Shown piece after piece: positions 1 through 64,000 of a DNA stretch of 64,000 nucleotides. A program made the translations under genes and the position numbers. Under the pieces are notes generated by a model. It made no database searches, was not told the origin of the DNA, and saw only the letters and a program-made list of their open reading frames with translations. Source of the DNA: Nitrosovibrio sp. Nv4. GTDB taxonomy: Bacteria > Pseudomonadota > Gammaproteobacteria > Burkholderiales > Nitrosomonadaceae. The stretch is taken from the NCBI RefSeq assembly GCF_900215485.1, contig NZ_OCMZ01000001.1, positions 1,550,001-1,614,000 of the forward strand. The letters are read 5' to 3'. Numbering within the stretch: position 1 is the first letter of the stretch; each line of letters opens with the position of its first letter.

Positions 1-955
1 TCGCTATTGCGTTGGTGCCCACCGCGGTAAGCCCCATGCCCACGGCCCCCACCCACAACCGCCAGTGGGCGTCCGGGCTTGCCTGCATCGTCACTGCCAT
101 TGCACAAGCCGCTATAACAATAAGAAAAAGCAGAAGTAGCGACTCGTCCTTGAGTCTTGCTCCCATGGGTGTCAACACGATCCTGGATAGCATTCCCATT
201 AGGCCGAAGATAGCGATTAAGGTACCGGCCAGCGGTAGCGGCATGCCTTGCCGGATGGCAAAGGTCGGCAAGAAGGTGACGAAAGCAGAGAGGGATATGC
301 CGACGCAAAACTGGATGACCATCAACCGCAGCAACAGCGGATTCGGAAGCAAAATCCTGAAGCTCCTGCCACTTCCGCTGTGTTGCCTGGGTGTGACGAA
401 ATGCGTTGTTAGTCCAAATAGTATTGCTACAGGAACAATGATCCAGAACGCCGTATGCCAGCCATATTGAGATGCGATACCGGGAAGTATCAGACCTGCG
501 AAAAGAGCGGCGAGCTGAACGCCTGATTGCTTGAGTCCGACAACTGCTGCTTTCTTCTCCGGCGGAACCTGCTGCGCGATCAGTAAATTTGTGACCGGGT
601 TGGCGAGCGCCTGAGCGATTCCGCAGATGGCAGTTGCTGCGACTAAACCATAATAATTTTCAACCGTTGCGATCAGCGCAAAAGCCAACGCGATGGCGGA
701 GAAAAGTATCGTTAACGCATAACGCGAACCGATGCGATCTACAAAAGCCCCTGCCCAGAGCGATAAAACAGCCGCCAGGCCAAATGAGCTCATCACCAGG
801 TAACCCAGCAGTTCGGGCTTGAAATGCAGGTCACGGCCAAGCAAGGGCCCAAGCGTGCTAATGGCATAGAGAACCAGCATGGGCAAGGCCATGGCAAATA
901 CCAGAACAATCCGAAACCAGATGCTTGCAATAGTTGTCGTGGTGCTGGCCATCAT
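1..955 (-). CDS. MFS transporter, 3' end beyond window
   Basis: Translating the minus strand from the ATG at 955 (or the adjacent ATG at 952) gives an open frame of about 318 residues with no stop before position 1, so the gene is partial. It is very hydrophobic, with many predicted membrane helices. A DRIGSR motif after the second helix matches the loop 2-3 signature of the major facilitator superfamily. It starts 66 bp after the acyl-CoA dehydrogenase stop on the same strand and so probably belongs to the same operon. By analogy with siderophore loci it could export the product or an intermediate; the substrate cannot be read from sequence. Confidence 0.85.
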   Translation of the reverse strand, partial: MMASTTTTIASIWFRIVLVFAMALPMLVLYAISTLGPLLGRDLHFKPELLGYLVMSSFGLAAVLSLWAGAFVDRIGSRYALTILFSAIALAFALIATVENYYGLVAATAICGIAQALANPVTNLLIAQQVPPEKKAAVVGLKQSGVQLAALFAGLILPGIASQYGWHTAFWIIVPVAILFGLTTHFVTPRQHSGSGRSFRILLPNPLLLRLMVIQFCVGISLSAFVTFLPTFAIRQGMPLPLAGTLIAIFGLMGMLSRIVLTPMGARLKDESLLLLFLIVIAACAMAVTMQASPDAHWRLWVGAVGMGLTAVGTNAIA

Positions 956-1021
956 CTTTGTTCGTTCCCGCATCGAGACAGAACTTCACCGAACAAGTGC
1001 GGAAGATTCAGAAAGAATGGA

Positions 1022-2230
1022 TCAGGCAAAGTAATACACATCCTCGTCTTTAAAAAAATTGATGAGTCGGCGGCCCACCGAGCTGATAAGCGACTCGTCC
1101 GTGCCATCCAGAATGCGTGAGGTGCGTGCTATCCTGTAAATACCCGAAAGCGGGGTGAGATCGCTGATTCCTTCCGCTCCATACAATTGCACTGCCGAGT
1201 CCGAAGCAGTGCATAGCGCTTGTGACGCCGCTATTTTGGCGACATTGATTTCGACATCGCTTGGACGCCGGGCATCGATGCCCCTTGCAGCTACCCGTAT
1301 TAATTCCCGCGCACTTGCAATCGCTTGATATGCATTGACGACGTGCTGGCGCACCAACTGTTTCTCGGATAACCGGGCGGATTGGCCGCGCTCGGAATTG
1401 ATCCGGGCGCCCATTAGATCGAAACATCGCTGTGCCAAACCCACCCAGTTCATAGAGCGAAGCAATCGGCCAATGCCGAGCCGCTGGCCCATCAGGTCGA
1501 TGCCGCTACCAGGGGAACCGAGAAGGTTGTGCTCAGGCACTTGCACGCCATTGAAAGAAATTTCGCCCTGACCGAGAGAGCGTCCCATCATGGTGATTCG
1601 ACGTTCAATCTTGAATCCTGGTATATCGGACGGAACCAGAATCATGGACAGGGCCTTGCCAGGGATACTATCTGTCCCGGCAGTACGCGCCAGGACGGTG
1701 ACAAAGGTCGCGTGGTCCACATTGCCAACAAACCATTTTCTCCCGTTTATGGTCCAGCTTCCGTCCGACAAATGGGCGGATGTGGTTATCAAGGCAGGGA
1801 ACGAACCGCCATGTCCCGGTTCTGTCATGCCATAACTCGGAACCGCTTTCCCGGTCATCATGGGATCCAGAAAGTTTTTGCGGATTTCATCACCGCCGAA
1901 TTTGAGGAGCATATGCGCATCCAGTGCGGAGTGACTGCCAAAAATCGCAGGCGAGAACTCCGAACGCCCTTCCTGTTCAGCAACAATCAGGTAATCTTCA
2001 AGGGAAGCTATTTTTCCGCCGTGAGAAAGAGGATAAAACAAGCCCCATAGTCCGGCGGATCGCGCTTTTTCGGTTAGTTCGGATTGCAGCCGAAATGATG
2101 AATCTCCACCTCCATTCCCATCCAGCCGCAGCTCGTTTGGAATAATCATTTCATCAACAAATTTTCTCACCTCGCGGGAAAGTGAAATGGCCGGTTCCGT
2201 ATGTGCTGATTTTCTATTGATGCGCAGCAT
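1022..2230 (-). CDS. acyl-CoA dehydrogenase family protein
   Basis: A 402-residue protein of normal family length. It has the alpha-helical N-terminal domain, a middle beta domain with the YGMTEPGHGGS flavin/substrate-binding segment and the NGRKWFVGN strand, and a C-terminal helical domain with YGAEGISD and RILDGTDES near residue 375. These are hallmarks of FAD-dependent acyl-CoA dehydrogenases, which desaturate acyl thioesters at alpha-beta. The start codon overlaps the stop of the upstream acyl ligase by one base (TAATG), so the two are translationally coupled. In this operon the likely substrate is the ligase- or CoA-transferase-bound acyl intermediate rather than a fatty acid. That is inference from context. 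Confidence 0.9.
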   Translation of the reverse strand: MLRINRKSAHTEPAISLSREVRKFVDEMIIPNELRLDGNGGGDSSFRLQSELTEKARSAGLWGLFYPLSHGGKIASLEDYLIVAEQEGRSEFSPAIFGSHSALDAHMLLKFGGDEIRKNFLDPMMTGKAVPSYGMTEPGHGGSFPALITTSAHLSDGSWTINGRKWFVGNVDHATFVTVLARTAGTDSIPGKALSMILVPSDIPGFKIERRITMMGRSLGQGEISFNGVQVPEHNLLGSPGSGIDLMGQRLGIGRLLRSMNWVGLAQRCFDLMGARINSERGQSARLSEKQLVRQHVVNAYQAIASARELIRVAARGIDARRPSDVEINVAKIAASQALCTASDSAVQLYGAEGISDLTPLSGIYRIARTSRILDGTDESLISSVGRRLINFFKDEDVYYFA

Positions 2231-3894
2231 TAATGGGCCTGTTGGGCGAGAACTGGCTCAGCCATCGATTGCGTAAACTCTATCTCCGCAGTCAATCGTT
2301 TTTTATCGATCTTTCCCGCCGGGCTGAGCGGCAATTGCCGGTAATAGCGTAAGTATTCAGGGAGCTTGTTTGTCTCCAGGCCCTGTTGATGCAGATAGTC
2401 GGTGAATTGGGATAGCGAAGGACGTTCGACTCCATCCCGCAACGCCAGGCAGAGGCAAATGCGGTGACCCAGATCCGCATCGGCAACCGGTACACAGGCG
2501 GCGCTAACGACTGCGGGATGGGAAGCAGCAATACTTTCTATTTGAGCGGGGCTGATATTGACGCCACCCCGGATAATGATTTCTTTCTTTCGCCCGGACA
2601 GCACCAGATGCCCGCCATCATCTATTAGACCGAGGTCTCCTGTGTAGACCCATCCATCTTTATCACGGTATAGCGCATCGAGGTCTGGCGCATTGACATA
2701 CTGCATCGGGCTCAGCGGACCCCTGGCTATTATTTCACCGACGCAACCTCGAGGTACTTCCCGCTTCTGGTCATCCACTATCCGGATACAACAAATATCC
2801 GGATTAGGCCGGCCTGCCTTCCGGGAAATGGTTTCCGCATCATCATCAAGCGCGGTATGGCAATTAACCCCATCCGCAGAACCATATAAGCCGATAAATC
2901 CACATCCGAATGCCTCCGTGCATCGGCGAATCGAGGCTTCATCGATTTTCGCTCCGCCGCTAATGATGGCGATCAGGCTGGAAGTATCGGTTTTCGCTAA
3001 CGCCGGGTCCGCGGCGATGCGTTGAAACATAGTGGGTACGCCCAGGATGTGAGTCGGCTTCAGCTCTGCTATCGTTTGAATGGCCGCTGCAACGTCAAAG
3101 TGCCGCAGGACGATAAGCAATCCGCCAAGCCATGACAGGACACCGAATGCCGCAGTTGACCCAAAGGCTGTGCCAAGCGGCATCAGGTAAAGACCCCGGA
3201 AAGTCTTTCCATCAGGATGTATTTGTTGCAGAAAACGCCCTCTGCCACCAGCCAGTGCGTTGTGGGAATAAGCAACCCATTTTGGCTCGGACTCTGTTCC
3301 GGATGAGATCAGGAAGCGAACGGGTGAATCCGGGCAGACTTTTGGTAACTGACGTGATTCAATTGGCTCAGCTTGAAACAGGTCGTTCAGTGCGTACCAG
3401 CCTTCTTCGGCTTTTCCGTCAACAATGAGGACACGCAATGAAAGCAAAGTGGGCCGTATTGCTTCAATAAGCTCGCATAGATCGGTCTTTGCGTGCTCCC
3501 GCTCGACAATAATCACGCGAGCATCACACCGTCTCAGTAAAGACTGAATATCGAGGCGGCCGCGTCCGGGTGGAAAGGGTGCCACGATCGCGCCGAGCGC
3601 GGCAGCCGCGAGATCGATTGCGCAGCTATGCCAACCGTTGGGAAGCTGGTAAGCAACGACATCTCCGGGAACAATCCCCAATTTCCTGAGGCTGGCAGCC
3701 AGGCGATGAACCTTGTCCAATAGCCCCCTGTAAGTGATGGTCTGGTCAAGTGAGGCAACCGCGGGACTATCGGGATGTTGCCGCACATGCTCGCAAAACA
3801 ACTCGTACAGTGATTTATCCGGATAGAGCCCCTTCTGGGACCACTGTTTGCGAATCTCGGCAGGAACGATGTCTATGATTCCGGAATGATTCAT
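2230..3894 (-). CDS. AMP-dependent acyl ligase (acyl-CoA synthetase family)
   Basis: A 554-residue member of the adenylate-forming ANL superfamily. The phosphate-binding loop SSGTESEPK lies at residues 197-205, followed by YGSADG, the YTGDLG adenine-binding motif, the RKKEIIIRGG hinge and a C-terminal SPAGKIDKK segment with the catalytic lysine. All steps for carboxylate adenylation look intact. The ATG overlaps the CaiB-like stop as ATGA, and a GGAG ribosome-binding site lies 7 nt upstream. In thiocarboxylate pathways a ligase of this kind activates the carboxylate that receives sulfur from the carrier protein. It could instead form a CoA thioester, since the neighbours include CoA-type enzymes. 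Confidence 0.9.
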   Translation of the reverse strand: MNHSGIIDIVPAEIRKQWSQKGLYPDKSLYELFCEHVRQHPDSPAVASLDQTITYRGLLDKVHRLAASLRKLGIVPGDVVAYQLPNGWHSCAIDLAAAALGAIVAPFPPGRGRLDIQSLLRRCDARVIIVEREHAKTDLCELIEAIRPTLLSLRVLIVDGKAEEGWYALNDLFQAEPIESRQLPKVCPDSPVRFLISSGTESEPKWVAYSHNALAGGRGRFLQQIHPDGKTFRGLYLMPLGTAFGSTAAFGVLSWLGGLLIVLRHFDVAAAIQTIAELKPTHILGVPTMFQRIAADPALAKTDTSSLIAIISGGAKIDEASIRRCTEAFGCGFIGLYGSADGVNCHTALDDDAETISRKAGRPNPDICCIRIVDDQKREVPRGCVGEIIARGPLSPMQYVNAPDLDALYRDKDGWVYTGDLGLIDDGGHLVLSGRKKEIIIRGGVNISPAQIESIAASHPAVVSAACVPVADADLGHRICLCLALRDGVERPSLSQFTDYLHQQGLETNKLPEYLRYYRQLPLSPAGKIDKKRLTAEIEFTQSMAEPVLAQQAH

Positions 3895-5810
3895 TTAAAT
3901 CTCCACGGAGAATTAACCTGGGTATAAGGGCCAGGACTCAGGCTTGGTTGCAGGTACGCGATGGTTTGCAAGTCGGAGAGGTCTTCAATAACAACGGCCG
4001 CCGGAATTTGCGCCTGTTCAAAAATTCTGGCCCATTCATCCGCCGTTCTTGACAGGAATAAATCGCTCAAGCTATGCGGGAAACCATCTTCTTCAACCTC
4101 GATAGCGGCATCAAGCGCTTCGGAGAGCCGCAACGAGGTTTTGAAGTCAGGGCATTCGACCGCAATCTTTCCCTGCTTCGTGACATAGATAGTGTTGATG
4201 AGGCTCATTGAGGTTTCGCTTGTTGAGGTTTTTGAACCAGGGCTTGGCAGGTTGTATATGTTCCGGAAATCATCCGCGCACAAAAGGGTTGCCGAACTCA
4301 TCAGTGATGAAGTGACCTTCGCACCCACGTTATTCATGCATCGGTTGAGCAGCGCGATAGTGATCCCTTGTGCGGCAACGACGCCTCCAAGCACATCAAG
4401 TACCGTAAATAGGGACCCGCCGCGAATACCAGAGGCCTCGGCAATCTTTTTAGCAACGCCGGAATAGGCCTGCGCCATGAAATCCGTGCCCGGCATTGAA
4501 CTCGATGAGACGTTCGCCGCACTGTCGGTTGCCCAACCACCGGCGTAGACATAAACCAGGGAAGGATTTATCGCGGTCAGCGCTTCGTGGTCAAGATTTA
4601 GCAGCACGGCTTTGCCTGGCGCCCAGTTGTGCAGAAACACATCGGCATGTTCCGCCAGCTTCTTGATTTCCGCTTGTCCAGCTGACGATTTGATATCGAT
4701 TTCCCGAACCGTCTTATATCGGTTCAGCGCATCGAAGCGTGCGGAACAACCCTCGGCCATCGGAGGCATGCCTCGCAGAGGATCCCCGCCGGGGGGTTCT
4801 ATCCGGATGACCTCCGCACCCAGAAGTGAGAGCAAGTGTCCGGCGAGAGGACCCTGAATCCGCCGGCACGATTCGATAACGGTGAGTCCGCTTAACGGCA
4901 GATCACCTGTCGCACGGCTTGATCCTCTACCGTTGCGATTCGACTCGAACAAAAACTCCCACGGACCTTGCCGCCATACGTGCCTGCTGTCATCGTCCTG
5001 GGCTCTGTCATCAATGGAACGGATTGGACAAATAGCCATGCCGGTTCTGGCGCATATTTGTGAAATGCGGTGGTAAGTCAATCTTGATATTGCGCCAGGT
5101 AATTCAGCGGGCAGAGGGGATATAGCTTTGGCATATCTCAGCAAAAAAGCTTTCCATCCCTTTCCGGCCCCTGCTGAACTTACGCCGATCTCGGTCCAGA
5201 ATTTTTGCCACGGTCCGGCATCCAGTGTTTCGAGTTCAAAGATGACGCCGTCCAATGAAACAAAAGGAAGGCAAGCGGAACGTGAGATAGGTTCAGGAAA
5301 CAGGGTCTCAGGTGTTTCAGGAGATTCCGAAGCCGTTGCCCCCGCGATATACTGTCCCACGCTTAACAGGGCTGCCGATGCCATTGAAACAGTGCTGTTC
5401 GACACTGAAAGACCCCGTAGTTGACCAATCGAAGCGGCAACTCCGCCCTGAAGCGCCAGCACGGCAGTCAATGTCGAAACGTAGTTCAATCCCAAAGGCC
5501 GGGATTTACCGTCTGCCCGGCCATGCACCGACATCAACCCGCATGCCGCCTGCATTACGTTTTCTGTCACCGATGCTTGTCCCGAGATATCGTCCCATGG
5601 GGTTACCTCGCATACCACCGGTGTGGTATGGGGCGTCTTGAATTCAAAAGAAAGCGCCCCATTGCCTGAGCAATTCTCATGCGCCTCGGTTTTTATACCC
5701 AACGCCGTAGTCTGATAAAGAAGCGAGGCAGCTATGGCGGCAAAATCAGGGGCTGGGTTTTCTAAGGCGCCAGTTATTACACAGCCCGTTAATGTGCGAT
5801 TCGTACTCAT
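3891..5810 (-). CDS. tandem CaiB/BaiF-type CoA-transferase, degenerate N-half
   Basis: A protein of about 639 residues, roughly 1.5 times a single family III CoA-transferase. The C-terminal half starts at LSGLTVIESCRRIQGPLAG and contains the family core, including GAEVIRIEPPGGDPLRG and PGTDFMAQAYSG with the aspartate expected to form the acyl-enzyme. The N-terminal part keeps only a loose version of the fold around GRADGKSRPLGLNYVS and looks catalytically degenerate. I prefer the ATG at 5810, preceded by AAGGTAAG, to the upstream GTG at 5843. The gene is coupled to the downstream ligase by an ATGA overlap. The likely role is moving CoA between the pathway acid and a donor. Confidence 0.82.
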   Translation of the reverse strand: MSTNRTLTGCVITGALENPAPDFAAIAASLLYQTTALGIKTEAHENCSGNGALSFEFKTPHTTPVVCEVTPWDDISGQASVTENVMQAACGLMSVHGRADGKSRPLGLNYVSTLTAVLALQGGVAASIGQLRGLSVSNSTVSMASAALLSVGQYIAGATASESPETPETLFPEPISRSACLPFVSLDGVIFELETLDAGPWQKFWTEIGVSSAGAGKGWKAFLLRYAKAISPLPAELPGAISRLTYHRISQICARTGMAICPIRSIDDRAQDDDSRHVWRQGPWEFLFESNRNGRGSSRATGDLPLSGLTVIESCRRIQGPLAGHLLSLLGAEVIRIEPPGGDPLRGMPPMAEGCSARFDALNRYKTVREIDIKSSAGQAEIKKLAEHADVFLHNWAPGKAVLLNLDHEALTAINPSLVYVYAGGWATDSAANVSSSSMPGTDFMAQAYSGVAKKIAEASGIRGGSLFTVLDVLGGVVAAQGITIALLNRCMNNVGAKVTSSLMSSATLLCADDFRNIYNLPSPGSKTSTSETSMSLINTIYVTKQGKIAVECPDFKTSLRLSEALDAAIEVEEDGFPHSLSDLFLSRTADEWARIFEQAQIPAAVVIEDLSDLQTIAYLQPSLSPGPYTQVNSPWRFK

Positions 5811-5861
5811 ATTTCTTACCTTACCTATATAGGGCAGGGCCACGTTTGGCGCTCGTTTGGC

Positions 5862-6134
5862 TTATCCTCCGGCGACGGCAGGCAGAATGGTTAACGAGTC
5901 GCCATCATTCAGTCTTGTTGAAAGACCATTACTGAAACGGATATCGTCATCGTTCACGTATATATTGATGAAGCGGCGCGCCTCTCCGCCAGTTATCAGT
6001 TTCTCCTTGATGCCGGGATATTGCTGCTCCATCTGTTCGATAGCTTCAAGCACATTGAAGCCGTCAATTTCGATCCGTTTTTGATTGTTGGTGAGCGGTC
6101 TCAATATGGTTGGGATACTTACGGTAATTGGCAT
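5862..6134 (-). CDS. MoaD/ThiS-like sulfur-carrier protein
   Basis: A 90-residue beta-grasp protein, starting at the ATG at 6134 after an AAGGGGAC ribosome-binding site; an upstream in-frame start at 6173 lacks one. It ends exactly in AVAGG. The C-terminal di-glycine is where E1-like enzymes form an acyl-adenylate and then a thiocarboxylate. The sequence FINIYVNDDDIRF...LNDGDSLTILPAVAGG is typical of the MoaD family. Its neighbours are a MoeZ-like activating enzyme and a JAMM peptidase, and no molybdopterin genes are nearby. A dedicated sulfur donor for a biosynthetic pathway is therefore more likely than molybdenum cofactor synthesis. Confidence 0.9.
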   Translation of the reverse strand: MPITVSIPTILRPLTNNQKRIEIDGFNVLEAIEQMEQQYPGIKEKLITGGEARRFINIYVNDDDIRFSNGLSTRLNDGDSLTILPAVAGG

Positions 6135-6265
6135 ATTTGTCCCCTTGGGATTGGTGGTTATGAAGAAATACAATTGCGAAAAATCAAGAGTTCTTGAGGT
6201 GAAGAGGCGAAGGCCGAACGTTTTCGACTTTATTTAAAGAAAGCCATTGCGAAGCAAGACGCCCC

Positions 6266-6709
6266 TCAAGCCACCATGGATAATTCCCATTCCGATTTAT
6301 ATGAATTCCGCACCCTTACCCGCTCTTCGGTCACCATCCCATCCCAAATGCGAAAACTGCGAATCTCTTTCCCGTACCTGGAGTCTGCCGGAATAATGAC
6401 GTAGTGGCATCGAGGCTCGCGTGCATACTTGACATCGGTTCCGCTAGGATAGGCTGGTGTATTGGTATGCGAGTGGTAGATAACGATTGGTTCTTCGCTA
6501 CGCGCCTCCATTTCTCTCCAGACCCGCAGCTGCTCTTTGGGGTCAAACTGAAAGAATGTTTCCGATTGCGCGGCATTGCGCATCGGGATCAGGCGCAACG
6601 GAAGATTGGACCCGTGGGGGCCGGCAATGACGCCACAGGTTTCGACAGGGTGATCTTTACGCGCTTGGGCAAACATTGCTTCAACTAATTTAGCGTGTAT
6701 GGTCAGCAT
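6266..6709 (-). CDS. JAMM/MPN+ metallopeptidase (Mov34 family)
   Basis: A 147-residue protein with a complete zinc JAMM motif: Glu23, then His79-Ser-His81, seven residues, Ser89, two residues, Asp92. Proteins of this size with this motif include Mec+ of Mycobacterium and QbsD of the thioquinolobactin pathway, which process or recycle small beta-grasp sulfur carriers. A strong AGGAGG site precedes the ATG. It lies between the MoeZ-like and MoaD-like genes on the same strand. Because the partner carrier already ends in Gly-Gly, a role in releasing carrier-product adducts is as plausible as maturation. Confidence 0.9.
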   Translation of the reverse strand: MLTIHAKLVEAMFAQARKDHPVETCGVIAGPHGSNLPLRLIPMRNAAQSETFFQFDPKEQLRVWREMEARSEEPIVIYHSHTNTPAYPSGTDVKYAREPRCHYVIIPADSRYGKEIRSFRIWDGMVTEERVRVRNSYKSEWELSMVA

Positions 6710-6913
6710 AATTTTTCAACCTCCTGAATGTTGGTCATGTATCGAACTGAACTGAAGAAAAATATTTCCCAGGCTGCCGGGGAAAGGTAGTTTTTTAAAA
6801 ACATCGTTGGGTTTATTACTATCTGGTCAGCGAGTCGCAAAAAACTGAACTGTGGCTGAAACGTGAACAGTCAGGGTGAGAAAGCACTGTCATTCGCCGC
6901 CTTGAGATGCGGC

Positions 6914-8083
6914 TCAATAAATGGGAAGTGAGCGATCCACATCTCTTATCCACGCGAGAATTCCCCCATCCAGGCTTTTGACGTTCGTGAAGCCCCGCTT
7001 TTGCATTTCAATGAGAGCATCCCTGGAGCGCACGCCCATTTTGCAATGAAGCACGATGAGGTCTTCCTTGTTGAGTTGAGATAAGACCTCACTGGACATC
7101 ATTTTATTTTTGGGAATATGATTCGCACCTTCTATGCGAACGAGGTTCCATTCTTCGATTCCACGGATATCGATGAGCCGCAAATCCATACCGTTGTCTC
7201 GCATATTTTTCAGTTCCTTTGCACTGATCGTGGGAACATTTGTTTTACCGTCAGCCGGCTGCTTTAGTCCGCACAGTTCCTGGTAATCGGCCAGTCCGGT
7301 TATGGCAGTTCTTGTTGGTGCGCGTCGCAACGGAATAAACCTGAACGTCATATCCAGGGCATCGTAGACAGCAAGCCTGCCAAGTAAGGTTTCACCTAAG
7401 CCAGTGATCAACTTGACAGCCTCGGTCGCCATGATCGCGCCGATCGAGGCGCAGAGGATGCCTAATACCCCGCCCTCCGCGCATGACGGCGCCATTTCCG
7501 CGGGCGGTGGTTCAGGATATAGATCGCGGTAGTTCAGGCCGCGTCCGTTCGGCGCATCTTCCCAAAACACAGAGGCCTGCCCTTCGAACCGAAAAATGGA
7601 CCCCCAGACATATGGTTTTCCAGAGAGCACGCAGGCATCATTGACCAGATATCGCGTGGCGAAATTATCCGTACCGTCTATCACCAGGTCGTAACCCGAA
7701 ATTATCTGAATAGCATTGGTTGCTTCAAGACGTTCATTATGAAGTTGAACGTGAACATAGGGATTCAACTCATTGACCGAGTCCTTCGCGCTTCTGGACT
7801 TGAATCTGCCAACATCCGACTGTCCATGGATAATTTGTCTTTGCAGATTGGATTCATCGACGATATCGAAGTCAATGATTCCCAATGTCCCAACCCCGGC
7901 TGCCGCGAGATAGAGAAGGACCGGGGATCCCAGGCCCCCAGCGCCTATCACCAAGACTTTACTGTTCTTGAGGCGCTTTTGTCCTTCCATGCCAACGTCG
8001 GGAATCAGCAGATGGCGGCTGTACCGCGAGATTTCTTCCGGGGTTAATGCTTCTGAAGGTGCTACTAGCGGTAATAGTTGCAT
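6914..8083 (-). CDS. MoeZ-like adenylyltransferase/sulfurtransferase (ThiF + rhodanese)
   Basis: A 389-residue protein. The start is the ATG at 8083, five bases after a perfect GGAGG, rather than the ATG at 8095. The N-terminal E1-like domain carries the nucleotide loop GAGGLGS (about residues 47-53), RQIIHG and SCAEGGVLG with Cys201. The C-terminal rhodanese domain has the active-site loop HCKMGVRS with Cys347. As in mycobacterial MoeZ, the zinc-binding CxxC pairs of E. coli MoeB are absent. The enzyme should adenylate the carrier's terminal glycine and then transfer sulfur to give a thiocarboxylate. It is the sulfur-entry point of the cluster. Confidence 0.93.
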   Translation of the reverse strand: MQLLPLVAPSEALTPEEISRYSRHLLIPDVGMEGQKRLKNSKVLVIGAGGLGSPVLLYLAAAGVGTLGIIDFDIVDESNLQRQIIHGQSDVGRFKSRSAKDSVNELNPYVHVQLHNERLEATNAIQIISGYDLVIDGTDNFATRYLVNDACVLSGKPYVWGSIFRFEGQASVFWEDAPNGRGLNYRDLYPEPPPAEMAPSCAEGGVLGILCASIGAIMATEAVKLITGLGETLLGRLAVYDALDMTFRFIPLRRAPTRTAITGLADYQELCGLKQPADGKTNVPTISAKELKNMRDNGMDLRLIDIRGIEEWNLVRIEGANHIPKNKMMSSEVLSQLNKEDLIVLHCKMGVRSRDALIEMQKRGFTNVKSLDGGILAWIRDVDRSLPIY

Positions 8084-8210
8084 CAAAACCTCCATGTTTA
8101 AATCATAGAATTCAACATTTAGATCCAGGCGTTTCAGCTTGAATGTTCGGTTCGAAGATGAATCCGGGAAATGAAACAGACGATGCTCCGGTTTACAAGA
8201 TTTTGCTCAA

Positions 8211-10154
8211 TCAGAAGCTCGCCGATAAACCGATCTGGCCCCAGCGCCCCGGCATGGGATATCCTGGGCGATAGGCGTAATTGGCATCCAGGAGATTCTC
8301 CATGGCTACGAAAATTTCGCCTTTCTTTCCCAGCATCGGCAATTGGTAAGACACACGTGCATTCATGATCACAAATGAATCGACTTTTTCGGTATTGACA
8401 GTTCCCGCAGTGCGAGCGCGGTTAAGCGCCAGCACACTCGACTGATATTGGGTATCGACTGTCAAGCGAAAGGGGCCGATCCGTCCATTTATCCCTGCGG
8501 TGACAGCTCTCTTGGGCGTATAGGGCAAATTGTCTATGCTGGGATCAAGCAAGGTCAGTCCGCCAAATACCGTCCAATTCGGGGTAATATTTTGCCGGAC
8601 TGCAATTTCGGCGCCACGCATCACATAGGTGCCGAGATTCAGGAATTGGGGAGGAGGCGGAACATGTGGCGGGAAACCGAAGATATAACGGTTTTTTACC
8701 TGATCAACAAACACGCTGATATCGATTTGTGTGGCATCAACCGGATTCAATTTCACGCCGACCTCCGCATGATTGAGTTCTTCCGCCGCAAGCTGCTTCC
8801 AGCTTTGCCCCAGCGCGGGGATCAGGGAGGAGAGAACGGGAGCTTCCAAACCCGGATAGTTGATGCCACGCGACACATTACCAAACAGGGTAATTTTCTC
8901 GGATACCAGAGACAGACCGGCATGCGGCGAGGTTCTTGTCCGGAACATGCTGTGATCGTACACTCGCATGCCCACCGCGGGCACCAGGGCCCAGCCCTTG
9001 CCTAGATCGATCTTCTGGCTTAGGGCAACATAGGGCGATGTGACGCGGAAAGTCGGCGCATTGAAACTCCCCTGGGGGGCGGGCGCCACACGATTGAATC
9101 GTACGTCACCCGAGATCCAGTCACTGTCCAGTCCTGCAACAATCGTTCCCCCGGACCAAAGAGAGAACTCTTCCTTCCAGCGCAGACCGGTCATTTGAAA
9201 ATTGGTAGGCGTATCCCCCTCCAGACCGGACTGATGCAGCCAGTTGCCTTCTCCCCTGTTGTGGTAAAAACGCAGGTCGCCGCGCCAATCACCATGACGA
9301 TGCGATGCAAAAACGGAAACCATTCCGGCCTGAGTGTTGTACTGCGGCGCCACGGCGGGCGCCGGAAGACGGTTGTCACCCGGATCACGCGCCTGGTTGT
9401 CGACATAAAGAAAGCTCGTGCCAACAGACCAATTGTCGGTCAGCCGCATGCCAATGCGGCCCATGACATTGTTCAATTCGCCGCCGGCATTGAGTCGATG
9501 CCCATTCGACTGGGCATGGCCTTGTGCCAGCATGAAATCTACACTTCCGTAGCGGCCAACCAGATCCGCCTGTTCGATAAAGGTGCTGAAGTAGCCACCG
9601 GAAATCCTTGCACTGGCCTGGATACCATCTTCGGCTGCGCGCTTCGTTTCCAGGTTGATCGAGGCAAAGTTGTTGCCGTTGATCTGTGGTTGCGGGCTTT
9701 TATAGACAGTGATGGATTGCATGCCGTTAACGGGCAGCAAATCGAGCAGTGGATGACTCCACACACCCATGTAAAACGGAACGCCATCAATGTAGGTTTT
9801 GATTTCACTACCCGGCCGGCTCACGCCCATTCCGCGGATATAAACAGCGCCGCCCTGATCGCCGCCAAAGGCGCCCACCGGGTTGTAGCGAGATATTTGC
9901 ACACCGGGGGTGCGGCGTAGTGCCGTAGCAAGATCGAATGCATTCTGATCGCGCAACTGGCTTTCGGTCACCACCGCGGATGTGCTTGAAAACGGATCGA
10001 TGCGGACGCTATCAATGATCGGGTTGGCCGTCACAACAACCGGAGATAGTTTGGTGCTCGGAGATGGTGCTGTACTCTGTGCCATTGCAAACCTTGAAAA
10101 GACCATTGTTATGGCCATTGATATGACGGCCACTGCGGTTTTTCTTATTCTCAT
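8211..10154 (-). CDS. TonB-dependent outer-membrane receptor
   Basis: A 647-residue protein with an N-terminal signal peptide ending near FAMAQS, a plug domain (ATALRRTPGVQISRY, then VYIRGMG, then YIDGVPF) and a long beta-barrel that ends in phenylalanine, as outer-membrane porins require. It is a metallophore/vitamin type of receptor. It is the most upstream gene of the sulfur-carrier cluster and co-directional with it, 127 bp before the MoeZ-like gene, so uptake of the cluster's product as a metal chelate is the natural reading. Near-tandem GAATRA hexamers overlapping the start (about 10144-10163) are only a weak hint of Fur control. Direct substrate evidence is lacking. Confidence 0.93.
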   Translation of the reverse strand: MRIRKTAVAVISMAITMVFSRFAMAQSTAPSPSTKLSPVVVTANPIIDSVRIDPFSSTSAVVTESQLRDQNAFDLATALRRTPGVQISRYNPVGAFGGDQGGAVYIRGMGVSRPGSEIKTYIDGVPFYMGVWSHPLLDLLPVNGMQSITVYKSPQPQINGNNFASINLETKRAAEDGIQASARISGGYFSTFIEQADLVGRYGSVDFMLAQGHAQSNGHRLNAGGELNNVMGRIGMRLTDNWSVGTSFLYVDNQARDPGDNRLPAPAVAPQYNTQAGMVSVFASHRHGDWRGDLRFYHNRGEGNWLHQSGLEGDTPTNFQMTGLRWKEEFSLWSGGTIVAGLDSDWISGDVRFNRVAPAPQGSFNAPTFRVTSPYVALSQKIDLGKGWALVPAVGMRVYDHSMFRTRTSPHAGLSLVSEKITLFGNVSRGINYPGLEAPVLSSLIPALGQSWKQLAAEELNHAEVGVKLNPVDATQIDISVFVDQVKNRYIFGFPPHVPPPPQFLNLGTYVMRGAEIAVRQNITPNWTVFGGLTLLDPSIDNLPYTPKRAVTAGINGRIGPFRLTVDTQYQSSVLALNRARTAGTVNTEKVDSFVIMNARVSYQLPMLGKKGEIFVAMENLLDANYAYRPGYPMPGRWGQIGLSASF

Positions 10155-10402
10155 TCTTATTCTTTTCTTTGAATTGTCTGTGCTGGAAGAGAAGACCTAC
10201 TAATGTCAAAGACATATAGTTTTCTGAATCCCATGTGCTTCCGCACACGACCGACGCAATGAGTTTGTTTCTTATGATGGACAAATATAAATTGCCATGG
10301 CAGGACGGCAATCGGGAGCTTGAAACAACCGCTTAAACGCGGTTACAAACACCCATATACTTGCTGATATGGAATGTAAATCAAATCGATGAGATTAGGA
10401 AT

Positions 10403-10453
10403 GTGACATATTGTCGCATGTGACAAATTGACGCATGTGACATATTGTCGCAC
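10403..10453. repeat. three tandem 17-bp iterons, possible operator
   Basis: Three head-to-tail copies of a 17-mer, GTGACATATTGTCGCAT, at 10403-10419, 10420-10436 and 10437-10453. Copy two differs at two positions and copy three only at the last base. Each copy contains a near-palindrome around GACATATTGTC. They sit about 250-300 bp upstream of the TonB receptor start, in the 444-bp gap behind the carotenoid gene. Exact helical-scale spacing suggests a protein-binding array, perhaps the regulator site of the cluster. The remainder of 10155-10598 shows no gene I can support. Confidence 0.6.
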
Positions 10454-10598
10454 CTCCGTCGATCGCGGGTGAGCAGATCGAAGGCGGGAATTTAATCGAT
10501 TGTCATAGCGTCGCCGTTACCTGTATCGCTACGCTAAAGCCCGCACTTGAGATAAAGTGTTGAGGATTCTTCTTTTTTAACCCTGCGCTAACCCTGTG

Positions 10599-11423
10599 CT
10601 AACCCTGCGCCGGCAAACGACCGAGGAGCCGGAGGGCAAGCAGTGCGGTGACGGGAAGATAAATGAAAAGACCGGTCATTCCTAAAAGGTGCTCTCCAAT
10701 CCAGAAAGTGATAGCGAGATTGAAGATCAATACCCCATAATAAAGACCGCAGCCGAGGAGTATGCGTCTGGTGATCAGCGGGGCAGGAGAGAGACTGGTC
10801 TGAGCAAGTTTGCGATCCAGAGGAAGATAGGCAAGAAGCGAGAGGAAGGCTACGACAGCCCAGCCAATATAGTTCGCGATCGGTACACCGAAATGCGTAC
10901 CAGGATCGGGATAGTAATATATCTGCCCGAGAAACCACCGTTCGCCGCGGAGCGTGGCCGGATCAATAATGATATCGAGGTACGTGAAAAAAATCATCGT
11001 GAGCACCACCACGGGCCAACCGGTTCTCGTTGCAAGTGGAAATCCCATCGGTATCATGTTGATACCAGAACCGGCGTTGCTGCTGCTGTTCGCAGGCAGA
11101 AGAAAAGCCAGGGCCATGCAATAGCTCGCATAAAGAAGAAAGGGAAACGAGAGAGAATCCATAAACGGGACATTCGAGATATACAATTCCTGGCCGACCG
11201 TGGAACCGGTATAGTGATACCAGCCGAACGGAATCCCGGTGCGAGTAGAAGAGAACTCGCACAAAAATGCCACAACAAACGTGATTCCCATGAAACAGCC
11301 TGTTCTTCTCCAGCCGATCAGCCTGCTTGCCAGGAACAGAAACACGGCGAGAAATACGAAAACGTAGGGGCGCAGGATAATTGTCTTTAGCAGGAGGCTA
11401 AGGAATTCCATCGGACGTTCCAT
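10599..11423 (-). CDS. CruF-like carotenoid biosynthesis membrane protein
   Basis: A 274-residue integral membrane protein with about seven hydrophobic segments. The order of the motifs EFSSTRTGIPFGWYHYT, the helix around FPFLLYASYCMALAF and TYLDIIIDPATLRGERW...GQIYYYPDPGTHFGVPIANYIGW matches the COG2324 family that includes the carotenoid 1',2'-hydratase CruF and bisanhydrobacterioruberin hydratase. The conserved Glu, His and Asp residues in these motifs are present. No other carotenoid gene lies in the window, so the exact substrate is open. It is on the same strand as the receptor cluster, but the 444-bp gap and iterons argue for separate control. Confidence 0.8.
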   Translation of the reverse strand: MERPMEFLSLLLKTIILRPYVFVFLAVFLFLASRLIGWRRTGCFMGITFVVAFLCEFSSTRTGIPFGWYHYTGSTVGQELYISNVPFMDSLSFPFLLYASYCMALAFLLPANSSSNAGSGINMIPMGFPLATRTGWPVVVLTMIFFTYLDIIIDPATLRGERWFLGQIYYYPDPGTHFGVPIANYIGWAVVAFLSLLAYLPLDRKLAQTSLSPAPLITRRILLGCGLYYGVLIFNLAITFWIGEHLLGMTGLFIYLPVTALLALRLLGRLPAQG

Positions 11424-11911
11424 CGATTCGGTAAATTGAGCTCTGAAATTCGGACTTATTGCTTATGCCCGCGCCGCAAACACCGCCTTTTCGCGATCTC
11501 GCGGCCTCTTCCTGATAGCCTGCGCAGGCCGGATTTTGTTATGGGCGCGGGGCGAGAGTATATCCTGCCGAATTTGGGTCGTAATAAAATTTTACCGGCG
11601 CCAGCTACAGGATCTCTACGGAGTCTTTCCGTTGATGAAATAGCGTTGGCGAAAATAGTCTCTTTACATCAGCCAGCGTAACCGTCTTATAGCGGAAATT
11701 TGCGGTGCTGCATATTGTTGTCCACCTGGTTTATCCTGCGCGAAGACCGCTTGATGAAAGCGTTGCTGACCTGAAGCAAATAGAACGAGGATGAGAAAAA
11801 TCCCCCCGTTACCCCGGCTAAAACTTCAAAAACCGAACAGGGCTAGAAAAATGCTGCATTTTGCGACCTGCCTGCCACCAATAAATCTGTAATGTCGTAT
11901 TTTTATTCTTG
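11424..11911. other. intergenic, divergent promoter region
   Basis: About 490 bp between the divergently transcribed carotenoid and penicillin-binding protein genes. It must carry promoters for both. I find no convincing open frame, RNA gene or repeat in it. Confidence 0.5.
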
Positions 11912-14900
11912 ATGATTTCCATGGTGAGGCGCGCGCTCAAGTTTTTTGCTTTTGCTGTTCTGATTCTGCTTCTTGCTGCACTCGCTATTGCGGCCTTTGT
12001 TTTTTACGTGGAAGTCCAGACTTCTACGTTTCAGGCGCGGGAACTGTCCAGGCTGGCCAATGACCTGCGTTGGGACATGCAAAACAGCCCAAATGGCGAT
12101 TCGCATTTTTCGCAGGCAGGGCCATATGACGTTCGTCTGGGCTATAGCCGTTTACCGGAAATGTTTCAGCATTTGGCAAAACACGGTTTTCAAGTCCATT
12201 CTCAGGCACGAGTTTCCGCGCGCATGAAGGAGCTTGTCGAGCAGGGCCTGTTTATTCCTTATCGTGAAAAGTCTCAGGCGGGCCTGGAAATAACTGCCGG
12301 GGACGGTCAGCCATTGTATCGCGCTATGTTTCCGTCGCGCATCTATGAAAATTTTGAATCGATCCCGTCCGTGGTGACCGACAGTCTGCTATTTATCGAG
12401 AATCGCGAATTGCTCGATCTGGCTCACCCGAAAAAGAATCCGGCTATCGATTGGAACCGGTTAGGCAGGGCGGTGCTGGACAAGGGAATTCAACTTTTCC
12501 GTACCGAGCATGACGTACCAGGAGGTAGTACGCTCGCAACACAAATCGAAAAATATCGCCACTCTCCCAATGGAATGACCATGAGCGCAAAAGATAAGCT
12601 TCAACAGATCGCCTCCGCCTCTGTGCGCGCTTATCTGAACGGCACTAACACATTACCGGCCCGCAAGCAGATTGTAGTGGATTACCTTAATACAGTCCCG
12701 CTTTCGGCTGCTGCGGGTTTCGGGGAGACGAACGGGATTGGAGACGGGCTCTGGGCGTGGTACGGCCTGAAATTCGACGAAACCAACCACATCCTGAATT
12801 CGCGATTCGTACAAGGCGACGCCCTAATCGAAGCTGCATTCCTTTATAAACACATACTAAGCCTGATGATCGCGCAGCGCAGGCCATCCTACTATCTGCT
12901 TGGCGGACGCGAAGAACTTGCCGAGCTTACCGACAGCTATCTGCGGGTCTTGGCTCAGGCAGGTGTGATCCCGTCCCGTCTCAGGGATGCCGCGCTCAAA
13001 CTGCCGCTCAGTTTTCGTGACACCGCTGCCGCGCCTGAGGAAATCAGGAATTTTTCCGAGCAGAAGGCTGTTAACGCGGTGCGTATGCGCCTTGCCTCTC
13101 AGCTTGGGTTACGGCGGATGTATGACCTGGACCGCCTGGATTTATCCGTGCAAAGCACGCTCGACGTCGAACTGCAGAAAAAAACCACCGATCTGCTGCG
13201 TCGGCTCAAGGATCCTGAATATGCGCGCGCTGCCGGGCTATACGGACACCGCCTGCTGGGCACGGAAGATCCAGGGAAAATTATCTACAGCTTCACGCTT
13301 TCCGAGTTGACACCGGAAGGCGCCAAGTTCCGGATCCTCGCGGACAATTTCGAACAACCGCTCGATATCAATAAAGGCACCAAGCTGGACTTGGGTTCTA
13401 CCGCAAAATTACGCACGCTGGTGACCTATCTTGAGATTGTCGAGGCCCTGCATAATAAATATTCGGCAATGGAACCGAAAGCGCTCCGCAAGCAAGAGGT
13501 TGACCCCGGCGATATTCTTAGCCGCTGGGCGATCGGTTATCTTTTGCAAAGTAAGGACAAGAGTTTGGCATCCATGCTGGACGCCGCTCTGGGGCGTAAG
13601 TATTCGGCCAATTCCGAAGAACGGTTCTTTACCGGTGGCGGCTCGCATATTTTTCATAATTTCATGCGTGAAGACGACCATAAGATTCTGAGTGTGCGTG
13701 AAGCGACGAGGAACTCGGTCAACCTGGTATACATCCGCTTGATGCGGGATATCGTGCGCCATTACATGTTCCAGGTCGGGGGCTCGTCCGCCAGGATACT
13801 AAAGGATGTCGGGAGTTCTGGCCGCGCAGAATATCTCAGACGCTTTGCGGACAAGGAAGGCAGGGAGTTTATCAACCGGTTCTATCTCAAGTACAAGGGC
13901 AAAACGGCGAGGCCGGAGGAGGTTAGCGAGGCGTTCTTTTCCAGCTTCCGGCATACGCCGCGTCGTCTTGCGGCCGCTTATCGCTATATTTATCCTGATG
14001 CCACGCTCGTCGAGTTCAAGAAATCCATGACGCCACACCTGCCCGGTTTTAAAGGCGTGACCCCGACAATGCTTCACGAGCTGTATGAGAGCTATGCACC
14101 CGGAAAATATTCTCTGGCCGACCAGGGCTATATCGTGACCGTGCACCCTCTGGAATTGTGGCTGGTACGCTACCTGATCTCTCACCCTGGTGCCCGGCAC
14201 AAGGATATTATCGAGGCCAGCAAGGATGAGCGGATAGACGTCTATCACTGGCTGTTCAAGACCGTGAACAAGAACTCGCAGGATATCCGGATTCGCGGTC
14301 TTCTGGAGCTTGAAGCATTCCTGGAAATTCACCGCAACTGGAAACGCGTAGGCTATCCTTTCGATTCGCTGGTACCGTCGCTCGCCACAGCTATCGGGAC
14401 CTCGGCTGACCATCCCGCCGCGCTCGCGGAACTGATGGGTATCATCCTCAACAATGGCGTCCGGGTGCCATCCACGCTTATCGAACGGCTTCGCTTTGCG
14501 GCGGACACCCCTTTTGAGGCCATTGTCGAACGAACGCCCGTCCAGGGCGAAAGAGTGTTCTCCTCCGAACTGGCGGCAGCGGTACGCGGTGTACTGACCG
14601 ATGTGGTGGAGACAGGTACAGCTTCGCGGCTGGCACGGGTCATGGTGGAAGAGGATGGCACTGAAATTCTGATCGGCGGAAAGACGGGAACCGGCGATCA
14701 TCGCCATATCACGTTTTCTTCGCCGGGTGTCATCAAGGAATCCAGAGCAGTAAACCGCTCTGCCACCTTTGTTTTTTTCATCGGGAACCGTTTTTTCGGG
14801 ACCATGACTGCATTCGTACCCGGCACGGATGCCGATAACTACGCATTTACCTCGGCCCTCTCTACGCAAGTCATGAAACAGCTCTTGCCCATATTGAAAC

Positions 14901-15037
14901 CGCTTGTTGACAGGACTCGGCCATTGCCCGTACAAACTCTGGCGGAATCCGCGGTTGAAGCGGAATCTGCCGTTGATCCGGTTAGGCCTGAAGAAAACCG
15001 AAAGCCAGAGGATGAATTCGGGCTAGCGAAATTCTGA
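11912..15037 (+). CDS. class A penicillin-binding protein (transglycosylase/transpeptidase)
   Basis: About 1041 residues. One N-terminal membrane anchor (residues about 10-35) is followed by a GT51 glycosyltransferase domain with IENRELLD, GGSTLATQ and RKQIVVDYLN, then a penicillin-binding transpeptidase domain with STAK (Ser near 496), SVN (Ser near 602) and KTGTG (Lys near 924). The enzyme would polymerise and crosslink peptidoglycan in the periplasm. Odd points: the first GT51 motif is divergent (ENRELL for the usual EDRxFxxH), and about 320 residues separate the SxN and KTG motifs, much more than in E. coli PBP1A/1B, implying an insertion. The start could be ATG 11912 or ATG 11921; neither has a good ribosome-binding site. 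Confidence 0.88.
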   Translation: MISMVRRALKFFAFAVLILLLAALAIAAFVFYVEVQTSTFQARELSRLANDLRWDMQNSPNGDSHFSQAGPYDVRLGYSRLPEMFQHLAKHGFQVHSQARVSARMKELVEQGLFIPYREKSQAGLEITAGDGQPLYRAMFPSRIYENFESIPSVVTDSLLFIENRELLDLAHPKKNPAIDWNRLGRAVLDKGIQLFRTEHDVPGGSTLATQIEKYRHSPNGMTMSAKDKLQQIASASVRAYLNGTNTLPARKQIVVDYLNTVPLSAAAGFGETNGIGDGLWAWYGLKFDETNHILNSRFVQGDALIEAAFLYKHILSLMIAQRRPSYYLLGGREELAELTDSYLRVLAQAGVIPSRLRDAALKLPLSFRDTAAAPEEIRNFSEQKAVNAVRMRLASQLGLRRMYDLDRLDLSVQSTLDVELQKKTTDLLRRLKDPEYARAAGLYGHRLLGTEDPGKIIYSFTLSELTPEGAKFRILADNFEQPLDINKGTKLDLGSTAKLRTLVTYLEIVEALHNKYSAMEPKALRKQEVDPGDILSRWAIGYLLQSKDKSLASMLDAALGRKYSANSEERFFTGGGSHIFHNFMREDDHKILSVREATRNSVNLVYIRLMRDIVRHYMFQVGGSSARILKDVGSSGRAEYLRRFADKEGREFINRFYLKYKGKTARPEEVSEAFFSSFRHTPRRLAAAYRYIYPDATLVEFKKSMTPHLPGFKGVTPTMLHELYESYAPGKYSLADQGYIVTVHPLELWLVRYLISHPGARHKDIIEASKDERIDVYHWLFKTVNKNSQDIRIRGLLELEAFLEIHRNWKRVGYPFDSLVPSLATAIGTSADHPAALAELMGIILNNGVRVPSTLIERLRFAADTPFEAIVERTPVQGERVFSSELAAAVRGVLTDVVETGTASRLARVMVEEDGTEILIGGKTGTGDHRHITFSSPGVIKESRAVNRSATFVFFIGNRFFGTMTAFVPGTDADNYAFTSALSTQVMKQLLPILKPLVDRTRPLPVQTLAESAVEAESAVDPVRPEENRKPEDEFGLAKF

Positions 15038-15061
15038 AATAATACGAGGAGATAAAATAGT

Positions 15062-15163
15062 TCAGTCTTCGCTGTTGATCCAACGCAAGAAGACGATAAT
15101 CCCCAGGATCAACCCAAGACCCAGGACGGCTTTTATAAATTCCTTGAAGAACCAGAACACCAT
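15062..15163 (-). CDS. possible 33-residue membrane peptide
   Basis: An ATG at 15163 opens a 33-residue frame, mostly one hydrophobic helix (FIKAVLGLGLILGIIVFLRW), directly after the DUF2905 gene on the same strand. The longer upstream extension of this frame overlaps the DUF2905 gene in another register and is probably not translated. There is no clear ribosome-binding site, so this is tentative. Confidence 0.3.
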   Translation of the reverse strand: MVFWFFKEFIKAVLGLGLILGIIVFLRWINSED

Positions 15164-15207
15164 AGATTCATACAGATCCAAATTATTTGTCCTCTTCAAA
15201 AATGGAA

Positions 15208-15411
15208 TTACTTCCGGAACCACCACCAAAGCAGCAGCGACAGCAACAAGGATACCAGTAGGCCTGTAGTCAGGGGAAAGTAGAGCCTGAAATTCTCGCG
15301 CTCGATAATAATATCTCCGGGCAGCCGTCCGAAAGGTAATCTCGACAGCCATGGCCATGCCAAACCAGCCAACAACAGCACTATGCCCAGTATGATGAGT
15401 AGACGTTGCAT
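15208..15411 (-). CDS. DUF2905 family small membrane protein
   Basis: A 67-residue protein from the ATG at 15411 (an upstream in-frame start exists at 15432). It has two membrane helices flanking the conserved segment PFGRLPGDIIIERENFRLYFPLTT, which is diagnostic of DUF2905. The family is found widely in Gram-negative bacteria and has no assigned function. It lies convergent to the penicillin-binding protein gene. The 270 bp upstream to the pentapeptide gene carries no other gene. Confidence 0.75.
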   Translation of the reverse strand: MQRLLIILGIVLLLAGLAWPWLSRLPFGRLPGDIIIERENFRLYFPLTTGLLVSLLLSLLLWWWFRK

Positions 15412-15681
15412 AAGCGTTTCTGAAGGTGCCAATCGCGGGCTGAGATTTTCGGGAAAATACGCGGTTTAGTGTAAACGGTTTTTTCAGGAAAGATCAATTT
15501 GCTCTTCGCACCCTGTCATCTTTATAGCAATAAATTCATCGTTAGTACTTTCCCAGTCTCGGCTTCTGCAATTCCTTTCCCTATTTCCTGGCGGTTCATG
15601 TCCCTTAGTGTGCTAGCACACGGAGTTACGGCACAGCGTCAGATAAGATTTATTTTTGACTCATCAAGGTTGAGGAAAAAA

Positions 15682-16311
15682 ATGATTACTCATCGCCTGA
15701 TTCTGTTCGCCGCCTTGTTCGCGGCACACACTGCTGTCGCTGCAGAGATAAATGGTTGCCCTATCAGATCGGGCACACTCTGCGTAGAGTGGGATCTTCG
15801 TGGCGCCGATTTGCATGGCGCGGATCTTGCTCGAGCTGGGTTTCGCCAATCCCATTTAAACGGCGCCGACTTGCAGGGTGCGAATTTATTCAATGCCAAC
15901 ATGGACATGGTCGATCTCACCGGTGCCAACCTCAGTGGGGCAATATTGGATGAGGCCGATCTGAAAAATGCCACAATGGTTGATGCCAGGCTTAATCTCA
16001 CGCGGCTTAAAGACACGAATCTTAAAAGCGCCAACTTGGCGGGCGCTAATCTCACTGGCGCATTGCTCAAGGGCGCTAATTTAAGTGGCGCGAATCTTAC
16101 CAGGGCTCTGTTTCGCAATGCCCAGCTTCAAAGAGCGGATTTATCGGGCACAGTGATGACACAGGCTGATTTTCGCGGTGCTGACCTCACTAGGGCGAAG
16201 CTGGACAATGCAATGTTGCAAGGGGCTGATTTTAGAGGCGCGATCCTCGACGAAGTTGATTTTTCCAGCGTAAATACTGAGGGCTGCCAGGGCTGCCCGG
16301 AAGCGAAGTAG
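15682..16311 (+). CDS. secreted pentapeptide-repeat protein
   Basis: A 209-residue protein from the ATG at 15682, preceded by TGAGGA. A signal peptide ends near AVAAE. It is followed by about 30 tandem A(D/N)LxG-type pentapeptides (ADLHG, ADLAR, ADLQG, ANLFN and so on). These repeats form a right-handed quadrilateral beta-helix. Two cysteines near the N-terminus (GCPI, LCVEW) and two at the C-terminus (GCQGC) could form disulfides at the ends of the helix. The export signal argues against a DNA-gyrase-mimic role, known only for cytoplasmic relatives. Function unknown. Confidence 0.85.
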   Translation: MITHRLILFAALFAAHTAVAAEINGCPIRSGTLCVEWDLRGADLHGADLARAGFRQSHLNGADLQGANLFNANMDMVDLTGANLSGAILDEADLKNATMVDARLNLTRLKDTNLKSANLAGANLTGALLKGANLSGANLTRALFRNAQLQRADLSGTVMTQADFRGADLTRAKLDNAMLQGADFRGAILDEVDFSSVNTEGCQGCPEAK

Positions 16312-16488
16312 TTAAATGGCCGCGGTTATTTGATGGTGTTACCGACGGGTCGCAGAAATTCGACGCCAGCCACTGGCGCCGACAAGTAAAAAAAGCGGCG
16401 GTATTCACATTTAATACCCAGAAGGCATAAGGCGGAGACCAGCTTCGCCCCAGCGCGGGGCAGAAATAACATTCTGTGAAGAACTGTT

Positions 16489-17949
16489 ATGGCTATCGAG
16501 TTCAAAAGCAACCTTGCTTCAACTTCGGTTCCGCTTAAACATTCCTGGGAACATACCGTGGGTAGCGGGCGTGCGTTGCTTGCGCTGCGCGCCGACTGGC
16601 AGGCGCAATTGATGCGGGCACATACCGAGCTCGGATTTCGTCACGTACGCTTTCATGGCCTGCTTGATGACGATATGGGTACGTTGGTCCGCCACGCCGG
16701 GAAAGCCCTCTACTCCTTTTTTAACGCGGATCAAATCAACGACTATCTGCTGTCTATCGGCATGAGGCCATTCGTCGAGCTTTCCTTTATGCCTTCGATG
16801 CTGTCTTCAGGTCGCTCTACCGTGTTTCAATATCGGGCCAACATTACTCCGCCCAAAAATTACCGGCAATGGGGAAAGCTTATCGACAGACTGGTACGTC
16901 ACTGGATTGACCGCTATGGATCGGATGAAATTGGCGAATGGTGCCTGGAGGTATGGAACGAACCCAACCTGAAGGCGTTCTGGACAGGCGGTAAAAAAGG
17001 TTACTACGCGCTTTACCGTACTACCGTCGAAACCATAAAAAATATAGATTCCGCGCTGAAAGTGGGTGGCCCCTCGAGCGCCCAGAGCGCCTGGATCCCA
17101 GAGTTTCTTGATTATTGTACTCAACACAAGCTCCCGGTTGATTTTGTCAGCACGCATTATTATCCCACCGACGCCTTTGGCCAAATTGGCGCCGACACAC
17201 TTACCCAGCTCGAACACGCACCACGGGATGTAATGAAAGAGAAGGCAGAAACCGCGAGCTTACAAGCCCGGGGCCTGTCGCTCTATTACACTGAATGGAA
17301 TGTTAGTTCGAATCCGCGCGATCCGTTACACGACGAGTCCTTTGCCGCCGCGTACGCCGCGAATATCGCGCTATCGGTTGACCCGTTTGTCAAGGGTTAC
17401 AGCTTCTGGACCTTTACTGATATTTTCGAGGAGAATTATTTTCCCAGCGTCCCTTTTCACGGCGGCTTCGGTCTCCTGAATCTGCACGGCATTCCCAAGC
17501 CAATCTATAGAGCGTTTCAGCTGCTGCATGGTTTAGGCGACAAACTCCATCAGGTGGAAGGCTCGCATGAAACAGTCAGCGTATGGATAAGTGGAGGAGA
17601 TAACGTCATTACCGTATTTATGACCAATTACGCCATGCCCCGCCATGAAATATGCCCGGTTTCTGTCCACGTGCAGCTAACTGGCGCACCGCGACCGTTG
17701 TCGGCGCACCTGATACGCATTGATGAAGACAACGTAAATCCGAAGCGCGTCTGGCAGGAAATGGGCGAGCCTGAATACCTGAACCTGCGTGACGTAGAGA
17801 CACTGCAATCCGCCTCGGTGCTGAACCCTGAGCCGTATCCATTGCGCGTCCTGGAAAATCGCATAGATTTCAATATCTCGATGCCGCCGCAATCGGTAGC
17901 AGCAATGAAAATTGAGTGTGCGCCCGGCAGCACACCTGAACGGTCCTGA
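16489..17949 (+). CDS. glycoside hydrolase family 39 protein
   Basis: A 486-residue protein with a TIM-barrel hydrolase signature. WNEPNLKAFW (about residue 164) carries the acid/base glutamate, and LYYTEWNVSS (about residue 268) carries the nucleophile glutamate. These are the GH39 motifs of beta-xylosidases and alpha-L-iduronidases. A C-terminal beta domain follows. No signal peptide is seen, so it should act in the cytoplasm. It lies 54 bp before a glucoamylase-like gene on the same strand, and the two probably form an operon for turning over an internal or imported glycan. Substrate not determinable. Confidence 0.85.
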   Translation: MAIEFKSNLASTSVPLKHSWEHTVGSGRALLALRADWQAQLMRAHTELGFRHVRFHGLLDDDMGTLVRHAGKALYSFFNADQINDYLLSIGMRPFVELSFMPSMLSSGRSTVFQYRANITPPKNYRQWGKLIDRLVRHWIDRYGSDEIGEWCLEVWNEPNLKAFWTGGKKGYYALYRTTVETIKNIDSALKVGGPSSAQSAWIPEFLDYCTQHKLPVDFVSTHYYPTDAFGQIGADTLTQLEHAPRDVMKEKAETASLQARGLSLYYTEWNVSSNPRDPLHDESFAAAYAANIALSVDPFVKGYSFWTFTDIFEENYFPSVPFHGGFGLLNLHGIPKPIYRAFQLLHGLGDKLHQVEGSHETVSVWISGGDNVITVFMTNYAMPRHEICPVSVHVQLTGAPRPLSAHLIRIDEDNVNPKRVWQEMGEPEYLNLRDVETLQSASVLNPEPYPLRVLENRIDFNISMPPQSVAAMKIECAPGSTPERS

Positions 17950-18003
17950 ACGAGGGACGCGAGAAGCGAGGTTGAAATTCCATGCCAGCGGTAAAACTTG
18001 ATC

Positions 18004-19323
18004 ATGCGCATACCTGAGCTCATAGCGTCCGAACAATCCAGGCAAGATGAGATGCTCATAAGTCTGCAGCAGGACTCGTTCGCATATTTCGTCCACAAAA
18101 TCAACCCCGCGAATGGACTCGTCCTGGACAAGTCGCATTCTGATTGGCCAGCAAGTATTGCCGCGGTGGGCCTCGCGCTCGCGGCCTATCCGGTTGGAGT
18201 TGAACGCGGTTTCATGACCCGGGAAGAGGCTGTGAAGCGTACGCTCATCGTGTTGAAGTTTTTCGCGAACGCACCCCATGGCCCCGAGCGCGATGCTACC
18301 GGGTACAAGGGTTTTTATTATCATTTCCTGGACATGAATACAGGAAAACGCGTCTGGAATTGCGAACTCTCCAGCGTCGACACTGCCTTCCTGATCGCCG
18401 GCATGCTCATTGCAAGGGCTTACTATAAACATGAGACGGAGGAGGAAGGGGAAATCCGCAAACTCGCAGATGAACTTTACAGGCGCGTTGATTGGCAATG
18501 GATGCAGAAGGGAGAGGCTGCGGTAAGCCATGGCTGGACGCCCGAAAAAGGTTTTCTGCCTTATCAGTGGACAGGTTATGACGAAGCGTTGATCCTCTAC
18601 CTGCTGGGATTGGGCTCACCCACGCATCCATTATCTGACGAAAGCTATGCGGCATGGACTTCAACCTACAAATGGAAAAAGATCTATGACATAGAGTTTC
18701 TTTATGCGGGACCGTTATTCATTCATCAGTTGTCGCATGCATGGATCGATTTTCGCGGAATTCGGGATTCATTCATGCGTGAGCGCGGTAGCGACTACTT
18801 CGAAAATTCTCGTTGCGCGACGCTCGTTCAGCAACGGTACGCGGCGCGTAACCCGCTCGAGTTCAAGCATTACAATGAATATTGCTGGGGTATAACTTCC
18901 AGCGACGGCCCCGGCCCTGTTGCCAGGCAGGTGGACGGCATCCTTCGGGTTTTTTATGATTACATCGGACGCGGCGCCCCCTATGGCCCGGATGATGGCA
19001 CATTAGCACCGTGGGCGGTGGTCGCTTCGCTCCCGTTCGCGCCCGATATTGTGCTCCCGACCATCGAGAACTACGAACGCATGAACCTGAGAGAAGCCCA
19101 GAAGTATGGCTACAAGGCCACGTTCAACCCCACCTTCCCGGTTGAGCCGTACCACGAATTCGGATGGGTATCGCCCTATCACTTTGGTTTGAACCAGGGA
19201 CCTATCGTCATGATGATTGAAAATTATCGCTCTGGATTGTTGTGGTCGCTGATGCGGCAATGCCCTTATCTGGTGACTGGTTTGCGCCGTGCAGGATTTC
19301 GTGGAGGCTGGCTGGAGGGTTAG
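18004..19323 (+). CDS. glucoamylase-like protein (COG5368 family)
   Basis: About 439 residues from the ATG at 18004. It shows the alpha/alpha-barrel features of the putative glucoamylase family: SLQQDSFAYFVHKINPANGLVLDKS near the start, WQWMQ, FLPYQWTGYDEALILYLLGLGSPTHPL, WGITSSDGPGP and a C-terminal GWVSPYHFGLNQGPIVMMIENYRSGLLW. The family probably hydrolyses beta- or alpha-glucans, but few members are characterised. There is no signal peptide. It follows the GH39 gene closely. Confidence 0.82.
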   Translation: MRIPELIASEQSRQDEMLISLQQDSFAYFVHKINPANGLVLDKSHSDWPASIAAVGLALAAYPVGVERGFMTREEAVKRTLIVLKFFANAPHGPERDATGYKGFYYHFLDMNTGKRVWNCELSSVDTAFLIAGMLIARAYYKHETEEEGEIRKLADELYRRVDWQWMQKGEAAVSHGWTPEKGFLPYQWTGYDEALILYLLGLGSPTHPLSDESYAAWTSTYKWKKIYDIEFLYAGPLFIHQLSHAWIDFRGIRDSFMRERGSDYFENSRCATLVQQRYAARNPLEFKHYNEYCWGITSSDGPGPVARQVDGILRVFYDYIGRGAPYGPDDGTLAPWAVVASLPFAPDIVLPTIENYERMNLREAQKYGYKATFNPTFPVEPYHEFGWVSPYHFGLNQGPIVMMIENYRSGLLWSLMRQCPYLVTGLRRAGFRGGWLEG

Positions 19324-19643
19324 AGAGGAACTGCCCTTCCGAGCGTTGAATCATCATACTGGCTAGTGCAGTCAACCTTTCTGCATTGCGAAGCTGCGGA
19401 CACTCAGTGTGACCAAGTGTCATCTGTTTAACTTATCCGATGGCTCGTTCAACCCGAGACGCAATATGAATAAGGAATATGTATGTCAGCGAACGGAGCG
19501 GCTCTGGGAAGTGTTTAAAATTCAGGAAGGTCAGGTACGGAGTTTGGAAGAAGATTGTTAATGGAACATGCTTGACCTGCTGTTTCAGTTGGATTGAGCG
19601 GATCCAGTGCCATAACCCCTTTCACGATTGTTAGGAGGATAAC
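19324..19643. other. intergenic region upstream of crystallin gene
   Basis: About 320 bp with no gene or RNA I can support. Its 3' end carries the AGGAGG site of the crystallin-like gene. Confidence 0.5.
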
Positions 19644-20168
19644 ATGAATATTTCGATACAGAAGAACTCCCGCGATTTTTTGGCTGCCCTCGCAGTGGTG
19701 TTTGGCGTATGCGCCGCAACTGGCGTTGGCGCGCAAGAGCTGCCTGATAGACCAATAATGAATAAAAAGCCGGAGCCCACGGACAAGAGCAAACCACGGT
19801 CCGGAACCAGGGATGGCCCGACGACTGTTCAGGTGCCGATATTGATGCTAGTCCCGGTTGAGGTTTCGACCGATCTGGAAAGAAAAGGATGCTGGGTGAA
19901 GTTTTATGAAAAGAAAAATTATGAAGGCGACAGCTTGACGCTCGCAGGTCCGCTGAATTTGCCACGGCTGATCGGCCCCTTCGGAAGTGATTGGGAGAAC
20001 AAGGTTCGCAGCCTCAAAACCGGGCCCAGGGCCGGCGTCACCATTTATGACAATCGAGACTTCAGAGACCAGAATAAATTTATCGAGGCAAACGGAAGCG
20101 TTCCGGACATGTCGGAAAAGATGGGATTTTTCGATGATTTCCGTTCAATGATGTTGAGTTGTAAATAG
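19644..20168 (+). CDS. secreted beta/gamma-crystallin family protein
   Basis: A 174-residue protein with a near-ideal AGGAGG ribosome-binding site. The signal peptide ends at VGAQE, then a proline/lysine-rich linker (residues about 28-60) leads to one beta/gamma-crystallin domain with paired Greek-key motifs: CWVKFYEKKNYEGDSLTLAGP and GVTIYDNRDFRDQNKFIEANGS. Such domains often bind calcium through D/N-x-x-S sites. Two cysteines (near the domain start and the C-terminus) could close the fold. A stress or surface structural role is plausible, but no function can be assigned. Confidence 0.82.
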   Translation: MNISIQKNSRDFLAALAVVFGVCAATGVGAQELPDRPIMNKKPEPTDKSKPRSGTRDGPTTVQVPILMLVPVEVSTDLERKGCWVKFYEKKNYEGDSLTLAGPLNLPRLIGPFGSDWENKVRSLKTGPRAGVTIYDNRDFRDQNKFIEANGSVPDMSEKMGFFDDFRSMMLSCK

Positions 20169-20171
20169 GCG

Positions 20172-20550
20172 CCCTAAAGCGTCGTCCGAGGGGCCCCGCG
20201 AAGCGGGGATCGGGCAGCGTCAGGGCGCGGCGACCGTAGGGCGCCTACATCCGCTACGGGATCGCACCTTCCTTCGGAAGGCACTGCTTCGCCCCTCGCG
20301 GCTGGCCCCAAAGCCTCGTCCGAGGGGCTCCGCGGAGCGGGGATCGGGCAGCGTCAGGGCGCGGCGACCGTAGGGCGCCTACATCCGCTACGGGATCGCA
20401 CCTTCCTTCGGAAGGCACTGCTTCGCCCTTCGCGGCTGGCCCCAAAGCCTCGTCCGAGGGGGCTCCGCGGAGCGGGGATCGGGCAGCGTTGGGGCGTGGC
20501 GGCCGCAGGACGCCTACAATTCCGCTGCGGGTCGTACCTTGGCGCATCAA
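20172..20550. repeat. 134-bp tandem repeat, about 2.7 copies
   Basis: A GC-rich unit repeats with an exact 134-bp period: the landmark CGTCCGAGG occurs at 20183, 20317 and 20451. The first two copies are nearly identical, and the third is truncated and more diverged. Each unit contains strong hairpins such as CCCCGCgaaGCGGGG and CCTTCCttcGGAAGG. It fills the space between the convergent crystallin and hydrolase genes. The open frames through it are by-products of the repeat, not genes. Confidence 0.85.
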
Positions 20551-21236
20551 GGTCGGCAGAAATCGAGAACAACGCGTTTGAGAATGTGCAAGCGGCGGTG
20601 AAAAAAATGTTCTGCGCCGGGTACCACGACGACCGGTAATTCCTGAGGGGCAGCCCAGTCCAGCACGGTTTTCAGAGGGACTGTTTCGTCCTGGTCGCCG
20701 TGAATGATCAGAACCCCGGGTGCATGCTCAATGTCGTTTTTAGTGCCTGGGTAGGCGATATGGGGGGCGTTCAATCGCTGAACCGCTGGCGCTACCAATA
20801 CTACTTTCTGTGGCTTGATCCGTTGGGCTGCGTAGGCCTGGATGGCTCCGCCGAAAGAAAAGCCCGCCAGCAACAGTGGCATGGACATATCCAGGCGCGC
20901 TGCGAACTGACTATTGACAGTTTCCACTACCGCAAGCACATCCTCCGTTTCTCCTTCGCCATGGTCTTCGCCAGAATTACGTGCGCCTTCGCTTTGTTCC
21001 ACGCCGCGAAAATTGAACTTGACCGTTATAAATCCCGACTCAAGAAAAGATTTGAACAAGGTGTGCACCACCTTGTTGTTCATGGTCCCGCCATACAACG
21101 GATGAGGGTGCGCGACTACAGCAATCCCGCGCGGGGGGCTTGAATCAGGCTCGGCAATATCTGTTTCCAGCTTTCCTGCCGGACCATTAATGAAAAATTT
21201 CTGGGGAGCGCGGGGATTCAAAAAGGACCCAGCCAT
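20547..21236 (-). CDS. alpha/beta hydrolase (COG2945 type)
   Basis: A 229-residue cytoplasmic hydrolase with the motifs of the COG2945 dienelactone-hydrolase-like group: VVAHPHPLYGGTMNNKVV, NFRGVEQSEG, the nucleophile elbow GFSFGG, a GDQDETVP acid segment and the catalytic His in GAEHFFH. The substrate is unknown. The 2Fe-2S protein gene lies 47 bp upstream on the same strand, so co-transcription is likely. Its 3' end abuts the 134-bp repeat. Confidence 0.85.
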   Translation of the reverse strand: MAGSFLNPRAPQKFFINGPAGKLETDIAEPDSSPPRGIAVVAHPHPLYGGTMNNKVVHTLFKSFLESGFITVKFNFRGVEQSEGARNSGEDHGEGETEDVLAVVETVNSQFAARLDMSMPLLLAGFSFGGAIQAYAAQRIKPQKVVLVAPAVQRLNAPHIAYPGTKNDIEHAPGVLIIHGDQDETVPLKTVLDWAAPQELPVVVVPGAEHFFHRRLHILKRVVLDFCRP

Positions 21237-21283
21237 ACAGTAATTGAAAGGATACGGGGAATCTCTGAACAGTTCCGTTAATT

Positions 21284-21595
21284 CTAAATTCGCAATCGCT
21301 CGACCACGCGTCCGTTTTTCAAATGCTCCTCGATGATCTCATCAATATCTTCCTTATCCACATAGGTATACCAGACGTCTTCGGGATACACCACGATAAC
21401 CGGGCCTTCATTGCAACGGTCGAGGCAGCCAGCATTGTTAATCCTCACTCTCCTGCTCTTGCCGTCGAGTTTTAGCGCTTTGATGCGCGCCTTGGCGTAA
21501 TCGCGCATGGCCTGAGCCCCAAAATTATTACAACATAATGCTCCCGCTTCGCGCTGGTTTACGCAGAAAAATACATGTCGTAGATAGTAGCTCAT
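21284..21595 (-). CDS. thioredoxin-like [2Fe-2S] ferredoxin
   Basis: A 103-residue protein of the thioredoxin-fold 2Fe-2S ferredoxin family. The cluster ligands are expected among Cys11, the Cys21/Cys22 pair, Cys57 (NNAGCLDRC) and Cys61, followed by the conserved EGPVIVVYPEDVWY strand. It would act as a small electron carrier. It precedes the alpha/beta hydrolase gene on the same strand. Confidence 0.85.
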   Translation of the reverse strand: MSYYLRHVFFCVNQREAGALCCNNFGAQAMRDYAKARIKALKLDGKSRRVRINNAGCLDRCNEGPVIVVYPEDVWYTYVDKEDIDEIIEEHLKNGRVVERLRI

Positions 21596-21747
21596 GAGAA
21601 TGTTCGAGGAAATTGGATGAATAAGGATTATACCGGAACCGTGTTGTCTTCTCAGGCTGATCAGTTTACCGCCCGAACATCACCGGGCTTTACCTGCTTG
21701 TGCAGAGATTGTGACGATACTCCGCGACTTTTTTTCAATTTCCCCTG

Positions 21748-22866
21748 CTATCTCAATTTTATTTCGGTCCACAGGCGGCTCAACAGCCGCCGTTGTTTGC
21801 GGTCCAGGTCGCGCAGCATTTCCAGTCGAGTGAGCAGTTCCGGATCCGGAAATATCGCTTCGTTACGCGCGATTTCCGGCCGGATATATTGCATCGCATC
21901 CATGTTGGGATTGCCGGAGCCTATAAGGTTGGTGAGCTCAGCGGAATTCTTGCCATCCAGCATGAAATTGATGAATTGATGGGCGAGATCAGGCCGGCTT
22001 CCGCTTCGATGCAGTACCATGCTATCGAGTGCCAGAACTGCCCCTTCCTTCGGCGTCGAGTAGCCGATGGTGAATCTTCGCCCGGTTTTTTTTGCATCGA
22101 ACGCCGCCTGAAACATGTCGTTGGAATAGCCGTGCGCAACCCAAAGATTGCCTACCGCCAGTTCCTTGACATAACTGGTATTGCTGAAGGCTGCCCAGTA
22201 AGGCTTGGCGCGAACAATAAGGTCGGCCGCTTCCTGCCAGTGGTTCTCATCGACATCGTTAACTGAATAGCCCAGATACTTCAGCGCCGCGGCCATTAAC
22301 TCGCGCTGGCTATCAAGCACTGTGACGCGGCCCCTGATTTTTTCGAGGTATTCCGGTTCGAAAATAATTGCCCAGGTGTCGACAGGCAGGCCGAGTTCGC
22401 TTATCTTCTCCTGGTTGAAGCCGAGCAGGGTCAGCGTATAGGCGTAAGGTACGGAATATTTGTTGCCGGGATCGAATGCGGTGTCGAGATATGCGGGATT
22501 GATATTCTCGAGATTGGGCAATAGCGATTTATCGAGCGGCTTCAGCGCACCCTGACGGATCAGGGCATCCATCGCATTTCCGGTGGGGACGATGAGATCA
22601 TATCCTGTCGCTCCCGCCGCCAGCTTCGCCAGCATTTCCTCATTATCGGAATAATAATCCTGCGAGAGTTCGCAATTGCAGAATGCTTCGAAGCGATCCA
22701 TCGTTTCCGGCGCGATGTAATTATTCCAGTTGAACAGATGCAGAACGTTTTTCGCGCCATCGATCGTGTGTTGATCGTGTCTGGCGCAGCCTGTCGAAAA
22801 CAGGACCAGCCAGGCGAGCAAGAACACAAGCGATACCGGAGATCCCATGGTACGCAGCCCGTTCAT
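21748..22866 (-). CDS. potD: polyamine ABC transporter, substrate-binding lipoprotein
   Basis: A 372-residue periplasmic binding protein. Its signal peptide ends in a lipobox (FSTGC), which predicts a lipoprotein, unlike soluble E. coli PotD. LHLFNWNNYIAPETMDRFE at the mature N-terminus is the PotD/PotF hallmark. The start overlaps the potC stop by 4 bp (ATGA). It is last in a potA-potB-potC-potD order. The family captures putrescine or spermidine; which one is not readable here. Confidence 0.9.
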   Translation of the reverse strand: MNGLRTMGSPVSLVFLLAWLVLFSTGCARHDQHTIDGAKNVLHLFNWNNYIAPETMDRFEAFCNCELSQDYYSDNEEMLAKLAAGATGYDLIVPTGNAMDALIRQGALKPLDKSLLPNLENINPAYLDTAFDPGNKYSVPYAYTLTLLGFNQEKISELGLPVDTWAIIFEPEYLEKIRGRVTVLDSQRELMAAALKYLGYSVNDVDENHWQEAADLIVRAKPYWAAFSNTSYVKELAVGNLWVAHGYSNDMFQAAFDAKKTGRRFTIGYSTPKEGAVLALDSMVLHRSGSRPDLAHQFINFMLDGKNSAELTNLIGSGNPNMDAMQYIRPEIARNEAIFPDPELLTRLEMLRDLDRKQRRLLSRLWTEIKLR

Positions 22867-23663
22867 TTTCCCGCTTCGTCAAGAGACATCGTTCTGGCTG
22901 AAGCGCGTGCTTCCAGCCGGAACGCGAAAATGATCATGACCAGCGTGAGCAGCATCAGTAATGTGGAGATGGCATTTACTTCGGGTGTCACGGCGACTTT
23001 TATCATGGTATATATCTGGATGGGCAGAATGGGTTCGCCAACCCCTTTGGTAAAGAAGGTAATGACAAAGTCATCAATGGACAAGGTAAACGACATCAAG
23101 GCGCCCGCGACTACCGCCGGCATGATAAGCGGCAATGTGACAAGACGGAAAGTCTGCCACGGGGATGCGCCCAGATCGCGCGCAGCCTCAAAGATGCTCT
23201 CGTCCATGCCCTGGAGTCGCGCCCGCACAATGATCGCGACGAATCCGATGCAGAATGTGGTATGCGCGATGATGATGGATACCATGCCGAGCGTTAAATT
23301 CAGGACCTGCAAAAAGAATAGTAGTAACGATACACCCAGCAGGATTTCGGGCATTGCCACCGGTGTGAATACCAATACCGGCAATACCTTGAGCTTGTAC
23401 CGGTGTATCGCCAGGCCAGCCATGGTGCCGAGCAGGGTGGCGCTGAAACTCGCGCTCAATGCGATAATCAGGGAATTACGCGCGGCAGCGAGCATTTCAG
23501 TATTGTTGAGCAGCGCTTTATACCAGGACAATGTAAAGCCGACCCACTCTGCATTCAGTTTGGAATCGTTGAACGAATACAGAACCACGATAGCGAGCGG
23601 AATGTACAGAAAGGCGTAAGTCAGCACAGCCGCGGACCACAGCCAGATATTGCTGCGGCTCAT
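22863..23663 (-). CDS. potC: polyamine ABC transporter permease (PotC/PotI)
   Basis: A 266-residue inner-membrane permease with six predicted helices. The EAA loop, EAARDLGASPWQTFRLVTLPLIMPAVVAG, contacts the ATPase. The N-terminal LYSFNDSKLNAEWVGFTLSWY is typical of PotC/PotI. It starts 1 bp after potB and overlaps potD by 4 bp, so it lies inside a tightly coupled operon. Confidence 0.92.
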   Translation of the reverse strand: MSRSNIWLWSAAVLTYAFLYIPLAIVVLYSFNDSKLNAEWVGFTLSWYKALLNNTEMLAAARNSLIIALSASFSATLLGTMAGLAIHRYKLKVLPVLVFTPVAMPEILLGVSLLLFFLQVLNLTLGMVSIIIAHTTFCIGFVAIIVRARLQGMDESIFEAARDLGASPWQTFRLVTLPLIMPAVVAGALMSFTLSIDDFVITFFTKGVGEPILPIQIYTMIKVAVTPEVNAISTLLMLLTLVMIIFAFRLEARASARTMSLDEAGK

Positions 23664-23664
23664 G

Positions 23665-24576
23665 CTACGCTCTCTGCCCGGCAGCGAAACGCGAGAACCA
23701 TGTGGCCAGTCCTGCGACGGATAGCACCGCCAGTGTCAGCATGATCGACAGCACTGAACCAAAAGGCCAATCGCGGGTGCCGAGGAATTGATCCTTGATG
23801 AGGTTGCCGATAAGAATATCCCCCGTGCCGCCAAGTATTTCCGGCACCGCGAACATGCCGAGTACAGGGATGAATACCAGTGCCGAACCCGAAAATACGC
23901 CCGGTAAAGAAAGCGGCCAGGTGACGCGCCAAAAGCGCTGCCAGCTGTTCGCGCCCAGATCCTGTGCCGCATCCAGGAGCGAGGGATCATGCTTTTCAAG
24001 ATTTGTATAAAGAGGCAGCACCATGAACGGCAGGTGTACATAGACCATGCCTACCAATACTGCGAAAGACGAGAACAACAGCGTTACCGGGGGGATACCC
24101 AAGGCGCCGAGAATAGCGTTGATAAAATGGCTAAGTCCGGATTCCGGTCCAAGAATGATCATCCAGGCATAAATGCGGATAAGAAAATTGCTGGCGAACG
24201 GCAGCACCACCAGCAGTACCATCAGATTGCGGAAACGTTTCTTGCTGCGCGCGATCAGTATCGCCAGCGGATAAGCCATGATGAGACAAATCAGCGTGGT
24301 AGCTGACGCAACAACGAAGGATTTGAGGAAAATCTCAGCGTAAAGAATGTCGCCGAAAAAGAACTGATAGGCCTCGGCCGTAAGGCCGTGCTCGCCGGCG
24401 ACTGTATCCCCGGGCGGGGTGACAGGAGCCAGCCCTCCGAACTCACCCGGGAAACGGAACGAGGTCAGGATCATGATCAGACTGGGAGCGACGAAGAATA
24501 TCACCAGGAACAACAGCGGTGGTCCACCTACCAAAAATCTGGCGAGGCGCGCATCTCCGGCGCCCTTGTTAATCAT
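23665..24576 (-). CDS. potB: polyamine ABC transporter permease (PotB/PotH)
   Basis: About 303 residues from the ATG at 24576, which overlaps the potA stop by 8 bp; a longer in-frame start at 24597 is possible but has no better ribosome-binding site. It has six membrane helices and the EAA-type loop LLDAAQDLGANSWQRFWRVTWPLSLPG. With PotC it forms the transmembrane channel. Confidence 0.92.
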   Translation of the reverse strand: MINKGAGDARLARFLVGGPPLLFLVIFFVAPSLIMILTSFRFPGEFGGLAPVTPPGDTVAGEHGLTAEAYQFFFGDILYAEIFLKSFVVASATTLICLIMAYPLAILIARSKKRFRNLMVLLVVLPFASNFLIRIYAWMIILGPESGLSHFINAILGALGIPPVTLLFSSFAVLVGMVYVHLPFMVLPLYTNLEKHDPSLLDAAQDLGANSWQRFWRVTWPLSLPGVFSGSALVFIPVLGMFAVPEILGGTGDILIGNLIKDQFLGTRDWPFGSVLSIMLTLAVLSVAGLATWFSRFAAGQRA

Positions 24577-25654
24577 TGAGAAAAATACCTGCGTCATGGC
24601 GCCAGGAGACGCCTACTTGATCCCCCACCTCGAAAAAGGTGGCTCGTCCCGGCGCCGAATTGGGAAGCAAAGCCTCGATATAAGTTCCATTGGAAAGCTC
24701 CACGATATAAGTGGTGACATCCCCCACGTACAGAAAATCGTGCACCTTGCCGAGGAAATGATTCTTTAGATGCGGCTCGCCCGAAGGATGGGAAATACGA
24801 ACCTGTTCAGGGCGAATTGCCATAACGCCGTTATCACCGACTTTTACGCCCGCGTTACCCGCAGCCATCACTTCGCCTAAATCTTTCACATCGAGCTTTA
24901 AATACGAAGGCGCCGCTTCCACCACATGTGCGTTCATCATGCTGATCTTGCCGATGAAATCCGCGACGAAACGATTTCTCGGAAAACTATAGATTCTGGA
25001 GGGCTCGTCAATTTGTTCAACATTGCCGCGATTCATCACTGCGATGCGATGCGACAGCGCCAGCGCTTCATCTTGCGCATGCGTGACAAAAACGAACGTA
25101 ATCCCCAGCTCCTTCTGAAGATTAATGAGTTCGATCTGCATCTCCTCACGCAGCTTTGCGTCGAGCGCGCCCAGCGGTTCGTCCAGCAACAGCAGACGGG
25201 GGCGATTGACGAGTCCTCTCGCGAACGCCACGCGCTGTTTCTGCCCGCCTGACAATTCGTGAGGAAAACGGCTGCCAAAATTCGGCAAGCGCACACTGTC
25301 CAGAGCCTCTCCGACTCTGGCTTTTATTTCCTGGGGTGTCTTGCCTGCCATCTTGAGTGGAAAAGCGATATTGTCCGCTACCGTCATATGCGGAAACAAT
25401 GCATAGGTCTGGAATACAGTATGGACAGGTCGTTTTTCGGGTGGAGTGCCGACCATATCCGTGCCGTCCAGCAGAATTTGACCCGAATCAGGGAGATCGA
25501 ATCCCGCTATCATGCGCAGGAGCGTCGTTTTGCCACAGCCGGATGGTCCGAGCAAGGTGAAGAATTCGCCGGCCTTCACGCTGACGCTGACATTATCGAC
25601 CGCCGTGTAGTTGCTAAAGCGCCGTGTCACATTACGGATTTCCAGGAGCGCCAT
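24569..25654 (-). CDS. potA: polyamine ABC transporter ATP-binding protein
   Basis: A 361-residue ATPase with Walker A GPSGCGKTT, signature LSGGQKQR, Walker B LLLLDEPLGALD, a switch His in VFVTHAQDEAL and a C-terminal TOBE-type domain with AIRPEQVRIS. It is first in the operon. The roughly 280 bp upstream separates it from the ubiB stop on the same strand and contains no other gene. Confidence 0.93.
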   Translation of the reverse strand: MALLEIRNVTRRFSNYTAVDNVSVSVKAGEFFTLLGPSGCGKTTLLRMIAGFDLPDSGQILLDGTDMVGTPPEKRPVHTVFQTYALFPHMTVADNIAFPLKMAGKTPQEIKARVGEALDSVRLPNFGSRFPHELSGGQKQRVAFARGLVNRPRLLLLDEPLGALDAKLREEMQIELINLQKELGITFVFVTHAQDEALALSHRIAVMNRGNVEQIDEPSRIYSFPRNRFVADFIGKISMMNAHVVEAAPSYLKLDVKDLGEVMAAGNAGVKVGDNGVMAIRPEQVRISHPSGEPHLKNHFLGKVHDFLYVGDVTTYIVELSNGTYIEALLPNSAPGRATFFEVGDQVGVSWRHDAGIFLND

Positions 25655-25937
25655 TGTCGTCCCAAATTAAAGTAAAAAAGCTGAAATTTTACCAAAATTC
25701 GTTTATGGATTGACTAGCACTCCCTTGGATCATTTGCCGCCGCTTGGATCATTGCCCTGAAGGGCTTCTCGGGGAAGGAGATGGGTGGGCGGAATTATCG
25801 TTTCGTCAGAAAGATGCGGATATTGCCGGAATTGGCCCAGGAGCACTCAGGAGTAAAATACGTTCGCTAGTCATTGTTTCCCAAAGCTGAAGTAGTACCG
25901 GCGGAAGAGAATGTAAAACAAAATGAATTATCAAACC

Positions 25938-27452
25938 TTATAGCCACAGGTGCCACAGCATTGCCACCGCTAGCAACACTATAAGAATGGAGAACAAGAG
26001 GTTCTGGCGCTTTTTTTCGAGGATAAACTGATTCATCTTTTCTTCCAGCGCACTTGTACGAATTTCCGTCAAGGCATGATGCATCAAGCGCGGAAACTGT
26101 GGCATGATTACCGCCCAGCTGGTCGCTTCCTTGTGCAAGCGACGACTGAATCCACGCCAGCCCAGCTGGTCCGCCATCCAGTTTTCCAGATACGGCTTTG
26201 CAGTTGTCCAGAGGTCGAGATCGGGATCGAGGTCGCGTCCTAGTCCTTCGATATTCAAGAGAGTTTTTTGCAACATTACCAATTGCGGCTGGATTTCCAC
26301 GTTGAATTGGCGCGACGTCTGAAACAGCCGGAGCAGTACCCGGCCGAACGAAATCTCCCTCAGTGGTTTGTCAAAAATCGGCTCGCATACGGCACGGATT
26401 GCGGTTTCGAAATCATCAACCCGCGTTTCCTTCGGCGCCCAACCCGCCTCCACGTGAGCCTCCGCCACACGCTTGTAGTCGCGCCGAAAAAATGCCAGAA
26501 AGTTTTGTGCCAGATAATTTTTGTCCTCATCGGTGAGGGTGCCCATTATGCCGAAATCAACTGCAATGTAACGGCCGTCCCTGCCAACAAAAATATTCCC
26601 CGGATGCATGTCGGCATGAAAATAACCGTCGCGGAATACCTGAGTGAAGAAAATTTCCACCCCGACGCGAGCAAGCCTGGGAATGTCCACGCCCAGTTCG
26701 CGTAGCTTGCCCACGTGACTGATAGGCGTGCCTTTCACGCGCTGCATCACCATGACGCCCGAATAGCAGTAGTCCCAATAAACTTCCGGCACCAACAACA
26801 ACGGGGAATCCAGAAAATTGCGGCGTAACTGACTGCAATTGGAAGCCTCGCGCATGAGATCCAGTTCATCATCCAGATGGCGGGCGAATTCGGTCACCAC
26901 TTCGCGAGGCTTCAGCCGCTTTGCGTCAGGCCACAGCGCCTCAAGCAGCATCGCGCCGGAATCCATCAATGCCACATCATGGGCGATTATCGGCGCGATG
27001 CCAGGGCGCAGTACTTTCACTGCAACCTCTGTACCGTCATGCAGCACAGCCAGGTGAACCTGGGCAATTGATGCACTGGCTACCGGTTCGACATCAAACG
27101 CCAGGAAGACTTCGTTGACGGACTTCCCATAGATTTGTTCCAGTGTTGCAAGGGCCACGCTGGAGGGAAACGGCGGAACCTGATCTTGCAGTTTTGCCAG
27201 CTCATCGGCAATATCCTGCGGCAGAAGGTCGCGGCGCGTGGAAAGCATCTGGCCAAATTTGACAAAGATGGGGCCCAGCGCTTCCAGCGCGAGGCGAAGG
27301 CGTTCGCCTCGCGCTCTTTCCAGCCGACGCCAGAATGTAGCCGCCTTGACGACGGGTCGCAGCAGACGCAATCGCTCGTGGCCCAGAACGAATTCATCAA
27401 GGCCGAAACGAAATGCGACAGCGAGTATTTTGAGAAGACGAAAGAAACGCAT
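25938..27452 (-). CDS. ubiB: ubiquinone biosynthesis regulatory kinase-like protein UbiB
   Basis: A 504-residue member of the UbiB/ADCK family. It has the KxGQ motif ([16 protein letters not shown]), the alanine-rich nucleotide loop ASASIAQVH, the VAIK-type lysine in VAVKVLRPG, the catalytic-loop equivalent [10 protein letters not shown] and VDFGIMG. Two C-terminal membrane helices match the family. It has ATPase activity needed for coenzyme Q assembly. It follows ubiJ on the same strand with a 65-bp gap; the usual ubiE neighbour is replaced by a Tim44-like gene. Confidence 0.94.
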
Positions 27453-27517
27453 TTATTCTATGAACGACAGTTCGCCCGACTTATTCAGAGGTTCCTTGGA
27501 TAATCTTCTCGGCTCGT

Positions 27518-28099
27518 TTACAGGCGCTTTTTTGTCAGTGCTTGCACGCGCGTTTCCAGGTTTTCGGCATGTTCCCGTAATGCGTTTACTTCATGGATAA
27601 ATTCGTGCATATCCAAAGGCTTGGCAAGCAGCGGCTGCTCTTCTGTCAGGTATTCCACCAATGTCCGCGATAAGTTTTGAACGGTTCCGGTATGCCAATG
27701 CAACAGACCTTGGCCAGCTTTCGTTACGCGATGTGCGAGAATATCGCCCATCACACCGCTTAAGTCCTGCTCCACATCCCAGTGCAGATTTTTCCCGATA
27801 TCGAGGATTTCTTCAGCGAAGGCATCGTCACCCGAAATCCGGATTTCACTGTACGCATCTTCGTCATGAGCCAGCAAACGCGGCACCAGGCCGGGGACAA
27901 CGGTAAAGATAGCATCAGTGGGAGCATTCCTCGCCGCTGTGGATACCTCGCCGCTGGCCTGGACGGTCAGGGTAAGGTCAAGGAATGGCGGAATGCAAAA
28001 ACGCGCTGTCTTGCCGGCACAGGACTGAAGCCGCTTGCGCGCCCAGCTTTCCCCACGCAGCAAGTGGTTAAGCGGGGCTATCGCAACGGATGCCAGCAT
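27518..28099 (-). CDS. ubiJ: ubiquinone biosynthesis accessory factor UbiJ (SCP2 domain)
   Basis: A 193-residue protein. The N-terminal SCP2-like lipid-binding domain is visible in FLDLTLTVQASGEV and AYSEIRISGDDAFAEEI. A C-terminal coiled coil (HEFIHEVNALREHAENLETRVQALTKK, described here by its ends) gives the architecture of UbiJ. UbiJ holds lipophilic intermediates for the aerobic ubiquinone complex. It lies 13 bp after the Tim44-like stop and upstream of ubiB. Confidence 0.88.
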   Translation of the reverse strand: MLASVAIAPLNHLLRGESWARKRLQSCAGKTARFCIPPFLDLTLTVQASGEVSTAARNAPTDAIFTVVPGLVPRLLAHDEDAYSEIRISGDDAFAEEILDIGKNLHWDVEQDLSGVMGDILAHRVTKAGQGLLHWHTGTVQNLSRTLVEYLTEEQPLLAKPLDMHEFIHEVNALREHAENLETRVQALTKKRL

Positions 28100-28112
28100 G
28101 GCGGGTCAGGAT

Positions 28113-29012
28113 CTAGGAGACTTGCTGAATTCCTGCCAGCAGCCAGACTGATTCAGGGTCTTTAAGATTCTTCTGTACATGCCATATTTCATCAAATGCT
28201 TCCGGAGACGAGGCGCCGGATTCACGCAATTGACCGTTGAACCGTACGCTGGCAATGGCTGCGTCCTTCTCGGTAACTACTTCAAGTAGTTCCGCATTGA
28301 TGGCCATCACCTCGGTTCTTTGAGCTTCATTGCCGCGCTCGTTTATCTGCATGCTGATCTCGGCAAACATTTCCGGAGTGGTGTATTCCCGAATGTCGCT
28401 CAGGTCACGGGCGTCATTGGCTGCCTGAAGGCGGATGAATGAAGTTTTGGCATTGCGCAGAAACGGCTCGACCTGGAAGTCTGCAGGAATATTTGCATTG
28501 CCGGTAACCGGCGCTGCCATTCTGGGCGCTGACGCCCCCGCGGATGCTCCTGTTGCCGCCCCGGTTGCAGGTCCTGCTGCTGCGTTTTTTGCCGACGGGG
28601 CGGCGCTACCGGCGTCAGTTCCCATACCTGAATATTGCATTGGCCTTGCCGAATGCTCCTGGCGAGGCCTGCGCAGCATGCGCACGACAAAGAAAACCGC
28701 GGCCATCAGTGCAGCCAGCATCAACACGTCCATCATATTGATGCCTTCGAATGCGCCACCCATGAAAAGTGCCGCCAACAATCCGCCCGCAGCCAAGCCG
28801 GCCAGTGGGCCCATCCATTTACTGCCGCCCGCAGCGGCGGAGCCGGGCGCGGCCGCTGGCGTTTGCGCGGGTTTGGGAGCCGCTTGCTGGTTTATCGCTT
28901 CACGTTGTTTGCCAATGCTTTTACCGCCGCCAAAGCGCCTTGCTTCCGCATCAAAGGCGGCCAATCCGAAGCTTAAAATGGCCAAGGTCAACAGGGTCAA
29001 TATTTTCTTCAT
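28113..29012 (-). CDS. Tim44-like domain protein, exported
   Basis: A 299-residue protein. A signal peptide (ILSFGLAAFDAEA) is followed by a low-complexity Ala/Pro/Gly region, one or two membrane helices (GPLAGLAAGGLLAALFMGGAF and VLMLAALMAAVFFVVRML) and a C-terminal Tim44/NTF2-like domain from about residue 175 (FLRNAKTSFIRLQAAND...FDEIWHVQKNLKDPESVWLLAGIQQ). Bacterial relatives are membrane-anchored with poorly known roles. Its position before ubiJ-ubiB suggests co-transcription. Confidence 0.83.
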   Translation of the reverse strand: MKKILTLLTLAILSFGLAAFDAEARRFGGGKSIGKQREAINQQAAPKPAQTPAAAPGSAAAGGSKWMGPLAGLAAGGLLAALFMGGAFEGINMMDVLMLAALMAAVFFVVRMLRRPRQEHSARPMQYSGMGTDAGSAAPSAKNAAAGPATGAATGASAGASAPRMAAPVTGNANIPADFQVEPFLRNAKTSFIRLQAANDARDLSDIREYTTPEMFAEISMQINERGNEAQRTEVMAINAELLEVVTEKDAAIASVRFNGQLRESGASSPEAFDEIWHVQKNLKDPESVWLLAGIQQVS

Positions 29013-29468
29013 GAAGGTCTCCTCAGATACGGTGAAAGTAAAGAGTATAGCATTATCAAATCATCGCGATGTCTCCTAAATTAGGCCGAATATCTTATTT
29101 TCAAGCCATTTCCGAATACTCTTATCAGCGCGGGACAAGGTCGAAATATCGAAACGCGGTGCTTACCTGGATCCGGTCTTTATTGTCCTTGAACTGGAAA
29201 TACTTCCGATTCCGATAGGCAGATTCAGATAGCAGATTCAAACGCGAGAGGTCGTATATTTGCGGGGCATGAGCTCGCTGCGAGCCGAAACCTGGAGTCC
29301 TTGCCGGCACGCTCAAATGGGAGAGCTTATCGGTAGTCTCTTGAGATGCCGTAGGGTCGTAGGGGTAATACCGTCATATGATAGTTTCCGCACAGACTAC
29401 CATCTAAAACCGTGCGTTTAATAAACAGAACAGTTCAATCAGCCCAGGCTTATTGCGAGGAACTGCAC
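29013..29468. other. intergenic region, divergent promoters
   Basis: About 455 bp between the divergent Tim44-like and universal stress genes. A 63-codon frame on the minus strand (29125-29316) has no family resemblance or clear ribosome-binding site, and I do not call it a gene. Nothing else is recognisable. Confidence 0.45.
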
Positions 29469-30365
29469 GTGGAAAAAATTCAACGCATTCTCGTCGCTAC
29501 CGATTTTTCGCCGCGTGCCGACAGGGCCGTGCAACGTGCCGCGCAACTGGCGGTGGAGCACGAAGCAGAACTGGATCTGCTGCACGTTCTTCCCACGTTT
29601 CCGCTGGAATCGTTCAAGCATTTGATCGCCGAGACTCCGCTGGAAACGGAGCAGCGACTCTACAATCGTGCCAAGCTGGCACTGCAAAATAAGGTGGAAA
29701 CATTAACCAGGGATGGGATAAGGCCCAGGCATCACGTCGCGATTGGCAGAGCGCATGTTGAGATAAATCGTTATGCAGAGTCTCATCATGCCGATCTGAT
29801 AGTGGTCGGAGACCAGGGCGAGACATTTGTCAAGGAACTCTTTCTGGGTACTACCGCATCCAAAACCCTTCGGACGGGACATCATCCGCTGCTGGTCGTA
29901 AAACAGGAACCGACAGGGCAATACAAGCATGTGCTGGTGCCGGTGGATTTTTCACGTCCTTCTCTGGACGCATTGACCATGGCGCTGAAGGTTGCGACAC
30001 AGGCATCGGTTCATGTGCTGCACGCAATCGAGATGCCGCTTGGACGGAAAATGAAGCAGGCCGGCTTTAACGCGAAATGGATCGATCTCTACCGTAACAA
30101 GATGCTGAGTCATGCGCGTGAAGGAATGGAGAAGATTGTGGCCGATCACGCGCGCGGCGATACTCGCGTGACGTCCCTCATCGAGTATGGCCACGCACCG
30201 ACAGTGATTCGGGAGAAAACACAGTCTCTTGAGATTGATCTGATTGTCATGGGCAAGCGTGGCGAAACAGAGTTGGACGAGGCGCTATTCGGATCTGTGA
30301 CAAAGCACGTTCTCTATGAGACGCCATGCGACGTGCTCGTGGTTAGTCCTGTGGCTGGCTCGTAG
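29469..30365 (+). CDS. tandem-domain universal stress protein
   Basis: A 298-residue protein with two UspA domains. Each starts with a beta strand of the type RILVATDFSPRADRAV or HVLVPVDFSRPSLDAL. Each ends with an ATP-binding G-x2-G-x9-G(S/T) type segment (GDQGETFVKELFLGTTASKT and GKRGETELDEALFGSVTKHV). I chose the GTG at 29469, seven bases after GAGGA, over an upstream ATG at 29412 with no ribosome-binding site. Two-domain forms often sit beside phosphoketolase and acetate-kinase genes, as here. Confidence 0.88.
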   Translation: MEKIQRILVATDFSPRADRAVQRAAQLAVEHEAELDLLHVLPTFPLESFKHLIAETPLETEQRLYNRAKLALQNKVETLTRDGIRPRHHVAIGRAHVEINRYAESHHADLIVVGDQGETFVKELFLGTTASKTLRTGHHPLLVVKQEPTGQYKHVLVPVDFSRPSLDALTMALKVATQASVHVLHAIEMPLGRKMKQAGFNAKWIDLYRNKMLSHAREGMEKIVADHARGDTRVTSLIEYGHAPTVIREKTQSLEIDLIVMGKRGETELDEALFGSVTKHVLYETPCDVLVVSPVAGS

Positions 30366-30425
30366 TCAGGCTCGTAGTCAGTTTTGTGGTCAGGACCCGC
30401 AGTCAGCCTTATGGTCAGCTTTATG
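30366..30425. repeat. short degenerate repeat of GTCAG
   Basis: Five occurrences of GTCAG at 12-15 bp intervals directly after the universal stress stop codon. It looks like replication-slippage sequence; no function is inferred. Confidence 0.45.
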
Positions 30426-30507
30426 CTCCGCCCGTGCCGGCGCCTAATTACCGCGTAATCAGCATATAGGGCAGCACCCTGATTCTCCAACAAATTCTTC
30501 TTTTTCC

Positions 30508-31617
30508 ATGACTATTTTAACCATTAACACCGGCAGCTCATCGGTTCGTCTGGGTGCATTCGTCCGCAATGGCGACATGTTGACGGAGCTTGCGGGCACA
30601 CGTCATGACCTCTCTGGCTGCGAACCGCAGATCACGCTGAAAGAATTCATGCAGACGCATGGGCTCGAGGAAATAAGTGTGGCTGCGCATCGAGTGGTTC
30701 ATGGTGGCGCGAAGCTCATCGCCTCGCGTCGGCTCGACCGGGAAGTTGAAAGAGAGATTGAGCATTTGGCGCCATTGGCGCCATTGCACAATCCGGTTGC
30801 ACTGCGCTGGATACGCGCAGCACGAGAGGTGCTGGCCGGCGTTGCCCAGGTCGCGGTGTTTGATACCGCCTTTTTTGCAACTCTGCCGGAGCCAGCCCGG
30901 ACTTATGCCATTCCCTACGCACTTGCTGAAAAGCATGAGCTGCGACGTTACGGATTTCATGGGCTGGCGCATCAGGCAATGTGGCGGAGGTGGCAGGAAT
31001 TACAATCAGCCCATTCGCGTGGAGAGAGGGGATCAAGGGTTATTTCAGTGCAGTTGGGCGCAGGCTGCTCGATCACAGCGATTGAGGACGGATTGCCCCG
31101 CGACACGTCAATGGGATTTTCGCCGCTGGAGGGGCTCATGATGGCTGTGCGCTCAGGGGATATAGATCCGGGTCTGATCACGTTTTTGCAACGCCAGGAG
31201 AACCTGACACCCGAGCAACTGGACCAGCTGCTTAACCAGCGCTCGGGCCTGCTGGGAGTATCCGGGATCAGCGGCGATATACGTGAACTGCTGAAATCGG
31301 ATGATGAGCGCGCGCGCCTTGCGGTGGATTTATATTGCTACCGGGTGCGCAAATATGTTGGCGCCTACTTGGCCGTGCTCGGGGGCGCCCAAGCCATCGT
31401 TTTTGGTGGCGGTGTCGGCGAGAATGTTCCCGCTGTGAGAGAAAAAATTCTGACCGGCATGCAGTGGTGCGGAGTTGAAATCGATCTGGAAAGAAATCAC
31501 GGCTCCAATGGAACGTCGTTAATCAGCAGCCAGACGAGCAGGGTTGAAGTGTGGGTAATTCCCGTAAACGAGGCAACAATCCTGGCGCGAGAAGCAGACG
31601 TTGTGATGGCAGCATAA
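30508..31617 (+). CDS. ackA: acetate kinase
   Basis: A 369-residue ASKHA-fold kinase, slightly shorter than the usual 400. Conserved features are LTINTGSSSVRLGAF at the N-terminus, AHRVVHGG, the FDTAFF substrate motif, RRYGFHGLAHQ with the catalytic region, LGAGCSITAIEDG, DTSMGFSPLEGLMM and FGGGVGEN. It interconverts acetyl phosphate and acetate with ATP production. It lies 26 bp upstream of the phosphoketolase start. The pair makes ATP and acetate from sugar phosphates or, in reverse, supplies acetyl phosphate. Confidence 0.95.
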   Translation: MTILTINTGSSSVRLGAFVRNGDMLTELAGTRHDLSGCEPQITLKEFMQTHGLEEISVAAHRVVHGGAKLIASRRLDREVEREIEHLAPLAPLHNPVALRWIRAAREVLAGVAQVAVFDTAFFATLPEPARTYAIPYALAEKHELRRYGFHGLAHQAMWRRWQELQSAHSRGERGSRVISVQLGAGCSITAIEDGLPRDTSMGFSPLEGLMMAVRSGDIDPGLITFLQRQENLTPEQLDQLLNQRSGLLGVSGISGDIRELLKSDDERARLAVDLYCYRVRKYVGAYLAVLGGAQAIVFGGGVGENVPAVREKILTGMQWCGVEIDLERNHGSNGTSLISSQTSRVEVWVIPVNEATILAREADVVMAA

Positions 31618-31643
31618 GAGAATAAAATTTGAAGGAGATCCAC

Positions 31644-34106
31644 ATGAATGATGCCGATCCGGCAACCACAACTGGAGATGGCCCTCTTAATGCCCCTCTT
31701 TCGCCAGACGAGTTGCGCAAGACGAACGCATACTGGCGCGCGGCAAATTACCTTTCGATCGGGCAAATCTATCTCCTTGGCAATCCGTTGCTCAAGGAGC
31801 CGCTCACCCTTGCGCACATCAAGCCCCGCTTGCTTGGTCATTGGGGCACCACGCCCGGACTTAATTTCATCTACGTGCACCTGAACCGCATCATCAAAAA
31901 ATTTGATCTGAATATGTTCTACATTGCCGGTCCCGGTCACGGGGGACCGGCAATGGTGGCGAACACCTGGCTTGAGGGCAGCTACAGCGAGTTTTATCCG
32001 CACATTTCACGGGACGGCACAGGCATGCAGCGACTGTTTAAACAGTTCTCCTTCCCCGGCGGCGTTCCCAGTCACGCGGCCCCGGAAACGCCCGGTTCCA
32101 TTAACGAAGGTGGGGAACTGGGTTACTCGTTGTCGCACGCTTTTGGCGCGGCTTTTGATAATCCGGATTTGATCGTGGCGTGCGTGGTTGGCGATGGCGA
32201 GGCTGAAACCGGGCCGCTTGCCACTGCCTGGCACTCGAACAAATTTCTCAATCCTGCCAATGATGGCGCGGTGTTGCCGATTCTGCATCTCAATGGCTAC
32301 AAGATAGCAAATCCGACGCTACTCGCGCGTATCAGCCATGAAGAATTGGAGAACCTGTTCACAGGCTATGGGTATCAGCCTTACTTTGTCGAAGGATCTG
32401 ATCCGGAACTTATGCATCAGGCCATGGCGGCCGCGCTCGATGTCGCAGTTGACCGGATTCGAACCATTCAGCAAGAAGCCCGTACCAGGGAAACAAGCCC
32501 CGGAGCAAGCGCCGGAATTGCGATATACCCGCGCTGGCCTCTGATCATTCTACGCAGCCCCAAGGGATGGACTGGCCCGGAAGAGGTTGACGGCAAAAAA
32601 GTGGAAGGTTACTGGCGTTCGCATCAGGTGCCGCTCGCGAAGATCGGTTCAAACCCGCAGCATCTGAAACAATTGGAAGACTGGATGAAGAGCTACAAGC
32701 CGGAAGAATTGTTTGATGACAAGGGCGCTCTCATGCCGGAGCTGGCGGCGCTGGCACCTGAGGGGGAGCGGCGCATGGGCGCAAATCCCCATGCCAATGG
32801 CGGCCAATTGCTGAAGGAACTGGAAATGCCCGATTTCCGGGACTATGCTGTCGATGTGCCCGCACCGGGATCTCTAGTGGGCGAGGCCACGCGGGAAATG
32901 GGCAAGTTTTTGCGCGATGTAATGAAGCTTAATCTGGAAAGCAGAAATTTCCGGGTGATGGCGCCGGACGAGACCAGCTCCAACCGGCTCCACGCCCTGT
33001 TTGAGGTGACCGGTCGAACCTGGGTCGCGCAAACCTTGCCTGAGGATGCGCATCTTTCCCCCGATGGAAGGGTGATGGAAATTCTTTCCGAGCACACATG
33101 CCAGGGCTGGCTGGAAGGTTATCTGCTCACGGGACGCCACGGTCTCTTTTCCTGCTATGAGGCATTCATCCATATTGTTGACTCCATGTTCAATCAGCAC
33201 GCGAAGTGGCTCAAGGTAAGCAGTAAGGAAATTCCTTGGCGCAGCCCTATCGCCTCGCTTAATTATCTGCTGACATCGCATGTGTGGCGCCAGGATCACA
33301 ACGGTTTTTCGCACCAGGATCCTGGTTTCATCGATCACGTGGTCAATAAAAAAGCCGATATCATTCGCGTTTATCTCCCCCCGGATGCGAACACGTTGCT
33401 GTTTATTACCGACAAGTGCCTTCGTTCGCGCAATTTCATCAACGTTATCGTAGCGGGTAAACAACCGGCGCTGCAGTGGCTGGATATGGATGCGGCTGTC
33501 AAGCACAGCACGGCCGGGATCGGCATTTGGGATTGGGCGAGCAATGACCAGGACGGCGAACCCGACGTGGTGATGGTCTGCGCCGGCGACGTGCCGACTC
33601 TCGAAACGCTGGCGGCCGTCAATCTGCTGCGGTGCCATGTTCCTCAACTCAAGATACGAGTTATCAATGTAGTGGACCTGATGACTTTGCAGCCGCAACA
33701 CGAACATCCGGATGGGCTATCGGACCGTGACTTTGATACGTTATTCACTACCGGCAAGCCGATCATTTTTGCTTATCATGGTTATCCGTGGCTCATACAC
33801 CGCCTGACCTATCGCCGCACCAATCATGACAATCTGCATGTGCGCGGCTACAAGGAGGAGGGCACCACCACGACTCCATTCGACATGACGGTGCTCAACG
33901 ACCTGGACCGTTTTCACCTGGTGATGGACGTCGTCGACCGCGTACCAAAGCTGGCCTCCAAAGGCGCTTACCTCAAGCAATTGATGCGCGATAAACTAAT
34001 CGACCATAAGCGTTATATCACGATCCATGGTGAGGATATGCCAGAGATCCGCGAGTGGCGTTGGCCTGATTCCAATTCACAATCCGAATCTCAGACCAGG
34101 TCATGA
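31644..34106 (+). CDS. xfp: xylulose-5-phosphate/fructose-6-phosphate phosphoketolase
   Basis: An 820-residue thiamine-diphosphate enzyme of standard length. The ATG at 31644 has the ribosome-binding site GAAGGAG. Motifs include [21 protein letters not shown], the ThDP-binding [19 protein letters not shown]...[11 protein letters not shown], and [19 protein letters not shown]. It cleaves xylulose-5-P or fructose-6-P with phosphate to acetyl phosphate, feeding AckA immediately upstream. The last 16 bp overlap the 3' end of the convergent aminotransferase gene. Confidence 0.96.
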
Positions 34107-35416
34107 ATGGCTCTCAAGGCTACCTCTACCTCCTCGTGCGAATTCATGATGCTAAAGGAAACCCGTGCGTAAGATTTGGCATAGGGCGATGCGCTTGCAA
34201 TAATATCCCGCCTTAAAAGCTTATCGACCACCGCCTGCGCCGTCAGGCCCGCGATTTCAAAGCAGATGATGCCGGCCGAAAGCCTGCCATCGGGGGGTGT
34301 ATGCAGCGTCACATGCGGTATCTTCACAAGCCCTTCCTTGCATAGCCCGTTGAGTTCGGCGATGCGCTCGGCGGCACGGCGGCGGCCGATCTGCTTTTGA
34401 AAGTGAAAGGCATCCGCCATCGCCCACTGATATTCATAGGCGAAGAATCCGCCGGGTGAAACCCAATCCGCCTGCGTTGGGCCTCGGGGCGCATCACCTT
34501 TCAACCAGGCCTCGTACGGGTCAGGGGAAATAAAGCTCGGTACGGTCGGACGAATCTGTGCCCAGACATAATCGCGCGCCCACACAATTCCGGTGCCGCG
34601 GGGCGCGAGTATCCATTTGTGGGTGCCAGCCGCGAAAAAATCGCAGCCCAGGTCCGGCAAGGCTTCGTCCACAGCGCCGTAGCCATGCACGCCGTCAACC
34701 ACCAGGAGGATCCGGTCGGGTTCATCTCGCTTGCGATTGATCTCGCGGATCGCATCCGCAATTTTGCGTACCGGCAGACGAATACCGGAGCTGGAATGCA
34801 CCCAGGTGACGCCAATGACACGAGTGTTCGGTTGAATGGCCTCTATCAGACGGCCGACGATCTCATCCTCCGTTGCGGTAGACGATTGCTCGAACAATGC
34901 AATGCGCCGCCACGAGGCCCCGTTCTTTTGTGTCGCGAGGCGAATGGATTCGTGATGCGAGTAGTGGTCATGTTCGGAGGTCAGGATTTCCTGGCCATGC
35001 CTGATCATCAGCCCGTTATAAATAAGCGCGAGGCCGGTAGTGGTATTCGGGGTAATGGCGTATTCCCCGGCTTTGCCGCCCGAGTACGCTGCCGCCGCTT
35101 CGCAAACCCTTGTGGCCATCCGGTCTTCAGGCTTCCCGAACATGCCGCGGTCAACAGTCAGGAACGGATTTTCGTCTATCGCTTTGCGGTATCGCTCAAT
35201 GGCTTCGCGCACTGGCCGCGGATGCGAGACGATATAGAAGCCTGCCAAGTGCACGTAATCGGGCGACAAGTTGAACTGAGTGCGCACCGAGCGCCAATCA
35301 TCAGGTTTGAACGTAGTTGTCGCAGGGTCGGCGGACAACCCGGTCGCTGGAACCGCAGCGCCGGCGACAGCAGCCCATCCAGTGCTCAACAGAAAATTAC
35401 GGCGTGTCATGGACAT
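34091..35416 (-). CDS. class V aminotransferase, Tat-exported
   Basis: About 441 residues. I start at the ATG at 35416, after AAGGAGAAAGG. The N-terminus [20 protein letters not shown] has a twin-arginine motif and hydrophobic stretch, so a folded cofactor-loaded enzyme is expected in the periplasm. The fold-type I PLP domain shows [51 protein letters not shown] with the Schiff-base lysine, and a C-terminal [16 protein letters not shown]. The nearest described relatives are isopenicillin-N epimerase-like and cysteine-desulfurase-like proteins; substrate unknown. Confidence 0.88.
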
Positions 35417-35745
35417 AGCCTTTCTCCTTGCTTGAGAACACATAACGGACGGATCTATCCGCGCCGCGAGTCATGCTCAACGCGTCCGAAGAAGCGATAG
35501 AAAACACCTCGCAAGCATCTTGCCACGATTGCAGAATTGCATCAACATCGCCCCTAGACCTACCTTACGACCAAACAGCCCTCATGGCGACCTTATGGCT
35601 TACTACAGCGGGCCGACTATAGCGAGCTTGCTACAGTGATTTGACGCCTGCCCTTGTTTTTCGTCGAGTCGCGAAGTTAAATTATGTCGTCATTAAACTG
35701 GAAACCCGTAAATTCAAACCCGCTGATCCGGAAGGGGGAAGGTTG
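35417..35745. other. intergenic region
   Basis: About 330 bp between two divergent genes. There is an in-frame TTG at 35641 upstream of the next gene, but the GGGGGAAGG-preceded ATG at 35746 is a better start. No RNA or repeat seen. Confidence 0.45.
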
Positions 35746-36363
35746 ATGATATTCATCATCAATGCAGTCGCGCTCTATGCTTCATTTTCGCTGAACCAGA
35801 TGCTCGCGGTCTACTGGGGCGCGGTTTTGCCGGTGTTTTATGCGATTGCCGTGGCGCCTCATGTATTGATCGGCAGACCGGATATGCCACCCGCAACGAT
35901 AACCAGGATTCTTGCCGAGAAGTGGGACAATGCCGACGATCTGACCGCCTATATCGTGAAGTACTGGATGGCGCTCGCCTATCCGACCACTTCCTGGAAA
36001 AAGCAGCTTAACAGTGTCATCCTGTACCTGACATCGTTCTTCCTGGGTTTCGTATATCTACTCAGGGAAATGTTCGCAGCTGGGCTCTTCCTGTGCGTGG
36101 TGGGATATGTACTCTATCAAATGAGCCTGAGGGTGGACAGACCGAGGTCGGTTTATGCCAATTCGGATTTCAGGGATGGCAGTGATAGCGAATTCGCGAG
36201 AAAAGAATGGGAACTGGCGGCCATGTCGATTGTTGCATTTTCTGATTTATACCCGGATGATCGGCCACTGAAGGAATCAGCAAACAAGATTTCAGAGGAC
36301 AGTGACGTGCAGCTGCTGCTGGCGAAATATCGTCATGACCACGGGTTCGGATGCGTTGCCTAG
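35746..36363 (+). CDS. hypothetical membrane protein
   Basis: A 205-residue protein starting at an ATG preceded by GGGGGAAGG. Hydrophobic segments lie at residues about 1-40 (FIINAVALYASF, AVYWGAVLPVFYAIAVAPHVLIG) and 85-120 (VILYLTSFFLGFVYLL, AAGLFLCVVGYVLYQ). The C-terminal half is soluble and acidic. I recognise no family. It is convergent with ppsR, with 64 bp between their ends, where a short GCCCG/CGGGC hairpin could terminate transcription. Confidence 0.65.
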   Translation: MIFIINAVALYASFSLNQMLAVYWGAVLPVFYAIAVAPHVLIGRPDMPPATITRILAEKWDNADDLTAYIVKYWMALAYPTTSWKKQLNSVILYLTSFFLGFVYLLREMFAAGLFLCVVGYVLYQMSLRVDRPRSVYANSDFRDGSDSEFARKEWELAAMSIVAFSDLYPDDRPLKESANKISEDSDVQLLLAKYRHDHGFGCVA

Positions 36364-36427
36364 AATCCAGTGCCCGTTATTGCGGGCCTTCTGGGTTCAT
36401 CCGCTCTCTCGCCATTAATGATTTTCC

Positions 36428-37312
36428 CTAATAGATCTTTCGCTCCAGTTTCGCCTCATGCATTACAGCTGTTGCCAGTTCCTCGATGGATTTGCTGGTT
36501 GCGTCGAGATACGGAATACCTTCACGGCGCATCAGCATTTCCGCTTCGCGCACTTCATACTGACAGTTCTTGATCGATGCATATTTGCTGTCCGGTTTGC
36601 GTTCGTTTCGCATTCGATGCAGCCGTAGAGGATCGATGGTAAAGCCAAACAGCTTGCTGTGCACATTCCTGAGCTGGGCCGGGAGCGTCGCGCGATCGAA
36701 GTCCTCAGGGACGAGAGGATAATTGGCGGCATGAATACCGTATTGCAGCGCGAGATAGAGGCAGGTGGGAGTCTTGCCCGTGCGGGATACGCCGATCAGC
36801 GTAATGTCGGCCTGGCGCCAGTTCTTTTGTGAAATACCGTCATCATGTTCCAACGTGTACCTTATTGCCTCAATTCGCTGGCGGTGATCGATCGGGTTTT
36901 CGACCCGGTGGGAAAGCCCAACGGTATGCGACGAACGTATGCCAAGTTCGATTTCCATCGGGGCAATAAAAATACTGAAACAGTCGAGATGCAATGCATT
37001 GGCAGAGTCAAGAACAAGCCGTATTTCGGGATTTACGAATGTACTGAATACCAGTGGACGCGACCGTCCCGTGCTGGCGCGCTCATTGATTTGCCCCACA
37101 ACGGCCACGGCTTTTTCCCTGGTATTGAGGTAGGGCAGGGTGATTTCTTCAAAAGCCACGTTTTCAAACTGGCTGAGCAGACTATGCCCCAGCATTTCGA
37201 CAGTAATGCCAGTGCGGTCCGACAGGAAGAACGCGGTTCGCTGCGGAGGCTCCGACATGGACAGCTTCGACATGGACAGCTCCGACATGGGCAGCTTCGT
37301 CATGGTTGACAT
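36428..37312 (-). CDS. ppsR: PEP synthase regulatory protein (PpsR, DUF299)
   Basis: A 294-residue bifunctional kinase/pyrophosphorylase of the DUF299 family, which switches PEP synthase off by ADP-dependent phosphorylation and on by phosphate-dependent dephosphorylation. [25 protein letters not shown], the P-loop-like [15 protein letters not shown] and a C-terminal [10 protein letters not shown] are family marks. The target gene ppsA starts 126 bp away on the other strand. The first 18 codons are built from a 15-bp repeat that supplies five in-frame ATGs (37312, 37303, 37288, 37273, 37258). The family-like N-terminus begins at 37258, so the true start is uncertain. Confidence 0.93.
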
Positions 37313-37438
37313 TTGATCCGGCTCGCCAGTAATGTTGACACGTTGATTTATGCGACTTAGGGCAAAATATCGCGTTTAGGGATGTAATACAATCCTCTTT
37401 AATCACCTACCGCACCCCACTTGCGAACAGGAGCAGAA

Positions 37439-39829
37439 ATGAGCGATTCACGATATGTGATCTGGTTCGACGAGTTGCGTATGACCGATGTGAGCAGTGT
37501 CGGGGGCAAGAATGCTTCGCTGGGTGAAATGATCAGTCAGCTTACCCAGGCAGGAGTCAGGGTTCCCGGTGGTTTTGCTACGACAGCCGATGCCTATCGT
37601 GATTTTCTGGCTGATGGTGGACTCGCGCAACGCATCGAAGAGCGACTTGCAAACCTGGATACTGGAGACGTCGCCGCATTGGCAACGGCTGGCGCCCAGA
37701 TTCGCGGCTGGATAATAGAAACACCATTGCCGCCGCGATTGGAAAAAGAAATTTCCGATGCTTACGAAAAGATGTTGCGTGAAGCGGAAGCAGGCGATAT
37801 CTCGGTAGCGGTGCGTTCCTCGGCAACCGCCGAGGATTTGGCAGATGCTTCATTTGCGGGGCAGCAGGAAACCTTTCTTAATGTACATGGGGCGGAAAAT
37901 CTGCTGAAGGCGGTCAAGGATGTGTTCGCATCACTCTACAATGACCGTGCTATTTCCTATCGCGTGCACAAGGGTTTCATTCATTCCGAAGTGGCGCTAT
38001 CCGCGGGAATCCAACGAATGGTTCGCAGCGACATCGGGGCCGCCGGAGTAGTGTTCACCCTGGATACCGAATCCGGTTTTGATAAGGTGGTTTTTATCAC
38101 GTCTTCCTATGGTCTTGGCGAAACCGTGGTCAAAGGTGCGGTGAATCCCGACGAGTTCTACGTTTATAAACCTGCGTTGACTCAGGGAAAGCCCGCAATT
38201 CTGCGGCGAAATCTCGGGTCCAAGCTCATCAAGATGCAATTTTCTGCAAGCCGTGAAACGGCCCGTCCAGTCGAAACGGTGGATGTGGAGGAGGCCGAGC
38301 GCAAGCGGTTTTCCATCAGCGACGGGGAAGCCGAGGAGCTGGCTCGTCATGCACTCGTCATCGAGCGGCATTATCAAAGACCGATGGATATCGAGTGGGG
38401 CAAGGATGGCGTGGACGGCAAGCTCTATATCCTGCAAGCCCGACCCGAGACGGTGCAGGCGCGGGCCGGGATGGATACATTGCGGCGCTATCGCTTGAAG
38501 GGAAAATCGGAAATATTGGTCTCCGGGCGCGCAATCGGCCAGAAAATAGGCACAGGGCCGGTGCGGCCGATCTTGAATGCCAGCGAAATGTCGCGCGTGC
38601 GCGAAGGCGATGTGCTGGTGACTGACATGACCGATCCCGATTGGGAGCCTGTCATGAAACGTGCTTCCGCCATTGTCACCAATCGCGGCGGCCGCACCTG
38701 CCATGCTGCAATCGTTGCGCGTGAGCTGGGGATTCCGGCAGTGGTGGGCTGCGGTAACGCTACCGATTTGCTGGCTGAGAATCAAATGGTGACGGTATCC
38801 TGCACCGAGGGCGATACCGGCAACATTTATCGCGGGGTGCTGGAAGTTGAAGTTAACGATCTCGCACTTGAAAGTATGCCAAAGCCGCCAGTCAAAATCA
38901 GTATGAATGTTGGCAATCCGGAGCTGGCGTTCGGGTTTCAGCGCATGCCCAATGATGGCGTAGGGCTTGCGCGGTTGGAGTTCATCATTGCACGTATGAT
39001 CGGAATCCATCCCAAAGCCGCACTGCAATATTCCAATCTTTCCGCCGACCTGAAACAGCAGGTGGAAAGCCAAAGTGCAGGTTACCCCGATCCGGTCAGC
39101 TTTTATGTAGAAAAACTGACCGAAGGCATCGCCACTCTGTGCGCTGCTTTCTTCCCCAAACCTGTCATCGTACGCATGTCGGATTTCAAATCGAACGAGT
39201 ATTCCAGCCTCATCGGCGGGCAGCAATATGAGCCCAGGGAAGAAAATCCGATGCTGGGCTTTCGGGGCGCGTCGCGCTATGTAGCAGACGATTTCCGCGA
39301 TTGTTTCGAACTGGAATGCCGGGCGCTGAAGAAAGTACGCGATGAAATGGGACTTACCAATCTGGAAATCATGATCCCCTTTGTGCGAACGCTGGTCGAG
39401 GCCCGGCACGTAATAGAGCTGCTGGAAGAGAACGGCTTGAAGCGCGGTGAGAACGGACTGCGGTTGATCATGATGTGTGAAATTCCTTCCAACGCACTGC
39501 TGGCTGATCAATTTCTGGAATACTTCGATGGTTTCTCCATTGGATCCAATGATCTTACACAGCTCACCCTTGGACTGGATCGCGATTCAGCCCTCGTTGC
39601 CGAAGCCTTTGATGAACGCGACCCCGCAGTAAAGACCCTGCTGCGGCTGGCTATCCAGGCATGCCGTAAAGCCGGCAAATATGTCGGGATTTGTGGTCAG
39701 GGGCCATCCGATCATCCGGATCTGGCGCTATGGCTTATGGAGGAAGGAATCGAAAGCCTTTCGCTTAATCCCGACACTGTAGTGGATACCTGGTTGTATC
39801 TCGCAGGGGAGGCAAAAAAAAAGGTATAG
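37439..39829 (+). CDS. ppsA: phosphoenolpyruvate synthase
   Basis: A 796-residue enzyme of normal length. The ATG at 37439 has an AGGAG site; an upstream TTG start is rejected. The N-terminal ATP-grasp domain ([31 protein letters not shown]) is followed by the phosphohistidine domain with [24 protein letters not shown] and the PEP-binding barrel with GFRGASRY and [19 protein letters not shown]. It converts pyruvate and ATP to PEP, AMP and phosphate for gluconeogenesis, fitting an autotroph. It is divergent from its regulator ppsR. Confidence 0.96.
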
Positions 39830-39877
39830 TTCTAAAGCCGCGGTGTCACTCCGAATCATGCTTCGATAAGGATGCAA

Positions 39878-40492
39878 ATGGCAAAAAATAGCACTCCGCG
39901 CCATGTCGGCTTCATTCCAGACGGGAATCGCCGCTGGGCCATGAACCGCGGCCTGCCTAAAGAGGAGGGATATGTATCAGGTATCGGGCCGGGTTTATCA
40001 CTCTACGAAATATGCAAAAAACGCGGAATAGCCGAAGCTTCCATTTACTGTTTTACGCAAGACAATACCAAGCGGCCCAACGCTCAGAAGCTTGCCTTTA
40101 CCGATGCATCCGTAGCATTTGCTTTTGAAATTGCTCGCCGCGGCGCGGCCCTGCTTGTTCTGGGCGATGAGACTTCCGCGCAGTTTCCCAAGGTTCTGGA
40201 ATCATTCAGAACGCGCCAGGGCACCGGCATGAAGGTGAATCTACTCATTAACTATGGATGGGAATGGGACCTGGATGGCCTTAAAAATGGGGGTTTGCGC
40301 TCAAATGATGTTTCGCGTCTTGACCTCATTGTGCGGTGGGGAGGAGGGCGCCGCCTGAGCGGTTTTCTCCCGGTGCAATCGGTGTATGCGGATTTTTATG
40401 TCAGGGATGAATACTGGCCGGATTTCGAGCCCCAGCATTTTGAACATGCCTTGTCCTGGTTCAAGCGGCAGGACCGGACATTTGGCGGGTAG
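39878..40492 (+). CDS. short, divergent cis-prenyltransferase (UppS family)
   Basis: About 204 residues against about 250 for typical undecaprenyl diphosphate synthases. The ATG at 39878 follows AAGG; an ATG at 39872 is an alternative. HVGFIPDGNRRWAMNRGLP preserves the catalytic Asp and surrounding loop. Near the C-terminus RWGGGRRLSGFLPVQSVYADFYVRDEYWPDF keeps the arginines and serine that bind the diphosphate, with Thr to Trp and Glu to Gly changes in the classic RTGGE, and Asp in place of the second metal-binding Glu. It is probably a paralogue making a different chain length rather than the housekeeping enzyme. It follows ppsA by 48 bp. Confidence 0.8.
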   Translation: MAKNSTPRHVGFIPDGNRRWAMNRGLPKEEGYVSGIGPGLSLYEICKKRGIAEASIYCFTQDNTKRPNAQKLAFTDASVAFAFEIARRGAALLVLGDETSAQFPKVLESFRTRQGTGMKVNLLINYGWEWDLDGLKNGGLRSNDVSRLDLIVRWGGGRRLSGFLPVQSVYADFYVRDEYWPDFEPQHFEHALSWFKRQDRTFGG

Positions 40493-40605
40493 ATCCGCCG
40501 CAGTAGCGGCCCGTCGGAGGAGTCCATATCGAGAATCCGAGTGCAGGGATACCCCGTGACGTGTCAGGAGAGAGTACATCGCAGAGGATTAGGTTTTGCC
40601 GACAT

Positions 40606-42138
40606 ATGAGCGGAGATAAAACCAGAATGATAAAGCGGCCCACTTTCGAACAGATGCGAGACTTGGCTGGCAGTCTGCACATGCACATGTCTGAGCAAGA
40701 AATTCGGGATTATATGGAGCTTATGGAGGCTACATTTCAAGCCTATGACCGGGTCGACGAGCTCCCCGACAATCTTCCGGTAGTCACTTATCCACGCACC
40801 GCAGGGCATCACCCCTCTCCGTCCGAAAATACCCTCAATGCCTGGTATGTGAAGACCGACATCAGAGGAGCAGATAAAGGTGTTCTCCAAGGGCGGAAGA
40901 TCGTGCTTAAAGACAATATATGTCTGGCAGGTGTTCCGATGATGAACGGTGCCTCAACACTCGAGGGGTACGTTCCAAATGTTGATGCCACGCTTGTAAC
41001 GCGAATCCTGGATGCGGGAGGAACGATTGCAGGTAAGGCTCATTGCGAATATTTCTGCCTCTCGGGCGGTAGTCATACTTCGGCCCATGGGCCGGTCCAT
41101 AACCCCCACAAGCATGGATATATGGCGGGTGGTTCCTCCTCTGGTTGCGCTGCCCTGATTGCCACCGGGGAAATCCCAATGGCAATTGGCGGCGATCAAG
41201 GCGGGTCCATTCGTATTCCATCCTCATTCTCAGGGGCTTATGGAATGAAACCGACACATGGCCTGGTGCCGTACAGTGGAGTTTTTCCCATTGAAAGCAC
41301 AATTGATCATGTTGGCCCAATTACCGCGACTGTGGCCGATAACGCGCTACTGCTTGAGGTTATTGCCGGAGAGGATGGATTGGATCCGAGGCAATGTCAT
41401 GTAACGACAGCGAAGTACACTGATTCTCTCTCCAAGGGTGTTTCCAGGCTAAGGATCGGGATCGTCAAGGAAGGGTTTGGTCACCCAAATAGTGAGGCCG
41501 ATGTAGACGAAGCAGTGCGAATTGCAGCAAAAAAATTTGAAACATCAGGTGCAGAGGTACGGGAAATATCTATCCCCATGCACCTTGACGGCGCTGCCAT
41601 ATGGACACCTATAGCCCTTGAGGGTCTGCAGGCGCAGATGATGTCCGGTAACGGATTCGGCTTCAACTGGAAAGGATTGTATCTACCCGATTTGATGAGC
41701 TTTCACTCGAACTGGCGGACTCGGGTAGACGAATTGTCACCATCACTCAAGATATCCATGCTCATCGGCGAATATTTTATTCGCCAACATGGAGGGTGTT
41801 ACTACGCCAAAGCGCAGAACCTGAGCCGGCGGCTACGCAATGCATATGACGACGCCCTGTCGGATGTTGACCTTCTTGTTATGCCGACCCTACCCATCAA
41901 GGCCAAACCGATTCCCCCAGCAAACGCGCCTCTGGCAATTATGATCCAGCGAGCTTTCGAGATGATTCCTAATACGGCCCCCTTTGACGCCACAGGTCAT
42001 CCCGCAATGTCCGTCCCTTGTGGAATGCGCGACGGACTACCAGTTGGAATGATGCTGGTCGGTAAGTACTGGGACGAAAGCACGATATACCAGGCAGCAG
42101 CTGCCTTTGAAGCGACTAAGGATTGGCGAAAGATGTAG
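40606..42138 (+). CDS. amidase signature family hydrolase
   Basis: About 510 residues. The amidase signature triad is present: the lysine in VLKDNICLAGVP, the cis-serine in AGGSSSGCAALIA and the nucleophile serine in GGDQGGSIRIPSSFSG. These enzymes hydrolyse amides, releasing ammonia. A C-terminal FDATGHPAMSVPCGMRDGLPVGMMLVG is typical. The start is uncertain: ATG 40606, ATG 40627 (a GGAGA lies 12 nt upstream) or a non-ATG start at 40561. A 59-residue protein gene follows on the same strand and probably shares the transcript. Ammonia release would suit an ammonia oxidiser; the actual amide is unknown. Confidence 0.9.
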   Translation: MSGDKTRMIKRPTFEQMRDLAGSLHMHMSEQEIRDYMELMEATFQAYDRVDELPDNLPVVTYPRTAGHHPSPSENTLNAWYVKTDIRGADKGVLQGRKIVLKDNICLAGVPMMNGASTLEGYVPNVDATLVTRILDAGGTIAGKAHCEYFCLSGGSHTSAHGPVHNPHKHGYMAGGSSSGCAALIATGEIPMAIGGDQGGSIRIPSSFSGAYGMKPTHGLVPYSGVFPIESTIDHVGPITATVADNALLLEVIAGEDGLDPRQCHVTTAKYTDSLSKGVSRLRIGIVKEGFGHPNSEADVDEAVRIAAKKFETSGAEVREISIPMHLDGAAIWTPIALEGLQAQMMSGNGFGFNWKGLYLPDLMSFHSNWRTRVDELSPSLKISMLIGEYFIRQHGGCYYAKAQNLSRRLRNAYDDALSDVDLLVMPTLPIKAKPIPPANAPLAIMIQRAFEMIPNTAPFDATGHPAMSVPCGMRDGLPVGMMLVGKYWDESTIYQAAAAFEATKDWRKM

Positions 42139-42209
42139 CGGCCTCGCAATGTTTCCTGGACGGCATTCCGCAACAGCGTATCAATTTTTTGGCGTAAAGG
42201 AGATAAAAC

Positions 42210-42389
42210 ATGTCAGCAGCCTCGGATGCGAAAAGAATGTTCGTCGAAAACCTCAATGCCTTCGGCGACCAAAAAAGCCAGCCTGAAAAATATAACCTTT
42301 ATCTCGGCCTTATTTATCTGGTAGCGTCCGTTGAGCAGATCCAGCAGGACTTGGAGCAAATCAAGCAGCAACTGGAGAAGCGGCATTGA
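42210..42389 (+). CDS. 59-residue conserved-looking small protein
   Basis: A small gene with a good AAAGGAGA ribosome-binding site, 71 bp after the amidase stop. It encodes 59 residues starting MSAASDAKRMFVENLNAFG. It has a middle hydrophobic stretch (YNLYLGLIYLVASV) and a C-terminal amphipathic coiled-coil-like helix with heptad-spaced Ile/Leu and Gln/Glu-Lys residues. I do not recognise the family. A strong terminator lies 140 bp downstream, so it is probably co-transcribed with the amidase. Confidence 0.72.
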   Translation: MSAASDAKRMFVENLNAFGDQKSQPEKYNLYLGLIYLVASVEQIQQDLEQIKQQLEKRH

Positions 42390-42525
42390 ATTTTGCCGCA
42401 AATTTATCGGTTAAAGTGTTTGCGCGTCATAGATTCGACATATTGTTATGAGAAGATCATTTCCGGTGTTTACATTTACCCCTTCTGTAAACATCTTGGG
42501 TCCGTCCTCTCCGATATTGACCCAT

Positions 42526-42558
42526 GCCCAGCCACGGTTAGTCCGTCTGGGCTTTTTT
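42526..42558 (+). terminator. rho-independent terminator after amidase operon
   Basis: GCCCAG at 42526-42531 pairs with CTGGGC at 42547-42552. An inner ACGG/CCGT pairing extends the stem past a two-base bulge, and TTTTTTG follows immediately. It ends the amidase/small-protein transcript just before the inverted repeat of the mobile element. Confidence 0.8.
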
Positions 42559-42567
42559 GTTTCCAAA

Positions 42568-43348
42568 GGAAATAGGGTCAAACATTATTATTCCTGCTAA
42601 CTCCGCTCATTTAGTTCAGGATGAACCGCCATGGCCTGCCTTCCCCGTTACACCATTCCCGGCCAACCGCAGCATATAATCCAGCGCGGCAACAACCGGC
42701 AGGCAATCTTTGTTGTTAAAGCAGACTATCAGTTTTTTCGAAATGCCTTGGTAGAAGCGGCCAGGAAGCACGGCCTGAGCATCCACGCATATGTCTGGAT
42801 GACCAACCATATCCATCTATTAGCGTCGCCAGAATTCGACGATAGCATCAGCAAAGTCTTCCAGTCAGTTGGTAGACGTTATGTACAGTACTTCAATTAC
42901 ACTTACCAGCGCAGTGGCACGCTATGGGAAGGGCGCTACCGGGCGACAATCGTGGATAGTGAACAATACCTGCTGACCCTGATGCGGTACATCGAGCTCA
43001 ACCCGGTGCGGGCAGGTATCGTTGCTTATCCTGAGGATTATCCCTGGTCGAGCTATTGCTACAATGCACGAGGTGAGCAGGGGTTAAACGCGGACTGGTT
43101 GACGCCGCATGAGGAGTATTTGCGATTAGGACGCGATGAGGCGGATAGACAAAGCGCGTACCGCCAATTATTCAGGTCGGCCATTTCTATCGATAACCTG
43201 ACAGAAATTCGCGAATGCACACACAAGGGCTGGGCCTTGGGAGGGGAGAGGTTCAGAAAACAGGTTGAGGCAGTTAGTCAGCGCCGTGCCGCATCCAAGG
43301 GGGTGGGCAGGCCGAGAAAAAGTGATAATGATGTTTGACCCCATTTCC
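42568..43348 (+). mobile_element. REP-associated transposase element with 25-bp inverted ends
   Basis: The transposase gene is enclosed by a 25-bp inverted repeat: left end 42568-42592, right end 43324-43348. The arms begin GGAAATRGGGTCAAACAT and differ at three positions. The right arm contains the transposase stop codon. This compact layout is like the REP/RAYT systems, where the transposase acts on short palindromic ends. It could be a mobile unit of about 780 bp or a domesticated RAYT locus. Confidence 0.75.
42631..43338 (+). CDS. REP-associated tyrosine transposase (IS200/IS605-like Y1 family)
   Basis: A 235-residue Y1-type HUH transposase. The N-terminus has IPGQPQHIIQRGNNRQAIF; the metal-binding HUH motif is in MTNHIHLLASP; the candidate catalytic tyrosine region is RRYVQYFNYTYQRSGTLWEGRYR; and SEQYLLTLMRYIELNPVRAGIV is the family signature. 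These enzymes nick single-stranded DNA next to palindromes. Length and motifs look intact. The C-terminal tail is basic (VGRPRKSDND). Confidence 0.92.
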   Translation: MACLPRYTIPGQPQHIIQRGNNRQAIFVVKADYQFFRNALVEAARKHGLSIHAYVWMTNHIHLLASPEFDDSISKVFQSVGRRYVQYFNYTYQRSGTLWEGRYRATIVDSEQYLLTLMRYIELNPVRAGIVAYPEDYPWSSYCYNARGEQGLNADWLTPHEEYLRLGRDEADRQSAYRQLFRSAISIDNLTEIRECTHKGWALGGERFRKQVEAVSQRRAASKGVGRPRKSDNDV

Positions 43349-43644
43349 TTCAAGGGAAAGGATTATTTTTCCTACCCGAATTCATCAGTGGACCATTAAG
43401 CACAAATGCGAGCTCAACAAGATCAAAAAGCCGGTTGAGCTTTACGAGCTTATGAATGAAAGCGCGGCAATAATTGCCTTATCCGATTGGTCCTGCCCCC
43501 TTGGAGTACTGTCAATAACTGTACGCGTTAAACTTCCAAAGAAGGCACTGATCCCTTTTCCCCGCGCATATAGATTCTTTCATAGCTAACGCCACCATAT
43601 ATGGTATTTATAAAGGGAAGAATATGGTACAGTATGAGCAGATT
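43349..43644. other. non-coding stretch between transposase and duplicated segment
   Basis: About 300 bp, becoming AT-rich near 43600 where ATGGTATTTATAAAGGG could be promoter-like. A partial frame overlapping the transposase end (to 43589) has no resemblance I can name. No gene is called. Confidence 0.4.
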
Positions 43645-43792
43645 GTAGCGCCCATCATGCATCTCTGCTGGTTGCGCTGCACGTTACAAAGCGGCTCAAT
43701 GGCGCAAAGGCGAGCAATCGCTTAAGCGTCAGAGCGGGAAAACGCAGCACGCCCGGGTCCTCTTACGAGGCGATCAGCATCGCGGGTTCCGT
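43645..43792 (+). repeat. 148-bp direct repeat, copy A
   Basis: This 148-bp segment recurs at 44047-44194 with five substitutions and no indels. The two copies are 402 bp apart, an exact multiple of three. The same frame as the small gene before the reverse transcriptase is open through both copies from 43638, but copy A has no usable start codon. Copy A therefore looks like the 3' remnant of a duplicated gene or a non-coding RNA element. Confidence 0.85.
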
Positions 43793-44000
43793 CAGCTTTG
43801 AATCGTCTTCTACCCCCGGAAATGTCGGGAAGGCGACCAATAAACGTGTAGGGGGACAGTGTGGCAGGGTTGGGGGCGCGCAATCAAGGTTGAGTTGCGG
43901 GATGTTTACTCGAAGCTCACTTGTTCGCGTACTTGTGAAAGGGCTAGTTGTGTCAGTTCTCTTAGCCTTACAAACAAAGACGTGTATAGGAGACGCATTT

Positions 44001-44255
44001 ATGTCAATGTCATATTATCGCAGCTCGGCTGCTGTGGAGGTAATAAGTAGCGCCCATCATGCATCTCTGCTGGTTGCGCTGCACGTTACAAAGCGGCAAA
44101 ATGGCGCAAAGGCGAGCAATCGCGTAAGCATCAGAGCGGGAAAACGCAGCACGCCCGGGTCCTCTTACGAGGCGCTCAGCATCGCGGGTTCCGTTATGAC
44201 TTTTCTGCACTGGTTCGGGGGGACCGACACCAGTGCTGAGTCTGAAAATGTCTAA
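44001..44255 (+). CDS. 84-residue protein coupled to reverse transcriptase
   Basis: An ATG at 44001, eight bases after AGGAG, opens an 84-residue frame (MSMSYYRSSAAVEVISS...TSAESENV) whose stop overlaps the reverse-transcriptase ATG by 8 bp, suggesting translational coupling. Its middle is encoded by copy B of the 148-bp repeat. Between the copies, three of four amino-acid changes in this frame are conservative (Leu/Val, Val/Ile, Ile/Leu), which hints that the frame is translated. No family is recognised. The alternative is that this region is the template of a structured RNA used by the reverse transcriptase. Confidence 0.45.
   Translation: MSMSYYRSSAAVEVISSAHHASLLVALHVTKRQNGAKASNRVSIRAGKRSTPGSSYEALSIAGSVMTFLHWFGGTDTSAESENV
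44047..44194 (+). repeat. 148-bp direct repeat, copy B
   Basis: Second copy of the repeat at 43645-43792, ending 53 bp before the reverse-transcriptase ATG. Differences are at five sites: TC to AA, T to G, G to A and A to C. Three of these have A in copy B and one has A in copy A, so the pattern is not adenine-specific. Confidence 0.85.
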
Positions 44256-45441
44256 GAGCGCTTTTCTATCCGTCACTAGCTGGAATTCAATGAATGCTAG
44301 TTGGCAAGTCCTAAAGAAAAAATCCCGTCCTTCCTCCAGAAATACAGTTGGTATCGATGGTGTTTCAATAAATGATTTTGCGCGTGATGAGAAGGGTAAT
44401 CTAAATAAACTTTGCCTGAGTTTTAGGAAAGGTAAATTCGGTTATGAAAAGCTTCGGCCTCATCTAATACCTAAAGCGAACGGAAAGGACCGGTTAATAT
44501 GTGTGCCGACGGTAATTGATAGAATTGTTCAACGAGCGCTGCTAGAAGAATTATCGACCAAATATTATGAGCGGCTTGCTAATAGGATCAGCTTCGGTTT
44601 TATAAAAAACCGAGGCGTTGGTGAAGCAGTCTCAGTCGCTTGTGTTCAACGAAAAAAAAATCCTTGGGTATTTAAAACTGATATTACTTCCTTCTTTGAT
44701 TCTGTAGATCGCAAAATCCTTGCTGGCGCTATCACTAAAAATATTAGAGAAACGTCATTGCACAAATTATTAATAGAAGCGTCGGCCTGCGAAATCCAAC
44801 ATACATCATCCAGAGATAAAACTCGTATAAAAAAACTCGGTATAAAAGAAGGGCTAGGAATAAGACAAGGAATGCCTTTATCGCCTTTCTTTGCCAATTT
44901 ATTACTTCTCAAGTTTGACGAAACAGTACAAAAGAAAAAATACGCATGTGTGCGTTATGCCGATGATTTAATTTTTTTTGCAAAAAATGAAAATGAATGT
45001 AAGGAGATTGCGGCGTTTTGTAGTGAAGAGCTGGGAAACTTAGGATTGGCTATCCCTAGGATTGAATTAGATTCTAAATCAACTATTCATGATCCAGAAA
45101 CACCAGCAGAGTTTCTGGGGCTCGGACTTTGTTTGGATAAAAGCAAGTATGTGCTTCGCTTGATGCCAAAACAATTGGAAAGGATTCGAGAAACTTTTTC
45201 TCAAATGACATCAATTAAGGAATTGCTCTCGCGAAGAATTACCCTAGCAACCCTAGGAAGGGCCATAGAATCAAGAAAAAATGGTTATCTTCATGCCTAT
45301 GGAGATTGCATCAATTTCCGCGAATTCGAAAATTGTATGAAGGATATTCAACAGAAGATATTGAAGAAAATATACGTTGGTGAGCTAAAAATGGATTTAC
45401 GGAAACTTCCTGTAGAGGCAAAGACGTTTTTGAGCCTTTAG
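44248..45441 (+). CDS. stand-alone reverse transcriptase, possible defence (DRT-type) enzyme
   Basis: A 397-residue reverse transcriptase with PKANGKDRLICVPTVIDRIVQ, the first catalytic Asp in FKTDITSFFDSVD (about residue 145), RQGMPLSPFFANL (206-218) and the YADD active site (237-240). There is no maturase (X), zinc-finger or endonuclease domain, so it is not a complete group II intron protein. The motif-4 sequence QGMPLSP differs from the GxxxSQ form of diversity-generating elements. The gene is AT-rich relative to its neighbours, indicating horizontal transfer. Proximity to an abortive-infection gene suggests an anti-phage role. A retron is less likely because the usual retron motifs are not evident. 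Confidence 0.85.
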   Translation: MSKSAFLSVTSWNSMNASWQVLKKKSRPSSRNTVGIDGVSINDFARDEKGNLNKLCLSFRKGKFGYEKLRPHLIPKANGKDRLICVPTVIDRIVQRALLEELSTKYYERLANRISFGFIKNRGVGEAVSVACVQRKKNPWVFKTDITSFFDSVDRKILAGAITKNIRETSLHKLLIEASACEIQHTSSRDKTRIKKLGIKEGLGIRQGMPLSPFFANLLLLKFDETVQKKKYACVRYADDLIFFAKNENECKEIAAFCSEELGNLGLAIPRIELDSKSTIHDPETPAEFLGLGLCLDKSKYVLRLMPKQLERIRETFSQMTSIKELLSRRITLATLGRAIESRKNGYLHAYGDCINFREFENCMKDIQQKILKKIYVGELKMDLRKLPVEAKTFLSL

Positions 45442-45448
45442 AGGTTTG

Positions 45449-45469
45449 ATCTAACATTGACTGTTAGAT
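45449..45469 (+). terminator. hairpin after reverse transcriptase
   Basis: ATCTAACA (45449-45456) and TGTTAGAT (45462-45469) form a perfect 8-bp stem with a 5-nt loop, 8 bp after the reverse-transcriptase stop. The following T tract is weak. It may act as a terminator or RNA 3' end. Confidence 0.5.
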
Positions 45470-45701
45470 TCAAATTGCTTTCGACACAATGCAACCACAC
45501 AAAATCTAACAATCCTAAGCATATCGGATCACTTTCACGGCGCCCAAAAGTAACTCTCCCTTGAGTCCAAAAAGCCAAAGTGGATCATTAAATTCATATC
45601 CTGTGAATAAACGTGATAAAGAACCCTATATTAGTAATTCTCCGTGCCAGATTATGCGTCATTTTTGTCGCCTACTTTACGTTAGCCCCCAATAGGTATC
45701 C

Positions 45702-46412
45702 GTGCCGCTCATCTATCCCGATCTTGCTTGGTACTCGTCGCAGAGCAAGCGGAAACGGCTCCCAGGCCGTTGCCCGCATGCGAGCATCCATCGTTGCCCT
45801 CGCTACTTTGAGAGCACGGCACTTCTCTCGGACGCGGGAATCACTACACGAATGTCAAAGGAGTTGTATGGTGCCACTCTCGCCAAGTGGCGCGCCCACG
45901 AACTCGCCTCTGTGACAACCGAGACAGAAGCATCGATCTCCGGCGGCAAGAACCCGAGTTGCTATTCGAATTTCTGTCCCGAGGTTGCCTACGATACATT
46001 CAGACTGTTTAGCAGTACGCTCATTCGGATAGGGGACGACATTGATAGGCAACTCGCTGAGCAGCTTATCGCAGAAAATCCGGCGTCGGAAGGAAAAGAC
46101 TGGCGCTGGTTGTGGAGCTACGTCGAACCACTCCATTTCTCAGATTGCCCCTTGTACGCCAAACTGCATCAGGAGAAGTCAGTGTCTAATATCACATTCA
46201 ATGGCTCGGTCACGGGAAACATCAATGTCGCGGGCTACTCAATCACCGCGCAGACCATGTCACTTTCGCTCGCCGATATTCTCACGAAGATTGAAGCGTC
46301 AAATGTCGAGGCGCCTGAGAAAGAAGCCGCCAAATCGAAATTGGCTGAGTTCCTTGCTCATCCTGTCGTGGCCGCAATAATCGGCGGGCTGGCTGGCAAA
46401 ATTGGGGGCTAA
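45702..46412 (+). CDS. hypothetical protein in putative gene cassette
   Basis: 236 residues from the GTG at 45702; an internal ATG at 45852 is an alternative. No family is recognised. The middle (FCPEVAYDTFRLFSSTLIRIGDDIDRQLAEQLI, then WRWLWSYVEPLHF) looks globular. The C-terminus has a beta-like NITFNGSVTGNINVAGYSITAQ followed by helices with a hydrophobic end (HPVVAAIIGGLAGKIGG). A GTTAGCC that resembles an integron core site lies 21 bp before the start, and the stop codon falls inside an attC-like element. The arrangement is that of a promoterless integron cassette. It sits between the reverse transcriptase and a putative abortive-infection gene. Confidence 0.6.
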   Translation: MPLIYPDLAWYSSQSKRKRLPGRCPHASIHRCPRYFESTALLSDAGITTRMSKELYGATLAKWRAHELASVTTETEASISGGKNPSCYSNFCPEVAYDTFRLFSSTLIRIGDDIDRQLAEQLIAENPASEGKDWRWLWSYVEPLHFSDCPLYAKLHQEKSVSNITFNGSVTGNINVAGYSITAQTMSLSLADILTKIEASNVEAPEKEAAKSKLAEFLAHPVVAAIIGGLAGKIGG

Positions 46413-46513
46413 CCTCTCAGTCAACCGGACCACCTGCAAGCGGCGCTTGCAGGTCTCCTCCACGTTTTGCACGCTGATTAACACCTTGGCGGATGGTTAC
46501 TCAAGCGTTAGGC
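46407..46513 (+). repeat. attC-like integron recombination site
   Basis: A 107-bp imperfect palindrome. The right end, TTACTCAAGCGTTAGGC, matches the canonical attC right arm with core GTTAGGC (46507-46513). The left end has GGCTAAC (46407-46413), one mismatch from the RYYYAAC core. The arms pair (CTAAC...AGTCAACC against GGTTACT...GTTAG) with an unpaired base, as in attC sites. The interior holds a perfect ACCTGCAAGC/GCTTGCAGGT hairpin. The upstream gene's stop is inside it, and the next gene starts 31 bp after it. No integron integrase is in the window. Confidence 0.6.
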
Positions 46514-46544
46514 TTCAGAAGGCCGCCCATAACAGCACGCCCCA

Positions 46545-47522
46545 GTGAAGAAGTCCCACAGCTTAGTAATTGTCGCCATCGGATTCCTAGTTCCGATCGT
46601 TTTTTACATCCGCCAGTTTCACGGAGACCTGTCCACCGAACATGGTCGCTGGGGAGAGTTTGGCTCATACTTAAGCGGAGTATATGGTAGCTTAGCGCTT
46701 ATTATACTGGCGTACACAACGCGCCTAACTCGGGATCAGTTCAAACGTCAAAATGAGGATAGCGTCTTCTTCAAACTCTTTGAGTCTCTCCAGAACCGAA
46801 TCGAACACAGCACTATCACAGTTGGCGACTCGGGGTCTTCGGCGCCCAAAAGCCTGAAGCATATTGCAGAGAGATTTTATTCCGAACTGTCAACAGAATC
46901 GGTGGAGATCGCACGAATGCTGCTTTGCAAGACGCCTGAGACTGTCTCAAACATCCACTACTCGAAAATATTCGAGGCATTGAACGGCTCGCGCTTCTCT
47001 GAAACTCTGGTGGAAGATCGAAACGCCTTCATAGCCGATATCACCGCGCAAGGTGAATTCAACAGGCGATGGGAACGCCTAAAGGCGTACATTGGATCAC
47101 GCGGCGAGGAACCCGAGAAAGTCCGCGAAGCACTACTCGCCACAGGTCGTATGAACTTCTACAAGATTCCTTTCGAAGAACGACAGCGTCATTATGCAAA
47201 TGCTCTCCGGCAGATCATGCGCGATCACGGGGAATTTCTCGATGGATACTTCAGAAATCTTCTCTTCGTTGTAGAACTTGCTGAAAATACCAGCAACAGG
47301 GACTCATATGTTAAGTTCATCAATGCACAGCTAACCCGCTACGAGATTGTAATAATTTTCTATATGATCGCGGGCGGCGAAGAATCGATTCCCGGCGCAA
47401 TCAACTTTCATAAACTTGGCCTGCTAAATCGACTACGAACGATTGACTGCCAGTCTCTGATGATTGATAGCCCAGGGGATGAAGAGATCGAACGTGAATT
47501 AAATAGTGTCTTCAAGAATTGA
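46545..47522 (+). CDS. putative phage abortive infection protein (AbiC-like)
   Basis: A 325-residue protein starting at GTG. Two N-terminal membrane helices (LVIVAIGFLVPIVFYI and FGSYLSGVYGSLALIILAY) lead into LTRDQFKRQNEDSVFFKLFESLQNRI. A C-terminal domain has HGEFLDGYFRNLLFVVELAEN and FINAQLTRYEIVIIFYMIAGG. This layout is the putative AbiC family of membrane-anchored abortive-infection proteins; the match is from memory of the family. It lies just after an attC-like site and before degenerate palindromic DNA, so it may be a mobile cassette. Mode of action unknown. Confidence 0.72.
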   Translation: MKKSHSLVIVAIGFLVPIVFYIRQFHGDLSTEHGRWGEFGSYLSGVYGSLALIILAYTTRLTRDQFKRQNEDSVFFKLFESLQNRIEHSTITVGDSGSSAPKSLKHIAERFYSELSTESVEIARMLLCKTPETVSNIHYSKIFEALNGSRFSETLVEDRNAFIADITAQGEFNRRWERLKAYIGSRGEEPEKVREALLATGRMNFYKIPFEERQRHYANALRQIMRDHGEFLDGYFRNLLFVVELAENTSNRDSYVKFINAQLTRYEIVIIFYMIAGGEESIPGAINFHKLGLLNRLRTIDCQSLMIDSPGDEEIERELNSVFKN

Positions 47523-47523
47523 A

Positions 47524-47615
47524 GGCTCTCAAGTTGATCATCCTAAGTTATTAATTTACGGACGCGCCGGCGTGCTGCCTCCGCGCGCCACTTACCTCAA
47601 ACATTGAGCGTCCGT
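47524..47615 (+). repeat. palindromic, degenerate attC-like segment
   Basis: Directly after the AbiC-like stop, ACGGACGC (47558-47565) is inverted at GCGTCCGT (47608-47615). CTCAAACATTGAGC resembles an attC right end with one base changed in the core (ATTGAGC for GTTRRRY). No matching left core is clear, so this is a weaker case than the site at 46407. Confidence 0.3.
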
Positions 47616-47733
47616 TATCAGGAAAAATAATTGTTTGAAATGTGGTGTGCGACTTTGGTCACAGGGGGACGTGTCGGATTTGAACCCGCGGATTAAGGGT
47701 TCATATCGATAGTGTCTACATATCGTCTACACG

Positions 47734-47776
47734 AATAACAATGGCTTATAGATTAATTCTATAAACCATTGTTATT
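47734..47776 (-). terminator. strong hairpin just downstream of tRNA-Thr
   Basis: AATAACAATGG (47734-47744) pairs perfectly with CCATTGTTATT (47766-47776), and TATAG/CTATA extends the stem after a two-base interior loop. It starts 3 bp past the encoded CCA of the tRNA. It is a probable terminator or processing structure, though no T run follows. Confidence 0.55.
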
Positions 47777-47778
47777 AT

Positions 47779-47854
47779 TGGTGCCGACACCAAGAGTCGA
47801 ACTCGGGACCTTCTGATTACAAATCAGCTGCTCTACCAACTGAGCTATGCCGGC
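47779..47854 (-). tRNA. tRNA-Thr (anticodon UGU)
   Basis: The minus strand from 47854 gives GCCGGCA at the acceptor 5' side, a D-arm GCTCAGTTGGTAGAGC, an anticodon stem GCTGA/TCAGA around TTTGTAA with anticodon TGT, a T-arm CCGAG-TTCGACT-CTTGG, the acceptor 3' side TGTCGGC and an encoded ACCA. Pairing is complete except one G-T in the acceptor. tRNA genes are common integration points, and accessory DNA lies directly on its 3' side. Confidence 0.95.
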
Positions 47855-47925
47855 GCGGGTGCAATTATAGAGGTTGGGAAGCGGGGGAGCAAACTTGTGA
47901 AGGTGCTGCAAAAGTGAGCAGAAAT

Positions 47926-48351
47926 CTACTTGATGACCTGAAAGCGGCGTTTTACACCGGCGGACGATGAATTTTGCCGTGTCGGCTCTGATTTGTCAGA
48001 CTCCTCGATGCTGTTTTCAGCCTGGGCTTTATCGCTTTCACCCTCAAGTGTGAAGAGTATGCCTTGAGTCGTTTCCTTGGCGAATATTCCCTGGATTGCG
48101 CCAACCGGCACCGAAATTTCGCGCGAGACGCCGCTAAATCGGGCGGAAAACTGAATCACATCATTACCGAGCGTAAGATGATGTGCGGCATCATGGCTGA
48201 TGTTAAGCACAATCTCGCCATCTTTTACAAATTCATCGGGTACACGAGTCTGGGCATCTACCTTAACGGACAGGTAGGGCGTTAAGCCGCTATCGGAACA
48301 CCATTCGTAGATGGCGCGAATCATATACGGCTTGGTGGAAAGCTCTTTCAT
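47926..48351 (-). CDS. sspB: ClpXP adaptor / stringent starvation protein B
   Basis: A 141-residue protein starting at the ATG that overlaps the sspA stop (ATGA); longer frames into sspA are not real. KPYMIRAIYEWCSDSGLTPYL at the N-terminus, IVLNISHDAAHHLTLGND and FSARFSGVSREISVPVGAIQGIFAKE are SspB marks. A flexible acidic linker leads to a C-terminal VKRRFQVIK tail of the kind that docks on ClpX. It delivers ssrA-tagged proteins for degradation. Confidence 0.93.
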   Translation of the reverse strand: MKELSTKPYMIRAIYEWCSDSGLTPYLSVKVDAQTRVPDEFVKDGEIVLNISHDAAHHLTLGNDVIQFSARFSGVSREISVPVGAIQGIFAKETTQGILFTLEGESDKAQAENSIEESDKSEPTRQNSSSAGVKRRFQVIK

Positions 48352-48947
48352 TTGCGCATCGCCTTCTCGGAGGCGGTGAGTGCATCGATGAATGCCGGCC
48401 TGCTGAACAGCCGTTCGGCGAATTTCAATAGCGGTGCGGCCTGTTTGGGTAGCTGAATGCCATAGTGATCCAGTCGCCACAGCAGGGGCGCAATTGCCAC
48501 ATCGAGCATGGAAAATTCATCCCCCAGCATATATTTCTGCTTGACGAATACCGGCGCAATCACTGTCAGGTTATCGCGTATGGCTGCGCGTGCCTTATCT
48601 GCAGCCTTCTGATTTCCATGCTCGACCGCATCAATATGGCAAAAAAGCTCCTGCTCAAAGCGATGCAGAAATAGACGCGCACGGGCACGCATCACCGGGT
48701 CCGCAGGCATCAACTGCGGATGAGGAAAGCGGTCATCGATATATTCATTGATGATGTTGGACTCGTAGAGGATAAGATCACGCTCTACCAGCACTGGCAC
48801 CCTGCCATACGGACTCATTACCGCAAGGTCTTCCGGCCTGTTATGCAAATCCACATCGATGATCTGAAAATCCATACCTTTCTCATACAGCACGATACGA
48901 CAGCGGTGGCTGAACGGACAGGTAGTGGCTGAATACAATGTCATCAT
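48348..48947 (-). CDS. sspA: stringent starvation protein A (GST-like)
   Basis: A 199-residue glutathione-S-transferase-fold protein. The N-terminal thioredoxin-like domain starts MTLYSATTCPFSHRCRIVLYEKGMDFQIIDVDLHN, with GRVPVLVERDLILYESNIINEYIDDRFPHPQLMP. An all-helical C-terminal domain follows. It binds RNA polymerase under starvation in characterised species. It follows petC on the same strand with a 55-bp gap, the usual betaproteobacterial order. Confidence 0.93.
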   Translation of the reverse strand: MMTLYSATTCPFSHRCRIVLYEKGMDFQIIDVDLHNRPEDLAVMSPYGRVPVLVERDLILYESNIINEYIDDRFPHPQLMPADPVMRARARLFLHRFEQELFCHIDAVEHGNQKAADKARAAIRDNLTVIAPVFVKQKYMLGDEFSMLDVAIAPLLWRLDHYGIQLPKQAAPLLKFAERLFSRPAFIDALTASEKAMRK

Positions 48948-49002
48948 GACTTGTTATTTTCAGCGTATATGGGCGGAATACTTTGTAACAGATGAGAAAT
49001 AA

Positions 49003-49740
49003 TCAATGGACGTCCTTCCAGTATTCCTGTTTCAGTGCATAGGTCAGTCCCAGCATGGCAAACAGGAAAAGCATTACAATAATTCCCAATTGTACCCGTT
49101 TAGTGGCAGCCGGCTCACCCAGATAGACCAGGAAGTTAACAAGATCAGTAACATATGCGTCATACTCTGTTTTTGAGAGCGTACCGGGCTTGTCGAGTTT
49201 CAGTTCCTTTACCTCATGTGTGCCGCCATGGCCATCGTCGACATTCTTCACCATGAGTGATTGCTCGCCCTGCAACTGATATAGCACATGGGGCATGGCA
49301 GCTTTGTCAAATACGAGATTATTCCAGCCGGTAGCGGTGGATTCATCACGATAAAACTTCCTGAGATATGTGTAGAGCCAGTCGGGACCGCGCGAACGCG
49401 CGATTACCGACAGATCAGGGGGGGCTACACCCAACCATTGCTTGGCGTCTTTAGCCTTCATGGCGACAGTCATCAGTTCACCCACCTTCTGTCCGGTGAA
49501 TATCAGGTTATCGCTGACCTGGTTCTCCGTGAGTCCGATATCTCTTAGCCGGTTATAGCGCATATATTCCGCGCTATGGCACGACAGGCAATAGTTGACA
49601 AAGGTCTGTGCACCGCGTTGCAGCGAAAGCTTGTCGCTGGCATGGATCTGGGCGCGGTCCAACTTCACATCCGAGCCGCTGGCAAACGCGACAAGCGGAG
49701 CCAGGCAAAAGACCAATAAAATACTTGTTATTTTTCTCAT
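49003..49740 (-). CDS. petC: cytochrome c1 of the bc1 complex
   Basis: A 245-residue protein. A signal peptide (LVFCLAPLVAFASG) is followed by the haem c motif CLSCH in QTFVNYCLSCHSAEYMRYNRL, a methionine-ligand region (KAAMPHVLYQLQGE) and a C-terminal anchor helix (LGIIVMLFLFAMLGLTYAL). It passes electrons from the Rieske protein to periplasmic cytochromes. It overlaps petB by 4 bp. Confidence 0.95.
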   Translation of the reverse strand: MRKITSILLVFCLAPLVAFASGSDVKLDRAQIHASDKLSLQRGAQTFVNYCLSCHSAEYMRYNRLRDIGLTENQVSDNLIFTGQKVGELMTVAMKAKDAKQWLGVAPPDLSVIARSRGPDWLYTYLRKFYRDESTATGWNNLVFDKAAMPHVLYQLQGEQSLMVKNVDDGHGGTHEVKELKLDKPGTLSKTEYDAYVTDLVNFLVYLGEPAATKRVQLGIIVMLFLFAMLGLTYALKQEYWKDVH

Positions 49741-50984
49741 TCTGTCACCCTGGTTGGTTCAGGCTTGGTTTTGTCTATCTTGCTGTACCACGGCATGAGA
49801 ATGAAGAAGGCAAAGTAGACCACCGTGAATATCTGCGCGAGTAACGTGTAGAGAGGGGTAGGCGATTTCGTGCCGAGGTAGCCAAGCACAAAGACACTAA
49901 TGACAAAGAGTGTGAGGGCAAACTTGAAAATTGGCCCCTTGTAGCGGATCGATTTAACGGGACTGCGGTCCAGCCAGGGCAGCAGGGCGAAGATTGCGAC
50001 CGAACCACCCATCAGCACGATACCCCAGAGTTTTGCATCTATCCAGAGAAAATTAACGGTGACCGCCCGCAGCATCGAGTAGTACGGAGTGAAGTACCAT
50101 ACCGGAGCGATATGGTCGGGCGTTTGCAGCGTATTGGCGGGAACGAAATTGTTGTACTCAAGGAAGTACCCACCCATTTCCGGGGCGAAAAATATGATCC
50201 CGGTGAACAGAATCAGGAACACGATCACGCCAAAAATATCCTTCACGGAATAGTAGGGATGGAAAGGGATGCCATCCACCGGAATATGCGTCACAGGATC
50301 CTTGTTTGCCTTGATTTCAATCCCATCCGGGTTATTCGAGCCGACTTCATGCAATGCCAATATATGCACTACCACCAGCACCACCAGCAAAACGGGCAGA
50401 GTCACGACGTGATAGGCAAAAAAGCGGTTGAGCGCGGCGTCCGACAGCATGAAGTCGCCGAGCAGCCAGTTCGAGAGCGTTTCGCCTACTACCGGAATTG
50501 CACCGATCATGCTTATGATCACCTGCGCGCCCCAATAGGACATTTGCCCCCAAGGCAGGATATAACCGGTAAACGCCAGCATCATCAGGACGAAAAAGAT
50601 GCCCATGCCGATCAGCCAGAGAAGTTCGCGTGGCTTGCGATATGAGCCGTACATCATGCCGCGGAACATATGCAGGTAGACGACCACAAAGAACATGGAT
50701 GCGCCAGTGGAATGCATATAGCGGATCAGCCAGCCGAAATTCACATCCCGCATGATGTATTCCACGGACGCGAATGCCATGCTCGCGTCCGGCTTATAGT
50801 TCATGGTGAGAAAAATACCGGTGAGAAGTTGATTCACCAGGACAAGCATGGCCAGCGAGCCGAAGTAATACCAGAAATTGAAATTCTTCGGTGCGTAATA
50901 CTCGCTAAGATGAGCCCTCCAGTTGGCGGTTAACGGAAAACGCGCGTCTATCCAGCCGACCATGGATTCCAATCGTTTGCTCAT
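49737..50984 (-). CDS. petB: cytochrome b of the bc1 complex
   Basis: A 415-residue membrane protein with eight helices and both haem-ligand His pairs: IRYMHSTGASMFFVVVYLHMFRG, and HVVTLPVLLVVLVVVHILALHE. The Qo-site PEW-type motif is replaced by PVDGIPFHPYYSVKDI. This full-length single-chain form is the mitochondrial/proteobacterial type. It starts directly after petA and overlaps petC by 4 bp. The complex takes electrons from quinol, central to respiration and reverse electron flow in chemolithotrophs. Confidence 0.95.
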   Translation of the reverse strand: MSKRLESMVGWIDARFPLTANWRAHLSEYYAPKNFNFWYYFGSLAMLVLVNQLLTGIFLTMNYKPDASMAFASVEYIMRDVNFGWLIRYMHSTGASMFFVVVYLHMFRGMMYGSYRKPRELLWLIGMGIFFVLMMLAFTGYILPWGQMSYWGAQVIISMIGAIPVVGETLSNWLLGDFMLSDAALNRFFAYHVVTLPVLLVVLVVVHILALHEVGSNNPDGIEIKANKDPVTHIPVDGIPFHPYYSVKDIFGVIVFLILFTGIIFFAPEMGGYFLEYNNFVPANTLQTPDHIAPVWYFTPYYSMLRAVTVNFLWIDAKLWGIVLMGGSVAIFALLPWLDRSPVKSIRYKGPIFKFALTLFVISVFVLGYLGTKSPTPLYTLLAQIFTVVYFAFFILMPWYSKIDKTKPEPTRVTE

Positions 50985-51590
50985 TTATGCGGTCTCCTTA
51001 CGATCAGACCCGATCAACAGGCTGGTATCGCTTAAATACGTATGGGGAGGGACGACCAGATTCGTTGGCGCCGGAACGCTTTTGTAGACGCGGCCGGCCA
51101 GATCGAACTTGGAACCGTGACAGGGGCAGAAAAAACCGCCCAGCCAGTCGGCGCCGAGATCCGCGGGAGCGATATCCTTGCGGTATACGGGAGAGCATCC
51201 CAGGTGGGTGCAGACGCCTTCCACTACGAGAATTGCCGGCTTGATGGAGCGTGTTTCATTTTGCGCATATTGGGGTTGCTGGGCCTTTTCCGATTTGGGA
51301 TCAGCTACCTGACCGTCAAGCTTCTTCAGGTTAGCCAGCATATCCGGGGTACGGTTCAATACCCACACTACCTTGCCGCGCCATTCCACCAGAAGCAGCA
51401 TCCCTGGCTCAAGCTTGGTGATGTCGACCTCAACCGGTGCGCCAGCCGCTTTTGCGCGTTCACTGGGCATCATACTCAACACAAAAGGAGTTGCCACCGC
51501 AGCAGTTGCGATCCCCCCCGCAATCGAAGTTGCGACGAGGAGAAAGCGCCTCCTGCTGTTCATTTCTTGTTTTTTCCCAATATCTGCCAT
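50985..51590 (-). CDS. petA: Rieske iron-sulfur subunit of the bc1 complex
   Basis: A 201-residue protein with an N-terminal Tat-like segment (MNSRRRFLLVATSIAGG) acting as membrane anchor. The 2Fe-2S ligands lie in CTHLGCSP and FFCPCHGSKFD. It is first in the petABC operon; the promoter must lie in the 430 bp upstream. Confidence 0.95.
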   Translation of the reverse strand: MADIGKKQEMNSRRRFLLVATSIAGGIATAAVATPFVLSMMPSERAKAAGAPVEVDITKLEPGMLLLVEWRGKVVWVLNRTPDMLANLKKLDGQVADPKSEKAQQPQYAQNETRSIKPAILVVEGVCTHLGCSPVYRKDIAPADLGADWLGGFFCPCHGSKFDLAGRVYKSVPAPTNLVVPPHTYLSDTSLLIGSDRKETA

Positions 51591-52024
51591 ATTTTTGCAG
51601 TCCCGTTTTTCAGTTCGGACCTCTAAAAAAACTCATAAAAAACTTAACCATTTTACCATAGTACGTATTGGAAAATAAATATGCATTGTAAAAACTTGTT
51701 GATTGGACGGTAAAAACCGCTATACATCACTCTTTATTCATCAACGCGCTGCGAACGCATTTTCTCGGCGCATCGTCGGGTTTGGTCGTTTTTTTCGCGA
51801 TGGGCGTTTTGGCCTGGCTTGTCCATATACCATTTATATTATTTCTACTGAGGGAGAACCGCATGGCGGCCGCCACGGCCATTTAGAATAGATCGCCGAA
51901 CGGATATCAGAAATAAGGTAAGGTAGCTACCCGCTGATGTAGCTGATCGGGCTCACAAGCAAACGTCGGATGAACACTATTGCGTGCGGCTGGTCCAATA
52001 AATACATGTTTTGAGTTCATAACT
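51591..52024. other. intergenic region, divergent petABC and yacG promoters
   Basis: About 430 bp, AT-rich near 51620-51690 next to petA, where promoter elements are likely. A frame at 51703-51891 begins with TTG and has no family resemblance; not called. No RNA gene recognised. Confidence 0.45.
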
Positions 52025-52219
52025 ATGAAGAAACCGCTCGTTAACTGCCCGCAATGCGGCAAGATTATCATCTGGGATATCAGCAATCGGTACCGCCCTT
52101 TTTGTTCCGAGCGCTGCAAGCTGATCGACCTCGGACAATGGGCCGCGGAATCCTACCGCATCCCTACGGAAAAGAATACGGAAAACCAGGAGAACGATCC
52201 ATTAAAAGATGAGAAGTAG
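52025..52219 (+). CDS. yacG: DNA gyrase inhibitor YacG
   Basis: A 64-residue zinc protein with the four cysteine ligands in CPQCG and [12 protein letters not shown], followed by the W-A-E-ESYRIP segment typical of YacG. It binds gyrase B in E. coli. It stands alone on the plus strand, whereas in many relatives it lies with coaE and zapD, neither of which is here. Confidence 0.9.
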
Positions 52220-52239
52220 GCGGCCTGTCCAGACATTCA

Positions 52240-53190
52240 TCAGGTAATACTTCGCATCACTGCTATGCCGTGTCCGCCGTGGTCCCATGCTGTGGTTAAA
52301 TCACATGGGTGCAGCCCGCCTAGCGCATATACGGGTATGGGGCAGCCATGAGTGAGCGCGGCAAATTTCTGCCAGCCTAGCGGGGTAGATCCGGAATGGC
52401 TCAATGTCGGCAGTACGGGAGCCAGCACGACAAAATCCATGCACAACTGCTGGGCTCGAAAAAGCTCTTCCGCATTGTGACAGGATGCACCGCACCATTC
52501 GATATCCGGGCGCTTTACCAGATTCATCAGCTGTTTTGACGGAAAATGTATTCCGTCCGCGCCTGCTTCGCGGCAGAAGTCAACGTTGGCAACGTCGCCG
52601 TTCAACAATACCCTGGCACCATGACGATGAGCAAGGGAAATTGCTTCACTTGTAAAATCGTGCAATGCTTTCCTTGCCATCTCTTTCTCACGTATCTGCA
52701 CCAGGCGTAGCCCTTTTTGCAATGCGCATTCAATCCGGGCTAATGCAACGTTCGCTCCCCATTCCGCGGCATTGGTAATTCCGTAGATCGGCGGCAGGTC
52801 GAGTGCGCGCAAGACAGGTGCGTTGGCCGGCAGCATCGGTTCAACCCGGGTATTGTTGGCAAACTGCCATGACAACTCTTGGTCTTCACAGGGCTGCGGA
52901 TCGCCACGCCATTTTACGACACGATAAAAGCAGAGGTGTACGGTAGCGTGCGGATAGGTAAACGTGCGGGTGATCCAGGGATAGGCATGCTCGACATATA
53001 TACCCAGTTCTTCCAGCAACTCGCGCCTGAGCGCGTGCAGCAGCGGCTCGTCGGGGTTCACCTTGCCGCCGGGGAACTCCCAGTAGCCCGCGTAAGGCTT
53101 GCCTTGGGGTCGGCGCGCCAGAAGGAAAGCGCCATCGGGTCGGGTGATGACCCCAGCAGCGACTTCAACGATATCAGAGGGATGAAACAT
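52240..53190 (-). CDS. Nudix hydrolase fused to a ThiE-like domain
   Basis: A 316-residue protein. The N-terminal MutT-type Nudix domain has GGKVNPDEPLLHALRRELLEELG, the Nudix box, at about residues 40-62. The C-terminal TIM-barrel resembles thiamine-phosphate synthase (LVQIREKEM, LLNGDVANVDFCREAGADGIHF, DFVVLAPVLPT, PVYALGGL). The fusion is common in proteobacteria as the mutT housekeeping form that removes 8-oxo-dGTP. Whether the ThiE-like half is active is uncertain, since its phosphate and metal-binding residues are only partly kept. Confidence 0.88.
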   Translation of the reverse strand: MFHPSDIVEVAAGVITRPDGAFLLARRPQGKPYAGYWEFPGGKVNPDEPLLHALRRELLEELGIYVEHAYPWITRTFTYPHATVHLCFYRVVKWRGDPQPCEDQELSWQFANNTRVEPMLPANAPVLRALDLPPIYGITNAAEWGANVALARIECALQKGLRLVQIREKEMARKALHDFTSEAISLAHRHGARVLLNGDVANVDFCREAGADGIHFPSKQLMNLVKRPDIEWCGASCHNAEELFRAQQLCMDFVVLAPVLPTLSHSGSTPLGWQKFAALTHGCPIPVYALGGLHPCDLTTAWDHGGHGIAVMRSIT

Positions 53191-53201
53191 GCCGAACGGA
53201 A

Positions 53202-54101
53202 TTATTTACGGCCCCCCGTTGTCTCTGTTCCACTTGTTCCATCTGTTTTCTGTTTTCCCGCCCAGTCACGCGCAAACTGCCACGCTACGCGTCCGCTTCG
53301 GGATCCGCGTCCCAGCGCCCATTGCAGTGCCGCTTCACGTATTGAAGGAGCCGTTTTTTCCACACCGAAATAGGTGAGCCAATATTCGAGTACGGTCAGG
53401 TATTGCTCCTGATCGAACGGGTGGAACGATACCCACAGTCCGAAACGTTCCGATAACGAAATTTTTTCCTCGACCGCTTCACTGGGGTGGATTTCTTCTC
53501 CTATATGCCTTGCGTCCAGATTGTCCTGCATGGATTCGGGCATCAGATGGCGGCGATTGGAAGTCGCGTAGACAAGGACGTTTTCAGAAGCCGTGGCGAT
53601 GGAACCGTCGAGTACTACCTTTAATGCCTTGTAGCCAGGCTCGCCAGCCTCGAACGAGAGGTCGTCACAATACAGGATGAAGCGTTCCGGGCGCCGATGT
53701 ATTTTTTCGACGATATCGTGCAGATCGGTGAGATGATGCTTTTCCACTTCAATTAAACGTAATCCCGTTGCCGCATACTTGCTCAGCATTGCCTTCACTA
53801 ACGATGACTTTCCTGTTCCACGCGCACCCGTAAGTAGCACGTTGTTGGCGGGATGGCCTCGTACGAACTGATGCGTATTCTGGTCTATGAGTTTTTTCTG
53901 CCGTTCGATACCCTGCAAGGCGTCGAACGCAATGTGATGAGCGTGGGTAACAGGTTGAATAAAGCCAGCACCGCCGCTTTTTCGCCAGCGGAAAGCCATG
54001 GCGGCGTTCCAGTCAGGCTCGGGCTGGCCAACCGCAAGCAACCCCTCCATACGGGAAAGTAATGTTTCGGTCCGATCGTATAGCTTGTCCCAATCTTTCA
54101 T
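53202..54101 (-). CDS. DUF815 family AAA-type ATP-binding protein
   Basis: A 299-residue protein from the ATG at 54101; a longer upstream frame has no support. The Walker A loop GARGTGKSSLVKAML lies near residue 95, Walker B is in FILYCDDLSFE, and a sensor segment VYATSNRRHLMP follows. This is the DUF815 ATPase family, of unknown function. It is 11 bp upstream of the Nudix gene on the same strand and so likely co-transcribed. Confidence 0.88.
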   Translation of the reverse strand: MKDWDKLYDRTETLLSRMEGLLAVGQPEPDWNAAMAFRWRKSGGAGFIQPVTHAHHIAFDALQGIERQKKLIDQNTHQFVRGHPANNVLLTGARGTGKSSLVKAMLSKYAATGLRLIEVEKHHLTDLHDIVEKIHRRPERFILYCDDLSFEAGEPGYKALKVVLDGSIATASENVLVYATSNRRHLMPESMQDNLDARHIGEEIHPSEAVEEKISLSERFGLWVSFHPFDQEQYLTVLEYWLTYFGVEKTAPSIREAALQWALGRGSRSGRVAWQFARDWAGKQKTDGTSGTETTGGRK

Positions 54102-54506
54102 GAGTATCCATCCTAATATCGTATTGCAGCAAACGGAGGTCGACCATAAAGGTCTGCGCCAGCAGTCACATCGCCCCGGCAATACAGCATATTTCGTAGC
54201 ATATCGATGTTTCGCTTTTCGATCCTTGATACCATCACCGGCGATGACTAAAGAGCACGGAGCGGCAGCGCACCTGGGTGCGCGTCATATGTGTGCTATC
54301 GAACGGAACCGCTCAGCTGAAAACGTCATGATTTGGCGTGTTACGTTAAGCGTATGCGAGGTGCTGCGGTTTGGGTTCCTATCGTAACAGACTGTAATAA
54401 ATAGAAACAAGGAAGATAGAATCTTTGTTGGGACGCGGCGATTGGTTAGTGCGTGCTTTCCCGGAGGTTTCCTTTAAATGAAGCAAAACATTTAGGAGAA
54501 GACATC
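54102..54506. other. intergenic region
   Basis: About 400 bp between divergent genes. Frames seen here are extensions of neighbours or lack starts. Nothing else recognised apart from the AGGAG site of the EF-hand gene. Confidence 0.45.
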
Positions 54507-55037
54507 ATGAATATGCCCAGTAAAAAATCAATTATTTCTCTCGCCATAGGATCCGCTGTTGCCGCAACCTTCGGTACCGCATCGATTGCGTCCGCGGCCG
54601 AGAACCCTTTCACTGCGCAATCCCTGGATAAAGGTTACATGGTGGCCGAGTCTCATTATCACGACAAGGACCCATATGGCGACAAGAAGGATGGGTACGG
54701 CGAAAAGAAGGGCGATAAGAAGTATGGTGAGGGCCGATGTGGAATGTCTATGGCGGATACCGACAATGATGGCCGAGTCAGCAAGGATGAACATGCGCGC
54801 CATGCTGAAACAATGTTCGAACGGATGGATACCAATATGGATGGGTATATCGATAAGGATGAAGCAAGCAAGATGAGAAAGAAGCATGGTCACGGCGACC
54901 GGCATCGGTCCGGTGACAGGTATGGTTCCGGCGACCGTGGTGATCGTGGCGGCGTGGACGTGTATCGTGAGCGCGAATACGGAGCGGGCGAAACAGTAGA
55001 TCGCGACCTGCCTCACATGAGGCCCATGGGTCAGTAA
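54507..55037 (+). CDS. secreted EF-hand protein with single EGRCG motif
   Basis: A 176-residue protein from the ATG at 54507 after TTAGGAGAAG. The signal peptide ends near residue 30 (IASAA). Two EF-hand loops, DTDNDGRVSKDE (84-95) and DTNMDGYIDKDE (108-119), should bind calcium. The mature N-terminus ENPFTAQSLDKGYMVAE and the EGRCG at 75-79 resemble the precursors of the HvfA/bufferin kind, which carry EGKCG repeats; here there is only one and only one cysteine. The C-terminal tail is rich in Gly, Arg, Asp and His. No modification enzyme is next to it. Confidence 0.8.
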   Translation: MNMPSKKSIISLAIGSAVAATFGTASIASAAENPFTAQSLDKGYMVAESHYHDKDPYGDKKDGYGEKKGDKKYGEGRCGMSMADTDNDGRVSKDEHARHAETMFERMDTNMDGYIDKDEASKMRKKHGHGDRHRSGDRYGSGDRGDRGGVDVYREREYGAGETVDRDLPHMRPMGQ

Positions 55038-55122
55038 GAGAAAGGGCGCCGGATAGCGGTTGCATCGCTCTGCTCAGGTTAGCGGTCTATCGAGCAACTT
55101 GAAATAGCCCCTATTGAGTCAG

Positions 55123-55155
55123 GCTCGTTGCGCGCAACCGATGTGCGCAACGAGC
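55123..55155. terminator. bidirectional hairpin between EF-hand gene and argJ
   Basis: GCTCGTTGCGC (55123-55133) is perfectly inverted at GCGCAACGAGC (55145-55155), an 11-bp stem with an 11-nt loop. It lies between two convergent genes and likely terminates both, although only a broken T-rich stretch follows. Confidence 0.6.
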
Positions 55156-55220
55156 AGCCGTTTGTTTGCTCCTGTATGCTTCCGGTTTCGGGTAATGCTC
55201 CGGGTTAATGCTCCCCCAGG

Positions 55221-56459
55221 TTAGCTTCGATAATCCGCGTTGATCTTTACGTAATCATAGGACAGATCGCACGTCCAGACGGTTGCCGATGCCTGTCCTC
55301 TGTTCAGCACGACACGCACGGTGATTTCAGATTGCTTCATCACACGCTGGCCATCCTGTTCGAGGTAGCCCTCGGCCCTGCCGCCCTTTTCCGCGACCAG
55401 CACATTATCCAGATAGAGTTGCAATTTGCTGATATCAAGCTTCTCTATGCCCGCATAGCCAATGGCTGCGAGTATTCGGCCAAGATTTGGATCAGATGCG
55501 AAAAAAGCTGTTTTAACCAGCGGTGAATGTGCAATGGCGTACCCAGCTTTAAGGCATTCATCCATCGTCTTGCCGCCATCGACCTGTATAGTGATGAACT
55601 TGGTGGCGCCTTCCCCGTCGCGTATGATAGCTTGCGCAAGCTGCGTCGCAACCTCGGTTATTGCATCTCGCAGCTGGGCAAAATCAGCGCTTTTGTTATC
55701 CGTGATTGCTGAATTGGCGGCACGGCCGGTCCCGATCAGAATGAAAGCGTCATTCGTTGACGTGTCGCCGTCCACCGTGATGCGGTTAAAAGAGTTTTCT
55801 GCTGCGTATCGCACGATTTCTTCCAGCAGCGGCTGGCTCAAGGCGGCATCGGTTGCGATATAACTCAACATTGTCGCCATGTTTGGATGAATCATCCCCG
55901 AGCCCTTGGCAATGCCGGTAATGGTCGCGGGTGTGCCATTGAGAGAAACCTGCTTCGATGCCGCCTTGGATACGATATCGGTTGTCATGATTGCCTGCGA
56001 GGCAGCAAACCAGTTATCCGTCTTGAGGTCGGCTACCGCTGCGGGTAATCCGGCAATAATCCTTTCCAACGGTAGCCGTTCCATAATCACCCCGGTGGAA
56101 AATGGCAGTACCTGGCGGCTGTCGCAATCGAGCAATCGCGCCAGTTCGGCGCAAGTAGCACGGGCGTTCACAATTCCCGCGTCCCCTGTGCCTGCGTTGG
56201 CGTTACCGGTATTCACCACTAATGCACGCACTGAGCATGACGGGTTCAGATTCGAAAGATGTTCTTTAGCGACTATTACTGGCGCGGCACAGAAATCGTT
56301 TTGTGTAAAAACGCCGGCGACCGTTGCGCCTTCATCCAAAGTGATCACGAGCAGGTCCCTGCGGCCGGGTTTTTTTATGCCGGCTTCGGCAGCGCCCAGG
56401 GCGACGCCTTTTATTGGCAGCAGTTGCTCGGGTAGTGGAGGTGTGAAGTTGACTGGCAT
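55221..56459 (-). CDS. argJ: bifunctional glutamate N-acetyltransferase / amino-acid acetyltransferase
   Basis: A 412-residue ArgJ with [15 protein letters not shown] at the N-terminus, [26 protein letters not shown] with the threonine at which the precursor self-cleaves into alpha and beta chains, and a C-terminal [19 protein letters not shown]. It recycles the acetyl group in arginine synthesis and may also make N-acetylglutamate. Full length and intact. Confidence 0.96.
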
Positions 56460-56814
56460 AATAATGCAACCGGTAATAATTTAAGGACCTGTAACGGTCT
56501 CAATCAAAATAGCATGATGGTATTATCTTTCACCGTTGCCTTGAACTCGACTCGAAAGGACATGCGATGGAAATAGAAATAGCACAGTATGCTAACTCAT
56601 CTTTAATATCCTCCGCCCGATTTTCCTCATTCTTTAGGCCCAATGACTATCAACATTAACGTAACAGACACAATTCTTCGCTCTGCAACAAGTAGTTGCT
56701 TGTCAGTTTCCTGTTTGAGTTTCCTGTGGGATATAAATCCATTCTGGAAATTCACTTGCCGCATTCCTGGCAGACATGATAACTGCCCATTGCTCAGGAA
56801 TGGGAGGAAAACCC
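56460..56814. other. intergenic region upstream of tusA-like gene
   Basis: About 350 bp between divergent argJ and tusA-like genes. No supported gene, repeat or RNA, apart from the GGGAGG site serving the GTG start at 56815. Confidence 0.45.
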
Positions 56815-57042
56815 GTGAATTGCGATAAAGAGCTGGACGTGCGGGGCTTGAACTGTCCCTTGCCTATTCTGCGCACCAAAAAATCCCTGATGGACATGAC
56901 GACCGGGCAGGTATTGAAAATCATGGCGACCGATCCCGGTTCGGTAATCGACTTTCAGGTCTTTGCCGATCAGACGGGCAATGAGTTGCTCTCTTTGTTG
57001 GAAGCAGCTGGAGAATTCACGTTTTATATGAAGAAGAAATGA
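56815..57042 (+). CDS. TusA-family sulfurtransferase
   Basis: A 75-residue protein from the GTG at 56815, 7 bp after GGGAGG. The family signature ELDVRGLNCPLPILRTKKSL contains the active-site cysteine in the CPxP motif. TusA-like proteins relay persulfide sulfur for tRNA thiolation, cofactor synthesis or sulfur oxidation. No dsr or tus partners are nearby. It could in principle serve the distant sulfur-carrier cluster, but nothing here shows that. Confidence 0.9.
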   Translation: MNCDKELDVRGLNCPLPILRTKKSLMDMTTGQVLKIMATDPGSVIDFQVFADQTGNELLSLLEAAGEFTFYMKKK

Positions 57043-57208
57043 TGGATCATGGTCTCTGGCCGCGATACTTAAAGTGATCGAATCTGCGGATGCAAGTATG
57101 CCGAAGATTGGAGCAGGAGCAAAGCTATCCAAAGAAAGTTATCGAGCAGATTGTTGAGGACTTTCTTCCAGGGCTGAAACCGCGGCGCTCTGGTAGACGA
57201 GGATATAA

Positions 57209-58162
57209 TCAAAGCGCCGCGCATGCATCGGCAGCTGCGGCCAGATTCCGGTATCGCGCCAGCAACGATAGCGGAACAGGAAATTCAGAATTGTCCTGCA
57301 TCGCTCTATGTGCGGCGACCATCGCGCCTAGCATGATTGCACGGCCGCAGCTGTCTCCCCCGGCACGTATATTGGACTCGACTGCCGTACGATAGTCAGT
57401 TGCTTGTTGCGCAATATGAAAAATAACCGGCAAGCCTTCCGTGACGTGGCAAGCAAGGCCAAAGCGCTCGGCAGCCGCAACGCCATCCAGCTTTGGCATA
57501 GCCAATGCCTGCTCCAGCAGCGGTCGAAGCGCGGCTCCTGCAAACGGCAATGCGTCCGTCAAAGCTTGCGTCATGGGCATGCCGTGCAATAGGCTGAACA
57601 ATGCGGCGGAGGAACACCGTGCAGCGGCGACCGCCAGTTCATTGTTATTTGTCACGCGTACCACTTCCTCGGCACGTTTCATGAGGTCTTCCAAGGTCCC
57701 GTCATGCGTGGCGACGAGTGCCGGAAGCGCTGCCAGAGCCGGGTGCTGGTCGTCATCCGCGCCTGATACCGCTGGAAACTCAGCGGGTTCAAGGAACAGC
57801 AGTTTGCGCAATGTCATGCGGGTAGGGGAGTCGATGTAACCGACAAATTCTCCGCCAGGCCCAAAGTGTGCGCGGTATTCGGTCTGATACTCAATGCGGT
57901 TGAAGTTACCGTGCTTTGCCAGGTGCTTCAGCATCAATAAACAAACCTCACCATAGCCGGTGGACTCGCCGGGCGCTTTTCGACCATGCGCGAGGTAACC
58001 TTTTTTTCCAGCATAGTTGATTGCTTCGGGTTGAAGAAAAGTCAATCCTTTGACTGCTTCAATCTCTGCAATGCGCGCTTGGTCGTAAAGCCAATGCAGA
58101 CCCAGCGCCGCGGAATCCGCAACAAGTGCGCCAAGAACGGCAGCGGTATTAGCGTTCTTCAT
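57209..58162 (-). CDS. ADP-ribosylglycohydrolase family protein
   Basis: About 317 residues from the ATG at 58162 with an AAGGA site. The start AAVLGALVADSAALGLHWLYD is the family's first metal-binding region, with Asp in GALVADS. YVGYIDSPTRMTLR and a C-terminal NIRAGGDSCGRAIMLGAMVAA supply further metal ligands. Members reverse ADP-ribosylation of proteins, but several prokaryotic branches have unknown substrates. Divergence in the usual GDT motifs leaves activity unproven. Confidence 0.82.
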   Translation of the reverse strand: MKNANTAAVLGALVADSAALGLHWLYDQARIAEIEAVKGLTFLQPEAINYAGKKGYLAHGRKAPGESTGYGEVCLLMLKHLAKHGNFNRIEYQTEYRAHFGPGGEFVGYIDSPTRMTLRKLLFLEPAEFPAVSGADDDQHPALAALPALVATHDGTLEDLMKRAEEVVRVTNNNELAVAAARCSSAALFSLLHGMPMTQALTDALPFAGAALRPLLEQALAMPKLDGVAAAERFGLACHVTEGLPVIFHIAQQATDYRTAVESNIRAGGDSCGRAIMLGAMVAAHRAMQDNSEFPVPLSLLARYRNLAAAADACAAL

Positions 58163-58245
58163 TTTAAAATTCCTTTTCTGCCCCAGCACACGTCAGTTGG
58201 TTTTACATTACCTGGTCAGATACTTTTATGAAGCTACTTTTGAGG

Positions 58246-58425
58246 CTAAATTTCTTCTTCCACCGGCAGCCTTCGCGCCTCATCTTCCAGCATTACAGGA
58301 ATGCCATCCCGGATTGGGAAAGCCAGCCGGTCCCCCTTGCAGATCAGCTCATTTTCGGATTTCCTGTATAGCAGCGGCGCCTTGCACAAAGGGCATACTA
58401 AAATATCGAGCAATTTCGAATCCAT
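58246..58425 (-). CDS. Trm112-like zinc-ribbon protein (UPF0434)
   Basis: A 59-residue protein with a GAGG site 8 nt before the ATG at 58425. [42 protein letters not shown] is the Trm112/YcaR fold: CPLC plus a later cysteine, and the IRDGIPVML strand. In many betaproteobacteria the gene order is exbB-exbD-lpxK-this gene-kdsB; here it follows exbD without lpxK. It may bind and activate methyltransferases, but bacterial function is unclear. Confidence 0.88.
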
Positions 58426-58665
58426 AAGTTTTCCTCAACTTTAATACGATTACGTCAATCCATACGCTCCTGCTTCATGCAGACCCGCAGTAGCCACATG
58501 AGGCCACGCACTGAACACTGACGCAACCCCCATCAGCGAAGAATCTGTACTGGCCGCTTTCATTCTATCGGTTGTGTCCCGCGATTGCAGAATTGTTGTA
58601 CTTTGCCCTCGCACCGCCTGATCCCTTATCTGGATGAAATGGTATGCCCAATATTACCAGCGGGG

Positions 58666-59082
58666 CTATCTGGGATTCTCGGTCGTGAACGTGATGTGAT
58701 TGTATCCCGCCAGTCGCGCGGCCTCCATCACTGTTATAACGGACTGATGTGTGGCCTGGGCATCCGCATTGATGACAATCACCGGGTCGGGACGATCGCC
58801 TGCGGCTGCACGTAATTCCTCACTGAGCCGTTCGGTACTGGAGTGTTCAATGGCTGTACGGTTGACCGTATAGTTCCCGGCCGCGCTTATCGAGATATCA
58901 ATGACATTCGGACGCTCACTGGGTTTGTCGGAGGTAGCCTGCGGCAGACTGATTTCCAGTTCGGAGAATTTCGAGTAAGTGGTGGTAATCATGAGAAAAA
59001 TCAGAATTACCAGCAATACGTCGATCATTGGCACCAAATTGATTTCCGGTTCTTCTTTTTGCCTGCCACGCTGGAAATTCAT
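58666..59082 (-). CDS. exbD: ExbD/TolR-type biopolymer transport protein
   Basis: A 138-residue single-pass membrane protein. EINLVPMIDVLLVILIFLMITTTY includes the essential membrane Asp. A periplasmic domain with VIVINADAQATHQSVITVMEAARLAGYNHITFTT follows. With ExbB it powers TonB; the TonB receptor at 8211-10154 would depend on such a complex. It is separated from exbB by 184 bp, unusually far. Confidence 0.92.
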   Translation of the reverse strand: MNFQRGRQKEEPEINLVPMIDVLLVILIFLMITTTYSKFSELEISLPQATSDKPSERPNVIDISISAAGNYTVNRTAIEHSSTERLSEELRAAAGDRPDPVIVINADAQATHQSVITVMEAARLAGYNHITFTTENPR

Positions 59083-59266
59083 GCTGTTTAGCCGTATCGC
59101 GATAGATGAACGTAAACGAAAATAAGGCTATATCTGAAAACCGAAAGTTGAACTGCCAGTTCTGCTTCGGTTTTGCAGTTGTCCTTTTGCAGTTGTGCAA
59201 ATTAACCCGTTCGTCCCCGGATGAGATATTGATAAAAATGCTTGTCCTGTAAACAGTGCCGCAGCG

Positions 59267-59902
59267 TTAACTTTCCTTGCCGGGCCGGAAATCCACTTGG
59301 CGCTCGCCATGAACGATTTCTACCAGTTTCAACGCCTGCAATTCCATTTCTATCACCAGCGCATCCACTTTAGCACGGAAATAACGGTAAAACATGATGC
59401 TGGGGATGGCTACCAAAATGCCGAATGCGGCGTTGTAGAGTGCCACGGAAATACCGTGAGCGAGTTGTGCCGGATTGCTGCCGCTAGTAGGGGAATTCGC
59501 GCCAAAGATTTCAATCATGCCAACCAGCGTCCCAAACAGACCCATCAGCGGGCTCAGGGAGGCAATGGTTCCTAACGTGGTGAGATATCGTTCAAGATCG
59601 TGAGCGACAGCGCGACCGGCTTCTTCAATGGATTCTTTCATGACTTCGCGCGTGCTTTTGTCATTCCTCAACCCTGCGGCAAAAATCTGGCCCAGAGGAG
59701 AGTGTTTCTGCAGACGCGCCAGCATATCGGTACTGACGCCGCTTTTCCGATACTCTTGTACGACTTTGGACAACAGATCTCTCGGTGTTACCATACTCAG
59801 GCGCAAAGCCCACATGCGTTCGCCAATAATGCCGACAGCGACGATGGAAGCCAAAATGATCGGCCAGATCGGCCAACCGGCAGCTTGAATCAAAGCGAAC
59901 AC
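59267..59902 (-). CDS. exbB: ExbB/TolQ-type proton channel
   Basis: A 211-residue protein starting at the GTG at 59902, six bases after AGAGG. It has three membrane helices: an N-terminal one (WPIWPIILASIVAVGIIGERM), then TLGTIASLSPLMGLFGTLVGMIEIF and GISVALYNAAFGILVAIPSIMFYRYF. The conserved Gly, Thr and Glu/His positions of the MotA/TolQ/ExbB family are kept. It is first of the exbB-exbD pair. Confidence 0.93.
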   Translation of the reverse strand: MFALIQAAGWPIWPIILASIVAVGIIGERMWALRLSMVTPRDLLSKVVQEYRKSGVSTDMLARLQKHSPLGQIFAAGLRNDKSTREVMKESIEEAGRAVAHDLERYLTTLGTIASLSPLMGLFGTLVGMIEIFGANSPTSGSNPAQLAHGISVALYNAAFGILVAIPSIMFYRYFRAKVDALVIEMELQALKLVEIVHGERQVDFRPGKES

Positions 59903-60195
59903 CAATTACCTCTCAGCACAAATCAGAGCCGTAATGTAGCTTGCCTCCATGATTTCGGCAAGGATGGGGTCGTTTTTTCTTTTCCACAATAGCTGTGGAT
60001 AAGTTTGTGGGTAATTTGCAAATAGAAGCATTAAGTCGCCCTGCCATAACAACTTTTTCTGATTAGATTAATTTTTGAACTTAAGTAAAACCGTTAAAAA
60101 ACAAGTACTTAATCTCAACCCTAGCGTTCATGCGGGTTTGCCCGCTGCAATTATGCATTTTTCGTGACAAGTGTGGATTATTGTAGAATGTCAAG

Positions 60196-61539
60196 ATGAA
60201 TTTCATTATGGAAATGGAGCTTGCCCGGACGATTCTGAGCGTGAGCGAATTAAATCGTAGCGCCAAAGACTTGCTGGAGCAGGCTTTCCCGCTGTTATGG
60301 GTTGCCGGCGAAATTTCGAATATCAAACGCTACGGTTCGGGCCATTGGTATTTTTCGCTCAAGGACGCGGACGCCCAGGTGCGCTGCGTCATGTTCAGGG
60401 ATAAAAATCAGTACCTCGACTGGCAGCCCAGGGACGGCATGCGAGTGGAGGTGCGCGCGCTGGTGACGTTATATCCTGCGCGCGGGGATTTTCAGCTGAG
60501 TGTCGAGCACATTCGCCGCGCCGGACAAGGCGCTTTGTTCGAAGCTTTCGAGCAACTCAAGGCCAAACTCGGAAACGAGGGACTGTTCGACTCCGACCGC
60601 AAAAAACCGCTCCCGCTATTCCCGAAGCAGATCGGTGTCGTTACATCTCCAGCCGCCGCTGCACTGCATGATGTGCTATCCACCCTGCAGCGGCGTATGC
60701 CTTCCGTGCCCGTGATCGTTTACCCTACACCGGTACAAGGCACGGGCGCTTCCGTAAAAATAGCCGCGGCTATTCAAAACGCTGCAAACCGCGCTGAATG
60801 CGATGTTCTGATTCTATGCCGCGGCGGCGGCTCTATCGAAGATTTGTGGGCGTTTAATGAGGAGGTAGTGGCACGCGCAATCGCCGCTTGTCTCGTTCCC
60901 ATCATCAGTGGAGTAGGTCACGAGACGGATTTCACCATTGCTGATTTTGTGGCTGACATTCGTGCACCCACGCCTACCGGCGCATCTCAGCTCGTCTGTC
61001 CGGATCGTGAAGAATTGATCCGCCTTGGCGAAATTCTTGGGGGTCGCATGCATCGCGCTGCCCAGCGTGATATTGAAGGCCGCATGCAGTATATGGATAT
61101 GCTCGAATGCCGCCTGATACACCCAGGAAGGCGAATTGATGACCGGATTGCGCATCTTCAGCGTTTACACAAGCGACTTGCTGGCTCCTGGCTGCGGATT
61201 TCCGAGAGCAGAAAGTGGCGTTTGCGTGAGCTTGAACAGCGCATTATTGCAGCCGGGCCGGACATATCGCGTCTGGATGAACGCCAGCGCGAGCTCAGCC
61301 TGCGCTTGCGCCGGGCCGTTGCCGTTCGAATGGAAACGCTCATGATGAGCTTGCAGCGCCGGCAGGCAGACCTTGCCCACCTTAACCCGAAATCGGTGTT
61401 AGAGCGCGGTTACAGTATTACCTATGCGGCTGACGGGGCGGTGCTCCGAAAAAGCGATGAGATCAATGCTGGTGATACCATCCAGGTGGTGTTTGCCAAA
61501 GGATGGAGCAAGGCGTCCGTGACAGAGAAAGGTGAGTAG
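60196..61539 (+). CDS. xseA: exodeoxyribonuclease VII large subunit
   Basis: A 447-residue protein with an N-terminal OB-fold (LLWVAGEISNIKRYGSGHWYFSLKDADAQVRCVMF). The catalytic core contains IGVVTSPAAAALHDVLSTLQRR, ILCRGGGSIEDLWAFNEE, GHETDFTIADFVADIRAPTPTGAS and a long coiled-coil arm. The C-terminus has LNPKSVLERGYSI. It degrades single-stranded DNA with XseB, which is not in the window. The 290 bp upstream is AT-rich and lacks genes. Confidence 0.95.
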   Translation: MNFIMEMELARTILSVSELNRSAKDLLEQAFPLLWVAGEISNIKRYGSGHWYFSLKDADAQVRCVMFRDKNQYLDWQPRDGMRVEVRALVTLYPARGDFQLSVEHIRRAGQGALFEAFEQLKAKLGNEGLFDSDRKKPLPLFPKQIGVVTSPAAAALHDVLSTLQRRMPSVPVIVYPTPVQGTGASVKIAAAIQNAANRAECDVLILCRGGGSIEDLWAFNEEVVARAIAACLVPIISGVGHETDFTIADFVADIRAPTPTGASQLVCPDREELIRLGEILGGRMHRAAQRDIEGRMQYMDMLECRLIHPGRRIDDRIAHLQRLHKRLAGSWLRISESRKWRLRELEQRIIAAGPDISRLDERQRELSLRLRRAVAVRMETLMMSLQRRQADLAHLNPKSVLERGYSITYAADGAVLRKSDEINAGDTIQVVFAKGWSKASVTEKGE

Positions 61540-61771
61540 CTCCTGATTGATCCCAAAAAACCTGCGATCATTGTGGACATTTTGACAACGGTGATGCAGA
61601 CTTGGAATTCGCCAGACCATCTGTATAGCTTCTCAAGTACCATATGGATCACGGCTCGCTGGCATAAGCCGCCTTTCATGCTCGCGTCCGTTAAGTCCGT
61701 TAAGCTCATGCGGCCCTTGCGGGTTCATCGAGTTTTATTTAGCTCCCTCTCATCAGGAACGTTTACCTCCA

Positions 61772-62146
61772 ATGTCAAGAACCTTCATCATGCTAGGCGC
61801 TATCAACGCGTTTCTATGTGTCGCTTTCGGCGCGTTCGGCGCGCATGGTTTGAAACAAAGACTCGCTGCCGACATGCTTGCAGTATATCAAACGGGCGTG
61901 CAGTATCATTTTTATCACGCGTTGGGTCTTGTCTTGGTTGGTCTCATGCTGTTGCACTTTCCAGCATCCAAACCGATAGTATTGTCGGGCTGGCTGATGC
62001 TTGCGGGAATTGTTCTATTTTCCGTGAGTCTTTACGCCCTGAGTCTGACGGGAATACGCGGACTTGGCGCCATCACGCCGTTGGGCGGGGTTGCATTCCT
62101 GAGCGGTTGGGCGTTGCTCGCCTATGGAGCATGGACCGCGAAATAA
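61772..62146 (+). CDS. DUF423 family membrane protein
   Basis: A 124-residue protein with four hydrophobic helices. FIMLGAINAFLCVAFGAFGAHGLK is the DUF423 signature, followed by YQTGVQYHFYHALGLVLVGLM and a C-terminal GGVAFLSGWALLAYGAW. Function is unknown, and homologues are widespread. It lies 232 bp after xseA, a stretch in which I see no gene. Confidence 0.88.
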   Translation: MSRTFIMLGAINAFLCVAFGAFGAHGLKQRLAADMLAVYQTGVQYHFYHALGLVLVGLMLLHFPASKPIVLSGWLMLAGIVLFSVSLYALSLTGIRGLGAITPLGGVAFLSGWALLAYGAWTAK

Positions 62147-62186
62147 CTCCCGGCTCAGTGGTCATTGTTGTCATACCTGGACCGTT

Positions 62187-63401
62187 GTGACGCTCCACTA
62201 TTTCTTCGCTCCCTGTCCGCGCGGGCTGGAGTCCGCGCTCGTCTCCGAGCTGGAGCGGCTTGGCGCCTCTTTCGTAACCGGACACGATGGCGGGGTGCAG
62301 TTCCAGGGCGACTGGACGATCTGCTACCGGGCTAATCTGGAAAGCCGCATTGCCAGCCGCATTCTCTGGCAGGTTGCGAGCGAACTGTATTCCAGCGAAG
62401 CCGATGTGTACGAAACAACTCACGCATTACCCTGGAAAGAATGGTTCGATCCGGCGCTTACCATCCGCGTTAAGGTCGCGGCCATCAAATGCCCATTGCG
62501 CAGTCTGGAGTTTGTCACGCTCAAGATCAAGGATGCGGTTTGCGATAAATTCCGCGAGACGGCGGGTTGCCGCCCCAGCGTGAATACGGTGCAGCCGGAT
62601 ATCCGCATTCACGGCTTTCTGAATGCCCAAAGATTTTCTTTGTATCTTGACACCTCCGGCGACGCTTTATTCAAGCGTGGTCTTCGAAAAAACGCTGGGG
62701 AGGCTCCGATAAGAGAAAATCTCGCCGCCGGGATTTTGTCGCTGACAGGTTGGCAGCCCGACATTCCGCTGCTTGACCCGATGTGTGGCAGTGGCACGTT
62801 CCTGCTTGAAGCCGCACAGATCGCATTGAATATCGCGCCAGGAGCGGGGCGCAGTTTTGCTTTTGAAAAGCTGACGAAATTTGATAAAGATCGGTGGGAC
62901 CAGCTTAAGGAAGCCGCGATAGCTCGGCAAAAGCCGAGAATACCCCAGCCAATATTCGGCAGCGACTTGTACGGTGATGTTTTGGCTACTGCCCGCGCAA
63001 ATTTATCCGATGCGGGGTTTGCTGAACTGGTTACCCTCAAGCAGGCGAACGTGCTGGAAATTTCTGCTCCTGCGTCTTCCGGTTTTCTTGTGACCAATCC
63101 CCCTTATGGTGTACGCATAGGGGAACACCAACAGCTTATGGAGTTTTACCCGAAACTGGGGGATGCGCTGAAGAAAAAATTCAGCGGATGGACTGTTTAT
63201 ATCGTCACTGCGGATCCGCTTCTGCCAAAATCCATCCGTTTAACACCTGCGCGCCGCATCCCTCTGTTCAATGGCGCGCTGGAATGCCGCTTGCTGGAAT
63301 ATAAAATGGTTGCGGGCGGAATGCGCAGAGTGAGAAAAGCCGACGTTACGAAGGACATAATGACGCCCCTGGATCAGACTGTCAAAAGCAGGCATGGTTA
63401 A
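62187..63401 (+). CDS. THUMP-domain class I RNA methyltransferase (RlmL/RlmK-N like)
   Basis: About 404 residues from the GTG at 62187; an ATG at 62124 would overlap the DUF423 gene. The N-terminal ferredoxin-like and THUMP domains (HYFFAPCPRGLESALVSELERLG) are followed by the methyltransferase domain with DPMCGSGTFLLEAAQIA and the target-base motif NPPYG. It corresponds to the N2-guanine methyltransferase half of E. coli RlmL, which acts on 23S rRNA G2445. The C-terminal m7G half of RlmKL is absent, as in many betaproteobacteria. It overlaps dsbB by 8 bp. Confidence 0.9.
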   Translation: MTLHYFFAPCPRGLESALVSELERLGASFVTGHDGGVQFQGDWTICYRANLESRIASRILWQVASELYSSEADVYETTHALPWKEWFDPALTIRVKVAAIKCPLRSLEFVTLKIKDAVCDKFRETAGCRPSVNTVQPDIRIHGFLNAQRFSLYLDTSGDALFKRGLRKNAGEAPIRENLAAGILSLTGWQPDIPLLDPMCGSGTFLLEAAQIALNIAPGAGRSFAFEKLTKFDKDRWDQLKEAAIARQKPRIPQPIFGSDLYGDVLATARANLSDAGFAELVTLKQANVLEISAPASSGFLVTNPPYGVRIGEHQQLMEFYPKLGDALKKKFSGWTVYIVTADPLLPKSIRLTPARRIPLFNGALECRLLEYKMVAGGMRRVRKADVTKDIMTPLDQTVKSRHG

Positions 63402-63900
63402 TCCGACAAAGTCAGGAACAAGGGTAATATTTCTATTGATATTTCTGGGCTGTACAGGCCTGGTCGGTTATGCCCTTTATCTTCAGTTAGTAAAAAATCT
63501 TTTGCCCTGCCCGCTTTGCGTCGTGCAACGCATCGCCTACTGGCTGGTGGGTTTAACTGCGCTATTGGCGTTTTTCCACTCCCCCGATGCAATAGGACGA
63601 CGGATTTACAGCGGCCTGATGGCGGTCTTTGCATTCGCCGGCGCGGCAGTTGCATTGCGTCATGCGTGGCTGGTTCGCTATCCGGAGGCATTCGAATGTG
63701 GTATCAGCCCGGAAGAAGCATTTTTGAACGCCTTGCCGCTTGCGCAATGGTGGCCAGGCATGTTTGAAGCGAATGGGGATTGCGCGGACGTAACCTGGAA
63801 GTTCGCGTCACTCACTCTTCCGGATTGGTCGGCAATTTTTCTCATGGTCTTTGGTGGTCTTGCGATTTACGTTTTGCTTGCCAGCCGCAATAGGCGCTAA
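63394..63900 (+). CDS. dsbB: disulfide bond formation protein B
   Basis: A 168-residue four-helix membrane protein. The first redox pair CPLC is in LLPCPLCVVQRIAYW. The second periplasmic cysteine pair lies at FECGISPEE and NGDCADV, with the conserved Gln-Arg after the CPLC motif. It reoxidises DsbA and passes electrons to quinone. The start overlaps the methyltransferase gene. Confidence 0.92.
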   Translation: MVNPTKSGTRVIFLLIFLGCTGLVGYALYLQLVKNLLPCPLCVVQRIAYWLVGLTALLAFFHSPDAIGRRIYSGLMAVFAFAGAAVALRHAWLVRYPEAFECGISPEEAFLNALPLAQWWPGMFEANGDCADVTWKFASLTLPDWSAIFLMVFGGLAIYVLLASRNRR

Positions 63901-64000
63901 TGACGTGACTGGAAATACTACATCGGGAATTTGACAATAAGTGCCGGAAAACGCGAATGGAGAGCTATTTGCTCGGATGAGATTGCCCGGGCTTGAAAAT

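Follow-up and report, generated by a model that had tools for sequence, protein, structure and literature searches.

In the 64,000 nt stretch of Nitrosovibrio sp. Nv4 DNA analysed here (the window), eight genes lie side by side on the minus strand. The furthest upstream encodes a TonB-dependent outer-membrane receptor (8211..10154; Pfam Plug 7e-16), followed by a MoeZ/PdtF-type E1 adenylyltransferase with a rhodanese domain (LHCKMGVR; 6914..8095; ThiF 3e-79, rhodanese 3e-16), a PdtG-type JAMM/JAB metallopeptidase with the motif HSHTNTPAYPSGTD (6266..6709; Prok-JAB 2e-30) and a CysO/PdtH-type sulfur carrier (5862..6134; ThiS 3e-15). Next are a two-domain type III CoA-transferase of the PdtI/QbsK/PtmU4 thioacid synthase type (CaiB, 3891..5810; CoA_transf_3 1e-64 and tree), a PdtJ-type acyl/aryl-acid AMP ligase (2230..3894; AMP-binding 5e-59 and tree), an ACAD11-like acyl-CoA dehydrogenase (ACAD, 1022..2230; Pfam match, best PDB relative ACAD11 at 9e-49) and an MFS transporter, probably an exporter (1..973; MFS_1 1e-37). 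The MFS gene crosses the window edge with its N-terminal three quarters inside and its stop 304 nt beyond the window start, and it was read at full length together with its relative L002. The eight co-directional genes of these families had been proposed in a sequence-only reading, and all have significant Pfam matches. Three tandem 17 nt dyads of the type TGCGACA-N3-TGTCACA are found on the same strand 5' of the TonB gene (10402..10452).

The genes were also proposed to be tightly coupled. This holds for CaiB, ligase, ACAD and MFS, with spacings of -4, -1 and 48 nt, but not upstream, where the gaps are 115 nt (TonB-MoeZ), 204 nt (MoeZ-JAMM), 131 nt (JAMM-carrier) and 51 nt (carrier-CaiB). Alignment with relatives indicates ATG 6134 as the likely start of the carrier and ATG 5810 as that of CaiB, with GTG 5843 as an alternative for the latter. 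A promoter scan gave 11 against 9.5 (sd 2.7) in shuffles, and a terminator scan 18 against 12.3 (sd 3.8); neither result was drawn on here.

Gene order and conserved motifs

To place the block among its relatives we used 31 loci chosen by CaiB match, two of which (L007 and L070) come from one genome; left out, from a set of 18, were the partial L012 and L015-L020, with 25-29% identity mostly over the C-terminal half. MoeZ, JAMM, CaiB and ligase occur in this order in 31/31 loci, the ligase being cut short in L067 and, by a contig end, in L062, and ACAD and MFS are kept in 29/31. An arrangement kept in this way is far beyond chance. The operon ends at -304, and beyond it follow a conserved hydrolase, a porin, a GH88-fold protein and an amidohydrolase; the GH88-fold gene and the alginate-export-like porin are kept in 28/31 loci and the amidohydrolase in 26/31. 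A carotenoid-like CruF gene (10599-11423) was considered as a cluster member and rejected, as an operon-adjacent match was seen in L003 only among 12 related loci.

The motif CxxGxR is present in all 33 aligned MoeZ sequences, as is HxHx7Sx2D in all 33 aligned JAMM sequences. The carrier of the window ends in ...AVAGG with the GG already exposed, hence trimming by JAMM should be unnecessary; the GG is exposed in 23/33 carriers. ACAD carries LDG in 31/31 sequences, the stretch in the window reading LDGTDE, and its Asp sits at what we take to be the expected position of the ACAD catalytic base.

Placement in the pdt branch and distribution

The nitrifier ligases have a mean identity of 64% to the Pseudomonadaceae pdt-type and 37% to the qbs-type, where pdt-type is defined by gene content and order and the comparison is with Pseudomonadaceae loci rather than a named PDTC cluster. 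For CaiB the corresponding values are 48% and 37%. In both the ligase tree and the CaiB tree (midpoint root) qbs falls outside with 100/100 support; rows shorter than 400 aa (ligase L067 and L151, CaiB L148 and L151) were omitted. Because the ligase identities and the two trees agree, we assign the cluster on sequence grounds to the pdt (PDTC) branch of thiocarboxylate pathways and not to qbs. The earlier proposal of a pdt- or qbs-like thiocarboxylate small-molecule pathway in a nitrifier is thus borne out and narrowed to the pdt-type. An invariant TA-for-SS difference in a ligase pocket stretch may indicate a substrate different from that of the pdt-type.

The block was found in 35/125 Nitrosomonadaceae genomes and in 3/311 genomes of the methanotroph order. 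Stretches were taken for 20 of the 35 positive genomes, the rest being in the other locus set or left out (e.g. G039). In a class-wide sample the only positive among 369 genomes was the window's own, and in Pseudomonadaceae 11/398 genomes are pdt-type, with MFS and the GH88-fold gene alongside the core in 11/11 and ACAD in 10/11 (missing in G990). A plasmid search gave 1161 records with a match; CaiB coverage reached 80% or more in a single one, a Burkholderia multivorans qbs-type locus. We also considered whether the methanotroph copy L014 was a misbinned contig, and rejected this since a 5'-nucleotidase in its flank is matched at 65-80% in all seven other methanotroph-order genomes searched, whereas five Nitrosomonadaceae genomes gave no match. 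Among the cluster-bearing methanotroph genomes an AMO-family gene was detected in G125, with no match in G126. An argument for copper specificity from this distribution was not accepted, because the block is sparse in both groups and has relatives in pseudomonads.

Upstream dyads and the TonB receptor

The outer two dyads match the strict pattern exactly and the middle one has one mismatch. Dyads are present upstream in 29/33 loci, against an expected 0.005 per 500 nt. It should be noted that loci were oriented by the CaiB strand and that the pattern was widened to C/G ends after Nitrosomonas-type sites had been seen; it is thus fitted to the data, and the background count used the identical pattern. 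The methanotroph loci are without dyads. The dyads resemble RegA/RegR/PrrA sites, for which the available part of one source gives a GNGRC-N5-GNCGC-like pattern (PMC5506826); their outer halves fit the RegR pattern, while the fixed RegR spacer letters are not matched. Each of 8 genomes has one strong RegA-like protein, none of them reaching the NCBIfam cut-off, and an exact dyad lies 5' of the RegA-type operon in 3/6 genomes searched, the window's own not being one of the three. Two further exact sites occur in the window's genome. One lies 5' of a weakly BNR-matching gene, after which comes a TonB receptor; the other separates a divergent sigma-70-family gene from a TonB-ExbB-ExbD-FecR gene series.

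The receptor itself has only weak PDB relatives (Fiu, 4e-6). Its ortholog is present in 15/15 cluster-positive genomes of the window's genus versus 3/8 cluster-negative ones (0.0017, one-sided, calculated by hand), and four genomes of a fourth genus have the receptor only. The sequence-only reading had the chelator re-imported, and the 15/15 count agrees with this. On the other hand, the receptor lies directly 5' of the block in only 12/31 loci, and an ortholog is present in just 1/20 cluster-bearing genomes of a second genus, the remaining 19 having none at E <= 1e-60. Re-import would therefore not be universal.

Proposed pathway, alternatives and comparison with known systems

We suggest, with a probability of roughly 0.6, that the pdt-type pathway yields a small metal chelator with a thiocarboxylate group, the best candidate being PDTC or a near relative among the pyridine-thiocarboxylates, derived from the lysine pathway. 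MoeZ would load the CysO-like carrier with sulfur, giving it a thiocarboxylate at its C-terminus, while the ligase would convert a ring carboxylic acid via acyl-AMP to acyl-CoA, and the two-domain CoA-transferase would then swap CoA for the carrier sulfur to give the thioacid. ACAD would oxidise a ring intermediate, plausibly dihydrodipicolinate-like, from the lysine/diaminopimelate pathway. Such an origin would explain why the scaffold gene suggested to lie before position 1 is absent from the 18 kb read beyond the window, where open reading frames were judged by eye and five checked against Pfam. The MFS protein would export the product, which may cross the outer membrane through the neighbouring porin; re-import of the metal complex would fall to the TonB receptor in Nitrosospira-type genomes. 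The operon is probably controlled by a RegBA-type redox system. Counting against this model are the missing matches to PdtL- and PdtM-like genes, the TA-for-SS difference, the receptor's rarity in the second genus and its presence in 3/8 cluster-negative genomes of the window's genus, the pdt-type pseudomonad G990 with no ACAD, and the methanotroph loci with no dyads.

The same chemistry might serve another main job than metal uptake. The product could then be a signal, a compound with redox or detoxifying activity, or an antimicrobial released by the cell, and the Nitrosospira receptor would have been added later. We find this rather unlikely. The 19 second-genus genomes without a receptor ortholog and a control that looks redox-type speak for it, and the available part of one report has a thioacid cassette serving antibiotics such as thioplatensimycin (PMC6006322); against it, PMC1779556 treats pdt and qbs as routes to siderophores, the receptor follows the cluster within the window's genus, and the other dyad sites adjoin TonB-receptor and TonB-ExbB-ExbD genes. 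The downstream flank raises the thought of a saccharide- or uronate-linked pathway in which a sugar acid is handled by the GH88-fold protein, the porin, the amidohydrolase and ACAD, the thioacid being an intermediate. The retention of these flanking genes, and of GH88 in all pdt-type pseudomonad genomes, would fit; however, the ligase, close to the pdt-type, is in the PDB nearest to aryl-acid ligases (PchD, DhbE), and 12 pseudomonad loci yielded neither porin nor amidohydrolase, which makes this reading improbable.

Primary sulfur metabolism, in which carrier, JAMM and MoeZ form a CysO-Mec-CysM-like route to cysteine among unrelated neighbours, we hold to be very improbable. The frequently exposed GG suits it, and the carrier's nearest PDB relatives are full-length CysO-family chains, 4n6e (100 bits) and 3dwg (95 bits), the latter presumably M. 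tuberculosis CysO. However, the trio is kept with CaiB and ligase in all 31 loci (themselves chosen by CaiB) and recurs in pdt-type and qbs-type clusters, one genome has the carrier fused in frame to CaiB, and the block holds no cysteine-synthase or molybdopterin gene. As regards the ligase, the trio thus does not show the linkage to cysteine or molybdopterin genes by which the sequence-only reading would have been refuted.

Returning to the proposed chelator, the occurrence of its gene block in an ammonia oxidiser and a few methanotrophs suggests an unrecognised route to metals. Further, we speculate, with considerable doubt, that horizontal transfer has given a common thiocarboxylate chalkophore to ammonia oxidisers and to some gammaproteobacterial methanotrophs. 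It would be under RegBA control in the ammonia oxidisers and would supply copper to ammonia/methane monooxygenase, as a non-peptide counterpart of methanobactin; the receptor-only genomes may be cheaters using it. Iyer et al. (2006) had already included Nitrosomonas europaea and Nitrosospira multiformis among the carriers of such a core, which they took to be siderophore-like (PMC1779556), and our literature search found no follow-up to the N. europaea listing. The available part of a 2022 review (PMC9693385) has a table in which N. europaea is scored as making neither siderophores nor chalkophores. If the product is made, nitrifiers would have a small ligand of their own, possibly copper-active, with metal uptake tied to redox control, and named genes for testing trace-metal limits on nitrification and methane oxidation.

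The block has the PdtF-J core of E1-rhodanese, JAB, ThiS-like carrier, CaiB and AMP ligase (PMC1779556, Table 1 row 4a), and its order is that of PdtF-G-H-I-J in the PDTC systems of Pseudomonas stutzeri and P. putida, represented here by the 11 Pseudomonadaceae genomes. The nitrifier loci differ by additional abH, porin and amidohydrolase genes, by a TonB receptor of their own in one genus, and by RegA-like dyads, absent from the pseudomonad loci. PdtM-like and PdtL-like genes occur in 10/11 and 9/11 pdt-type pseudomonad genomes, and 29 nitrifier loci gave no match to them, nor to the AraC regulator, PdtE-like MFS and PdtK-like receptor of pseudomonads; the names and roles given to PdtC/E/K/L/M are presumptive, in part by position. 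The PdtM N-terminal domain was found in 0/125 Nitrosomonadaceae genomes in a search run without a positive control. As the pseudomonad locus L148 has neither PdtL- nor PdtM-like genes within 20 kb, these genes may not define the pdt-type.

The qbs (thioquinolobactin) loci L078 and L149 also have MoeZ, JAMM, carrier, CaiB and ligase. Their ligase is fused to a methyltransferase, a domain the window's ligase lacks, and L078 has tryptophan dioxygenase and FAD monooxygenase genes, whereas no kynurenine-pathway scaffold gene is among the window's cluster genes or was recognised in the 18 kb beyond. Neither ACAD nor GH88 genes were found within the stretches covered of the two qbs-type loci. CysO-Mec-CysM, the cysteine-synthesis module of mycobacteria, is alike in carrier sequence, exposed GG, JAMM and MoeZ, and differs in that here ligase and transferase are linked to the trio instead of a cysteine synthase. 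According to the available part of PMC6006322, PtmA3/PtmU4 of thioplatensimycin biosynthesis are likewise an acyl-CoA synthetase and a two-domain type III CoA-transferase supplied by a sulfur carrier; that system differs in making an actinobacterial antibiotic and in having carrier, JAMM and MoeZ homologue elsewhere in the genome. The same part of the report describes PtmA3/PtmU4 as kin of pdt OrfJ/OrfI and as having made the thioacid in vitro.

Gene order, motifs and downstream genes

All eight genes named in the sequence-only reading were recovered by ORFs and family matches in the window (G000:C3:1550001-1614000 of a 3.27 Mb genome), in the same direction and in the families stated. The tight coupling also claimed for them was confirmed from CaiB to the MFS gene (spacings of -4, -1 and 48 nt), but not upstream, where the gaps are 115, 204, 131 and 51 nt. 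A scaffold gene had been guessed to lie before position 1; this guess fails for the 18 kb read there. The MFS gene ends 304 nt beyond the window edge, and the next gene is an alpha/beta hydrolase on the opposite strand.

The order MoeZ-JAMM-carrier-CaiB-ligase-ACAD-MFS is preserved across 31 related loci (counting both L007 and L070, which belong to one genome), with MoeZ, JAMM, CaiB and ligase each in 31/31 and ACAD and MFS in 29/31; the ligase is shortened in L067 and, by a contig end, in L062. Among the loci found, the closest from a named organism is that of Nitrosovibrio sp. Nv6 (L003; CaiB identity 95%). Beyond the MFS gene we find the reversed alpha/beta hydrolase (24/31), an alginate-export-like porin (28/31), a gene for a 393-aa protein (28/31) and an amidohydrolase (26/31; on the other flank in the Methylobacter locus L014), part of the absences being contig or locus ends. 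For the 393-aa protein, neither Pfam nor NCBIfam gave a match at E <= 0.001. The profile of this protein hits unsaturated glucuronyl hydrolase (8e-15), and the structure predicted for it (pLDDT 73.7) matches such enzymes at 1e-11 with a TM of about 0.7, hence a GH88-type fold is predicted.

Some loci and regions show peculiarities of their own. The G052 cluster (L067:11357-20000) stops inside the ligase, and ACAD, MFS and later genes were not found in that stretch. G094 carries a tandem JAMM duplicate (L112:15726-16169 and 16257-16700) with identical 147-aa translations. Within the operon, L006:9099-9590 and L009:9032-9592 encode, between JAMM and carrier, a protein that is probably secreted and has a C-terminus rich in His (HHHHHR / HDHHHM); a Pfam search with it gave no family above cut-off. 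Elsewhere in the window, 44233-45441 is a reverse-transcriptase gene (RVT_1, 1e-27), and 16489-19323 holds a GH39 glycosidase gene and, after it, one for a putative glucoamylase.

The rhodanese CxxGxR (33/33; 24/33 for a narrower pattern), the JAMM HxHx7Sx2D (33/33) and the ACAD LDG (31/31 sequences) are intact, and the carrier ends exactly in GG in 23/33, being extended or fused in the other 10. In N. multiformis Nl18, carrier and CaiB form one in-frame ORF (L007:9698-11911), which, in this single genome, links the two proteins; JAMM-type cleavage would be needed for a free GG end. The pair PtmA3/PtmU4 is reported to yield a thioacid in vitro (PMC6006322). By analogy, the ligase would form an acyl-CoA and CaiB would swap CoA for sulfur.

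Distribution, transfer and the TonB receptor

The CaiB profile was positive in 35 of 125 Nitrosomonadaceae genomes, with 15/23 in the window's genus and 20 genomes (a count without genus total) in a second genus. The same profile matched 5/311 genomes of the order to which the Methylobacter locus belongs, three being real relatives (G125, G412 and, in pieces, G126) and two partial matches at threshold; in a class-wide genome draw the window's genome was the sole match (1/369). The contig of the Methylobacter copy is a true methanotroph contig. Given these patchy counts and this contig, spread of the cluster by horizontal transfer is likely. An AMO-family gene is present in the Methylobacter genome, and the same search of G126 gave no match. 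The CaiB tree groups L014 with Nitrosospira-type sequences (support 97/96), in conflict with the ligase tree, where it is placed outside the nitrifiers.

Re-import of the product had also been proposed. At E <= 1e-60, orthologs of the TonB receptor occur in 15/15 cluster-positive genomes of the window's genus but in 1/20 of the second genus; hence re-import via this particular receptor would seem largely a Nitrosospira-type feature. Among genomes lacking the cluster, orthologs were detected in 3/8 from the window's genus (one partial) and, at 63-65% identity, in G118, G120, G122 and G123 of a fourth genus, where the CaiB gene is absent; these four are possible users of another cell's product.

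Tandem dyads and a candidate regulator

In 29/33 loci the TonB or MoeZ gene is preceded by tandem 17-nt dyads (in the window at 10402..10452, minus strand), where 0.005 per 500 nt are expected by chance on a background from the same loci; it should be noted that the pattern was fitted post hoc, on loci already viewed. The four loci lacking dyads are three methanotroph loci and L057, and a scan of 17 stretches from pseudomonads and Burkholderia detected none. The window's genome has the strict form at four places only, two of them at this operon (reversed control, none). At the third place (L101) the site precedes a gene weakly matching BNR, after which comes a TonB receptor; at the fourth (L102) it is flanked on one side by the gene series TonB-ExbB-ExbD-FecR and on the other by a divergent sigma-70-family gene. 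Among six genomes searched, the exact dyad precedes a sensor kinase/RegA-type operon in three (both families assigned in G025), and G094 has no strict site; some of the other strict sites look accidental, such as L108 within an ORF of G025.

Eight genomes, among them that of the window (193 bits), each have one clearly best RegA-like protein, all eight scoring under the 250-bit cut-off. The published site patterns of the RegA/RegR/PrrA family are degenerate (PMC5506826); the outer halves of our dyad fit the RegR pattern, whereas the fixed RegR spacer letters do not.

In G013, G035 and G010, three genomes of Nitrosomonas type, a probably secreted protein family (37-64% mutual identity; L105:5480-6220, L111:5792-7430, L052:1749-2513, L079:165-962) lies 3' of the same dyads; its L079 member adjoins the cluster in a methanotroph. 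Two members tested gave no significant Pfam match; nearby genes encode thioredoxin-fold (L052), DUF3570 (L105, L111) and ApbE (L105) proteins.

Relation to the pdt and qbs systems

Pdt-like siderophore operons were already listed for N. europaea and N. multiformis by Iyer et al. 2006 (PMC1779556). A literature search on listings and the opening lines of abstracts, in a collection with few subscription papers, turned up no account of the product or the extended block, and none of the methanotroph copies or the dyads; the words chalkophore, siderophore and thiocarbox- are absent from the main text of a 2026 paper on ammonia-oxidiser copper needs (PMC13003922).

CaiB relatives (E <= 1e-40) were detected in 12 of 398 Pseudomonadaceae genomes, 11 pdt-type (CaiB broken across two frames in G806) and one, L149, qbs-type. 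The pdt-type genomes share core F-J, the MFS and the GH88-fold gene (11/11), ACAD (10/11, absent in G990), a PdtM-like protein (10/11; class-III aminotransferase domain in 3/3 tested) and a PdtL-like protein (9/11), while a receptor and an AraC regulator stand at the PdtK and PdtC positions in 3/11, with an edge receptor fragment in a fourth. The qbs-type loci, L149 and Burkholderia multivorans L078, both have a ligase-methyltransferase fusion, and L078 has tryptophan dioxygenase.

The nitrifier proteins are closer to the pdt than to the qbs type in mean identity for ligase (64% against 37%) and CaiB (48% against 37%), MoeZ being not discriminating (65% and 62%). Both trees place qbs outside with support 100/100, and the nitrifier-methanotroph group is supported by 81/100 (ligase) and 98/98 (CaiB). 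From this pdt branch and the absence of scaffold genes, we infer that dipicolinate or its dihydro form would be the acid; PDTC is built on a dipicolinic acid skeleton (PMC1779556).

One segment of the ligase's expected acid pocket reads TAFGS in 32/32 nitrifier and methanotroph sequences, whereas it is SSFGS in 11/11 pdt-type and SPFGS in 2/2 qbs-type ligases. A sequence check of the nitrifier ligases did not find the AHN stretch, which we take to line the acid pocket of salicylate/dihydroxybenzoate ligases. Judged from the closeness of ligase and trees to pdt together with the difference in the pocket stretch, the ligase substrate is probably pdt-like, and possibly not identical to that of the pdt system.
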